Below, in pieces: positions 1-64,000 of a stretch of 64,000 bases of DNA. The stretch is taken from positions 49,258,432-49,322,431 of the forward strand of contig OX439128.1 of the NCBI GenBank assembly GCA_949318235.1, read 5' to 3'. Both the position numbers and the translations under genes were made by a program. Every line of letters begins with the position of its first letter. The first letter of the stretch is position 1. The notes beneath the pieces were generated by a model that was not told the DNA's origin, did not search any database, and saw nothing but the letters and a program-made list of their open reading frames with translations. The stretch comes from Ecdyonurus torrentis (lineage: Eukaryota > Arthropoda > Insecta > Ephemeroptera > Heptageniidae).

Positions 1-1483
1 ATAGTTGGTGTCTATTAAAGAACTAATAATGATGATAAAGAAAAAATGTGCAACATTCAATATCTTACTTATTAACAAAATTTATATGCATATATTTTCA
101 TATAATGTATTGTACAGTACATACAGTGGTAGATTAGAGGGTAAAGACAAGTTAAAAAAAAAAAAAAATGGACGCGGTGATAATTATTTAACGAAATGGT
201 ATTAGAGATTTTATTATTGGCTTACTATATAATTATATTTAGTGGTGAAGTAACGTAACTCAAAATGATTCTAAGATCATAACAAGATATTATGTAAATC
301 CAAATCCTAATACAGGTACGATAATTGTTTAGCTAATTTTTTACTACGTTTATATAAACTTTATATATATAAAGTCTAGACACAAAGCATTATACAATAA
401 AAATATTATGGGTATGTACTTAAATATTAATTACTAATTAGCAAGTTTAAAGTTAGTACAGTACTGTATAATACCATATGGTCTATAAAGGAAAACCCCT
501 TAATGTAAATTTGTGTTTACCTATATTTACGTCACTAAATCAGCGGTCATTTGTCAAAGTCAAATTGTATATATACACAAAACTTATATTATGTATAATA
601 TAATGATTGAATAATATTAAATTACTGCGAACGGATGCTTATGGTTGGGTGCGACTAATTTACCGCATGACCTATGAAGTAACTTTTGGTCTCCAGTAAT
701 TCAAAACACGTTCAGGGTGGCAGTTATTGTGCCAGCTAGAGCATAAATATATATTGTGCAAAAATTACACGTACCGTATAGGATAAAGTGTCAAACTTGG
801 GTCATTTTTAACGTCTGAATGTTTTAATTCCGATTTAGTACGAGTGTTATGAATAAAAATATACAAACCTATAAGACTTTGCAACTTGAAAAATCAAAAC
901 GTTTTTTTTCCCCTCATAATTGTTATGTATTTGATCTTATATTAATCATAAATCACCTATCTTGTAATAGAGGTCAAAAAAATATATTACGTGCATTTTC
1001 CGGGAAAATAAAATAACAAATAATAAAAAATATTTTGCCTAGAGCTATGAGCGTCAAGAATATAACAATGCTAAGAGAAAAGTAAATAATAAAAAATTTA
1101 TGCCACATTTCTTAGAATATTTAAATCATTAACTTTCCTATTACGTTTTTTATACATTAAAAAAAAAAAAAAATCAAGAAGCTTAAATAATTAGTAGAAA
1201 CACAAAAGAAAAGGAGAGTGACGTATGTATCGTGATATACTAATAATTTTCAATGATATACCTTTATGCGAGATATTTGACCTCAGAATTAACCTTAAAC
1301 TGATATATGCATGTAAAAAAGAAAAAAAAAATCCTTTCCAATGGTAAAAAAAATGCAAATATTTGACCTAGCTTATGTGGTCTTGAAATTGACCTGTCTT
1401 TTTATAAATACAAACTTCTTGTTGTACACGGGTTAAAAATAATCTCCGGATATATTTTGTACACGTAGTGAAATTAACACAAG

Positions 1484-1485
<2 letters not shown>

Positions 1486-1550
<65 letters not shown>
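1486..1550. repeat. (TA)n microsatellite
   Basis: Uninterrupted alternating TA of about 65 bp in intergenic DNA. Confidence 0.97.
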
Positions 1551-1555
<5 letters not shown>

Positions 1556-3844
1556 TAGAAAAAGATGTGTCACAATTTTAGCTTGAACTTGACCAAGATT
1601 ATTAACTTGATTTTATATACTGTATATCCATCTAGAATGTGTCACGCCGTTACCACTTTCCCACTGATGTACTGCATATAATTTAAAAATCAAGAAATCA
1701 CGAGTTCTTTCAAGTGAATAAAAACATCCTCGTGAGCTTTTTATTATTATACTTTTTTCTTCACAAATAAAGCTTTACCACATTTTTAATCAATTACAAT
1801 TTGATATAGCATATAAAATATTATTTTTTATATTACGGAGGGTAAAAAAGTACCTTCTAAATAATTAATAAAAAGATTGCTTGAAGCGTTAAAAAAAAAA
1901 AAAGTAACTAGGATATATATAAAATTAAGTCGGGAGTTAAATATGCCATTAAAACGAGTAATAAAAAAGTGAAATAATTGTTAAGAAGGAAGATGTTTAT
2001 GTCATGGTGATCATCTTTAGGTCCAGTTTATATGAATTTTGATAGCAGACAATTTGGCACTATATAGCCTTGGTGTTTTAAAACCTTCATCATATATACT
2101 ATACATATAAAATGATTATGTAATTCATGAAAACAAAATAGTTGTCTTTCTTTCTTTCTCTCTCTCTCTCTTTTTTAGTCTCAAGTTGAAGGTATTGATA
2201 ATGAACTTTTATACATTTATTTTGAACTTTATTGTTGTTTGTTTTCATAATATCCGCGTAGTTAAAAAAGAAATCAATAATATTATAAATAAATAATTAT
2301 TTTGATTGACTCATTGAGTTGGGACGGAAAGGACTGATTAAGTATATTATGATGGCGCGACATCTCTATGCGGGGACTCTCTACTCTATACTCTCTCTGT
2401 GATGTTATGTTTAGTACGTGTTGCAATCTCGAGTAGTCGTCGCGTTCTAAACATCCCTATTTCAACGTCGCAAAACCGTGCCACACTTTTTAAACATACT
2501 CTCTCGCAATTGCATTGTATTCGACCGAGTTAATATTTTTATAAATAAATGCATGTTGTACTATTTATATTAAAACAGATATTTAAAATAAAATCAAAAC
2601 TATATTATATGCATTTTATAGCAATTCTCTTTTGAAGTGCTTTAAATATACATCGTTATTAAAAATAATTAGAAAAATGTATATTATAATAATAAAGCAA
2701 TTTGTAATACTATTTCAAGTTCAATTGTTTTAATTTAAAAATATATCTTGTATTATATGATAAACATGTGTTAAATACAGTGATTGTATCAATTTTGATG
2801 AATTGTATAAAAAGTGTCCCATTGTTGGGTTCACTAAAAAGTGTTCATTTAAAAGGTGATTTCAAATTTTTTTTTTTTTTACTTGTCACTTATATTAAAC
2901 TAATGCTCTTCTACATAATAATGTATACATCAATTCATCCAACACTTCAATTGTTATTTTATTTGTAAGAAAACTATAACCATACCAAACCTCAACTAAA
3001 ATTGGTGCCCTATATTTATTTAAATGTAGTGCAATTATCGTTATGATTTAATAAATATTTAGTAATAACAATTAAAGTACTTACCTATATGATGATGATT
3101 GAAGGACGGAGTAGTACACCCTGGGTGTACTGTATTATCACTGATGACCACGTGTTGTAGGCGGCATGATATATAGAGAGACACAGACAAACAACAAGAA
3201 GCTATAGAGCAAGCTACACCACACGCTAATATGTTGTATGTTATGGTCTTAATGTACTGTGAGTTAAATCAAGAGAACTGTGTATAGTCCGCGAAACTTA
3301 GCTCTATAGTATAGCTGCCCCACCACAAAGTTGTGGTACCCGCTCTTGTACCCCCGCACATCATCATAATATATTAATACAACAATTTCATTTATTGGTA
3401 ATTTTACATGATTGTTGAAATATTATTTGATTTGTTAATACTGTATAAGGAAGCACTTTTTTATTTTTATTATAATAATTTATGTTTAATGAATTACTTC
3501 TTGAATGATTTATATCGAGTATATATATTATAATGTTTTTTTTTTTTATAAGTCACGATCTCATCTTCAAAAAAATTATTAAATCAAGGTTATAAAATGA
3601 ATTAGAATATTAAATTATACTCTTATATATATTTGGATATAGATAATTTATTTAGGACTACTTGAGTTTGTAAATTGGTGTTTTAATAGGTGCTAATTAT
3701 ACAATGTTACCTATATACTGTACAAGTTTCTTTGTATACGTTCACTGTAATGTTTGTTTCATTGTAGATTATCGGTTTAGCGCGCGGGGAGACGCGGGGA
3801 AAGCTAAGGGTCCCCTAATTTAACATTATGCTTATGGGGAAAAA

Positions 3845-3878
<34 letters not shown>

Positions 3879-4088
3879 GATTTTTGTGAAAATTAATTTA
3901 GGAGAAATTTAAATGAGAAATACTAGACATACTTGTACATGTTTTAAGTCATATAATTTAAAAAAAAAAAAAATTAAACCGATAAAATATATTAAATTTG
4001 TTTGTCTTTATTCAAAAAAGGTTAACAAGATACATTTCTGAAAGTGCAAGGGTTTGGTCTTACAATCTGAATGTTTTTTGTTGAATAA

Positions 4089-4550
4089 ATGGTTAAGTTT
4101 TCAGTTATCATTAAAAGCTGCTCAAAATTTTTAAAATTTTTAAAAATTAAAAATTTAAAGTTTAAAATTTTGTCAAAATTTCTGCACTTTTATATATACA
4201 TGAGTATTAAGGAAAGAGGTTCATTTATTGCCATCAAATTTGGTATCATCATCAACCATTTTAGGTTAACTGCCCCTGCTAACAATTTAAGAGTAGTAGT
4301 ACTAGTTACCCTTTATAATATAAAATCCAGTTCCTATAAACTAAAAACATTGTTTGTTTTCGCTGAAACAGTCAATTTTTTAAATAATTTTAAAATTTTA
4401 GAATTATTTGACATTGTTTTAAATAGTATGAAAAGTTTTTCTAATAACAAGGGGAAATTCAGCAGACAGCATGCCACGTTTATATTTAATACAATACATG
4501 CTATTTTGGTAAGTTTGTTTACCAAAAAAAAAAAAAAAAATCAACGTTAA
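4089..4550 (+). CDS. Unrecognised 153-codon ORF, doubtful
   Basis: An ATG-initiated open frame of 153 codons in very AT-rich DNA. The product is rich in K, F, I, L and N, has no recognisable domain, and ends by reading through a poly(A) tract. A GT donor-like site (GGTAAGT) lies near its 3' end at about 4508, so it could be part of an exon. Nearby non-coding repeats in this window carry phrases similar to part of it (AAATTTGGT followed by a TCAT run), which favours a decayed repeat. I do not recognise a function. It is listed because a frame this long is uncommon at this base composition. Confidence 0.15.
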   Translation: MVKFSVIIKSCSKFLKFLKIKNLKFKILSKFLHFYIYMSIKERGSFIAIKFGIIINHFRLTAPANNLRVVVLVTLYNIKSSSYKLKTLFVFAETVNFLNNFKILELFDIVLNSMKSFSNNKGKFSRQHATFIFNTIHAILVSLFTKKKKKNQR

Positions 4551-7186
4551 TATGTTTAAATTAGCTACAAGTGTCAATAACCTTTTAAAGGCACAAAAAA
4601 AAAAAAAAAAAAAAAAAAAAGGATTTTCCTTAAAATCATTTTCTCTCAATATATTTTTCATTCGTGCGTATATACAAGGATACTGTAATATAATTTTTAA
4701 ATTTGTCACTATAATAACGTTGTGAGGTTTCAAATATCCTCTTATGATACATTCAGGATCTCAGTCATATATAATATCGTATAAATCACTGTTGCTCAAT
4801 AATTGACTGAAATTTCAAACATTTGAATTAAATATACATTGTGTTAAAATTATAACAAAATTTTTGTAAATGCAAATCAATAATTAATAAAATTAAGTCT
4901 TTAACGTAAATAATAAACGTGTTTAAATGTTTTTAAGTGTTATTTGTTCCGAAAATTGTTAATAGATTCACTGAAAGGACTAACAAATTCTCTTTACCTA
5001 AATGTGCAATATAAACTAAATTCATGGTTAATTTAGTATTAATTTAATTATTAAGACATTGTGTAAAAATATAATGAACCAAAAGATCCTTGGTTGGATT
5101 TTGTATAAATTGTGTGTTAAAAAAAAAAAAAATCTTAATTTTTAAAGATTCTTAAGTTTTTTCTTAAAAAAAAAAAAAAAGTTTTTACTTTACTTAAAAC
5201 ATGGCTAGTCTCCCTCATTTTAGTTTATTATTTCTAAATGCAATAGTTTTCACAAACATTCCAGTAAAATGTCTTCATAATTTGTAAGTAAATTGTTTAT
5301 GTGATAAGTTGAGAGTAAGGAAGTCGATAATTATAACTATTTATAGGAGCAATAATTGATATAATAATTTCATTTGGGATTTACATCATACAACGTACTG
5401 TATAGTACACATGTAATTAACAAGTTGAGGTAATAATAATTATAGTTCTTTATTGGGTATAAAGTGGGAATGTACACATAAAAAAAAATACAAAAGTAAA
5501 CAAATAACCAAACGGGTGATGAGAAAAAGGCAAAATGCCTATACACTATAGTGATCTCACACCTTTATCAGAAAAACTGCTTCGTCAATAAATAACATAA
5601 AAATACATATATTAGCAAATATAGACAAGTGATTATTGATTAAGTATTGTACAGACTAATAAGAAAGTTCCATAAAACCATACGTGAATGAAAAAGCAAT
5701 GAAAATTACGTATTATTTATTATAGTTCAATAACAATATTAATAATAATATAAATATATATAATAATATATATAATAATATTATAGAATAACTTCTTATA
5801 CGGTTTTACAAAATCAGGAAATTTGATTTTATTAAAATAAAAACAAAAAATAAAAAAATAAGAACTCAGATTTTTTTTCTAAGTTGAATTTTTTTTAGAT
5901 AATAATAATGATTATTCATTTTAATATATACTATTAAAATTATATTTATTTATTTTATTATTTTTTTTTTGGTAGCAAACTATTTTTGTGATGAACGTGG
6001 GATGTACACAAAGAGTACATAATATTATATTATATTATAAAACTAGGACACCCTGAAAAATAATAATAAATTGTACTTAACGTAATAAAAAGTTTTACGA
6101 AAAAAACAAATGCGATAATTTACCAAAAATATGGAATGATATTCCATTGAATCTAAAAGAAGGAAGAAATTAAGAATTGATATCATATTATTTTGAGTTT
6201 TTATTATATCAAATAAATAGTGAAATACAGTACAGTCAATTGTAGATATAGAACAAAAAAAAAAAAATAAAGAGTATCATATTTTAATTATATTATTATT
6301 ATTTTTTCTTCCATATTTGTAGTAAGTAATAAACTGCATAAATTCAAGTAATGTTTTTCATGGTTTTTCTTGTGATATAGTCATAACATTGACGATATTT
6401 AGTTTGTTTGAAATGTTTTAATTATATTTAATTTATGGATAATTAACTCGATAGGCTTTGCCGTTTTAATTATCCTTTTGAGCAATTGCATCATTGTGTG
6501 TGACTTTGACTGTTATCTGTAAAAAATTTCTTGCTCAATAAATCTATATCATTATTTTAAAGTAAAACCCAATCGATGAGACATTGCCTTGGTTGGTTAT
6601 TGTAAAATGTGTTTAACGACAATACAGTAAATAAAATAAATAAATAAATAAAATGTTGCACAGGAAATAAGGTGTCTCTTGCTGAATATAGAAAATAGTG
6701 ATGCTGATTAATTACCAACCACCAGTAACCATCATTGTATTCTTATCTGTCTCGGGTATGAGGAAAAAAAATATACCAAGTATTTTTCATCAAGTTTTTA
6801 ATTTACTCCAATTAAAAGTAAAAACTACCAGCTTATGGAAGTTTTATTGAAAGTCAGGTACGATAAGACTTGAATAATATACTGTAGAGTGTAGAAGAAA
6901 AAAATGCAGTTCCAATTTTTATTGTCATAGGACCTAATTATTAAATTTTATTTTACGTAGTATGCTACAACATATTGCTATACAGTTTATAGAACTATAT
7001 AAAAAACATAAATTTGTATTTCTAAATAAAAAATAAAAAAAATGTAACTGATCAAAAATTAATTACCTATACAACAAACTCAAATTTATTGCATGTATGT
7101 ATAAAAGAATGGGTTCATAATTTGTTCTCATTCTGTCAACACTGTGATACTAAAACTATAATGCTGTCTTGTCTTGTCTTTTTTTA

Positions 7187-7217
<31 letters not shown>

Positions 7218-7650
7218 TTGTGGTTGTGAAAAATGAATAATTATTATTTGTAACTTGGGTCGTAAATTTGACAGTAGACTTGATATCTTATATAATATGA
7301 ACATTGTTCATATATTTATTTTGAAATGATTTTTTTTTTTTTTTTTTTTTTGTGTAATATAAATTTAGATTATTGACATGATTAAAATAGACCTCGTAAT
7401 AATTCACATTACTTTAAAAATAGAACATTTTAAGATTATACTTTTATGTAATGTCTTGCAAAATACTCTTTAATAGATGTTAGTGCTTGCATGGTGATGC
7501 AAAATCTTTAAAAAAATATATATTCTTAAAACTTGTATCTGTTGTATCATCAATTTCAGTTCCTCGGAAGAAAAAAAAAAAAAAAAAAAAAAATTGAAAA
7601 TTTGGGGATTTCAAACTTTTCTCACACCATCTGTTATTGGTTGCTTACAG

Positions 7651-7740
7651 TACAGTCGAGGCCCCCGAGGTACCGCGGGCCTCGGTACAGTACGTACTGG
7701 TTCCAGTACGTTCCAACCTGGTTCCACCACAAACAAGTGT
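7651..7740. other. GC-rich palindromic island
   Basis: About 80 bp much richer in G and C than its surroundings. CGAGGCCC near 7657 is answered by its reverse complement GGGCCTCG near 7678, with CCGAGGTACC between them, followed by repeated GTAC/CAGTAC words. No ORF or RNA gene is apparent. Confidence 0.5.
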
Positions 7741-8034
7741 TCTCTCATATTATGACTTTTATACGTAATGCATTTAAATACATGCTTTTTAGTACTTGCT
7801 GCTCTTTATTAAACATGTTATTAATACTATAAGATGTTATTATTTTTATTATTGTGCATTTAATTGTTATTATTATTTTCGTTTTGGCAATCGTATTGCT
7901 TCTCATTTTATGAATGATGCACATTTTTATAAAAGGCTTCAAGAAGTACTCGGAAAGAAGAAATAACGTTATTTATTTATTTCCACCACATTATATACAC
8001 ATAAACACTATATAAATACAAATTAATTATTATT

Positions 8035-8068
<34 letters not shown>

Positions 8069-9220
8069 CGTTTGATTGGTGGTAGGAGTGCAAGAAAGGC
8101 ATTAATAAAAAATACCACTACCACATAGTATTATATAGTATAGGTTATACTATTATGTGCATGACACTTGAATCTATACTTGCTGCATTTATAGCATACA
8201 CTTTATGCAACAAATACATTTTTTGTGTATCACATATTATGTATTAATTTGAGGCAATGTAACGCACAAAATATGCATGTTTTACTTAAAATATATTTAA
8301 TGAATTTTTATTTTTAGAGTGTATATATTATACTATAATGAGAGAAGCATAAATCTGTTAAAGAACAAAATAGTTATGCTATTTAACATAGTTAATTATG
8401 TAGTAATAGATTATGTTGTAATGAACAAATTTTATTGAAAGTGAGTTAGCATAATTGTTACGTGTATATTTTTATCCATGAAAGATGTAACAAATTTGTA
8501 TCTTTCCAATGACACCCAAAAATCAGAATTCTATATATTTTTTTTTCCATTTGACATTAATCTGAAATGTAGCTAAGTAGTTTTTCTCGTAATATTGATA
8601 ATTAATGCATTGTTACGACATGACGTGTCACAGCAAAACTTATCAGACTAAATTATTTATTTCTATTGTTGTCATCAAGACGAAATGAAAAATCAAAGCA
8701 GCACGAAGTCACGATGCTTATGATAAGACACGCACTCTTTTCTTCTTCTTTTTTTTTTATCCTGCGTTTCGCATAATGCACTTAAAAAAAATTCAATTTC
8801 ATCATATCTGCAAAAAATTTCCTCTATAATACATAAATGACGTCAAACAACACCTGTTCAGATGAAATTATTTGTTTATATAGTAAATTATTATAATAAA
8901 CAAATAATATTCTACATACTGCGTCAAACATTATGTTGTTACTGGGTTCTCCCACTTCTCCCAGGGAAAAGTGTATAATAGCAAAACCCCATATATTAGT
9001 AGTATTTATAAATTGTAATATAAAATAGGTTCTGTATATTTGTGTACCGAAGAAAAGCTAAATTTACCTAAAATTAAATCTATTTATTTAGTCACCAGTG
9101 TATTTATTTTATGTATATGATGATATAGAGGAAAATACATGGGGTAGTGAGAAAGAGGATGACAAAAGAAAAAAGGAAAGAGAGATAATATGCTCACCTC
9201 ATATATTTTGCATCAAGCAC

Positions 9221-9521
9221 TATAGGGTGTGTTCGCATGACGTCATTCTGAATTCTTTTTTATGCTCTTCTTGAGCAATAAATAACATATATATATTGCT
9301 CAGCAAAGGACAAACATAGTTTTTTGGCTATTTTCTTTGGAAAATTAGCTATTTTTTTGTTATTATTATTTTTCTTACATACTTGAAACACTAATTCAAC
9401 CTGTTAACAACATTAATGCTCTCAAAAATATTGCGAAGTATTTTTAAACTGGCAAAATGAGTCATTTTCTTATACTGGCCCATATTATTTAGCGCTCACT
9501 TATGAATGAAACCACCCTATA
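9221..9521. mobile_element. MITE with TATAGGGTG ends
   Basis: The left end TATAGGGTGTGTTCGCAT is answered by an inverted right end whose complement reads TATAGGGTGGTTTCATTCAT. TA at both ends suggests a Tc1/mariner-type target. A TGACGTCA palindrome lies just inside the left end (9238-9245). A diverged relative with the same interior phrases (loss of function unknown) is at about 55540-55838. Confidence 0.6.
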
Positions 9522-9549
9522 TGATTGCGGAATTAGGAACAGAGAGTAT

Positions 9550-10790
9550 TTCAATTAAACCTTAAAGGTTGTATATAGATGGCTTGTATCTCAAAATTTA
9601 AAAAGAAAACTTTGAAAATTTATGATACCATTTGAAATTTAATTGTAACAGCTACCTATGATAAAATTTTCAGAACCCGTGACCCTAAGATAAGAGAGAA
9701 AATAATTATTGAAATTAACATGGACTCTCATGGAACAACACTTCAAAAAAAAAATCATAATTTAAAATCTAGCATGGTGATCCCCCAAAGTTTTTACATT
9801 TTTGAAGATACGTTATCCTACAGGGTTTCTCAACCTTTTTGAGCTGCGGAGCACTTTTAGGAGTAAGGAGTGCTCACGGAGCACTGGGGGGTTTGGGGGG
9901 CGTAGCCCCCTCAAAAAGCCCGCCGCAGGCTCGATTTTTTTTCCAACCACGTGACCGGTTTTTAGGCAATTTAAGTGAATTTAAGTGAAGATTTTCAAGA
10001 AGATTGACATTCACCCCATTAAAAACTATAGCTATTCAAATATAATGGAATCAAGGAAAAAATTAAGTAATAAATTTGTAACTTCAGAGCAGAAATTGTG
10101 TGGTTAATTGAAAAATTAATAAAATAACGTGTTTTTAAAAGCGTGATTTTCAACATTTCTGAACTATTTTATTTTACGAGTAAAAATGTTATTTTGAGAA
10201 ATAATGTTTTTCTGAAAATATTTGGTAGTAATAGAACTGTCACAAATACTGTCTCCTGTTAAAAAAAAATCAAAACGATTCTGTCAAAAAATTGAAAAAT
10301 TAACTTGAATTTATATTTTGGAAAAACTAAGGCTGCCTAGAAAAAACAATATTTATGGCCTTAGTTTCAACCTTCAGTATTTACTGAAAGTTTTAAATAG
10401 GGACCTTTATAATTTTCAAAATCTAAAATGATGTAACCAAAATTAAATAAATTGTTAATGATACATAACAGGTATTATTCAGAAACACAATATTCATGAA
10501 AATTGAGACGTTTTGTACTGTATTGTTTAAAAATTATGAACATATTTTATTTTATTTTTTCTTATGTTTTTTTCTTTCTTTATTTTTTTCTTTTTCTTTT
10601 CTTTTTTTTTTTTTTACTTCTTCCTAAATTCTGGGGAGCACCTGAAACCATCTCGCGGAGCACCAGTGCTCCGCGGAGCACCGGTTGAGAAACCCTGCTC
10701 CTAATGTATCACTGTGCAAAATTTCAAAACTTACTGTCGTTACAACTTTTTAGTCAAATCCCACAGTAGCTGATTTCCAGCCTTAAACTA
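9550..10790. mobile_element. Older TTAA-type MITE copy, split by a hAT-like insertion
   Basis: The sequences at about 9550-9820 and 10698-10790 together resemble the intact element at 11465-11802: shared phrases are ATTATTGAAATTAACAT, a GGTGA(C/T)C step followed by CCCAAA, and TGCAAAAT(G/T)TCA. They are separated by the hAT-like element at 9821-10697. The terminal repeats of this older copy are not preserved. Confidence 0.5.
9821..10697. mobile_element. Non-autonomous hAT-like element
   Basis: About 877 bp bounded by CAGGGTTTCTCAACC and its perfect inverted copy GGTTGAGAAACCCTG. Just inside each end, the sequence repeats GGAGCAC/GTGCTCC words. CAG-initial ends of this kind are typical of hAT transposons. 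No transposase-like ORF is present, so it is non-autonomous. The expected 8-bp target duplication is not exact. It contains GGGGGCGTAGCCCCC, a small perfect hairpin, near 9897. Confidence 0.75.
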
Positions 10791-10799
10791 AACTCAACT

Positions 10800-11464
10800 G
10801 TTTTACAATAAAGTCAGTTACCGCATCTTATTATAATAATTCATAATAATAATAATATAGTAAATGCCGTACACATAGAAAAGAATAAATTACGTAATTT
10901 ATGCTGCAATTGTGTCAAATATTATGCTAAATTAGAACAATATAAATAACTATTCTGCACATAATATTTATGCTATGTAACTTAATAATAACATAACATT
11001 ATACTGTATATTAAACAAATCGTGCTGAAAATAACCAAACATCATTATTACGTATTTATTTTTGTCCGCACAGCATAATTTTTACTATTCAAATATTGTT
11101 ATAGTAACAATGTAATTTAGTTTACTAATACATATTAAAATATAGAAGAAAATGCCATGATATTATACTTGCACGTGTATAAATAACATGGTCCAAATTA
11201 CAAAATCATTTGAAGGCTATTACAATTTCTTACATCGTCTGTGTTATAACGTAACTAACTATACATTTGATTTTCAGCTTCTCGTGGCTTTAAGTTGTGA
11301 ATATAGTGTGTACGACTTTATGCCAATTTTCACGACCTTTCATATGCTGCTCACGTGTCATTATAGTTAATTAATTGTTTGTGTTTTTTAATTTTATGTT
11401 ATGTATTCACCTTGAACTTGGCATTATATTTAAAAATAGTAAAGTGACTATTATGGTATACATA
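10800..11464. other. AT-rich intergenic DNA
   Basis: No gene, RNA or clear repeat boundary was recognised. A 60-codon open frame at 11188-11370 looks like chance. Confidence 0.5.
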
Positions 11465-11802
11465 TTAAGGGAGTAGGGTACCGACCTTAAATATCTAAAA
11501 CTAGAAGTGTTTTGGGTCTAAATTTGGTGTCATTGTGTAGCTAAGGGTCACACTTAGCTGTAATAAAAATTTCATGATGTTTGACCGTCCCGAAAAAAAG
11601 AAAAAAATTATTGAAATTAACATTGGGCCTTATGGGCTTAACATTTCAAAAAATCATATAAAATTAATTTGCACGGTGACCTCCCAAATTTTTTATACAT
11701 TTGAAATTGTCGCAAGCTGAATTATCATTCTGCAAAATGTCAGATTTTTTTGACGAGAAAGGTTTGAGTCTAATGGCCGACGTCGTTCCCCTACTCCCTT
11801 AA
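11465..11802. mobile_element. MITE with TTAA target duplication
   Basis: TTAAGGGAGTAGGG on the left (11465) and CCTACTCCCTTAA on the right (ending 11802) form the terminal inverted repeats, with TTAA at both outer edges as in piggyBac-type insertions. It is about 338 bp with no coding capacity. A solitary right-end fragment (CCCCTACTCCCTTAA) sits in VPS26C intron 6 at about 35367-35381. Confidence 0.65.
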
Positions 11803-12931
11803 CTAGTTATCGGTTATCGCCTTTCCCCCCCCCCCCCCCCCCCACAAAATACGAAAAAAAAATAATGCTCTCATATATATAAATATAAACACCCTGATCC
11901 GTCGATAACTATAATACAATTAATAATTATCATCATCATAACCTTTTTTTTTTTTTTTTTTAATGCTATATGACATGATAATTTTAAGTTCGTGTTTATC
12001 TATTTTTAATATTATCTTTTATGCAAATTGAAATGTAAAAAGTTTATTTATTTTAATTGTTATAAAATTAAAAAACTGATGTTTTATAATATCTCTTTCT
12101 TTGATGTTAAATTATGCTAATTTCCATGTAAAATTGTGGAATTGGTTTTGTAAAATAAATAATTATGACATATAATTTCTTTTTGGATTGATTTACTTTA
12201 GACGTTTCCTAAAATCAGTTTCAAAGATAGTTTATGTTTACTTCAAAGAATTATAAATTTGGGATATTTATATTTTTTGAATGTCATTTCCGCGTATATG
12301 CATAAAATCGTGTTTAGAAAGTTTGAAATAATTTTCCTATCATAGTAAATAATAATAAAAAAATTTGCACTTGACTGTGCATTTGAAATATAATGTAAAT
12401 TGTACCCAATTTGAAAGGAAATAGTGATCAATCAATAAAGTAGGATAAATTACTGTATATTATATTATACATTATTAACTCTATTACTTTTTTTTTTAAT
12501 GTAAATAACCGAGTTTTATATAGTGCTAAATTGCGCTTCTAAACTTTAAACTGTATAATACACTACATATGGTATAGTGTGGTAAATATTAGTAATGATT
12601 TGAGCCATTATTCAAACTATTAAGTCATTGTAGTAATTTAGGAAAATTAGTAATTGTTTAATATTCAAAGATTATGTTGTCATTATGACTTCTCTCATTA
12701 TTAAACTTCGATTTTTTTTCCTTGTTCAATCAAGTTGATGTAATATAACCAAATTATCATGCATAAAATACAGATTATTTTCCAGAAAACTTTGTTAATA
12801 TTCCCAATCACTTCCTGCATATTGTAACCATGCTTGGGGCTGCAATGACTTAATATTCATATTGAAAGTTGCTTGACCTTGCACATGCTCTGGCACGTCA
12901 ATCAATCACATGAACTGATGGTGTGTTTCAG
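11803..12931. other. AT-rich DNA upstream of the first visible LIN37 exon
   Basis: Includes a poly(C) run at 11826-11843 and poly(T) tracts. No exon was recognised. It is probably intronic to LIN37, because the first exon seen at 12932 starts with a splice acceptor in mid-codon. Confidence 0.5.
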
Positions 12932-15402
12932 ATGCAGAGCCAGAAGAGGAAGAAGATGAAGAAGTAGCCGCTGCAGTGGACCAAATGCTTAATTCTCCTA
13001 ACACAGCTGCTGCTAAGTATGCAGCTCAGTTAAACAAGTCTACACCACCTCTTGCTGTTGTCTCCAGTCCTGCAACACTAGCCAATCCTCAACTTCAGGT
13101 GGCACGTACTCGCCTCACAGGCTTGCTGCATCGCGTCAATAAACAATCGTCAGTAAACGAGGATTCAGAGGAAGATGAAGATGATCAGCCACTCTCTCAA
13201 TCTGTTACTAATAAAACACAAGAAAAACCAGAGTCTCCTGAGTAAGTCACTTCTAAATAAGTATATTACAAAAATAAGCAAGACTAATTGTGTTTGTTGT
13301 GTAGAGAGAAGCAGGGTGGTTCTCCAACGCCAGGTACTCCAGCAGTTCGTATTAAGCAAGAGGCAGGTGTCACCCCAAGTTCATCTTCCTCGTCAAAACA
13401 ATTGTCTGCCAAACGTCGTAAGAGACGTGAAGGAGGACCTACAGATTCTGCCTTTCATCATACGTACGTCATGAAGTTATTTGATAGAAGTGTAGATCTG
13501 GCGCAGTTTGGTGAGACGACGTCTCTCTATCCTGTGTGTAGGGCATGGATGGCTAACCAACCACGTAACCCTAACTTGGTACCCAGGTAAAATAGCTTGT
13601 TGATAATTCATTGCCCTAGTCTAGTCTTGTGTATGATAGAGTGTTTAACGTAAGAACGTACTTGCAGACGTCGCTCTCCAACACCTCCGCCAAGCGATGA
13701 GGATGAGGAGAAGGAAGAAAAAGACGATGGCTCAACCAAGGGCAGTTCTGATGAGGAGCCCCTCAAAAATGTGTACAAGATGCCTCCACCTGTCTCATGT
13801 GACTTCCTCATGCGTGTACCTTCACCAGACCAGCATATTGTCCAGCCTATTGTCCTCAACCAGGTATTACAATCTAATTAATATAAAGATGAAAGAAAAG
13901 AATAGTAATTGCTTTTTCACATTATTGCGTGCTCAAAATTTACTCAAAACATGCAAGGAAAAAAAAATACAGTACAATCATATTAAAGACGCTAAAATAA
14001 ATATGACGAGATATTGCCGTCCACACCGTGCTATTTTTTTTTTTTTTTTTTTTTTTTTATTACTTTGAAATTGAATATAAACTCAAGTAGTGTTATTGCA
14101 TTTCATTTATATAAAATTTTTTTTTATTTATTTTGGTGTTTCTGATTTTTTATTTTTTTTCCTGCATGTAATAGTTAAACATATAAAATTTCAGCTCAAA
14201 ATACTGTACTGTGTAAAAAGCAACTACTATAATTTCATTCTTTATATTGTAATATAAGGTAAACAAAAAGTTTTGATAAAAAATGCAGATATATGAAAAA
14301 ATTAACAGGGATGCCTTTTAAAATAAGTTTTAGCCTCAATCAAAAATTATTTTCTCCCATAGGGCATTCCTAATGTGCTAATCTCTTTTCCCTATGCGGT
14401 ATTGTGTTTATTACACAATAATGTTATTTCAGGAGGCACAAGAAGGAGGCAGAGATGATCGCATGCTGTTAGCAGAACATGTGGAGCGTTGGCGTTCAAC
14501 CAAGGGCAAGTGGATGCAAGCTGGGCATGACAATGAGCAACGTTACAAGGACAGTATCGGCATTATTGAGGAGATCTACAAAAAGTAAGTCCATTTGCTT
14601 GTTTCTCTGTCCATGTGTTGTAAACTGAAGGCCATGCATGAAACCCAACATCAAAAATGATGCTGCGTTCTAAAGAATTCATTCATGATTTTTCAGGTAT
14701 TTGGCAACTCTGCTCTTACCTGACAATGTATTTTCTACCCTTTTCTGTAGAAAGCGGCATCGTCTTTGATGTTGGATTTACTGTGGCCATCAGTGTTCTA
14801 TAATTGTTAGATAGGAAATAAAAACCATTTCGGTTTGAACATCAAATGAAAGAATAGGGAAACCAATGAAGATATGTAGTCCTTAGTTAGGTAAAGATGT
14901 GGATGGCACAGTTAGCATTAATATTTACATTGATTAAGACGTTTTGAGGGTGACATCTTTAATTACTTAGAGTGTAATGTATCAACATTACTCTACCATT
15001 TTCTAAGCAATTAAAGAAGAACATCACCCTTGAAAACGTCTTAAGCAATGCAAATAATTGTAAGAACTGTGCTATCAGCATCTCACCTAGCTACAGACGT
15101 CATTGTGGTTCTTGCTTGTTGATTTCTCTATTGTTTTCTTTGATAATATATGTTGTACAGTGGAATTAAAGCCATTATAGCACAGCTGTAATGCGGAGAA
15201 ATATACGTAGCCATAACGTGAACATAGACCATAGAATATGTTCATTTCTCTGTATTATAACTGTGTAATAATTGTCTTTTTTTATTGTTATCTATTTGTT
15301 AGGGTATACATAACAATTAAATTCAAATTAGGCTAATGATCAAGTGGTTTCTATTAATTCTCATTGTATTTCTTTTCCAGGGCACAAGAAATGTACGCAT
15401 AA
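12932..15402 (+). CDS. LIN37: LIN37 homolog, MuvB/DREAM complex subunit (5' end missing)
   Basis: LIN37 is a subunit of the MuvB core (with LIN9, LIN52, LIN54 and RBBP4), which represses cell-cycle genes in the nucleus. Five exons are visible: 12932-13241, 13305-13586, 13668-13863, 14433-14584 and 15381-15402, each with GT/AG sites and consistent phases. They give about 320 residues, against 246 in human. Diagnostic stretches are [24 protein letters not shown] (the CRAW motif) and VYKMPPP. The C-terminal helix is [12 protein letters not shown]...[35 protein letters not shown] segment matches the N-terminal helix of vertebrate LIN37. Before it lies an acidic, Ala/Asn-rich extension beginning [10 protein letters not shown]. 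The first exon starts in mid-codon after a TTTCAG acceptor, so an upstream exon with the start codon must exist and was not found. The last exon is only 22 nt. Identification is firm; the 5' boundary is not. Confidence 0.9.
14628..14800. mobile_element. Degenerate inverted repeat in LIN37 intron 4
   Basis: GGCCATGCATGAAACCCAAC and nearby ATGATGCTGC at 14630-14668 are answered in inverted orientation by GGCATCGTCTTTGATGTTGG and TGGCCATCA near 14757-14795. It is probably an old MITE. Confidence 0.4.
14800..15200. mobile_element. Degenerate long inverted-repeat element in LIN37 intron 4
   Basis: AAGACGTTTTGAGGGTGACA near 14938 pairs with ATCACCCTTGAAAACGTCTT near 15025. Weaker pairing continues outward for roughly 100 bp on each side, including GGCACAGTTAGCATT against AACTGTGCTATC. 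It looks like an old foldback/MITE copy. Confidence 0.5.
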
Positions 15403-15529
15403 TTAGCAAGGAGGTACAATATTTTTATTAACAATTTTTCTTTTTATGTTTGACTCAAAGTGTGTGCTTGATTTCAGTGTGTTGAGTTATTAATACCATC
15501 AATCTTTATTAAAAAATAATAATAATAAT

Positions 15530-15535
15530 AATAAA
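15530..15535 (+). terminator. Candidate poly(A) signal of LIN37
   Basis: AATAAA about 128 bp after the LIN37 stop codon, at the end of an (AAT)n stretch. Position is plausible but the region is AT-rich, so chance is possible. Confidence 0.35.
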
Positions 15536-15968
15536 AGTTAACTATTCATTTGTAATATTATGGGACCATTTATAATTTAATATAATATATGTATAAACGT
15601 AAAGGTCTGTAGTAAGAAATAATAATTCACAGAAATTAATTTTTATTGTGTTCTTATTTGTAAAAATAGTACAAACATTGGTGCAAATTTCCATTACTTT
15701 CTTTCTTTTTTTTTTTTTTGTGAGATTCACAGAAAAAAAAAACTTCGTTATATTTTCTTCAAACCCAAATTGAAAACACTTCATCATATATATCTCTTTC
15801 CTTGTACATTTAATTATGATTATTTTTAAAATATCTATTTAAGATAACATTTATATTTTTCTACTTCAATATCATGAGTTGTGAGACCACTTGGTGGCTT
15901 ATTTGCACTAGATGACCCGGCTTTAATTTTTTTTAGAACTAAATTGTCTCTTTACAGTTAGTAATAAT

Positions 15969-16072
15969 GCTGTTCGTAAACCCTGTTCTCTGCACCAAAA
16001 ATGATGATCGCTTATGGTTATTCAAATGGAATGCACATATTTTGGTGCAAGAGAACAGGGTTTACGAACAGC
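15969..16072 (+). mobile_element. ~104-bp palindromic MITE, family A copy 1
   Basis: GCTGTTCGTAAACCCTGTTC at the left end is answered by its inverted copy GAACAGGGTTTACGAACAGC at the right. The inner part carries TGCACCAAAA / TTTTGGTGCA and the family-typical ATGATGATCGC...GGTTATTCAAATGGAATG. Five further copies occur in this window. Confidence 0.85.
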
Positions 16073-16080
16073 ATTAGTGT

Positions 16081-16182
16081 TGTTCGTAATCCCCATTTTC
16101 TTGCACCAAAAAATGTGCATTGAATTTGATTTACCATAGCTGATCATCATGTTAGTAGCAGAAAAGAGGGTTTACGAACAGC
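16081..16182 (-). mobile_element. ~102-bp palindromic MITE, family A copy 2
   Basis: An inverted-orientation copy of the same family, lying nine bases from copy 1, so the two form a head-to-head pair. Its ends are more diverged (TGTTCGTAATCCCC). Confidence 0.8.
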
Positions 16183-16255
16183 ATTAGTTTTAAATGCATC
16201 TTGTTTTTACATCTTTTACTTGGATTTTAGCTAATTTTTATTTGTGCATAGAATA

Positions 16256-16606
16256 GTAGACTTGCAAAAAGGGAGGTTCATCACAGAGCTCAACAATACC
16301 AACAACTTGCAGACTTGTTCTTTCTGTCTTGATGTAACATGCTTTATTATGGGGGAATGAAGAAGTTATAACTTCTATTTTTTACCCTTGGTACTGCAAT
16401 TTTTACTGTTATAAATTTATGAGTTTTGAACCTTAGTAGGCTACAGTAAAAATTTCATTATAGAGAAGGGGAAAAACTGTTATAACTGCTCCATTCCCCC
16501 ATAAGAAAGCATGTTAAATTGAGACCAAGAACACAAAGTCATCTGCTAGCATGGTGCACTCTGGGTTTGTATAATTTCTCACGTTTCTCCCTTTTTGCAA
16601 GTCTTC
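16256..16606. mobile_element. ~350-bp MITE
   Basis: TAGACTTGCAAAAAGGGAG on the left is matched by inverted CTCCCTTTTTGCAAGTCT on the right. Inner inverted blocks also match (AACATGCTTTATTATGGGGG and CCCCCATAAGAAAGCATGTT). No coding capacity. Confidence 0.75.
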
Positions 16607-17135
16607 TAAAATATTTATAAAAATCCAAAAGTACATGTATGTATAGGCATTTCTTGTATGGGCAATTTTATATTTTATGATTTAAAAAAATCTTATTTCC
16701 TTCAATAGTAAACTAAAAATGCAATCAAGTCCATTTTTTTTCCATCTTAAAATTTTAAATTGCACTAACATTTTTTTAAAAAGTAAATACTTTAGTTATT
16801 ATAAGGTATGTGCTAATAAAAAAGCATTACTGTATTTAAACAAAGTTTTGAAAAGTATTAGTCAAGGTGACATTCACATCATACCAACATAAAAGTTTTT
16901 TTTTCTGTGTTACAGATTAAATTAGCAAGTATTTATGTAATCACTTATTATCATAGCTTCATATTATAAACTTTGTGTTCCAAATTTAAAATATTTTAAA
17001 ATTTCTAATAGTTGTATTTTTTATTATTATAAAAAAATATTATTATTAGGTATTATTATTGAAATTATCCAGCAATTCTATTCACATTCTCATGTAAATG
17101 AGTTCTTATTTTATACAACTTTACAAATTATTTTG

Positions 17136-17304
17136 TATATCGAGGGCTACGCGGCATTTCGGTACTTGTGCAATCTCCGCGGGTGCAATCTACGCCACGC
17201 CTACTAATGGCACATCTGTACAGGCTAAGCGTATAAAGATGTTTCAAAAAAGGTGAGCACGGAGATTGCACTAGTACCAAAATGCGGCGTAGCCCTCGAT
17301 ATAT
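17136..17304. mobile_element. ~169-bp MITE with TATATCGAGGGC ends
   Basis: TATATCGAGGGCTACGC at the left and GCGTAGCCCTCGATATA at the right are perfect inverted repeats. Further in, GTGCAATCTCCG pairs with CGGAGATTGCAC. TA at both edges fits a Tc1/mariner-type target. Confidence 0.8.
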
Positions 17305-17381
17305 AAAAACAAAGAGAACAATAAGATTAGCTATAAATTTTAAAATGCCCCAAAAAAACTTTTATGTTTAATTTTCTTGAC

Positions 17382-17993
17382 TTGATTTCATAAAGATAAT
17401 ATATAGGAAAAAACCATCGCGGTTGGTATTAATTACGTTTAAAAAAATAATTAGAAAATAGTTGGTAGAGATTAGAGCACGTTGAATTGAAAATTAATAA
17501 AACGCGAAAATTCTCTAATTTAAATAGTAAATTGGGACTAGGGATGCAAATCATTCTAGCTTGCGCTAGATAAAAATAGACGTTAAAAGGGATGAGGGGT
17601 ATAGTGTCAATGTAAAATACGATATACCTAACATCTCATGTTCTCACATTACATCAAAGGCACAACATTATAAAACAGCATCAGACTTACTCTTGGCCTT
17701 AGACCGGTTTAAGGCCAAGAGTAAGTCTGATGCTGTTTTATAATGTTGTGCCTTTGATGTAATGTGAGAACGTGAGATGTTAGGTATATTGTATTTTACA
17801 TTGACACTATACCCCTCATCCCTTTTAACGTCTATTTTTATCTAGCGCAAGCTAGAATGATTTGCATCCCTAGTCCCAATTTACTATTTAAATTAGAGAA
17901 TTTTCGCGTTTTATTAATTTTCAATTCAACGTGCTCTAATCTCTACCAACTATTTTCTAATTATTTTTTTAAACGTAATTGATTTCATAAAGA
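17382..17993. repeat. 550-bp near-perfect palindrome with flanking direct repeats
   Basis: The core at 17431-17980 is symmetric about 17705/17706 with no spacer. The two 275-bp arms differ at only three places that I could find: the G at 17702 against the T at 17709, a G/A difference in the AATACGATATACC segment, and a T/C difference in CTCATGTTC. All three are transitions that leave G-T (G-U in RNA) pairs. TTGATTTCATAAAGA occurs as a direct repeat at 17382-17396 and 17979-17993. No ORF of note lies in the arms. It may be a recent foldback insertion, a hairpin-RNA source locus or an assembly artefact. Confidence 0.9.
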
Positions 17994-18864
17994 GACATTT
18001 ATTTATTTTTTTAAACCGGTAAAATTCTAGCTTGATTTGTTTCATGATATGCAACTAGCCATGGATCTACACGAAACGAGTGTTTTAACTGTTTAATGTA
18101 ATACAAAAATCTTGGAATGGTGTGCTGTTAAAAATTGTATCTGTAGTATCGCATAATTATTTGCAGTTTTCAAATATATAATTGCAGTATAATTTTATAC
18201 AGAAAGATCAGGTCATCATTACCTACGTAATATTCCCCATTCTTGCTGTTTTGTTTTAGTGTAGTTGAAACTATGACATATATTTATGTCATATCATTGT
18301 ATTGTGTTTTAAATGCACATACATATAAACAAAAATAACCAATGAATAAAAGGGGGGGGGGGTGTGATTCTGTATCTTTTCAGCGTTGTTATCAACAAAC
18401 AAAATTGCCTTAGGAATGGAATTACAGTATGTTGTTTAGTACAAAGTTACAGAATCAGCACCCTGGTTAATAGAGTAACCAGATTAATAATAATTAAATG
18501 ATCAATGATTGATTGATTAGGTTGATTAACAATGATGCAAGATGGTTATGATATATAACCATATTTTGTGTTAAAACTAGCGCTGTAAGATAGCTAGTAA
18601 TAGTTTGGTTACAATCTTGACCGCAAAGAGGTCCATAGTAATTTCAAAATTATACCACTCCTCGTAACAACATTAAACAGTTTTAACATCATGTATCATT
18701 TTCATAAAATAATGTAACAAAAATGTTGAGTTCTTTTCACATATTCTGATTTTTTTTATTCATTACATTTTGTAGAATTAAATTTATCAAAAAAATCAGA
18801 ATACTGTACTAGAAAACACCTTTAAGTAAACAGGTTAATTTTCATCTGTGTTATGATAATAATA

Positions 18865-18967
18865 CTGTTCGTAAACCCTGTTCTCTGCACCAAAAATGAC
18901 GATCACCTATGGTTATTCAAATGGAATGCGCATTTTTGGGTGCAAGAGAACAGGGTTTACGAACAGC
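18865..18967 (+). mobile_element. Palindromic MITE, family A copy 3
   Basis: CTGTTCGTAAACCCTGTTCT to AGAACAGGGTTTACGAACAG with the family interior ATGACGATCACC...GGAATGCGCA. Confidence 0.85.
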
Positions 18968-19592
18968 ATTAATGTTATTACTGAGATGCAGTAGTCACCT
19001 GGTGGCAGAATTTTAAATACTACAGGACTGCTTTGAAACATGTTAGACAATTTAGAATACTAGGTACATAATGACCTTATATTGTGTCAGAATAAAAATA
19101 TACTTCAGCTATACTAATTTAAAAAAATGTGCAGTATCAGATTCTATCAACATAACATATAAAAAAGGTAAGGATGTGCAACATTTTTTTTTTTTTCCAA
19201 TCTATTTTTTTTGGCACATAATTTTTGCAAAGGAAAACTTTTAAGAGATTTTATGATTACATAATGAGCCATTAAAATGTTAATATATTATGCATACTAA
19301 ATGCACTTTTTTTTTACCTACACATAAAAAATATACACATAATAACAACAGTTAAGAAACATTTATAATATAGAGAAACATTGAATACACATGGAGGGAT
19401 AAGGAACAACCTAAAAACTATATATTCATTATAATATATTTATATTATTTTTAATATGTTGAATATATTGCTATATAAAGGACCATCAATGCTTACTTTT
19501 AGTATTATTATTTAAAATATTTTGGGAAGATATTAGTATCTAATTATATTAGACATATTTTATATTGAGCTTAAAATTTGAAATTAAATATT

Positions 19593-20029
19593 ATATTGAT
19601 GTTGTTGCAAACAAACTATCTATCTTGTTTTTTTTTTTTTGTTTTTTTTTTTTTTGTTTATGGGAAGCAAAATGTCTATCTCGTTCCCAAACGTAATGTA
19701 GATGGCACTCGAGTTACATATTTTGCTTTGCGTGACAAAATACGAGATAGACATTGACTGCTTATGTTTACTCAAAATGCGGAAAAGGAAGTGGCCGGAA
19801 AGGAAACCACGTGACTGTAAAAGTGGGAGAAAAGTTGGTGCTAGCAGCAAGCTAGGCCTGAGCTACCTCCCACTTTTACCATCACGTGGTTTCCTCTTCC
19901 GGCACTTCCTTTTCCGCATTTTGAGTAAACGTAAGCAGTCATTTTGCTTTACATGACAAAATATGTTAGACAGTTTGCTTCCCGTGACAAAAACCAAGAT
20001 AGACATTTTGTTCACAACAACATCGATAT
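19593..20029. mobile_element. Subrepeat-bearing MITE, family C copy 1
   Basis: Ends are GATGTTGTTGC (left) and an ACAACAACATC-like inverted copy (right). Subterminal units of the form GAAGCAAAATGTCTATCTCG / GTGACAAAATACGAGATAG occur in inverted orientation in the two arms. The inner arms (CTCAAAATGCGGAAAAGGAA and TTCCTTTTCCGCATTTTGAG; CCACGTGA and TCACGTGG) pair strongly. No transposase is present. Confidence 0.8.
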
Positions 20030-20464
20030 CTATATTAAAACATAAAAAAATATAATAATTAATTATTACTATTATTATTAAAGTCATGGTTTTTGATACA
20101 TGGAAAATATTATTTATTTTCCATAAAATGCTAGTTACATTTTTTCCTTAGTTGCATTCACAAGACACTTTTTTTTTTTTTTTTTTTTTTTTTACACGTT
20201 ATTAAATGGCATATTAAAAACAGGTGTTGCTACACTGTTATATTTTTAACAGTATAGTATAGGCTTTAATTGTGTAAGTCTACAGAAGCGTAGCCTGAAT
20301 TTTGTGACAGGAAGGGTCCAGCCTATAGTGAACATGGGTAATGGGGACCATTTATGATATAACAATTCACACAAGTAACCTTACTTGTTAGAGTGAAATA
20401 TACAGTTTAAAACACAAAAATGCCTTGAGAATACAGCCCTAGGAAATTTTATACAAATGTGTAT

Positions 20465-20625
20465 TATATTGTTGTAGTGCTGCTAATGTCCATTTGACTT
20501 TTTTTTTTTTTTTTAATGACATGACATGGAAAAAGCCAAAATTTGAGGCTAATCTGGTGAGTTTTTTCCCCTTCCTCCAAGGTTAAGCGGACATTGGGCA
20601 TTATAGCAGCACCACAACTATATAT
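20465..20625. mobile_element. ~160-bp MITE
   Basis: TGTTGTAGTGCTGCTAATGT near 20472 is answered by inverted ACATTGGGCATTATAGCAGC and ACCACAACTA near 20591-20620. It is interrupted by a poly(T) run. Confidence 0.55.
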
Positions 20626-20901
20626 CCTATATTTAACAGAAAAGTAAAAAAATCAGTTAAAAAAATCATTGTCTTAGCAATCGATGATTATGAAATGTAT
20701 TGAGTAAAATCAGTGTTATAATTAATATAAATTTCTTTTACACACATACAATATTAAAAGATTCCTGTTATGTAGATTTCAGTGTTAAAACATTGATAGT
20801 AAAGGTACATTAACACACTTTAATCTAGTTCCATAAACATATAGACAGAATGGATAAACATTGGTAATAAAAAGAGATGTGCATAAAAAGTTTTTTTTTT
20901 T

Positions 20902-20932
<31 letters not shown>

Positions 20933-21133
20933 TTACAATAGACAAATATTTTTCTACTTATCTAAAATTTTATAGGCTCACTATAGCCTTTTTCACATTA
21001 TCATGTTACGAACATGTACGTAAACATATTTTTCAATGAATATTGCAACTTACTTGTAAACTTAAAATTTTAGTACATAATTTATATTTCACACTTATAA
21101 AAAAATAACTGTTAAAAATATAGTTACATGATA

Positions 21134-21515
21134 TTAAAGCGATACTTAACCCTAAAAATAAGTAATTTTTATTCTTCTCTAAAATAATTCAATAGAAATC
21201 AGTCGTTTATTTTACTTTTCTAGCCCACGGGATAAACGAGCCCTGCTAGGTTGAAGAGGAAATCTCTGACGTCAGAGATTTCCTTTACTGTGGGAGTAAA
21301 AAATCTGTACACCTTTTCAGGTAAGCTTAGCAGGTAGAGCAAGGGGTACATATTTTTTACTCTCATAGTAGATATAATATAGTACTCTATATCGTTACTC
21401 TCGTGAGGCTCGCTTATCTTGCGGACAAGAAAAGTCAAATAAACGACTGATTAGTATTGAATTGTTTTAGAAAAGAACAAAGAATACTCATTTTTAGGGT
21501 TTAGTATCACTTTAA
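21134..21515. mobile_element. ~380-bp MITE with TTAA edges
   Basis: TTAAAGCGATACTTAACCCT at the left pairs with AGGGTTTAGTATCACTTTAA at the right. Pairing continues through about 90 bp, including AATCAGTCGTTTATTT and AAATAAACGACTGATT. TTAA at both edges suggests a piggyBac-type target. The interior holds the perfect hairpin AAATCTCTGACGTCAGAGAT. Confidence 0.8.
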
Positions 21516-21620
21516 AGAGATTTTTTTTTTTAAAATGTTTAAATAGCTGCTCCTTTTTATATTATTATTATTATTTCAAACATAAGTAAAAGAGAATGGT
21601 TTTTATTACTTTTATTCCCA

Positions 21621-21626
21621 TTTATT
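21621..21626 (-). terminator. Candidate poly(A) signal of SNX17
   Basis: AATAAA on the minus strand about 200 bp beyond the SNX17 stop codon. Other AATAAA words occur nearby (21611 and 21602), so the exact site is uncertain. Confidence 0.35.
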
Positions 21627-21827
21627 TTACTTCAGAATAAACCATTATCTTTTCTTAAGTTATAATTTTTTTAAAAAAATATAAAATTATTATCATAACC
21701 AATAAAAATTAAAACATAAAGAGATAAAAAGAGAGAGAGAGAGAGATACAGCAAGAATTTAATGGCCCAATTATAACAAGAATATCACGTTTCTGAGTAA
21801 ATTCGATGCTTGTTCAATATAATCTCA

Positions 21828-23010
21828 TCAGAGGTCTTCATCTCCAATACCTTCAAATGCATCATTTTCTACGAGAGGGTTAGTAGGTATAGGGTTAGGA
21901 GTGGAGGGACTTGCCTTAATTTTCAGAGACACACTTGATAACTTCTCCGACAATTTACGTATTGAAGAAGTGGAGGAAGATTCACTGCTTCTAGTAGTTG
22001 TAGTCATACCATTGGAATCTTGGGAACGTGAACTGTATGAGGAGTCCTGAAATAAATATATAAAAAATTCAGTTAAATATTATTTAACACAACTTCTAAT
22101 TGTGTACAAGAAAAAAAAAAAAAAAAAAAAAGGGGGGGGGGGGGGGGGGGGGGCATCAGAAAAATATTACAAGATATTCCATGACATTGATTTGAAATAG
22201 GCATACTTACAATTGGAAAAATGTGTGGTGAATAAAATCATGCTATAAAATTTAATTAAAAGTATTGTTACATCAATGGGCAAAATAAGTAAATAAGAAC
22301 AAAATGAGCACATAAGATTTGGCCTGGTTAGTATTTTTTTTTTATGCCATAAAATCTCTGTACGTCTAACTGTAAGCTCATTGCTATCTCCCTACTTCCC
22401 AATTTTTCCTCATCTGTGTGTTTTTCTAGCAAACTTTTTTTTTTTATTATTATTATTTTTTCTAATTAATTATTCCACAGTTGATATGTATTTTCTCATT
22501 TATATATATTTTTAAATGGAACATATTTTTATTTTTCTTGAAATTTAAATGGAGACTTTAACCACAATTTCTCATCAGCTTTTTGTGTTAGTCACCATGA
22601 CAAAAAATTCACTGCGGGTAAACATTTAAATAAGGGCAAAAATTAATCAAAATAAATTAAAATTCTTGCCAGGCCTTATGGGCTTAAAATTTTAACCCTT
22701 TTTAATTACTTGCTTACTAAAAAAATGGTAAATAAGGGAGGGAGCAAAGTTGAAATTGTACTTACTGAAATGCCATCACTTGAAATTGACTTTGAGATTG
22801 ACGAGTTGACTTTCTGGCTGCTACCATCTCTTCTCATGTATGACCAACTGCTGTTGCGAGATCTGTTCAGCACCTGCACACCAACATATAGCATGTTTTA
22901 GCAAGTCCTCTTCAAAATTTAATGAAAATGTTTAACAACATGAAAATAATAAGGAGTCCATAACAGCCTAGTTGCTGAAGCTGACAAAAAGAAAACGTAC
23001 AGCAATTTCG

Positions 23011-23049
<39 letters not shown>

Positions 23050-26000
23050 CCCAATTGCAAGGGACCTAGAAAATTAACATTTCACAAAATCAAGAGAGCA
23101 ACCCTTGAATAATCATTACCCTGATAATAAGCTCATTGCTATCTCCCACTCCCCCTTTTGCTGTTGTTGTTTTTGTCCAATTACGGTATGTGTTTTACTA
23201 TCAAATATTTTAACTATCATTAGTTGGGGTATTTGTTTTTTGGGACCAATTTTAGAGTTCATGGCTTAATTAATTTCTAATGACCTGGTAAAGGTGTAAA
23301 ACAGTACAGAATTAATTAAAGTTATTGAATGCTAAATTGTAGATTAACATTTACCTTGTTTGGTATTCCTCCATTTTTCTTCACCAAGAGCTCAGCAACC
23401 ATATCTTGTAGACAGGTTGACATGAGGATTGCTTGCTCGCTGCAGATGGTCACCCATTGCAAGTGGTCCTTGGACATGAGATATTCAAATGACAGCTCCA
23501 GTCGTGGACCTGGTCCTTGTCCAGCTAGGACAGCACTCTGTTCTCCATTCTGCCAAAAAATACAGTTCTTACTACCCTGCTATAGACCAGCCATTATGAA
23601 GAATACCCAGTTTTTAATCTGGTAAAATGTGGTGGACCAGTTACTCAAGTGCCAAGTTAAAGACAAAAGGTTGTGATACAGCAAAAAATTAAAGTCACCT
23701 AAAGGTATTAGGAATCTTAAAACATTATAGTTTTCCTGGGCAGCATTAGGGATTTTAAGGCATTTAGGTGACCTTAAGTACTTCAATAAATCACAATTTT
23801 TTCCCTCAATTTGTGTAATTTTTTGACTTGGAGTTGATATCAAACTTACATGTAATGTAGTAATTCTCCAGCATCGCATCCGAGTTACTCTGAAATTTCC
23901 CTCTCGTACCACTTCTCCACAAACACTGTCACTGCTGCCACTACAGCTACTACCATCTGGAGTTGACAGTTGGATACGGAAGTTGAGTTCTCGATTACCA
24001 GCACTCACTGACACTCTTGTACCTTGTCGAGGATAGTCACACCAGCAAGGTTTGAACTGCATGAAGCCGTAGTATTTCAGACCTCGCACTGCTTCCAAGT
24101 ACTGAAATGTAAAGTGGAAAATATTTAGTTTCAAACTTCTGTAATATAAATTGATTCTAAAATAAAGGCCAAAAGTATTGAAGGGCTATTTTTTTTTTTT
24201 TTTTTTTTAGTTTTTTTTTTTTTTTTAGTTTTATTTTATGTACATCAAAGAAAAGGATCGGAGAAACTAACAAGCGCCTTAGCAAAGTGAAGAGAATTCC
24301 ATAGTTTAATGAAACTCTTGCTAACACTGAGATAATAAATATATTAGATAGCTTTCTGCACTAAACTCCAAGAGAAAATGGAGTGTGTGGACTGATCATT
24401 CATAATAATGCTGCTCGTAAACCCTGTTTTCTGCTACTAAAATGACGATCGGCTATGGTTAATCAAATGGAATGCGCATTTTTTGGTGCAAAAAGGGCTT
24501 ATGAACAGCACTAGTTTCTTTCCAAGTCTGTAAGGCCCAACAAAGGCATACCACACTCTTTTTTCTTTTGTAGTTTAGTGCCAAAAGCTATCTACATGTA
24601 TTTAGATTATTATTTGTGATATTTTCACTGAGCTATGGGACTCTCTTCACTTTGGTAAGGCCCTTGCTGGTTTCTTTTATTCTTTTGTTTCAAATTTATC
24701 ATATCCAATTACAATGGTTTTCTTTCCTTCATATCTCAGAGGACATTAGATTTGAACTAAGAAGGTAGAAAAAGTGCGACACAATATTATTGAGGGTAAA
24801 AAAGTACAAAGTGTTTATACAAGTATTTCCACTGAACCAATAAACAAACAGAGGAGAGGACATTAATGAAAATTAAAATGAATTCTATACCACACGACTA
24901 GATAATCCCAACAACTAATGATTTACTAAAAAAGAAATACGATTAAAAGTTACGTGCCTCTTGTTTTTCTCCCCTAGATTGCAAAGTAGATAACATTTGT
25001 CTAGTCTCCATGTCTGCCAGCACCCAGCCCCTCTCCACCTCTGCCACTGCTTGTGTGTACAGCAAGTTGAGAGCAACGCGGTCTTCACATAGACCTGCTT
25101 CCAGTCCAATGTCCCAGAAACTAAAAACATAAACAACTTTGATTAGCACTTGTTCTTTGTATCCTAGTCTTTGTGATTATCCCGACTATTGACAAGTAAG
25201 GAAATACTACCTACAAAGGAGTTGCTATTTGTTATCAATAATATCCACATCTGAAATAATATTATATGCATGCACAGTACATTTAATCTATGATGCCATA
25301 GTCCCCTTGCGAAGGTGAGTCAAGATGTTAATTTGGTTATGAGTTGTGGCTATATCTGCACTGCTTACTCATAGCAATGGTAACATACTTGCTTAAACAT
25401 GCTGAGATATCACCACTCAACATACCTATCAAGTGGGGTGGCTTTGGCCAAATATTCAAAAATTATTTACCCCCTAACTAAAGTTCATATAAATATGAAA
25501 CAAAAACCAAAAGATAGTGTAAAAATAAAGCCTTCCTTCAGATTTTGTTTTACATTTTTATGAGCTTTAGTTAGGGAACAAATGATAGTTCAAAATCTGG
25601 CCAAAGTCACCCAACTTAACAATACTAGTTGGTTATCAAGGCCAGCCACTCTATCAGATAATATCAATACTACAAAGTCAGCAGTGCTCCTCCTTAACTG
25701 GCTTTCTTTACTTGTCAGTAGATGGTGTATTCAGTAAAAGTGTAAAAATATTTATGTATGATAAATTTTCAGCAAAATCTTACCTTTTTCTTAGAACTAT
25801 CCTATGTGGACCTTCTAATGTTTTCCATGATATGTATGGAGATTCAAAATCTTGGAGCTTTTTAATCACTAAAATACAAAAACAATGTAAGTTATTGAAT
25901 ACATGTTTATGTGTCATATACATGACAAGTGCAATTTCTTTATTTTGCAAAGTATCAATAGTTGTGCGTTTATGTCATTCTGGGCGAAGTACTTGTCAGT

Positions 26001-26197
26001 TGTCAAAAAAAACAACAACAACAACAACAACAACTCTTGCCATGTATTAGAGTTAATAAAGTCTTGCCAAATATATCTGACTGATTATGTTAAAGTTTCT
26101 CCATATGTTTTTAACATTTAAAGCTATAACCGCTGCAGTCAGAATGATTTGGGAGGAGTATACTTATACATGACAAAATGTACAATAATGTACAGTT

Positions 26198-26228
<31 letters not shown>

Positions 26229-29200
26229 GTAGCTGGCAAGTGCATGGCCTACACTGCAAGTTTGTGACGACAAGTACTTGTCCCTAGAGTGGCATATAAG
26301 CACAAGTCTTGCAGTTGCTAATGTTCAGAAAGCTGTGTTAGCTGTGTTAAAGAATCAATAAAATTAATCAATAAAGAAACTGAAACTTCAATTTAGAAAA
26401 GTTTATGAGGGACGAGAAAAGTGCATTTTAAAATTACAATTTAAAAAGCTTTAAGGTAGCATTTACTCAAAACAAATGGATAAATTTATGAGATGGGATC
26501 TTCGTGCATACAACTATTGTGTCCCTTAACCTTTTTTTTTTTTTTTGTTTAATGGTTTAAAAAATTATAAAGTGTCAACTCTTGGACTTAATGATGTAAC
26601 AACAACCATATCTACAACTACAATAGAAATCGGAAAGCACTTTGCCTACTTTACACGCTTTCTTTCCAGTTTGTGAGGCTACTGGTTAAAAGATACAATG
26701 TGTGTATTAGGAATAAATATTCCATTCCCCCCCCCCCCCCCCCCCCCCAGGATGTAACTACTACACTCTTGTTTCATATATCGCCCTTGTTGGGTCCAAA
26801 GGGCATTTCAAGGTCGACTCACAAAAGGCGTACTTGCATTTTTATCCATTCCCACAAAGGGCGTACTTGCACTTGGTTTTACATGTTAAGCTTATGGCGG
26901 ATGCGCGCGCAGCATCGAAAGTAGCCAAATGCAAGTACCCCCTTTGGACGCAACAAGGGGTTATAATAGATTATTAGGCCACTCCTCCATTTCAAGCAGC
27001 ATTGCCACATTTCTAGTCATACCTGTGTATTATGAGATTTCATTTACATTGCAGGTAGACTGAAGTAGGCAACAGCTCGCAAGCATTGTTGCCTTTTTAC
27101 ACACCTGCTCGTCTTGTAAATGAGGTGTAGCAAAGGTAAATTGCAAACACTGCTTGAACTAGGGGAGTGGCCTAATAATCTATTTAGATATGGAACAGAG
27201 TATAGGATGAGTCAACATTGTCATAAAACAAGTGCTGTACTTACCAGACAAATCTCCGTTGTCTTCTCTGCGAATGAGAAACAAGGAGAAGTATTTGACA
27301 AGCTCAGGTGCCAAATGTATCTTCTGACACAAAGCCTACAACAAAACAGTCAATGATATGAGGTATTGCAAAGCAATTAGATTCATTAGAAAAATAGAAA
27401 TAGGCACACAGAAATACTAGGAAAAAGTGTGGAATTGGAGATGATAAGTAGGGCCTAACTGAAAGCAAATCAGTGCCTGAGTTGGAGGTAACAAGACCAC
27501 AATAAACTAATCAACATGGCAAAGTCAAGAGCTTTGCACAATGAGCCCGCCTAAATTGTCACTCTTGTCACTCTTATAATGAGGTAATCTTGAGTGAATT
27601 TGTAGCTGACCACAAAAACTTATGAAAAAAGAAAATCCTTTCAAACCCAGTCAAACTTAAATGCATGTAGCATTATAATGAGTGTATGTACTAGTCACTA
27701 GTATATAAATGACTAATAGCTTCTAGTACAAGGTACTCTTGCTACTATAAGCTAAGATAAGTATATTTAGATAGATACTGTATACCGCAAAAATAATATC
27801 CCCCTCTGTTCCCCATGCCCCTCTGCGTTGCCTAGCAATGGATGCTCCTGTACCTGTAATGTTAATCGAGTAATTTCAGAGCTTTCGTGCACCATCTCCA
27901 ATGATGTAGATCCATATTTAATGGTGCGTAGTTAAACTTCAATTCTTTGAATTTTATTTTATGTTGCACTTAGATTTTTAGAGTCTATGAAATTTAAATG
28001 AGAATTTATTAAAAAATGTTCCTTTTTCCATGAAGTTGCACGAGCAAGCTATAGTCATTCAATATTTTTAAACCATAAATTGAAGTGATAAAAAATTAAA
28101 AGCTTTATATGTCATAAATTTTTATATTGTAAAGTAATAATTTAGTGATATTTAGCTGACTAAAACTCTTGATTATAAATATTTATAATATAATTACTCA
28201 ACGAATCCCGTTGTTACGTTGCTGACCAGCTGTTTACGGTTTTGGGGGCGGAGTTTCTCTGTATTTTACCAATCTAAATATACGTATCTTACTATAAGCT
28301 ACAAGAGTTATGTAAATTTTCTCCTGGTTTAGAAATTATTGACTCTCTCACACTAACAAGTCCCTGATAGCTGAGAGCTAATAATCTCCAATTCCTCAAT
28401 TTTAACTACTCTAATGAATCTATAATGCAATGTGGGTAGATTTACCACATTACCCTCCCCCCCCCCCAAAAAAAAAAGTCAATAATCATAGTATTTTTTT
28501 TCTTTCTTGCTTATTTGTTAACATTAAATATTATTTAAAAGTATAATTTCAATTACATTTGTTAACTACCGTTAAGAACTCACCTCTAAGATCTGATTTG
28601 TGGGTGCTGTGGAAGACACTATGAGGGACAATTTTTGTCCACTCATCAAATACAAGTCAAGGTCCACTTGAGCATTAATCTCCTTGCTAGTTTCTATCTG
28701 AGCAGATATCAGGAAGCCCATGAACAGCTCACTGGTTGAGACACGCATATCTTGGCTCACTGAAATAAATACAATAAATTTTAATTTACTGACCAGAACA
28801 TTACATAATAACACAACACACAATCAATACAAACATCCCTCATTTCCACTCACAAATTATGTACATAACTTTGTGCTTATCTAGTGTAATATAGTCACCA
28901 AGTTTTCAGATTACATTTCATTTGTATAAGGCATATTTACATACTTTTTCAGAGTATATTTTTGTGACCAAAATTTATTAAGATTGTTAATCGCTATGTA
29001 TGTATTATTATTTGTAATTGCTGATTATTCAGAGCTATTGAATTTGCTATAAGATCAGAAAAGAGGAATGTTTTTGTATACAGCAAGGTGGGACACTTTG
29101 CCATCTCATATAGTTTAGAATCATGCATTAGAGGGTGAAAAATGGGGTGAAAAAGTCACCCCCAGGGCCAAAGTCATCCCAGTAGAAAAAGAAAAACAAA

Positions 29201-31186
29201 GTATAATCTAATATGTATTAAAGCCATACAACTAGCTAAGAAATCAATGAAGAAGAAAACTTAAAAAAAATAAAGATAAATATCAAAAAAAATATATATA
29301 TATCAGCAACCTACCTGCAAGAAAATATGTTCAAACATTTGACATTGATGTACACTGGTCCTGAATAAATCTGACCGCTTGCACTAAAGTTTACCCAATT
29401 GGAGAGATTGCCGCTTTGGTCAGATTTATTTGGGACCAGTTGTATATGTGTTGACATAACAGGTATCCTACTCACAAAGTTGAGGTGTATTACCAATGGA
29501 GGTTAAAAATGATGATTATTTTTATTATTATATAACATATAGCTGCAAACACATAAAAATGAGTCTTCTATCCCTCATTTAAATATTTTTTACCTTATAT
29601 AGTGTAGTAACTTAAAAAAAAAATGTGTGTGCAGTGTGCAATTTATTAAAGCAAACAACTTAAAAGTCGTATGTATTAGTAATCATAAGGCCCTGGGATT
29701 TCATACATAGTCGTTAGTTTTTTTATATCTGTGATAGCAAGATTTTCACCAAACTATGGGACTCTCTTCACAATGGTAAGGCCATTGCTGGTTTCTCCTA
29801 TCCTTTTCTTTCAAATTTATTATACCTAACCGTGATGGTTTATTTTCCTTAATATATCTCATATTTAAGAATTCTAAAGCTTTTACGTGATCTAATTACA
29901 ACTATAGTCCTGCAAAGCTAAAGGATGGGAAATTAGGTTAACAATTGACCCTATTCCACCTAATATTGATAACATCCATTGAAGAATACCATATGAATGC
30001 TTGGACCTAATTTATTTTCATGAAGTCTCATTTTTATGTATTTTGAACCTCAGAACGCAAATACAAAAAGTAAAACCGATACTGTATTAATAAGTTCCAT
30101 GCATTATGTACAGAATTTGATCAAGAGATGTTTGACCATATACAAGAGCACTATAATGTAGCCAGAATTTTATGAAGGGAGGGGCCCAGCCTATAGTGAT
30201 GGTGGGTAAAATTTTGAAAAATGACCCCCTTGCCCTTGCTTTTTTAGACCTGATGTGTGTGGGGGGATGCCCCCCCCCCCCCCAACCTGCATACGCCCTT
30301 ACAAGGGCATATATTATGGGGTCACTCTCTCGTGCGGGTCATTACTTTGTTCGGGGGTCTCTCAAAACTCACCACCTATTCGTTTAGTTCCAAAAATTTG
30401 TGACAAAGGTCACCACGTCCTTATGACCTCATAGATGGTTGTTTGACATTGATAGACCTACCAGGGACTGGGCAATGAGATCCGAACGAGAGAGCAGAAG
30501 TGCCATTTAAAATACATTGAACTTTAAGGCTGTTGCAATGTTAAAAAGTTCTTTGAATGAGAGGGTGATCCAATACCACTGTGTTCTAGATTATACTTTA
30601 AAAATATAATGTATGTATGTATGTACCTGTCTGTACATATTTCTCCAGACCAGCTCTCCTATGTTCAAGCTGTTTAGGTGACAAAGGTATTGGCCAAACA
30701 TGTTTAGGAGGGAAAGGTGGTAGTGTATCAGCAGCAGCAGGGCCCAACTCTCTTCGGAGCTGGTCATGTAAGTTGAGAAGTTGACGATATCTAACGGTGC
30801 AATGAAATGTTCCATTGATGTGAACGTTGTAGCCCTGAAAATAATTTAAATATTTATTAATACAAAATGTAAAAGTTATGTTAAGTAGAGCATGTGTGCA
30901 TTTCGATAAATTAGTATGGATACTCTGTACATATCATCATTATGTATGTTACATACAACATCGCAATATTTCGTTTTATTACGCCTACATACACGCCATT
31001 GCAAAATAAACAAATTATACATTTAGCATCTGCTACAATCATATACAATTTCAATAGAAGATAGCTACAAATATAAGTAGTTCAGATCAAATAAAGGATA
31101 AGAAAAAGGTATTTATTGACACCCACCATATACATGGACCCTCCATTGTCGGAGAATTCTTCAGTGTCAGGAATGGAAAAATGCAT
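21828..31186 (-). CDS. SNX17: Sorting nexin 17, PX-FERM endosomal cargo adaptor
   Basis: SNX17 binds PI3P on early endosomes and NPxY motifs of cargo such as integrins and LRP1, and hands them to Retriever for recycling. Ten exons (minus, 5' to 3'): 31127-31186, 30627-30834, 28584-28759, 27245-27335, 25784-25868, 24958-25120, 23850-24101, 23355-23549, 22766-22873, 21828-22046. They give 518 aa against 470 in human. The start is MHFSIPDTEEFSDNGGSMYM, as in the family. The PX domain (1 to about 110) keeps CTVRYRQLLNLHDQLRR and FPPK. A FERM-like module spans about 115-395, with YFSLFLIR, ALNLLYTQAVAEVERGW, KYYGF, FRVTRMRCWR (Trp339, matching the cargo-binding Trp of human SNX17) and LELSFEYLMSKD. 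A Ser-rich linker leads to the tail ending AFEGIGDEDL. Intron 6 needs a GC donor (GAG|GCACGT); all others are GT-AG. Gly/Ser insertions near 318-332 and the longer tail explain the extra length. It is divergent with VPS26C. Confidence 0.97.
22111..22153. repeat. A(n)G(n) homopolymer junction in SNX17 intron 9
   Basis: About 21 A followed directly by about 22 G on the plus strand, just beyond exon 10 (it is a C-run then T-run on the sense strand, so it extends the pyrimidine stretch upstream of the acceptor). Confidence 0.9.
23012..23049. repeat. Poly(T) run in SNX17 intron 8
   Basis: About 38 consecutive T on the plus strand (poly(A) on the sense strand of SNX17), one of the longest homopolymers in the window. 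Confidence 0.9.
24240..24725. mobile_element. Long-TIR MITE (family N) in SNX17 intron 6, host of a nested copy
   Basis: AAAAGGATCGGAGAAACTAA and GCAAAGTGAAGAGAATTCCA on the left are answered inverted on the right by GGGACTCTCTTCACTTTGGT and GCTGGTTTCTTTTATTCTTT. The arms are about 100 bp each. A family A MITE is inserted in the interior. Single-arm relatives lie at about 29700-29850 and 34150-34320. Confidence 0.7.
24410..24509 (+). mobile_element. Palindromic MITE, family A copy 4 (nested)
   Basis: GCTGCTCGTAAACCCTGTTT with the family interior ATGACGATCGGCTATGG and an eroded right end GGGCTTATGAACAGC. It lies within the family N element in SNX17 intron 6. Confidence 0.8.
25431..25622. mobile_element. 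~190-bp MITE in SNX17 intron 5 region
   Basis: GGGTGGCTTTGGCCAAATA and ACCCCCTAACTAAAGTTCAT on the left pair with inverted ATGAGCTTTAGTTAGGGAAC and TGGCCAAAGTCACCCAACTT on the right. It lies between SNX17 exons 5 and 6. Confidence 0.7.
26727..26748. repeat. Poly(C) run in SNX17 intron 4
   Basis: About 22 consecutive C, unusual in such AT-rich DNA. Confidence 0.9.
26784..26960. mobile_element. MITE with CCCTTGTTGGGTCCAAAGGG ends
   Basis: CCCTTGTTGGGTCCAAAGGG is answered by inverted CCCTTTGGACGCAACAAGGG. The left arm holds two copies of AAAGGCGTACTTGCA / AAGGGCGTACTTGCA. The next element begins only a few bases downstream. Confidence 0.7.
26965..27185. mobile_element. ~220-bp MITE abutting the previous one
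   Basis: AATAGATTATTAGGCCACTC at the left and GAGTGGCCTAATAATCTATT at the right are perfect inverted repeats. Its right end is 60 bp from the SNX17 exon 4 donor. Confidence 0.8.
29351..29445. mobile_element. ~95-bp MITE in SNX17 intron 2
   Basis: ACTGGTCCTGAATAAATCTG and ACC on the left; GGTCAGATTTATTTGGGACC and AGT inverted on the right. Short interior without coding capacity. Confidence 0.7.
29700..29850. repeat. Solo arm of family N element in SNX17 intron 2
   Basis: ATGGGACTCTCTTCACAATG, GGTAAGGCCATTGCTGG and TCCTTTTCTTTCAAATTTAT match the right arm of the element at 24240-24725. No left arm is present. Confidence 0.55.
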
Positions 31187-31231
31187 TGTATGACTTACTA
31201 ATCGTTCACATATCATACAATGATTTGATAA

Positions 31232-31253
31232 AACGTCACTGTAACGTCACTGT
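31232..31253. promoter_or_regulatory. Tandem ACGTCAC half-site repeat
   Basis: AACGTCACTGT followed immediately by AACGTCACTGT, about 45-65 bp upstream of the SNX17 start codon. ACGTCA is the CREB/ATF half site. Function is inferred only. Confidence 0.4.
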
Positions 31254-31430
31254 CTTGTGAATAAATCTAGGGCTCTTGATAAAAAAAAAATAATAAAAAT
31301 TAAATCCCTTTCATTCTGCTGCCCAACTTGACAAGAAGGGGGCGGGGAACTAAACTGTTGAAAAGAGAAAGAGGGGGAGTGGGGATTTCTCGGGATTTCT
31401 CCTCTTTTCCTCCTTTCTCCTCACGTGACT

Positions 31431-31438
31431 TCTTAGCG
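31431..31438. promoter_or_regulatory. CLEAR-like E-box TCACGTGA
   Basis: CTCACGTGAC matches nine of ten positions of the CLEAR element (GTCACGTGAC) bound by MITF/TFE-family factors that control lysosome and endosome genes. It is 245 bp upstream of the SNX17 start and 415 bp upstream of the VPS26C start. The word is palindromic and could serve both genes. Confidence 0.45.
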
Positions 31439-31852
31439 CGTAAATTTTAAATTTACCCCACACCATTCACACTTTGTTTTTTTTATTTATTTTACGGCTT
31501 CTTGTTTTGAAAAATAAAAAATATATAGCTTCAATTTATAAAATGTCCTAATATTTTATTGTCACATTTTATTTATTTTCATCACAATCATTTTATATTC
31601 CTCATTTTGTTGTTTTGCCTTTGCCATGAAACTAGGGGGCGTGCCACACCCGTCAGCTGGTAAAGGTAAACAAAAATCAAAATATTATAATTTTCTCATT
31701 GTTTTTGTTGTTGTTTACATTTTATCTTTAATTAACTTGAATTACATAAAAGTTACGATTCCTTAAATAATAATAATTCAATCTTTCATAATCGTAAGCA
31801 TTTGCTTCTCTGAGAATAAACAAAACTTTGATAATTGCATCTTTGGGGAACC

Positions 31853-34649
31853 ATGTCGAATATTGTTTTAGACGTTCGTGTGAAGAAAGCAAACAAAGTT
31901 TATAGAGAAGGTGTAAGTATAAAATACTATATTTACACAAGGGAAAAATCTGAAGTACAGTACATATTTATTTATCCTTTTTATTTTACTTTTCAGGAAA
32001 TCATCAGTGGAGTAGTTGTGATTTCATCTCCGACAGATGTAAGACATGATGGTATTTCATTATTAGCTGAGGGAACTGTCAGCCTACAACTAAGCTCAAA
32101 GAATGTGGGCATCTTTGAAGCATTTTATAATTCAGTAAAAGTAAGTATAACCCTAACTGAACCACATTCCAACTTTCAGTTAATGGTACAGCTCTGCTCT
32201 GGCCACTAGTTTAAGAACAGGGCAGTGGCGGCCGCTTTGTTATCTCATAAAGATATGTAGCATAGTGTGGCTGCAGGTTGCCTATGCAAATCGTTCGGGA
32301 ACTTTTGGCCAGAGCTGTACATACCTGTTAAACTCAAGAAATTTACCATCAATGGTAGCAGGTATGTACGTCCCATCGTACCTTTAGAATTGTTGGTAAA
32401 TCCTTAAGTACACATGGTTTTAAAACTGATGGACACCAATGGATACTGAGTAGACAAGACTTCTAGCTTTCTATCCATACGATGGATACTAACTATTAAG
32501 CTGACTTATTTATTTCTAACTTTTTGCATAACATAAATTGAAACATTTTATCAGAATATTTGAAAATACACACCTATATTTGTTATTGGCTCATTAAATA
32601 ATATAATAATTTTAGTTAAAACATAATTTATTTTATTTTTATTGTTGTAGTAGTATGAAATATATTATTACAGTTTTATAATAATTTTGTAACATTTGTC
32701 CTCAGCCTGTGACTCTAATGTCATGCCTACTCGAAGTAGCAGCACCAGGAAAATTACCAGCTGGTCAAACTGATATTCCATTTGAGTTCCCATTACAAGC
32801 TCGTGGTAACAGACCATTATATGAGACATACCATGGAGTTTTTGTCAGCGTTCAATATACACTCAAATGTGAATTAAAACGTAGTTTCTTGGCTAAAGAT
32901 GTCTTCAAAGTATCCGAATTTATAGTGGAATATAAAGTAAGACAGTATAGAAATAATTTCCTCTTAAATACTGTATATCAATGTTGTTGCGAACAATATG
33001 TGTAACTCGTTTTTTGTCACGTGAAGCAAAATGTCTATCTTGTTTTTTATCACGCATTTTTTGTAAGTCGAGCGCCATCTTCATTACGTTTGGAAATGAC
33101 ACACATTTTGCTTAGCTTGACAAAAAACAAGATACGCATATTGCTAAACATGACAGATAACGAGATAGACATTTTTCTTCGCGTGACAAAAAACGAGTTA
33201 CACATATTGCTTGCAACAACATCAATATCTCTAATTTCTTTGTATCTACTTTTCAGGAAGCTATTTGTGTTAAAGCAGAAGTAAAACCAGTTCAATTTAC
33301 TATCTCACCTGAATCTCTACAAAATGTTAAGGATCGTATGCACATTCCTCGTTTTAAAATTATTGGTCACTTGGATTCAACTGTATGTTGTCTAACAAAA
33401 CCATTCACAGGAGAGGTAAGATGATAAAAATAGCCACACGTGATCTTTGAACTCAATCAGTTACAAAAATACTTTGTTTTAGTTGGTGGTCCAGCACTCG
33501 GAAGTCCCAATTAAATCTGTTGAACTTCAACTTGTACGTGTTGAAACATGTGGCTGTGCAGAGGGTTACTCAAGAGATTGTGAGTCAAATTTAATTATAA
33601 TAAAATCAAGAGACACAATAAATCAAACACACAAGAGAGCACGAAAAGTCTGTAAAGTAGGCAATTCGTGGTCACTCTGATGTCAGAGTGGCCGCAATGC
33701 ATAAGAAATTGTAGTGCAAGTTGCATAAGTTGACATTTCTCATGTCGATCTTGTTGCGAAAAATATACCTATCTCGTTTTTTTGTCAGTGGAAGCAAAAG
33801 GCCTATCTCGTATTTTGTCAGTGGAAGCAAAAGGCCTATCTCGTATTTTGTCAGTGGAAGCAAAAGGTCTATCTCGAGCGCCATCTACATAACGTTCGGG
33901 AACGAGATAGGCCTTTTGCTTCTACTGACAAAATACGAGATAGGCCTTTTGCTTCCACTGACAAAATAAGAGATAGGCTTTTGGCTTCCACTGACAAAAA
34001 ACGAGATAGGCCTTTTTCTTGCAACAAGATCGATGTGTCGTTTTGACATTGCAATTGAATTTTGGGTCAAAATAAATAAATATATTTTTACAAATCCCAT
34101 TTTGTGTTTAATAAATTAAAAAGGCATGTTTCTAGTCCTGAAGAGGGGCTTTAAATGATAAATTTGAAAGAAGAGGTTGGGAGAAAACTAGCAAGTGCAT
34201 CATTACCATAGTGAAGAGAGTCCTATAGTTCAGTGAAAATCTTTCTAGCAGAGAGATAAAAAAACTAACACATATTGGATAGCTTTTGACACTAAACTCC
34301 AACAGAAATGGAGTATGTGTGTGTGCGTTTTAGAGACTTGTTAGAGTACATTGAATTGCTTTTTTAATTCAACATTCTCTAATCGTTCTACCATTTCTTT
34401 CATATGTAGGCCTATTTATTATTAATTTTTTTAACATTTACGTATGTATATCAACTGGGATATTTTTTCCTCAAGTTAATAAAACATTACCGGTAGGCAT
34501 ATAAAAAAAAAAAAGAAGAAGAAAAAAAAAAAACTACATTCAGGTTGAAATAATAATTATTTCATTTCATTTTTCTCCACATGATTGCTATGTGCAAATA
34601 GTCGTAACAAAATGTGGTATATTCAATGACATACATAGATATGTGATAG

Positions 34650-34687
<38 letters not shown>

Positions 34688-35492
34688 AAGAATGTGAGAC
34701 AGATGCAAGAGTTTTAAGTTGCCTAATGATACCTTTAACCAATAATTTTACATTAGATGTTCCTTCTCTATATTTCTTTCTTTCTTTTTTTTTTTTTTTT
34801 TTTTTTTTGTTAACTCTAATATTTATTTCAGCTACTGAGATTCAAAATATTCAGATAGGCGAGGGAGATGTGCCATGCGGTGTTGCCATCCCAATTTATA
34901 TGGTATTTCCTCGTCTATTTACCTGCCCAACCTTGGCTACTAGCAGCTTCAAAGTTGGTAAGTAAATTTCTATATGTATTCCCATATTCCATCAAAGTTA
35001 ATGAAGAGGTTTACCATTTTGGTGCAGAAATAGTCAAAATAGGACTTTTATTTTCACTATAATTCTTTCTAAGTTATATCCAGTAAAACAAATTATATAA
35101 TTTTCAAATGAAAGTGAAGGCATTTAATAAGTGCCATTTTCCTACCCATTTTTTTTAATCATAATTATTTATTTAAAAATAGTTTCTAATTTGACTTAAA
35201 AGTTGGCACTAAAATTTGAATGTTCACATTTACATGTTATGTTTAAAGTGGAATAACGTAAATATTCGATCGTGGTTGCATGTTTTTGACATACGTAACT
35301 AAACTTTTAAGTCACATTTCATCTTTACTTCATGTTAATTTTATATTTCGCAACTGTTAAGTTTGTCCCCTACTCCCTTAATGTATGTTTTTTTCCCCTT
35401 CTTTTCCAGAGTTTGAAGTAAATATTGTGCTGATATTCCAAGATGATCATCTCATCACAGAAAATTTCCCAATTATTTTGACAAGAGCTTAA
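31853..35492 (+). CDS. VPS26C: VPS26C (DSCR3), Retriever complex subunit
   Basis: VPS26C is the arrestin-fold subunit of Retriever (with VPS35L and VPS29), which recycles SNX17-bound cargo from endosomes to the plasma membrane. Seven exons: 31853-31912, 31997-32140, 32706-32936, 33257-33415, 33483-33579, 34832-34957, 35410-35492, all GT-AG with matching phases. They give 299 aa against 297 in human. Family stretches read through: LDVRVKKANKVYREGE, SGVVVISS, FEAFYNSVKP, IPFEFPL, LYETYHGVFVSVQYTLKCEL, VELQLVRVETCGCAEGYSRD, STEIQNIQIGEGDVPCG, IPIYMVFPRLFTCPT and HLITENFP. The two arrestin-like beta-sandwich halves divide at about residue 150. The start is the first in-frame ATG and matches the family N-terminus. 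No internal stops or frameshifts were seen. Introns 2, 3 and 5 carry MITEs. It is divergent with SNX17. Confidence 0.97.
32187..32319. mobile_element. Tc1-type MITE (family B) in VPS26C intron 2
   Basis: A TACAGCTCTG-type left end and the right end GGAACTTTTGGCCAGAGCTG followed by TA. The interior shares GCGGCCGC, TTATCT(T)CATAAAGATA and GGTTGCCTATGCAAATCGTT with the dimer at 45708-45957. The left end is partly scrambled. Confidence 0.7.
32974..33229. mobile_element. Subrepeat-bearing MITE (family C copy 2) in VPS26C intron 3
   Basis: The left end ATGTTGTTGCGAACA starts 40 bp after the exon 3 donor; the right end is GCTTGCAACAACATCAATAT. Both arms carry units of the type GTGAAGCAAAATGTCTATCT / GACAAAAAACGAG in opposite orientation. 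Its right end is 27 bp before exon 4. Confidence 0.8.
33744..34036. mobile_element. Subrepeat-bearing MITE (family C copy 3) in VPS26C intron 5
   Basis: The ends CGATCTTGTTGCGAAAA and CTTGCAACAAGATCG are inverted. The left arm holds tandem 33-bp units (GGAAGCAAAAGGCCTATCTC continuing GTATTTTGTCAGT) and the right arm holds their inverted counterparts. Units within this copy are nearly identical to each other, yet differ from those of the other two family C copies (GGCC here, TGT there). Confidence 0.85.
34150..34320. repeat. Solo arm of family N element in VPS26C intron 5
   Basis: AGTGAAGAGAGTCCTATAGT and GACACTAAACTCCAACAGAA match the left arm of the SNX17 intron element at 24240-24725. The right arm is absent. 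Confidence 0.55.
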
Positions 35493-35682
35493 TTAACGAA
35501 GTGTTAATAAGACAAAACAAAAAGACTTCAATGTGATGCAGAAATTTCATTTTTCTATACCTATTATTTGTTAAAATTTATTCAATTTAAAGTGTAACAA
35601 GATTAATATACATTATCAATTTTTTTTAATCAACATATTATATCATTTCATATTAGTTAATAATGCTTTATATTTAAATTAG

Positions 35683-35688
35683 AATAAA
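35683..35688 (+). terminator. Candidate poly(A) signal of VPS26C
   Basis: AATAAA about 190 bp after the VPS26C stop codon. Confidence 0.4.
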
Positions 35689-36769
35689 TACATGATACTA
35701 TAAACATTTGTTACATAAATATGAAAATAGTTAATTAAGTCTATGTTGACAAATTATTCATTCCACTTGACTTTTATATTAGTGGCTTTCATTATATAAA
35801 TTAGCATTATTATTATTATTATTTTTTTTTGGCAGTTCATATTATATTGTTGTGTTACAGTATATTAATTCTTATAAGCATTGTTATGCATATTGTTTTG
35901 CCATATATATATATAGGCCTATTATATATTATATAGGTAAAAACAAACATAAATGTAAATAAAAAAAATTGTTTATAAATACAAAATGTTTATAACTAAT
36001 TCAAAATTCACCAAGATTTATTATTTTATTATTAATCTATAGATAGTTTATTTTTTAGTATTGAACATACCTAAACATTTCATATCTTTGAGAACAGTAA
36101 TTTGTAAAGAGTTTTCTATAAAATGTTTATTTTTTAATTGCATTTTTATTCCCCCGTACATGCAATTAACTTAATTAAGGACTTTTCAATTAAGGATCTG
36201 GAGGCATGCCGCATACCTATATGTAGAAAGCGTTAATTGCCATTTAACTTCAAAGAGCAGGGGATAAGAAGAAGAACAAGAAGAAAACATTTATATAGTG
36301 TTTGTAATCGGGCAGGATGAATTGAATCTAGAATTTATTACAGGAAAAACTTTTTATTTCTTGCAATTCCAGTTGCGTTTGTACTTTTTAGTATCACAGG
36401 AAATATTACTGCATAAAAATTATATCTGTACCAGGGCGTTGAAAATAAATATTTATTTAATTATTAATATTATATAAACATTATAAACGAAGAAAAAAAC
36501 ATATTTTTGCCCCTGAAGTTATTGAAGTGTATGCAACTTTCACAACATTGCGGACACAATAGTTGCCTAACTTGTAGGATGAAAAACAAACAAAAACGTT
36601 TCTATTAGCCGTTGTTACATTAGCGTCTAAAATTATATGTTATATATATTTTTGTGTGTTGTACACACACATGCACACCTATATATTATTATTCTCGTAC
36701 AATACATATTTATGCATGCTCTCTGTTTATAGCGCATGAAGTCATTATATTTTCAAAAATTAGTAAAGA

Positions 36770-37080
36770 CTAAAAAGGGGGTTATTTTATTACATATTCT
36801 AAAAGAGAAAATCGTCCTAAATCGATAGATATTACAATTTCTAATCTTTGAGTTCATTAAGTATGTTTTACCATCTTTTAAAGTCATGAGCTGACATCAT
36901 GCGGTCGGTAACTTCTTTTTTTTTTTGTGTGCCCACATACACAATTTACCAACCGTGATGCAATTTTTCGATTTTCAAGTATTAATTAAATACTGAAAAT
37001 TTAGAAATTTGCGTATCAATTGATTCAAAACATAGCTGCTCTTTCAGATTAAAATAAAATTAGCCACCTGAAAAATATTT
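36770..37080. mobile_element. MITE with CATATTCTAAAAGAG arms, copy 1 (diverged)
   Basis: It shares ATATTCTAAAAGAG, TCGATA, AATTTCTAA and GAGTTCATTA with the clearer copy at 38450-38790, in the same order. The right arm is more eroded. Confidence 0.5.
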
Positions 37081-37389
37081 GGTCTCCTTCATTATCTCGC
37101 GAAAAACTATTAAAATGCATCCTCTGACTGTAATTATATATTTTTTTATTTTCTTAACGTTAAGGTTCGTATATCATATAAGTATATTGAAAATAGCCAG
37201 ATAGTATATAGTTTCTTCATTATTTTGCTTTTTATGCCATATGTATTTGATTTATAATTGCAAAATATTCCCTTCAGTTAGATCAGTCCGAGGACTTGAT
37301 TTGATGAAGCTTGAACAAATATTCTGAAAAAAAAAAAAAAAAAATACGTGTTTCAATTATTTATATCACATACGAAGTGCAAAGAGGAC

Positions 37390-37760
37390 GAAAAAAAAAT
37401 ACTGGAGCGCGAGTGTGTGTGTGTGTTTCACACGAAAAGAATATTGTACTCGCCGTCAGTAAGTTGCACAAAATATAATAAGAGCGCGATCGAGCGAGTA
37501 CTATAATATCGCGCGCACGATATAGCGATGGTTATAGTAGTATACTGTAGTGTCTTTTGGGATGACCGATGAAATCTCTTGAGTATGAAAAGTCTTGCAC
37601 ATTAGGCCTCGAGTCACGTGCGATTGCACATAGAGAGAGAGAGACGTACGTCCGTCCCCGAGTAATTGGGCTTGACTTGCAGAAGAAGTCGCTCTTTTGG
37701 GATTGGAAACGTATTTCATCATTTTATCTTTCAGCACGTGTGACTTATAGTTATAGTAAA
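37390..37760. other. CpG-dense patch, possible promoter or untranslated exon
   Basis: In otherwise CpG-poor DNA this stretch packs GAGCGCGAG, AGAGCGCGATCGAGCGAG, TATCGCGCGCACGATATAGC, CACGTGCGATTGCAC and GACGTACGTCCGTCC. Overlapping open frames on both strands look non-coding. It could be a promoter or 5' untranslated exon of a gene running either way; no gene can be attached to it with confidence. Confidence 0.35.
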
Positions 37761-38449
37761 AAAAATACCGCATGATTGACTCTGCAGTACAATTTATATT
37801 GTCATCTTCTAAACAAACAATACAACAATATACGCTCTGTCACGTTTTATTATAAATTTACGTCAATAATTGAAATTTCAAAACACAATAACGACAACAA
37901 AGTGCAGTGCTTATTATTATTCTTTTAAATTAACATAAATTCTTAATTAATTTAATACTGACTTTTTTTTTTTTAAATTTTCAATATAAATAATAAATTC
38001 AGATTATGAAATAAAATTAAGGAATTGTATCTATAATATAATAAATAATGTATTATACTGCATGGATCGTTATTGAATAGTAAATTATTACCTATTATTT
38101 CCTAATGGCGGAATATATTCCATATTTGATTTAAATTAAAGAAAATACATATCATTCTAATATAATATTATAGAACATATTATAATATAGTAATGTACAT
38201 ATAAATCGAGGTAAATGCGGAGTTATTTTGAAATTAAAATCTATATGCAAACAAAATGGCATAATAATACATTGCTTTAATAATTCATACGCCTGACATA
38301 TAGGGAGTTTTGTGCCAATATATGGTTACAAGAAATCATTTATTAAACGAACACGGTATAAAAATGAACATAAATTTCAAAGCATTGAGGAATACTAAAA
38401 TAATGAGGAATATGAGGAAAAAAGCAATGAGGAATACTAAAAAAAAAAA

Positions 38450-38790
38450 AAATTAGTGGGTAATTTTATTGCATATTCTAAAAGAGGACATTGTCTTGAA
38501 TCGATACATAATAATATGTGAATTTCTAATTTTTTTTTTTTTTAGTTCATTTTATTTTCATTTGATTTAGTTTTGATTAATTTGTGAAAGTCTCGAAATG
38601 AAGTCACAGGCTGCAATTTTTCCTATATGCTTGCACGCGCATAACTTGCAGCCTAGGACATCATTTCACGACTTTTAAAAATTAATTTAAAATACCTAAT
38701 GAACTCAAAACTTAGAAATTTATCGATTAAGAACAATGGCCTCTTAAAGAATATGAAATAAAATTACCCCACTAAAAATTTTTGTAGTCT
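38450..38790. mobile_element. MITE with CATATTCTAAAAGAG arms, copy 2
   Basis: Left arm GTGGGTAATTTTATTGCATA, TTCTAAAAGAGGACATTGTC and AATCGATA; right arm inverted (TATCGATTAAGAACAATGGC, CTCTTAAAGAATATG, AAAATTACCCCAC). The arms are about 150 bp with little spacer. The inner arms include GCAGCCTAGGACATCATTTC. Confidence 0.75.
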
Positions 38791-39288
38791 TCCACATTTT
38801 GAATGCTATAGTTAAAAATTTAACTTTATTTACTAAATTTCTACGTTTTTCTACAGATTCATTTGTTTTTTGTTTGTTTGTTTGTTTGTTTTTTTAACAT
38901 GAAGAAAAAAACAACTTTTATACCGTGTATATATATATAAATATAAAAAAAAAACTTTTATTGAAAAAAGAAGCATAATATAAATTCTTATTCAAAATCT
39001 TTACAGTGTTAAGATTTTTTTAAATTAAAATGTTTCAATTTAAAATATGCTCTGCTGTTGTTTTTTACTATTTAAATTATTTAATTTTTAAAGAGTGGTT
39101 AAGGGCTTAGGCTATACTTTCCAAAATCAAGTATATATGTTTTTTTATTATATCGTTTAATGTCAGTATTTGTAAAGTCAGTTTTTATTGCTTTTTTTGG
39201 GGGATTAATAAAATGATGCAGATATTTATGTTTTAAGTATTTAAAAAAAGGAGTTATTTAAGAAACGCTGTGTAATTCAATATGCGTG

Positions 39289-39390
<102 letters not shown>

Positions 39391-39990
39391 AAAATGTATT
39401 TTTTCTAACACCTTGACCGAGTAATCAATTGTCTTTAATTTACATAATTTTTTTATGTGTTTTTTTTTTTTTTTTTTTTTTTTTAGCACACTGTATATAA
39501 ATGGAAAGCAAAGAATAGATATTTGAACGATGAATTATAAATGAATAGAAATATACTAAAACTCGTTAAGGAAATAACAAAGATCTCTTGCACAACTAGT
39601 CTTTACAAAAATTATTTTGTTAGCCAATTTTAATAATCAATAAAAATAATTTTACAAAATATTATTGTAGGTTACAAAAATCAACAATTATTTTAAATGT
39701 ATTAAATGAATGAATAATTGAAAAAATTCTTGTCAAAGCATTTTGAAGAGCAAATGGAGTTAATGACTATTATAACAAATAAGATATTAATAATAATAAA
39801 ATAATAATATATAGATTCAATAATAAAGGCATCTGATAATGTATTATTTTAATATTTTAACATCATATTTCGTAAATTGAAACGGATCGAAGTTAAAATC
39901 GTTAACAAAAAAAAAAAAAAAAAAAAAAAATATTAAATAATAATAAATTGCACCGTGCCTATAGTTTGTCACCTACTCTAACATACGAAG

Positions 39991-40014
39991 TATAAAAAGC
40001 AGTGCTTATAAAAG
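39991..40014 (+). promoter_or_regulatory. Candidate TATA boxes of receptor exon 1a
   Basis: TATAAAAAGC at 39991 and TATAAAAG at 40007, about 80-105 bp before the exon 1a start codon, with no in-frame ATG between. Confidence 0.4.
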
Positions 40015-40094
40015 TTAACAGTATAATTATTATACACATTAGAGGAGGAAAAATTTTCAACGCAAATAACTGAAATTAAAAAAAAAAAAAAAAA

Positions 40095-43000
40095 ATGGAA
40101 CATTTCGTAATGAATTTCTATATTTTACGATTCTTTTGTATATTACCATTCAAGAAAATAAAAAAAACACGTTCTTTTATAAGTTTTGAATCTTCAAATC
40201 TTCTCAAAATACTTAATATTATTTGCATTTTAATAATTTTAGCAGGAACATTTTACTACATGATCATACAATTAAAAATTATCATAACAATTAAAAAACT
40301 GCAATTTTTACGAATTAACTTATTGTTGTCTATATTTTTATCATTTTTAACAGGTTTATCTATATTTAATTTTATTCTAAATAATGTCAATTTTTTTAAT
40401 ATATTTTACAAAAAAATTAATTTTTATACGTTTCCTTGTATGTATTCACCAATTTTCTTAAATATTGAACGTTGGTACCTAATTGGTATTTTAATTTATG
40501 TAATAATAGGTATTTTAATATCACAGGTGGTATTTAAAAGCTATGAAAATGTAAGTGATTTGAGTATTTATTTTTTACGTGCAATTGTTATATTAACTGA
40601 ACAATTAGGATCTTTATTTTGCATTCAATTATTTTTTAGATTTAAATTTATAAATAACAATATAATATTATTACGTAAACAAATGTTTACTACACGGCGT
40701 ATTAAGAAATTTAACATATTTAATGAAAATTCATTGCTGAAAACTACAGATGGTTTACAATTGAAAAAATTGAGAAATTATTCTAAATTATTAGTAGATG
40801 CCTTGCAGTTATTACAAGAAAACTACAGTGTGTTTTGGCTTCTAGATTTAGCTCAAGGTTTTTGTTCAACGGTTATATTTTTGGCATATGTTTTGTACAA
40901 TCTGGAATCTAGATTGAATTTACGATACGTAATTGGTTTTGGTGCAGTTGTGATTGATTGCGGAATACGAATAACTTTAATTTCATACTGCTGTGGACTT
41001 GCGAGTGATGAGGTAATTTTATAAATTTTTTTATACTTATAACTTATAACCCCATATTTTAATGTTTTTATTATTATTTTACTCTTTGTTTATTATCAAA
41101 TAAACCTGTATAAATTCACTTACAAAATCTCGATGGTCTATCAAATTTATAGACTGTTCTTTTATAAACTTATAGTTATTTTCAATGATAATTACAATTT
41201 TAGTTTTCTCCCCCCCCCCATTTTTACTGATTAAGTTGCTTACTAAATACATTTTTTTTTAATGAGAAAACGAATTGCATCACTAAATATAACTTGATGT
41301 GAGTGTCAAATTGTTGTAATTGTTAAATTAATTGCTTAATATTTTATTTTGTTTTTTAAGTATAATTTGCAAACTGTATTCAATTTTTACTGCTTTATAT
41401 AATTATAGGAATAGACCAGAGAAAAACAAAAGCATTTATATCTCATAAAACACTTGATGGGACTTAAATAAATAACTTTAGTTTGTCTCAAAACCCAACT
41501 GTAGCTCCGTAGCAGTGATCAGAAATTTCAATTTATGCAACCTGCTCAATATATATTTTCATACTAATTTTTGCATGTTTCTGACGTCAGAAACATAAAT
41601 AGTCACGCAAATTGCATACTTTAAAGTATTTTCACGCTCTCTCGTGGGGCTACATTAACATTCTGGTAAAAATTATTATCACTTTTGAAGATCCCATTTC
41701 GTGTTTATTCATTAAAAAGCACATGTTGTTTTATGTGGTCTATGACTTTATACTGTATATGAAGAAATTCTTCAACATAAGACTTTTAATATCTTCTTAC
41801 ACATAACCTTTAGAAATTATTTTGCTACACAATCGATTAATCTTTTCTTCTGCAATAATTCCCAATCAATATAATTTTAATATATTTTATCGGTTTCTGT
41901 ACAATACAGAAGTATTTTTACAACGTCATCGTCATCTGACAATCAGTTTGTATATTGATTGAACTTCTATCGGTCTAAAATTATTTCATAACTTTGTAAT
42001 TGTTACTGTATTCAGTTGTGTGTTGATATTCGTTTCAGCAAAATAAATTTGGAACTTATTTTAAGAATTATAATTAATAATATGGATCTTCTAACTTGTT
42101 TAATGCCAAGTTTATACATTCTACGTTTATTTTGTATTTTACCCTTCAAGAAAACTAATCAATCAATACGTCTAAAAACTTCAAAAATTCTTCAAATTTT
42201 TAGTATTGTTTTTATTTTAATTTGTTGCAGTAGCACAATTAACATTATTATTGATAATTTTAGTTTTATAATAGTAAATACAAAACTTTCTAGTACACAG
42301 CTTGCATTACAAATATTTTTATTCTGTATATTAATAAATGGTACATTTATGACTTATTTTGTTTACAAGGATTCTGTTAAATTTTTAAATAAATTTTCAG
42401 ATAAAGTAAATTCAAAAATATTTACAAGTGTGATTACATCAAAAGAATATAAAATAGAACGTTGGTTTCATATTATCTTATTTTCTATCGAATTTATCTT
42501 TGGAGTAGTTGCCTTCTATTCATTTGAAAGCTATAATATCATTTCACTGTTAGTTTCTTCGCTCCGTATTATAATTGTCCTTACAGAACACCTGGGTAAT
42601 CTATTAAGTATTGTATTATTTCATAGATTTAAATTTATAAATAATAATATTCAAAAAGTTTCTACTAAAATTTCATTAATATACTCAAACAAAATTGAAA
42701 ATAATGATGTAAAATGTATAAAAGAAGTTCAAAATTTACGTATTAAATATTTAAAAAACTATTATAAATCTTTAGTGGATGCTCTACAGTTATTACAAGA
42801 AAAATACAGTATGTTTTGGCTTCTTGATTTAGCTCAAATGTTTTGTGCAAGTGTTACATTTTTAGCTCTTTTTTTAAATGGCATTATTGGTCAACTGCCA
42901 TTTTACACAATTGGTATTGCTTACGCGATTATTATGGTTGATAGTGCAATGCGTATTATTATAATCACAATATGCTGTGGATCTGCCAGTGAACAGGTAC

Positions 43001-45045
43001 ATATAACTTAATGATCCTGAAGTAATTAATGAATGACAGTCTGTGCGGGTTACAGAAAATTTCAATTCTCAATTAGTGATACTTTAAGAAATATTGACTT
43101 GGAAATAATTTTGATGCCGCATCATCGAGTCCAATTTCAATAATCATCTCTTCAGCTTTATTGGTTATTCAGGAAATAATATAATTTTAAAGTTTTTACT
43201 AAATAATGACTGTCATTAAATGCGTCTTGATCAAATATATCAAAACAGAGTGTTGGATTTAATAAGTATTTAAAATATAATTTTATGACTCTAAAATCAC
43301 CCGTTCATAGGTTGTAATAGGTTCAATGAAGTTCAATCTACAATAAATTTAATTGCATGAAATTTTACATTTAAAAATTGCATTAAATTTATTGCAAATT
43401 TATTGCGTGTCAATAAGAATCTATGTATTTTGATAACCAATTATTATTTTTATTTCTTTATATCAAACAATTAAACAATTAATAATTTAATAAATTTCAT
43501 CATTATTTTTAAGTGTATAATTTACATTCAGTTAAAGAAATAGTTTATTACAGAAAAAATGCTAATCATAAATAAATAGAGTCAATAATAATACATAATT
43601 TAAACTAAAATATTTTGTGTCCGAAAAATTGCCTATCTTGCAGGATACTTGAAGATAAAATTGAACCGTACTAAAAATGTCACTATAAAGTCACACTTAA
43701 TACATTATGACATTGATAAATTTATATACATTTAAAATGCATTATAAAATCGTAATACATTTTAAGATCAATAATTAGATATTGTTTAATTTATACACTA
43801 ACTTAAAATTTAAATTAATTGTTTAAAAACTCTTGCTTGTTTATAGCAATAAATAATCACAGTTTGTAACATAATCGATTCATTATTTCTTAGGGATGAT
43901 AAGAAATAAATTATGAATTATTTTAATATTATTAATTCCTTTTTATAAATTAGGAATTGAAATAGTAATTTAGGTTTGATATTCTTAAATATCGATCGTC
44001 TTTCTGTTGAAAATTTATAGATATTAATTTAAGTTAATTTAAAACCACCCTTAGAAAAAATCTTTTAAACCTTTTTTTAGTATTCATTCATTCATTCATT
44101 CATTCATTCATTCATTCATTCATTCATTCATTCATTCATTCATTCATTCATTCATTCATTCATTCATTCATTCATTCATTCATTCATTCATTCATTCATT
44201 CATTCATTCATTCATTCATTCATTCATTCATTCATTCATTCATTCATTCATTCATTCATTCATTCATTCATTCATTCATTCATTCATTCATTCATTCATT
44301 CATTCATTCATTCATTCATTCATTCATTCATTCATTCATTCATTCATTCATTCATTCATTCATTCATTCATTCATTCATTCATTCATTCATTCATTCATT
44401 CATTTTATTTAGTTATTAATTAAAAATTCTATGAAAGAAAACTTAACTATAAAATATGTCCTATTTTTTATATACACCAATAATTATTTTAAAACAAATT
44501 TTCTTAAAATCTCCAATTTTCTTTGTTTTATATATACAGGCTGAGAAAATCCCGGAGACGATAGGACTACAAATGTTGAAGACAGCTGTTGATAGCGATG
44601 AAATGAAAGAGGTAATATATCATGTAATACGCTATACATAAGCTATGCTAGGGGTTAATACCAAATCATCTAACAGCTTGCATTATATAGGGTGTTTATT
44701 TTACATATTGCTCGATTAATATTAAACAAAGAGGCATAATATTATCTCTCTCATATGTTTAGACATCCTCAATATCTTTAGATGAAATATGTATGTATAC
44801 GTACAGTATAATATATAATAGAACATGACATGATTTCTAATTTAATAAAAGCATAGTAATACTATGTGAATAAAATATTACAATATTATGTAATTCATAA
44901 AACGTATATATATATATAGCAAAATGTAAAAAGCAATATTATTTTATTACCCACATCGTTAGTTATTTCTTCTACACTGACAAAAAAGCAAATCTTGTAC
45001 GTAAAAATTATAATAACTCATTTTTAGTAATAATTATTAAATACA

Positions 45046-45091
<46 letters not shown>

Positions 45092-45282
45092 CAAAATAAC
45101 CACATTGCAAAGCATAAATATTATAATGTTGTACAGAATAATTGTTATACAATTATAAATTTGAAACATTCGTATGCTAAATGATATAAATGGAGCATTG
45201 ATTACTTTTTCTTTTCTTTCCGTACACAGTACTGTACTTGAGAAGTTACAAACAACGTAAAAATAATATCAGCAGCCCCCTC

Positions 45283-45313
<31 letters not shown>

Positions 45314-47058
45314 GAAGTAGTTATGTTTTAAAGAATTTCGACTGACTGGGACTCGAATCGAACCCAGATCTTTGGCTTGCTGGGTCAAAACCACTCCCGG
45401 TCTACTGCCGGTTAGCTATACAAAATTACGCAAGCCATTGCTTGGAATTCAATACGTGTCAGTTGGTTGGAATTTCTTTTGACTGCTTTATAATAGTAAC
45501 AATAAAATAATAATAAATTGAGTAACACAAAAGTTTATTGATTTATTATTATTATTTTTAAATTTGCTATTGCAAAAAAGGTACTAAATTACAAACTCTC
45601 ATTGACACTACCAAAAATTATGTTTATGGGTCTCTTACTTTTCTTGTAATTTTATAGATTTAAATGACGGTATATAATGTAAAGTTTGCATATCTGTTAG
45701 CTGCATGTACAGCTCTGGCCAAAAGTTCCCGAACGATTTGCATAGGCAACCCGCAACCACACAATGTTATCTTTATGAGAAAACGCAGCGGCCGCCGCTG
45801 CCCCGTTCGGAAACTTTTGGCCAGAGCTGTACGTACAGCTCTGGCCAAAAGTTCCCGAACGGGGCAGCGGCGACCGCTGCGTTTTCTCATAAAGATAACA
45901 TAGTGTGATTGTGGGTTGCCTATTCAAATCGTTCGGGAACTTTTGGCAAAAGCTGTACATTAGACTCTAAACCATCTAAACAATAAACATTACAAAAAAA
46001 AAAAAAAAAAAAAAAAAAAAATCGAAAGTTTGACGTTTATTTTTATATGTACAGTAATTAAAAATTTTGTAATAAAAACTTCTCGTTTTTTTATATCATT
46101 ATTATTTTTTTGCGCATATTAAATTTTAGTGATGTCAAGTTAGAACGTTAAACCGTTTGTTTCTCATTAAGTGTCTCTCTAACCAGGAGAGATTAAACTT
46201 TTTTAATAACTTTATTAATTAAGGAAAAAAACAAACAAAACAAAAGTTACTTAAAGTAAAATTATGTATGTTTCATATATTACAGCTGCAGTGTTGGATG
46301 GAAAGCGCACGCACGCGGCGTGTTAAGTTTTCAGCTTGTGGATTGTTCTACATAGATCGACCAATGTTGTTTTCTGTGAGTATCAATCATAATTTTACAT
46401 TTATTTTATTCCACCATTGTTATATACATTACAGAAAAGCATTAACAACAAAATAATAATATATCAATAATAAATGTAAAAAATGATACAATGATATAAA
46501 TGATCAAAAAACACAAAATGATAACACTAAAAAAAAAAAAAAAAAAAAAAAAAATGTCTAATATCCGAACATACCTAAATATCAACGTTGATTTGGCTGC
46601 ATTGATATCTAATTTATTTTCCACTCACAAAAGGGCAGCTGCGGTTTTATGACGTCACAGCTCGCCTGTTTCCGCGCACGTGGACTATAGTGAGCTGTGA
46701 CGTCATAAATCCGTAGCTGCCGTTGTGTGAATGAAAAATAAATTAGAAATGAATGACACCGGTCAAATCAACGTTGATTTTTAGGTATGTTAGGATATTA
46801 GGCATGTTTTTTGTTCAAGGTGTTCTACGCCTTTAAGCAATATGTACAGTAGTTAAGCTTAATTGTGGTATCATTGTTGTATAACAATGAAATAAAAACA
46901 AACTTAACAAAGGTTTCACTACAGAGATTAAGTGGTGCAACTTACGGTGGTTATTTAATTAATTGTATAGTGTCTCATTTTAATATAAACTTTTGTTTTT
47001 ACAGATGTGCGGAGCCATGGTGTCTTACCTAGTTCTCGTAAATCAATCCAAAAATTAA
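40095..47058 (+). CDS. Gustatory receptor-family protein, isoform from first exon 1a
   Basis: A seven-transmembrane chemoreceptor of the arthropod gustatory receptor type (ligand-gated cation channel in chemosensory neurons). Exon 1a (40095-41012) encodes 306 residues beginning MEHFVMNFYILRFFCILPFK, with strongly hydrophobic segments near residues 39-58, 75-97, 130-150 and 160-180. The conserved stretch LLVDALQLLQENYSVFWLLD precedes the last large hydrophobic block, which ends CCGLASDE. A GTAATT donor follows in phase 0. The 1 kb downstream contains no matching 3' exons, only a MITE. I infer splicing over exon 1b to the shared exons 44540-44611, 46286-46375 and 47005-47058, giving 377 aa. These encode KIPETIGLQMLKTAVDSDE, VKFSACGLFYIDRPMLFS and MCGAMVSYLVLVNQSKN, the family's typical TM7 region. 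The alternative is that exon 1a is an orphaned duplicate. Receptor identity is good; exon joining is inferred. Confidence 0.75.
41409..41768 (+). mobile_element. ~350-bp MITE, family I copy 1, between receptor exons 1a and 1b
   Basis: Shares with four other copies in this window: CTTGATGGGACTTA, AAAACCCAACTGTAG, GTAGCAGTGATCAGAAA, ATTTATGCAACC, GCAAATTGCATACTTTA, TTCACGCTCT and ATGTTGTTTTATG, ending TGGTCTATGACTTTA. A TGACGTCA palindrome lies at 41582-41589. Confidence 0.8.
42082..47058 (+). CDS. Gustatory receptor-family protein, isoform from first exon 1b
   Basis: Exon 1b (42082-42996) encodes 305 residues starting MDLLTCLMPSLYILRLFCIL, plainly a duplicate of exon 1a: both share LRxFCILPFKK near the N-terminus, an ERW motif near residue 125-130, the phrase FHRFKFINNN/FFRFKFINNN and VDALQLLQExYSxFWLLDLAQ. 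It ends CCGSASEQ with a GTACAT donor in phase 0. It joins exon 2 (44540-44611), exon 3 (46286-46375) and exon 4 (47005-47058), total 376 aa, normal for gustatory receptors. The three small phase-0 3' exons match the ancestral gene structure of the family. The TM7 signature, usually TYxxxxxQF, reads SYLVLVNQSK here, so the final QF is missing. The start is the ATG that aligns with exon 1a; an upstream in-frame extension lacks ATG. Intron 1 contains the (CATT)n array. Confidence 0.85.
44083..44404. repeat. (CATT)n microsatellite, about 80 units
   Basis: About 320 bp of apparently perfect tetranucleotide repeat, in the intron between receptor exon 1b and shared exon 2, 135 bp upstream of the exon 2 acceptor. 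Confidence 0.98.
45052..45089. repeat. (TA)n microsatellite
   Basis: About 38 bp of alternating TA in the receptor intron 2. Confidence 0.95.
45284..45425 (-). mobile_element. tRNA-derived SINE candidate
   Basis: On the minus strand the element begins with an A-box-like TAGCTAACCGG near 45420, followed about 50 bases later by a B-box-like GGTTCGATTCGAGTCCC near 45350, and ends in a poly(A) run (45287-45310 as poly(T) on the plus strand). The pairing CTGGG...CCCAG resembles a T-arm with an enlarged loop, so it is not a functional tRNA. Size about 140 bp. It lies in receptor intron 2, antisense to the gene. Confidence 0.5.
45708..45957. mobile_element. Head-to-head dimer of Tc1-type MITE (family B)
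   Basis: TACAGCTCTGGCCAAAAGTT begins at 45708; an inverted end (CTTTTGGCCAGAGCTGTA) closes the first copy at 45831 and is followed at once by GTACAGCTCTGGCC opening an inverted second copy that ends at 45957. Each copy is about 125 bp; together they form a 250-bp palindrome. TA edges suggest Tc1/mariner mobilisation. It lies in receptor intron 2. Confidence 0.8.
46553..46810. mobile_element. ~258-bp MITE, family J copy 1
   Basis: CATACCTAAATATCAACGTT on the left and AACGTTGATTTTTAGGTATG on the right are inverted. The arms run about 110 bp each, with CAGCTGCGGTTTTATGACGT against ACGTCATAAATCCGTAGCTG. It carries two TGACGTCA sites (46650, 46698). It lies in receptor intron 3. Confidence 0.8.
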
Positions 47059-47348
47059 TTGTTGAAAATTATTGCAAGTGAACACTCAAGAAAATACGTA
47101 CACCTTTTTATCTATGCACACCATGACAACACGAGTTAGTTTTGAGAAAAAGAAAGTGATTACTCAATTAATGAATATATGAATGATGACAAAATTTAAA
47201 TACAAATTGTAATTTTATACATAAATATTGTTTTCTTTTATTTTTTATTTGTATGTGTAAATTGTATTGACAATCATTTCTACATTGTCATTTGTGGCAA
47301 TTAAACTAATGAATTTAATTGTGTTATGAATATTGGATGAAAGAAATG

Positions 47349-47354
47349 AATAAA
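47349..47354 (+). terminator. Candidate poly(A) signal of the receptor gene
   Basis: AATAAA about 290 bp after the receptor stop codon, in the context ATGAATAAAGAATTTTGC. Confidence 0.45.
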
Positions 47355-48225
47355 GAATTTTGCATTTGTGACACTTTACTATATAATGCATAAAATGTTT
47401 GCTCACTGCGCTCTATTTAATAGTCAACAATAACTCAATGCTACTTTTAATTATAAAATATCTGTAACAAATAATCAAGGTAGAAAAATGGATCGTTTGA
47501 ATGTGTTATTATTAGTTTGTACAATGATAATGTTAAAATTTTCCACTATAATAACAGCACACACAAAACTGCATACTGCATGAGAGAACATTTTCAACAA
47601 TTTTATTATCTTTTCAGTTAGCAACCCTTCTCTGGCGGTGAAAAAAACCATGCATACAATTTTAAAATTCTCTTAATTATGTACAGTACAGTACCTTATA
47701 CTTTCAAGTTACTTTATTGGTCAGCGTGGTATGACTGATATGGCAATGTATGTGCTATTATGTAATATGTGCAACTACTTTCTGTTACGGTGCTGTGAAC
47801 CTTTGCCTTGTTTATACATTTAAAAAAAAATTACCGATGCTTAATTATAAAATACACTGCAAAAAGCACAATATATGTCTACTGACTGCTATTATATTTT
47901 GTCACATAACTTTTGATCAAATGAAAAGTGAAATATAAAAAAGTGACGTAACACATTATAATATTTGATAATAAGTTTAATTTTTACTTGCTTTGAGTTT
48001 TTTTTTTTTTTTTTTTTTTTTTTCTTATGCTCAAAAATTTCATTAAACATTTCATGACTTTACAGCGTATAGTATATGATATAAACAATTTCCAAAACAA
48101 GATGAGAGATTATTTCAACCAAAAACACCTCCTTTTCACGGATTCTAATGAAGTTTAGGAATGAATTTTAACACGTATTAACTTCAACATTACATCACTC
48201 GTAAAATTTGATGTTTATCTGCGTG

Positions 48226-48267
<42 letters not shown>

Positions 48268-49450
48268 AGAAAAAGGAGTGCTTTTGTTTGTAAGCATCTC
48301 TCATTTTGTTTTAACCAGGGTGTAAATGTGTAAATAAGTCAAACCACTCTGTTTTAAGGTACTCAGGGTTGTAATAATATATTTTAACATTTGCATGAAG
48401 GATAAGTTTTTGAATAAAAAAAATTACTATCACAACCATGTGTATTCATTTATACAATATGATGATGATGCAACAATTTTTCCGATTTACGTTATGGACA
48501 TGCTATATTTTTAAGTAACTATTGAGTACACTGAGTCATGAATACACTGTACACAGGATTGTGATAATATATTTTACTATTTAAATCAATTTTTTGTTTT
48601 TCTCATATAAGAATAACATTGCAATTTTAGAGCCAGTTTCTGAAAGTTAAAATTTATTAACATAATCATGTATACCTATAGTACTGTACGTCCATAAAAC
48701 AATAAAATATAAATTCACATAATTTCTCACAGTTCTAAATTTTCTATAATACTGTAGACAATTTTCATTCCTTGTAAAATACTTCTTGTATAAGATATTA
48801 TTTGCAAAAGAGAAAGAATTGTAAGAGACTTTGTTCATTGTTATTATATTCCACGAGCCAGTAGCTTGAAGAAATATTGTATCTCACTATGTAGTTAATA
48901 AATCAAACCTCCGTGACGTCATAATTCCCAGATGTATTAGTCGAAAGAAAGAATAAAGTCAACTTTTCGTAAGTTACAATCTCAAATCAAACATTTTATA
49001 CAAAGTTCATTTTTCTTTTTAATATAAACTTACGTAGTTCTTACTTTATTATAACACAGCTTATATTCGATGAAAAAGTGGGAACAAAATTAAATTTCAG
49101 TGTCAAAGAATTTAGACCATTTATCAAAATGCTATATATAGAGAGAGAATTTCGTGGGCTATATATAGTTTAATTTATTGTATTATTTTTCGATATGACA
49201 AGTTTTGAGTTCAGAATAGCCCCCCCCCCCCCTCTCTCTCTCAATGAAAAGTCATTATTTACATTATATACAAATTATTATGATTTTAAAAATAAATATT
49301 ACATGCATAATTAGACGTGTATTCAGTCCCGACATAAAATTTTAATTATTAAAAAAAAAAAAACTATATTTTTGAATTTGATTCTGTTTTAGATTTTTTT
49401 AAAAGAAATATATTTTTATTTTTTTCATTTAAAATTAGGGGAGATAAAAT

Positions 49451-49544
49451 TACCCTGTTCTCTGCTACAAAAATGAAGATCAACTATGGTTATTTAAATG
49501 TAATGCGCATTTTTTTGTAGCAAGAAAGCAGGGTTTACGAACAA
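49451..49544 (+). mobile_element. Palindromic MITE, family A copy 5
   Basis: ACCCTGTTCTCTGCTACAAA and the right end CAGGGTTTACGAACAAC with the family interior; the left-most bases are lost. Confidence 0.75.
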
Positions 49545-50457
49545 CACCAATCATGGCAATTCAGCAGAGTATAGTGTTTATATTTTTACTTTAATATGTT
49601 TTTATTGATATAAAAATTAACATTATAGAAAAGCAACGCTTCATGTCTATCAAATTTTATTTTAATTTCATAGAATTGAGGTTTAAGAATTGGTTTGTAG
49701 AATTATATTTAAAACAAATGGAATTAATATTTATCATTTTATATCATGCGAATTTTATTTTTATATAGGTGTGTATCTTAGCTGAACAATGTTTAAAGAC
49801 AAAAAAGAAGAATGCTATATTTCTTAAGCTAAAAATAGATTTAAAAAAATAAGAAAAAAAAATAATAAGACGATCATGATCATAATGTGTGTTTTTTTAA
49901 ACAAATTATATTCAATGTTGGCATATAAATATCTCAAAGAAAATAAAAATATTCATAAGTTGAAAGTGATAAATTGATAGCTAAAATGGATGTGAAAACT
50001 AGCAATGGCGGTACATTAAAGTAATTATATATATTTTTTATTAAAAAGAAAAAAAAATCAATCAATAAATAAATTTGGAGAAAAAAAAATTGTTTGCATT
50101 AACATTACAGCCAATTTTACTGTAAAAAATTTGACTTATTGAATTATTTAATTATAATTCATTAATAGTTAGTAATGTATTAATATTTAGCCCGGCCCAA
50201 GTATTTTTTTAACATTTTAAGTGATGTTTACACGGGGCAGTATTTTTAATGTGCAATAAATATGATAAGGTACGTATTATTTCCATTTTTCAAACCTCCA
50301 AATTTCCATGCATTCAAAATTTTGGAAAGTGCAACTATATTAGTCCTCATAAAAATGCAAATTTTATAAACAAAGCATTTTTTTTTCATAACATTTAATT
50401 TTTTATATTGTATGATGGTATACTTCAAGCAGAAAATATTTATTCAAATAACACCTT

Positions 50458-50458
<1 letters not shown>

Positions 50459-50524
<66 letters not shown>
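50459..50524. repeat. (CT)n microsatellite
   Basis: About 66 bp of uninterrupted CT repeats. Confidence 0.97.
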
Positions 50525-50530
<6 letters not shown>

Positions 50531-51269
50531 AATATATTATATTGATTGATACGTTTAACTGCCCTTAAGGACAAAAGTGATGAAAATTAGTCATTTATTT
50601 GCTCGCATAAAATGTGAACAAAATCCTTTTAAAGCTTGAAATGTCATTGCATTGATAAGAGATGGCACCATGAGTTCATTTTACGAGTAAAACATTTTTG
50701 ATGTTGAATTTTACGTTTGTGAAAAAATGAAAAGTGTTATTTTTTTTATACTGAGAATTGAACAAATGAAATGATCTAGTAAGTTTTACCTCCCAGCCTA
50801 TAGCTCATTTGTAAGCTACCTCATTATTTTGAAATATTTTTCCCCTAAAGTAGAAGACTATATCAGTAAAATAAACAATATTTTGTCGTATTTCCTACTG
50901 ATTCTTTGAAAAAAAAAATACTATGTTATAAAATTAATAGCAAAGGAAAAAAATAACAAAGAGCCAATCCATTATAATTATTTTTTCATGTATGAACTCC
51001 ATCATTAAATATTTATTGGAAATCAATCATCAAATTAGGACAAGAATATAAAAGATGAAAGATAAATTGCGTTACTTCTTTTGAATCTTTTGACTTTTAA
51101 ATTTACAAAAATAAAAATACACATCTATTATAATATTATTTGCTTTTGAACATACTTTGCAATTATTTGCAATTATTTTCATTCTGTATATAAAATAAAT
51201 ATTACGAAACATTTGAGCAATAATTGAGATATGTTCAATCACTCATTATTAAATTCAAGATTTGAATTT

Positions 51270-51271
<2 letters not shown>

Positions 51272-51302
<31 letters not shown>
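51272..51302. repeat. (CT)n microsatellite
   Basis: About 30 bp of CT repeats. Confidence 0.95.
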
Positions 51303-51307
<5 letters not shown>

Positions 51308-52557
51308 ACACTGTTTTACATAACGTATTCACTGAATTGGATGCTTTTTGATTCATTGATTTAATCTTGCGCTTCGACGCCATATGTGAGTAAAAAAATA
51401 TAACATTGACAAGTATAGTAAAAAGGTATACATTCGTGAATAAAAAAACAATCATTTTTTTAAGTGTGAGTTTGTAATTTAATTCAAAAAAGTAATTTTT
51501 TTAAGGTTAAAATTAGCTGATTTACACCCTAGAAAAATAATGTAATATAATAAATTATATATACACACACATTAATTTCTGTATGAAAATGGCCAAAAAA
51601 TAATGTTTGTCTCATGATGGGCTATATGTTTTCAAGCATGCGCTATATAGCGCGCTATTTCATGCAACCACCCCGGAAATAAGGAAACTATTATAACAAG
51701 TAGATTGTATAACACCTATATATATTATTATAAATTTTTTATGTTATAGTAAAAAAAAAAAAAAAAAAAAAAAATATCGAGGTGCTCTCATCTGATTCTA
51801 ATTTTAATTTCTAAAGCATAAAACAGCCATTATCAAATATACGACATCCGACATCAACTAAACAAACAAACAAACAAAAACATTGACTTTTTTTTTTTTT
51901 TTTTTTTTTTTTTGCATAACTGCATTGAAATTAACGATACATCAACAGAAAAAATAAATCAAAGTTTTCATAAAATATGATGTTCAAAATGCATAATGTC
52001 TTTATTGTTTAGTAGATACGTATTATACTGTAATGTAATATGTATATTTTAATCTAAGATATTATCATATAAACAGCATCAAATAATATAAAACAAATTC
52101 TCGTTTCATATATATAACAACTTTTTTTTTTGTTCTTCTTACATAACAATTCCTACATTCCATAACATTACGTATGCAGAATAGATAAAAAAAAGAAAAA
52201 GTTTAGAGATATGCACAACGATGACATTTTTATAGAAGTTTTAAATATTATATAAAAGTGACTTAAAAAGATCTCAAGTGCAGTTTTCATGACTATATGA
52301 AATTGCACACACGTAAGCGAATGTTTTTCTTTATATATAAGTCAAGAAATATGAACTTCAATTTATTTTCTGTCAGTATGGAATTTATATCGTCACAAGT
52401 TAAATGTTGTCTACTACTTTTTATCTTATAAAATGTGAAAAGATAACTTAAAAAAAAAAAAAAAAATCTCTGAAGTCACTGCATTATTATTATTATTATT
52501 TGTAACATAAATAAATGTCATATTATACACAAGATTTAAAATTTTAGCACTTCACTT

Positions 52558-52904
52558 AAAGGCATAGACAAGAAGAAAACATAAGCTTTTATATCACAAA
52601 ACTCTTGATGGGACTCATGTATAAATAAATAACATGAGTTGGTCTGAAAACCCAACTGTAGCACCGTAGCAGTGATCAGAAAATTTCAAATTATGCAACC
52701 TGCACAACATTTTCTTACTAATTTTTTTCATAAAAAATAAAAAAAAAAGCAATTTATGCAAATTGCATACGTTACAGTATTTTCACAATCTATTGTGAGG
52801 CCACATTTACATTCTTATAAAAATTGTCATCAGTTTTGTTAATCCCATTTTGTGTTTAATCTTTAAAACGAACATGTTGTTTCATATTGGTCTATGACTA
52901 CAAG
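52558..52904 (+). mobile_element. ~345-bp MITE, family I copy 2
   Basis: Starts AAAGGCATAGACAAGAAGAA, continues CTTGATGGGACTCATG, AAAACCCAACTGTAGC and GTAGCAGTGATCAGAAA, and ends ATTGGTCTATGAC. The TGACGTCA site present in other copies is replaced by an A-rich stretch. Confidence 0.8.
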
Positions 52905-52933
52905 TCATATACTCAAATCAAGGTCATACTGCA

Positions 52934-52936
<3 letters not shown>

Positions 52937-52977
<41 letters not shown>
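52937..52977. repeat. (TA)n microsatellite
   Basis: About 40 bp of alternating TA. Confidence 0.95.
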
Positions 52978-52981
<4 letters not shown>

Positions 52982-53161
52982 CAAAACAATTATAAAGTTT
53001 AATGAGTAATTGGATTCTATATAAAACTAGCTCTTCAAATAGAACTTTAAAAAAAAGTATTTATAATATGCAAACTTTCAAAATTCAGTACAGACAATAC
53101 TTACTTAATATGAATCTGCGTGTGTGTATACTAATGTATTATGTATTGTATTATAGTAATG

Positions 53162-53265
53162 ATGGTCATAAACCCTGTTCTCTGCTCCTAAAATGACGAT
53201 AAACTTTGTTTATTCAAATGGAATGCACATTTTTTGGTGCAAGAAAACAGGGTTTACGAACAACA
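53162..53265 (+). mobile_element. Palindromic MITE, family A copy 6
   Basis: CATAAACCCTGTTCTCTGCT on the left and AACAGGGTTTACGAACAAC on the right with the family interior TGACGATAAAC...GGAATGCACA. Confidence 0.8.
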
Positions 53266-53267
53266 CT

Positions 53268-53395
53268 ACACTCTGGCCAAAACAAGGTCGTTCCCGCCAA
53301 AAGCTGTATCCGCGGTGCTAAACCAATCAGAGAGCGTGTTATAAACCTACTAGCCAATCACAGTTGACTTTACATTGTAAATTACACTGTATCCG
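53268..53395 (+). repeat. Dispersed repeat P with CCAAT words, copy 1
   Basis: CTCTGGCCAAAACAAGGTCG, CCCGCCAAAAGCTGTATCCG, AAACCAATCAGAGAGCGTGT, TATAAACCTACTAGCCAATC and ACACTGTATCC. The same series occurs inverted at 57050-57180. It abuts the end of family A copy 6. Confidence 0.7.
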
Positions 53396-53967
53396 CTCGA
53401 ACTAGTATTGGGAGAAGTGTATGTAATGTGTGTTTTAATGCCTGCTTTTTTCTTAAACAATACTGTATATTAAAAACTGTACCAATATAAAGACTCTTTT
53501 CTGTAATCTGATTTTGAATCATGAATCATCATAGTCCACTAATAAGGTAATTATTTAAATTTATCAGTATTTACAGCTTAAAAGTTTGGTACACTTACTC
53601 TTTGCAATAACATTTTATTCTACTGGTTTAAGTCCTGCTTACAGAAAAAGACTAAAATAGCTTGATTTATGAAATAAATTTGGCTAAACCAATCGGTTAG
53701 ACTTGGCCCATGGGGGGATAATGTAATATAATTTATAAAAATAATGGGGAAAAAATGCATAGCATTCGAATTTATTCCACACACATATGTAAAATAAATT
53801 GTAATTTACTGCTACTTAAAAACAATCCATAAATGACATGACATTTGGAAACTTTTATTTATGTACACGGAAAAGAAGAAAAAAGTAATGATTATTATCA
53901 TCATTCATCATTTATGCTCTATTGTTTAGTGATTATCACTATACTATATACATAGCATAACAAAGTT

Positions 53968-54290
53968 AAAGCCATAAACCACATAAAACAACATGTACTT
54001 TTTAATGTATAAGCACGAAATGGGATCTTTAAAACTGATGACAATTTTTACCAGAATGTTAATGTAGCCCTACGAGAGAGCGTGAAAATACTGTAAAGAA
54101 TATAATGCAATTTGCGAGACTATTTCCGCACGCGTGGACTAAAGAGCTGTGACGTCACAAACCCGCAGCTGCCATTTTGTGAATGGAAAATAAATTAGAA
54201 ATCAATGACTCCGGCCAAATCAACGTTAATATTTAGGTGTGTTATGATATTAGGTGTTTTTTGTTCATGGTGTTCTACGCCTATTATATG
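53968..54290. mobile_element. Chimeric MITE: family I joined to family J
   Basis: The left part (53968 to about 54116) is an inverted family I arm (AAAGCCATAAACCACATAAA ... GAGAGCGTGAAAATACTGTA, ATGCAATTTGCG). After GAG it switches to the family J right arm (TTTCCGCACGCGTGGACTAA, GAGCTGTGACGTCACAAACC, CAAATCAACGTTAATATTTA). Confidence 0.75.
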
Positions 54291-54562
54291 TTATGTAATG
54301 TATTATAACCACTATAAAATAAAATATAGCATAAATGTTGCTGCATTGAGCTACAGACTAAAGATTATGTATTCGTTTTTGTCCGTGTACAAGCTGTACA
54401 AGGAATTCGTTGTCAAACTATAATATATATTATATAAAAAAATATTTCAACCCAACGTGACATAAATTCCTGTGGTCTTCCCTTTATGATATTTTACAAT
54501 AAAAATATATAAACTTATAAAATTTTCAATGTATACACGGTTTACGAAGAAAATTGAAGTGG

Positions 54563-54657
<95 letters not shown>

Positions 54658-54662
54658 TGTGT
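54563..54662. repeat. (TG)n microsatellite
   Basis: About 95 bp of TG repeats with one A interruption near each end. Confidence 0.97.
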
Positions 54663-54771
54663 AAAGTCTAAAGGGAATGTGAACTAATTTATAACTCTGT
54701 TTTTCTGTTAGTCAAGAATTTTATGCTAAAAAGAAAATTCATACTCTTGCGTTCAAAGAATATTTTCAAGC

Positions 54772-54772
<1 letters not shown>

Positions 54773-54813
<41 letters not shown>

Positions 54814-54814
54814 T
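54773..54814. repeat. (TA)n microsatellite
   Basis: About 40 bp of alternating TA. Confidence 0.95.
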
Positions 54815-55262
54815 TCTCTATTTGTTTATTTTTTTTCTTCTTTTACAGATACGTCAAGAAATTTTAATTAAAATTTATATAAAAGTAAAATATATGTAAA
54901 TAATAATAAAAAAGTACTTTACATATTATTATTTGTGTATGCATTGAATTATTTATTATATATTATATAATATTTAATTAATTTTATGTCGTGTAAAAAT
55001 ATTTTATTTTTATATTTTTATTATGTTGAATAGAAAGTTGTAACATATTGAATGAGCTCTTTTATATTTTAATTAAAGTTTCTGATAAAAAAAAAACTAT
55101 GGCATGGATGAACGTGTAAAAACCTACTATAGTTTTTCGTTTCTACTGTACTTTTTTTTTTTTTTTTTTTTTTTTTTACTCAAAGAGTATAGACTATATT
55201 TATATTATATAGATTTACTAGCATGGAAAAAAATAAAAAAAATGTATGCAAACAAGATGTGT

Positions 55263-55295
<33 letters not shown>

Positions 55296-55539
55296 AATTT
55301 GTCTATCAATTGCAAAGCAACGTGTGTACAGTATGAAATTCTAAGTTTAAAAAGGTTAGTATGATATAACGTTGCAAGCGAGCGAAAATTTGTTTCATTA
55401 ATTTTTTGACAGTTTTTATTTTCGTCATACTTTGAACAAATATAAAAATATATCACCTAGGTTATAAAATAGTTACCTTAATACCCTACAGCTATAATAA
55501 CAACACAAATAAAAGAAACTAGCTTCATCTAAACATAAG

Positions 55540-55838
55540 CTTCATGGAGGAATAACATAGCTCAGCATATCATAGGACAAACTTCGTTACTATTTTTTTT
55601 ATTGAAAAATTAGTTTTTTTTTTTTTCTTCTTTGCAAACCTAATTGTAATAAAACTTCGAGAAGTTGCGTGAAATTTCTTGAAAATCTAATTCAATCTAT
55701 TAACAGCATCAATATGCTCTCAAGAATATTGTTACATATTTTTAAACTATGGCAAAAAGTGTCATTATCCTATACCAGCCCATGTCATTTAGTGCTCACA
55801 TATGGCGTCGACTTTCATATGAATGCAACTACCCAATA
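55540..55838. mobile_element. Diverged relative of the 9221-9521 MITE
   Basis: Shares in order AATAACATA, AGGACAAAC, AACAGCATCAATATGCTCTC/AACAACATTAATGCTCTC, TTTTTAAACT and CCAGCCCATGTCATTTAGTG/GGCCCATATTATTTAGCG. The terminal repeats are eroded. Confidence 0.5.
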
Positions 55839-56533
55839 AAATTTTTGAATCAAAATTAAGTAATTGTATTTATTATTATTTTCTGCAAGAACATTAGAAG
55901 TACATGCTGTCGCTAAGAGGTATCTTTGTTGAACATTCATGCTTAGAATTTAGAGTCGAAATGACACACCTGCTCTATAGTATTCTAATGGTTATGCAAT
56001 TTCAGTGAAACATTATTTTTAAACCTTAAAAAATAATAATAAATAAATAAAAATAAATAAATAAATAAAATTCATCCACTGTCTATTTAAATTTCTTTTT
56101 TGGAATAGAGTTTAGGGATTTATTCGTTTTTCTTTGGAACACAGGATATTAAATATCCTATCAGGAATAATTCAGAATACACCTCAAATTATGTTAAAAA
56201 CATTTTGTTCCAAAAAAAAAAAATTTACGCCTTAATTATAAAGCTTGTAGGAGCTTTTTTTTTTTTTTCTTTTCTTCAAAATTAATAATGTTGCTGACTT
56301 ACAGCTTGTATGATGAGCATTTTATTATTATTTTGTTAATGTGAATATACAGGCCATAATACTAAATTTCTTATTTGGCTATAGTTGACAAGATGTAGCA
56401 AATCAAACCATTGATTTTTTGTTATCCGTATGTTATCCTTTTTTTAACCTGCTGCAATTTTTAAAATTCTATTTCAAATAAAGTTTTTATCGGCACTTAT
56501 TGAACTTATTTAAAAGAAATAAATTAATACAAA

Positions 56534-56690
56534 ACCTGAACCCGGACCCGATGAAGATTTTTGATGGGTCCGGACCTGGGTCCCGGACCCAATAAAAAAT
56601 CACGGGTCTGGGACCCGGGTTTTCGGACCCGAGTTTTTTTGGACCCGACAATTTTTTAGACGGGTCCGAACCCCTGATTCAGACACTTAT
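56534..56690. repeat. GGACCC/GGGTCC-rich block
   Basis: At least ten copies of GGACCC, GGGTCC or one-mismatch variants in both orientations within about 160 bp (for example CCCGGACCCGATG, GGGTCCGGACCTGGGTCCCG, GACCCGGGTTTTCGGACCCG). GC content is far above the flanks. No ORF is convincing. Confidence 0.7.
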
Positions 56691-57049
56691 ATTATTAGGA
56701 AAGATATTATAAAGAAGAGGAATGCAAATATTTAACATCCTTTTTTTTTTTTTTTTTTTGTCGGTCATGCAGCTATTTTCCATTGTTATTTTCAGGTGTT
56801 TTCAGGCCAATCAGAAACTTGGGTTTATCCATTTGAATAAGCGACTACTGTTTTTCAGCGTAATAATTTCAACTATTCCTACTTTCATATGATTGGACCG
56901 AACAATTTTAAACCTAGATGGATATCGTCTTAAAAACTTGACATATACTTATAAACAAATATAATAAGGTAATGGTAAAAAATAGGGTCTATCTCCTCGA
57001 AATGAGGGTGGTTATGATATTAAAGTATACAAATCTCCCAATACTAATT

Positions 57050-57180
57050 CGAGAGGATGCAGTGTAATTAACCATGTAAATTCAACTGTAATTGGCTGGT
57101 ATAGGTTTATAACACGCTCTCTTATTGGTTTAGCAATTCGGATGCAGCTTTCGGCGGGAAAGATGTTGTTTTGGCATACG
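57050..57180 (-). repeat. Dispersed repeat P with CCAAT words, copy 2
   Basis: Inverted copy of 53268-53395: GGATGCAGTGTAATT, CTGTAATTGGCTGGTATAGG, TTTATAACACGCTCTCTTAT, GGATGCAGCTTTCGGCGGGA and GTTGTTTTGGC. Confidence 0.7.
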
Positions 57181-57996
57181 TGTGTATGTATAATATACAC
57201 CTAATTATACATTATATTTTGTCTATAGTCTCCTCTATTCTATTCCTTTTTCAGGGTTTTGTCAATTAAAATGAAATGACAGGAGTTTTAGTTTGTTGGT
57301 CAGAGTATAATAGTGTATCTTTAACTTTTCTAATACACGGCTAATGTTTATCTATTGCAATTTTTCGGATTTTTATACTATCTGTCATTAGAAGTAACTT
57401 GTTTCATTTTTCTTCTTCCTTGAGTGTATTTTGCTAGTTTCTGCAAAACAAAATTATAATTTTGTATAATAATCAACGTCAATTCACATTTTTTTTTTTT
57501 TTTTGAATTGAAATATCTCTTGATACCTAGAGGTATATAATATAGGTATATAATAATAACAATCATAAAAAACGTAGAGGTGATGTTAAGTGCCAAATAA
57601 CCTGTGAGTTGTTCATCTTATAAAAAAAAAGAAGAAGAAGAAGGAAGTAAATGTTTTTGATGGTAGTGTTAAGTCAAGTGTAAGAAGACTTTGGTCTAGC
57701 CTTGCTGTGTGTGATGCGCTCACTGCTCGCTCACTCTGCAGTCATGGCGAATAGAAGATATTTCCACTCCATTGAGGCTCGGACATCAAAACTCATTCTT
57801 GTCGGTTTCACAAAAATTGTAACATACGAAGCACTCAAAAGATCTATATAGAATCTTTTTCTTAACAAAATGTGAAATCAATATCATATTGGATAAGAAA
57901 AATAATAAAGAGAAGAAAATGTAGTTTATAAAATAAATTACTTTAAATAATAATAAAAACAAATGCACTGGAGAATTTTTGTGTAATTTTTATAAC

Positions 57997-58001
<5 letters not shown>

Positions 58002-58043
<42 letters not shown>
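58002..58043. repeat. (CT)n microsatellite
   Basis: About 42 bp of CT repeats. Confidence 0.95.
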
Positions 58044-58047
<4 letters not shown>

Positions 58048-58479
58048 TAACATCGTATAAGAAAATGAGATTTTTGTGTCGCATTTTTGTTTTCTTTTTT
58101 TCATTCATTCTTTCTGTGTATATAAGAATGAAAAGAAAAAAAAATCTTGTTTAAAAAATATATATTCTAAACACTTTCTTTTTTAAATTCAACAAAGGCA
58201 AACCTTTTAGTCGCTTAAAATCTTTTGATGACCAGAAAGAGAGAAAAAAAAAGCATCTCTGTAGATTTGTTATTAAACCTTTTTTTATTTTCTCTCTCAC
58301 AAAAAAAAATCCATTTGTAACCATATTTCAAAAATATAGGTTGAAAAATATTTCAAACCATACCAAGAAGCAAGAAGTGGAAATAATTTCTTCATCTTTT
58401 ACTTTAGACATATTTTTTAAAAGAAGCAAAAGTGCACTTTGACGAAGGGTGCACAATAATGTTCCATTTTGCAAATTGC

Positions 58480-58504
58480 TGACGTCACGTACATGTTGAC
58501 GTCA
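58480..58504. promoter_or_regulatory. Tandem CRE-like sites
   Basis: TGACGTCACGTA occurs twice, at 58480 and 58497, spaced 17 bp start to start. TGACGTCA is the full CREB/ATF site. No transcription unit is visible nearby, so regulatory function is conjecture. Confidence 0.35.
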
Positions 58505-60446
58505 CGTAGGCGAGTACATTTCACTATATTAATATAGAACTAAATTACACTATAGTGAGGTATAATTATAAAGCTAAAGGAATTTTAAATAAAGGTTCGT
58601 ATATTTTGTAGTGTTTTTCTAGAATTGTAATAAGCTTAAATGCGTGTTAATTTTTTTTAAATGTTTTACTGTTGCCTGTGTAAATTAAATTTCTTTAGTA
58701 TCATAATTTTAGATTTAGAAAAAAGAAAGGGAATTGTACCAGAAAATTGTGGAAACGTATAACTAGGTCAATGAGCAATGCTGTTGATTTTTACCCTATT
58801 ACTGTATTTACTGTATTGCGACATGATTTGATAATTATGTATTTTATATAGTCATACAGTACAACATATAAAAAATATACTTTAATGTAATAATAAATTG
58901 TTTTTATTTAGAGGCAACAAAAGGTGCAAACCCACTTTAACATGGGTCTCTGACTTATTCTTTTAAATAATATTTTATAGTTAAAGTATTTCATAATTTC
59001 AATAAATTTGATTTTATTCATAATAGTTATTAAATGTTTATTATATACCGTTGAACAAGTTTTTTTAAAAATTTAATATACAAAGATGTGGAAAAAGAGG
59101 TACTTAACGATTATCACAATTAGTACTTTATTAAATATTAAGCATAATGCTCACCCACCCAGTGTATACTAACTATTTTGTTTTCACTTTAATTAAAGTA
59201 AAACAATCTTTGTAAACAATCATATTTGCTTTAAAAAAAATAGTGTATAAAAATTAGGATTATTCAATTTGTTGCATAAATTTACTGTATAATTAAACTA
59301 TATAATTATGATATATCTCTTGACATAAATATGCTTTCAACGTCCCAAAATATAGCTACAGACGCAATTTTACTCAAATCCAAAAATTCCATTGTTTATT
59401 TGATTGTATTTCTTTTAATAGGAAAAAGTGCTATAGAGGAATGAGAGAACGCAATGTTTCAAAATTCATAAAATATTATGAGTACAATTCATCAAAGCCC
59501 TTAGGTTACCTAAAGGTTTTAAAAATCTTAACAATGCTCAAAGAAATCTTAAGGTTTTAGGAAGGCCTTTAGATGTTTTGATAATTCGTACATTAGTTAT
59601 ACAATTTAAATATTATTTTACTCCAGAAATATATATTTTTTAATACAAAAATACATATTTGAAGGGTTCAATATTGTGTTATTATTTAACTTATCAACAA
59701 GACCCTAAAACTTTAGCTATATTATACTATTCAGTAGTGACGATATAATGTATAACTGAGCTGAGTTAATAATTAAGTCTGGTAAACCAGACGCGAGACT
59801 ATGGTCAAAGTTTTCGACGCTCTTGCAAACCACGAATATGCTGATCCACAAATTTTCATATTAATAAATAATTTCAAATATAACTTAATTAGGTTTTAAA
59901 TAGCAAGTTTTGATAATAAAGTAAAAACCCCGGTTATGCGCCTCACACTCGACAAAATCACGTTGTTCTGGCTATTTAATTACACTAGAATAATTTTTAT
60001 TTTCTTTCATATCTTTGTTCCTGTTAAATAATAGCTTGCAAATATCTCACATTAGATTGTATTACAAAAAAAAAAAAAACATAAAAAAATTGATAGGAGA
60101 GCCGGCGTAAATCCTCGCTAACGCCGTGAAAACCTATCAAAATGTAGCTTCTTACAGGTGAAAATTTAATATTATTATTTTTTTTATTATTATACCCCCC
60201 TCCCCAATGCACAGACGTTGTAAAAAACAATTAACATTCCGAAAGTAAAACTTAAGAGGTCATTTCTTGATAAAAGTAATTGAATAAATACGATTTATAT
60301 GTCGTTCAATGGATGTATGAATCGTTAACTATCCATGAAGGACAGTGCAGCGGACTTTTAAAACATGTAAAACTGTAACTAAGCATGCATTGCGTCATCT
60401 AAAGTTCTCCTTTGTAACTGCTGTGTATTTTTTCAAAAATAACTGA

Positions 60447-60782
60447 AAGGCATAAATAATAAGAAAACATTAGCATTAAATCATAGATGGGACTTACGTA
60501 AATAACATAAGATTGTCTCAAAACACAAATGTAGCGCTGTAGCAGTGATCTAGAAATTTTAATTTATGCAACCCGCACAACATTTTCATACTAATTTTTG
60601 CACGTTTCTGACGTCATAAACAGAAATATTCACGCAAATTGCATACTTTACAGTAATTTCACGCTCTTTTGCCGGGCCACATTTACATTCTGGTAAAAAT
60701 TGTCATTATATTTTAAGATCCCATTTTGTGTTCATTCATTAAAAAGAATCATGTTGTTTCATGTAGTCTATGGCTTTAAAGG
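60447..60782 (+). mobile_element. ~336-bp MITE, family I copy 3
   Basis: Starts AAAGGCATAAATAATAAG, holds GTAGCAGTGATCTAGAAA, ATGCAACCCGCACAACATTT, TTTCTGACGTCATAAACAGA and GCAAATTGCATACTTTACAG, and ends GTAGTCTATGGCTTTAAA. Confidence 0.85.
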
Positions 60783-60916
60783 ATGGTTTCACATCCGCAG
60801 TCTTAAACGTTAGGAAATCAGGGATCGTGTGCTTTTTGTCACTGCCTTTTTGATTGGTTACCTGTCACCACCGATAACAAGAATTCCAAGTAATTTAGAT
60901 TTTGTTTTTTTCTGAC

Positions 60917-61421
60917 CTTGCAAGCAGTCTTGGGTTTGATACCCAACATTTCTATAACAATAACGATATTACGATACTATATTCTAGCATCACACTATAA
61001 CGATATCGTTACTTTTAAAAATGTCAACCATGATAACGATACTATAACGATAATGTTAGTTTTTCGATAACAATAACTATAAATCCAAATGCAATTTTTT
61101 ATTGAAATAAAATATTTTAAATTCTTGCTTCATGACTGTACTCTACAATGATTAACCGCCTCATTTATATATATATTTTTTAAAGGTTTAGTAATATTTT
61201 CTAATTTTTTGTGCACTTTTCTTACTTTTGTGTGTATTTTTTCTTATTTTTGGAGCAAAAAGTATTGTTATAGATCCGACGATAAAATCTTCATCAATTT
61301 TTATTAATCTGCTATAACGATAACTTTTATAAAACTGTTAATCTATAACGTTTCGATAATCGAATATCGTTATAGTATCTTTATCGTGTTTACGATAATC
61401 GAATCCAAGACTACTTGCAAG
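60917..61421. mobile_element. hAT-like MITE with 8-bp target duplication
   Basis: The element at 60925-61413 is flanked on both sides by CTTGCAAG (60917-60924 and 61414-61421), an 8-bp duplication as expected for hAT insertion. Ends are CAGTCTTGGGTTTGAT and inverted ATCGAATCCAAGACTA. The interior is packed with ATAACGATA / TATCGTTAT words in both orientations. No transposase ORF. CTTGCAAG is itself palindromic, so it could instead be the outermost part of the terminal repeat. Confidence 0.75.
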
Positions 61422-62875
61422 AATCTAACGCAATATTTCTTACTTTTATAAGACGTTATTATGTTTCATTGTTAATATTTTCTAATGTAAAAGTTGTAAT
61501 GTAAAAAATATTATTTACAACTTTCTTTTCATGTTGAAGATTTTAATGGATTTGAAGAGTTGGCATAAACGTTGAGTAAAAAACTATTATCGTTCAGACA
61601 TATTTCTTGAGTATTCTTGAACGATAAACGCAGTTCTTCTAGCTTTATTTCAAAATATTTTTAACGCCTTTCGTTAAAAAAATTGTAATACGTATATACT
61701 AAAAATGAATACTGTTTGAATTAAAACTTATCCTTTAATTTTTTTTTACGTACGCATTGTTATAATTTTAAATCATTACAAAATTAACATACGTAAATTG
61801 GCTCTAACCTAATGTTTTAAAAGTTAACACAGTTGTTAAAATATATAGATAATAATTAAAGTGTTGTGAAAAATTTTACTGTATCAGACTAATTAAGCTA
61901 ATTAAGTTATAAATAAAGCTTACATTAATATTTAATTTTTTGCTTGCTCTAGGTTGTTGCTAATAACATTTATTGTTATTTTAATTCAGTCTACATGCGA
62001 ATTAAAAACTAAGTAATATAACTTTGAAATTAAGAATTTTTATGAGTATTACACACACACACCACACACATATATATTATAATATACAAACAAACATATT
62101 TCATATTCGTTAAAATTTTATACATTTTTGAAAAATAATTTTCATAATTAAAATTAATTGTATAATTATCAATCATTATAACACTCAATAAATTACGTAT
62201 TTATTTTAAAATTGTACCTTTTACATAATAACATTATTTAAATGCCATTATCAGCATGAAAAATTGCTATAATTTTAATATAAATATGAAATAAAACAAT
62301 GAGAGGTAGAGAGAGAGAGAGAGAGAGAAAGGAAAAAAACATTTTAAACATAAAAATAAATGGTTTGAAAATATTTATTTATAATATATAAAACAATAAA
62401 AAAGTAACATAACACCATTTTTTATTTTTCAATATAACAATATCAATTATTATATTATAATTATTGGATTGGAAATATAAAATATAAATAAAAGTATATT
62501 GCTATTTAATTTGATTACATATTATTATTGTGCAGTAAAGAGATATATAACTACTTTTTTTTTTGCATGCGGTTATAATTTGATTTAACGTTTATTTGTA
62601 TCGTAATATGATGCTGAGGCTTGCAAACAATACTACAACGTATCATAATTTTAATTAATACTGCAACACTTGCAAATCCTTGAGTTAAAACCGATATACT
62701 TAACTATACTGTATTTAAATTATAAATATTTAATCTCATCATGGTAAAATAAATCTTTAACAGTGATGATCTTCATATAATTATATAACACTAATATAAT
62801 AGTTAGAACGGAGATATCGTTTTTAAATATAATAACTTAACTGAGAATAATAATAACTGAGAATTACTCAAAATT

Positions 62876-63412
62876 TAAAGTTGGTACTAAATGTCTCGTA
62901 TATGATACTAGAACATGTAATTAAGAGCCATATTATGTAACACCTAAATGTGTTAATAGATTTGGTGAAAGAACTCATAAAATCTTATTGCCTAAACTTT
63001 GGAATGAACTGCCAAATCATTTAAGAAACTTAGATGATGAAAAAAATGTGAAAAAAGAAATAAAAAATTGGATGTTTAAATCACTATAAACTTTAAATTA
63101 ATTAAAGAAAATTAAATATTTATTTTAAAAAGGGTTAATTGGTTATTTTATTTATAAAGAAAAATGTTCTTCAGATTAAAAATCATTATACAAAAACGTG
63201 GAAATGAAAATATTGTAGTATTACAAAATAATGTTGTATACTAACATTTTTAAATGTTATCTAATTTAAATACTAAAAAAACTGTATAATTATTTTATTG
63301 ATATTCGAACCAGCCGACAAGAGCCAAGTGAGGATCTTGGCTGGACGAAAAGTGCATTCAAAATGTAACGAAGAATTTTAAATAAAAAATAAATAAAATA
63401 AAAATAAAAATG
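62876..63412 (+). mobile_element. Truncated LINE 3' end (non-LTR retrotransposon)
   Basis: A 54-codon open stretch (62925-63089) reads EPYYVTPKCVNRFGERTHKI, then LLPKLWNELPNHLRNL, and ends KNWMFKSL and a stop. The LWNxLPxxLR phrase followed by a basic helix is the typical C-terminus of non-LTR reverse-transcriptase ORF2 proteins (CR1/jockey/L2-like). A stop codon at 62922 interrupts the frame; the 16 codons before it (KVGTKCLVYDTRTCN) continue the same reading. The rest of ORF2 is missing (5' truncation). The 3' UTR holds a hairpin AGCCAAG...CTTGGCT near 63323 and a tail of AAATAAA-type repeats (63378-63411). Dead copy. Confidence 0.7.
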
Positions 63413-63718
63413 AAAGAGATTAAAATATGGGGGAAGGTAAGAAAACTTGCGTAAACACCTGTTTAATTTTTATTTTGTTTTATAAACCAAAGTTAGCAAC
63501 ATTTAGCTGAACAACACTTTAAGCTCCTTTCTTTTCTATAAGCGGCAACTTCTTTCATAATAGATTTAGGAAAAAGTGCCAATAATTTATTAATGTATAA
63601 GAAAAATTAAATAATCGTCTTTATTCATAACTTTTTTTCCCTCGAAAGGGTGACGTTTAGACCTGACAACGTCTAGCCCACTTTTACACCTTACCCCAAC
63701 AAGGTAATAGTAATAATC

Positions 63719-64000
63719 TTAAAGCCATAGACCATATGAAACAACATGTTCTTTTTAATGATTAAACACAAATACGGATATACAAAACTAATGACAATTT
63801 TTAACAGAATGTAAATGTGGTCCCATAAGAGAGCGTCAAAATACTGTAAAGTATGCAATTTGCATGAACATTTCTGTTTATGACGTCAGAAACAAGGAAA
63901 ATTAGTATGTAAATGTTGTGCGGGTTGCACAAATCAAAGTTTTTCTAATCACTGCTATGGTGCTACAGTTGGGTTTTGATACAAACTAATGTTATATGTC
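63719..64000 (-). mobile_element. MITE, family I copy 4, cut by the window end
   Basis: Inverted copy beginning TTAAAGCCATAGACCATATG, with CAATTTGCATGAACATTTCT, a TGACGTCA at 63881-63888 and CTGCTATGGTGCTACAGTTG. It continues beyond the window. Confidence 0.85.

What the first reader, a model, noticed from the sequence alone, without database searches (positions are those of the whole stretch)
21828..35492. SNX17 and its Retriever partner VPS26C are head-to-head neighbours
Both genes are complete and divergently transcribed, with start codons only 666 bp apart. SNX17 is the cargo adaptor of Retriever and VPS26C is a Retriever subunit, so adaptor and acceptor of one pathway share one promoter region. 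I know of no described cluster of these genes in vertebrates. Shared regulation of stoichiometric partners is a plausible reason for the pairing.
Basis: partly seen in the sequence, partly recalled or inferred. Interest (0 to 1): 0.8.

Follow-up and report, generated by a model that had tools for sequence, protein, structure and literature searches.

The report
Mayfly SNX17 and VPS26C gene neighbours
In what looks like a mayfly genome, two genes of one endosomal recycling pathway sit back to back with a short gap between them; this is a real but ordinary kind of gene pair, and nothing found so far shows that it is conserved or selected.

Summary
SNX17 (minus strand, 10 coding exons, 31186 to 21828, 518 aa) and VPS26C (plus strand, 7 coding exons, 31853 to 35492, 299 aa) are intact and head to head, with 666 bp between start codons. 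Trees place both with mayflies. In 15 of 15 species with usable listings, two of them odonates, the two proteins lie on contigs of different length, which speaks against a general animal or insect linkage; whether other mayflies share the pairing could not be read. Divergent pairs under 1 kb hold 31.6% of Drosophila genes (PMC2670823), so the layout is common and, by my estimate, a few same-pathway pairs per genome are expected by chance. SNX17 binding to Retriever is described as non-stoichiometric, its coupling as transient (PMC11339278, passages), so the argument from stoichiometric partners fails. The gap has GC-rich boxes towards each gene, which fits back-to-back promoters, but no transcript data were on hand. 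Verdict: real, not found outside this mayfly window, probably chance adjacency with possible passive co-expression.

The parts
21828..31186 (-). SNX17 coding region, 518 aa, 10 exons: 31186-31127, 30834-30627, 28759-28584, 27335-27245, 25868-25784, 25120-24958, 24101-23850, 23549-23355, 22873-22766, 22046-21828; one GC-AG intron after 24958
   Evidence: hand-set model; Pfam; PDB; tree
31853..35492 (+). VPS26C coding region, 299 aa, 7 exons: 31853-31912, 31997-32140, 32706-32936, 33257-33415, 33483-33579, 34832-34957, 35410-35492
   Evidence: hand-set model; Pfam; PDB; tree
31187..31852 (.). 666 bp between the two start codons; 31.5% GC, no match to other parts of the window, no TATAWAAR match (1.1 expected)
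   Evidence: no unusual DNA folding, z -0.58
31339..31347 (+). GC box GGGGCGGGG, about 150 bp upstream of the SNX17 start codon; the only such 9-mer in the window (the shorter GGGCGG also occurs at 28246)
   Evidence: function inferred only
31637..31651 (+). GC-rich block GGGCGTG + CCACACCC, about 200 bp upstream of the VPS26C start codon; the only match to either in the window
   Evidence: function inferred only
31422..31429 (+). CACGTGAC E-box, like the core of the CLEAR element (name recalled); 5 such 8-mers in the window, both strands
   Evidence: function inferred only
31233..31249 (+). two ACGTCA half-sites, 11 bp start to start, near the SNX17 start
   Evidence: 2 found, 0.41 expected; function inferred only
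21831..21872 (-). SNX17 C-terminal tail VENDAFEGIGDEDL, corresponding to the Retriever-binding tail of human SNX17
   Evidence: 100 of the 120 listed SNX17 hits end in IGD[DE]DL; function from PMC11339278, passages

Best explanation
This is an ordinary divergently paired (head-to-head) gene pair, most likely brought together by a change of gene order somewhere on the line leading to this mayfly. Each gene probably has its own TATA-less, GC-box promoter inside the 666 bp, and the common open chromatin may give some passive co-expression. The proteins should work together as elsewhere: the SNX17 tail docks at the VPS35L-VPS26C face of Retriever to hand over cargo. Shown here: gene identity, intactness, orientation, spacing, conserved tail motif. 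Inferred: promoter layout, co-expression, absence of selection on the pairing.
For: Gene models and families. Mayfly placement: VPS26C with Cloeon and Ephemera 99/99, SNX17 with Cloeon and Neocloeon 100/100. Contigs of different length for the two proteins in 15 of 15 species with usable listings, among them Ischnura elegans (108,619,349 vs 147,998,192 bases) and Ladona fulva (370,320 vs 824,191). Divergent pairs under 1 kb hold 31.6% of Drosophila genes (PMC2670823). In human, of 60 divergent pairs with both genes in KEGG, after removal of 12 histone and 6 family pairs, 2 shared a pathway (PMC3815023, one section). Divergent and close pairs rearrange faster in Drosophila (PMC3129673, abstract). 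GC-rich boxes towards both genes.
Against: Same-pathway divergent pairs are uncommon, so this one is a mild surprise. Human divergent pairs do share cellular component and molecular function more than random pairs (p = 7.4e-15 and 1.7e-11; PMC3815023). In Drosophila, fully conserved divergent pairs exceed the random control (p = 3.8e-3) and 58.2% of 1,770 pairs were positively (22.8% negatively) correlated in at least one data set (PMC2670823). PMC3129673 (abstract) also reports small clusters of functionally related, co-expressed fly genes.
Confidence: 0.7

Rival explanations
1. A selected bidirectional promoter: one shared regulatory region keeps the cargo adaptor and a Retriever subunit in step, and selection has held the pair together in mayflies.
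For: Common pathway; a 666 bp gap without repeats beside repeat-rich introns; GC-rich boxes towards both starts and a CACGTGAC site between them; fly divergent pairs are on the whole more conserved than random pairs (PMC2670823).
Against: 0 of 15 usable species with equal contig lengths; SNX17-Retriever coupling is non-stoichiometric and transient (PMC11339278, passages); 696 of 1,267 stretches of 666 bp in the window, and 114 of 260 within the pair's span, are also free of self-repeats, so that feature is not special; motif choice was exploratory.
Confidence: 0.14
2. Two fully independent, possibly insulated promoters that merely lie close; no co-regulation at all.
For: Two separate GC-rich blocks, one towards each gene, about 290 bp apart.
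Against: Divergent pairs tend to be positively correlated in flies (PMC2670823).
Confidence: 0.13
3. Assembly artefact that joined two unrelated loci.
For: Long homopolymer runs nearby (about 22111-22153) are places where assemblies can go wrong.
Against: Both genes are intact and both place with mayflies; the SNX17 and VPS26C introns share repeat families, a weak sign of one genome. No reads were seen.
Confidence: 0.03

Closest known systems
Divergently paired genes (bidirectional gene pairs, start sites under 1 kb apart)
   Same: Adjacent genes on opposite strands, 666 bp between start codons, no TATA-box match in the gap (1.1 expected, so weak)
   Different: Both members act in one pathway, which is uncommon; transcription start sites not measured
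Vertebrate SNX17 neighbourhood
   Same: SNX17 lies among other protein-coding genes: Eif2b4, Atraid and Snx17 are kept near a fish microRNA cluster (PMC4177693, one passage); human SNX17 and EIF2B4 lie in or near the GCKR locus (PMC5013013, passages)
   Different: No Retriever gene is named among the neighbours in those passages; the human head-to-head EIF2B4-SNX17 layout is recalled, not tested
Same-pathway divergent pairs such as PPAT-PAICS
   Same: Two members of one pathway in divergent orientation (PMC3815023, one section)
   Different: PPAT-PAICS is one of two non-family human pairs named there; the present pair was seen in one genome only

Membership tests
SNX17 (PX-FERM sorting nexin) | PX domain followed by SNX17-type FERM F1, F2 and C lobes | tested here: met
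   PF00787, PF21273, PF21271 and PF18116, all above cut-off
SNX17 (PX-FERM sorting nexin) | C-terminal Retriever-binding tail (human NFAF and IGDEDL) | tested here: met
   ends VENDAFEGIGDEDL; human NFAF reads NDAF here. Of the 120 listed hits, 56 have NDAF, 100 have NxAF and 0 have NFAF in the last 16 residues. Binding itself not tested
VPS26C (Retriever subunit) | Closer to VPS26C than to VPS26A/B of Retromer | tested here: met
   VPS26C 6.1e-129; Vps26-like 6h7w 1.5e-10; VPS26A/B 2.4e-8 to 1.8e-7
Divergently paired genes | Adjacent, opposite strands, head to head | tested here: met
   start codons 666 bp apart, outward transcription
Divergently paired genes | Transcription start sites under 1 kb apart | not testable with these tools
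   no transcript data; follows from the 666 bp unless a 5' UTR intron places a start site elsewhere
Co-regulating bidirectional promoter | Correlated expression from one promoter region | not testable with these tools
   no RNA or start-site data
Conserved gene cluster (outside mayflies) | Adjacency kept in related genomes | tested here: not met
   0 of 15 usable species with equal contig lengths; indirect test, limits in Tried and rejected
Conserved gene cluster (within mayflies) | Adjacency kept in other mayflies | tested here: inconclusive
   Cloeon contig lengths (1,646,396 and 36,396,660) differ but seem to come from different assemblies; no SNX17 hit named Ephemera in the listings

The most novel reading that the evidence does not exclude
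Mayflies acquired and kept a bidirectional promoter, perhaps driven by a lysosome/endosome regulator through the CACGTGAC site, that ties the dose of the SNX17 adaptor to that of the Retriever subunit VPS26C: transcriptional coupling inside the Commander pathway by gene order.
Probability: 0.06. Interest if true: 0.5.

Novelty: new member of a known kind. Interest (0 to 1): 0.2.

Why it matters
If the pair were conserved across mayflies it would be a natural test of whether adaptor and acceptor of one trafficking pathway gain from shared transcription. As it stands it is one genome's neighbourhood and a reminder that a common gene layout easily invites a functional story.

Tried and rejected
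A scan of the prokaryote collection genome contigs with VPS26C found 29 pattern matches and no relative, as expected for an animal gene. A third protein search, with a 256-residue SNX17 FERM piece, was meant to reach short SNX17 models such as one from Ephemera danica; no hit named Ephemera was among the 120 listed of 184, nor among the 120 listed of 619. DNA folding of the gap gave nothing unusual (z -0.58; 4 of 20 shuffles as good). Freedom of the gap from repeats was considered as a sign of constraint and dropped. One search, an automatic gene-model script, failed.

Paper searches for a described SNX17-VPS26C (DSCR3) pairing: (SNX17, VPS26C and head-to-head: 1 paper, listing only; 12 papers; the one holding both SNX17 and bidirectional promoter concerns another gene pair, passages; 20 of 23 listed; 10 of 427 listed), where the listed papers hold neither SNX17 nor the subunit's name, so they say nothing; (9 papers, listing). 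(10 of 13 listed) was for the pathway. None of the titles and abstract starts shown describes the pairing; subscription journals and preprints are mostly not covered.

Contig-length comparison. I went by eye through the named rows of the listings (120 of 1,595 VPS26C hits; 120 of 619 SNX17 hits; 120 of 184 hits of the FERM piece). 17 species are named for both proteins. Dropped: Columba livia (no contig length for SNX17) and Cloeon dipterum (lengths differ, but the names suggest different assemblies; counting it would make 16 of 16 different). Kept: Ischnura elegans, Ladona fulva, Anabrus simplex, Polyplax serrata, Macrosteles quadrilineatus, Cimex lectularius, Ornithodoros turicata, Penaeus vannamei, Lingula anatina, Lineus longissimus, Pecten maximus, Pinctada imbricata, Capitella teleta, Amphiura filiformis, Branchiostoma floridae. 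For Penaeus I took the SNX17 row of 900,446 bases, which I took to be of the same older assembly; the other row (56,700,184) differs too. Limits: the length shown is that of the longest contig of a 90% cluster; both rows are single-member and single-contig in 6 of 15 (Ladona, Cimex, Ornithodoros, Penaeus, Pinctada, Capitella). In 8 of 15 both contigs exceed 10 Mb; in 6 of 15 one or both are under 3 Mb, where a break between neighbours is possible. Isoforms or haplotype assemblies could also differ.
Full report
What is there. The window carries two intact genes in divergent orientation. SNX17 runs on the minus strand from its start codon at 31186 to its stop at 21828 in 10 coding exons (518 aa); the intron after base 24958 has a GC donor, the other eight GT. 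VPS26C runs on the plus strand from 31853 to 35492 in 7 coding exons (299 aa) with six GT-AG introns. The exon ends were set by hand from splice signals and similarity; no transcript was available. The start codons are separated by 666 bp, 31187-31852. Independently of that, Pfam finds PX plus the three SNX17-type FERM lobes, and Vps26, and the best solved structures are SNX17 and the Retriever subunit VPS26C, the latter far ahead of a Vps26-like protein (1.5e-10) and of VPS26A/B (2.4e-8 to 1.8e-7).

Whose genome. The best-scoring VPS26C hit is from the mayfly Cloeon dipterum (80%), and the two best-scoring SNX17 hits are from Neocloeon and Cloeon (59%), although plain identity is as high or slightly higher to some Orthoptera (Gryllus 60%; Anabrus 63% over 485 columns). 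Maximum-likelihood trees put the window's VPS26C with Cloeon and Ephemera (99/99; with Ephemera alone 91/83) and its SNX17 with Cloeon and Neocloeon (100/100) (21 and 20 rows chosen by me from the listings). The window is therefore most likely from a mayfly, probably not from the family of Cloeon. The assembly itself could not be searched: nine requests did not complete.

Is the pairing conserved? No collection of eukaryote genomes was on hand. As a substitute I compared the lengths of the contigs listed for each protein. 17 species are named for both; two were dropped (Columba: no length; Cloeon: apparently different assemblies), and in 15 of 15 others the lengths differ, among them the damselfly Ischnura (108.6 and 148.0 Mb), the katydid Anabrus, the leafhopper Macrosteles, the tick Ornithodoros, the scallop Pecten and amphioxus. 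The limits are under Tried and rejected. The test speaks against an ancient or general linkage and leaves open whether mayflies share it. [quoted passage not shown] neither passage names a Retriever gene beside it.

Is it more than chance? Divergent pairs with start sites under 1 kb hold 31.6% of Drosophila genes (2,199 pairs, 13,678 genes; PMC2670823: outline with abstract, the first of two parts of the Results, and the co-expression section). From those figures I estimate about 2e-5 for this exact pair and about three same-pathway divergent pairs per insect genome if an average gene has 20 pathway partners, an assumed number. In human, divergent pairs are not closer than random pairs in biological process (p = 0.06) but are in cellular component and molecular function (p = 7.4e-15, 1.7e-11); of 60 pairs with both genes in KEGG, 2 remain in one pathway once 12 histone and 6 family pairs are set aside (PMC3815023, outline and one section). 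In Drosophila, divergent and closely spaced pairs rearrange faster, and co-expression clusters are not kept as synteny blocks, although small clusters of related genes exist (PMC3129673, abstract and outline); against that, PMC2670823 finds fully conserved divergent pairs above a random control (p = 3.8e-3). A single case not known to be conserved is within expectation.

How it probably works. The 666 bp gap has a GC box about 150 bp before the SNX17 start (31339) and a GC-rich block about 200 bp before the VPS26C start (31637, the only GGGCGTG and CCACACCC in the window), a CACGTGAC site (31422, one of five in the window) and two ACGTCA half-sites. I tried 20 motifs (names and consensus recalled). 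For those just named the expected number in the gap, taken from the window's own counts with the gap included, was 0.01 to 0.41; four other matched motifs (TCAKTY, the downstream element, GATA, YYCTTTYY) gave 2 to 4 against 1.2 to 5.3 expected; the full E-box CACGTG is the same site counted on both strands; the remaining motifs, among them TATAWAAR (1.1 expected), CCAAT, DRE and Ohler 1, 6 and 7, had no match. With 20 motifs tried, single matches weigh little. The picture fits two back-to-back housekeeping promoters. In flies 58.2% of 1,770 divergent pairs were positively and 22.8% negatively correlated in at least one data set (PMC2670823), so some co-expression is plausible on general grounds.

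At the protein level the partnership looks conserved. The SNX17 tail ends VENDAFEGIGDEDL. In human SNX17 the motif 459-NFAF-462 is predicted to engage mainly VPS26C and 465-IGDEDL-470 a pocket in VPS35L, and mutating them weakens Retriever binding (PMC11339278, passages). Here NFAF reads NDAF, as in 56 of the 120 listed SNX17 hits; N-x-A-F occurs in 100 of 120 and the end IGD[DE]DL in 100 of 120.

Verdict. Shared regulation is possible and untested; selection for the pairing is not supported by anything found here. Interest 0.2.

Noticed in passing
13288-13881 (+), perhaps from 12919: Exons of a LIN37 (MuvB/DREAM subunit) gene: PF15306 at 3.6e-22 in 13288-13590 and a weak continuation (0.0042, below cut-off) in 13654-13881; the frame 12919-13245 had no match. 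Six of the 43 long open frames were scanned.
   Followed up: partly
40080-41024 and 41992-43011 (+): Two neighbouring open frames (314 and 339 aa) that resemble each other and insect gustatory receptors by eye; no Pfam match at 0.01.
   Followed up: partly
intron after 24958 (-): SNX17 intron 6 has a GC donor (GAG|GCACGT); by eye no in-frame GT nearby would serve.
   Followed up: partly
32975-33228 and 33745-34033: Large imperfect palindromes in two VPS26C introns (arms up to 99 nt, 95% complementary) with 33-nt direct units, and relatives at 19.6-20.0 kb; perhaps a local mobile repeat family.
   Followed up: partly
32196-32322 and 45705-45960: A 127-bp repeat in VPS26C intron 2 recurs as an inverted pair near 45.8 kb at 82-87% identity.
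   Followed up: no
44081-44412: A long simple repeat open in three frames, reading (SFIH)n, about 330 bp.
   Followed up: no
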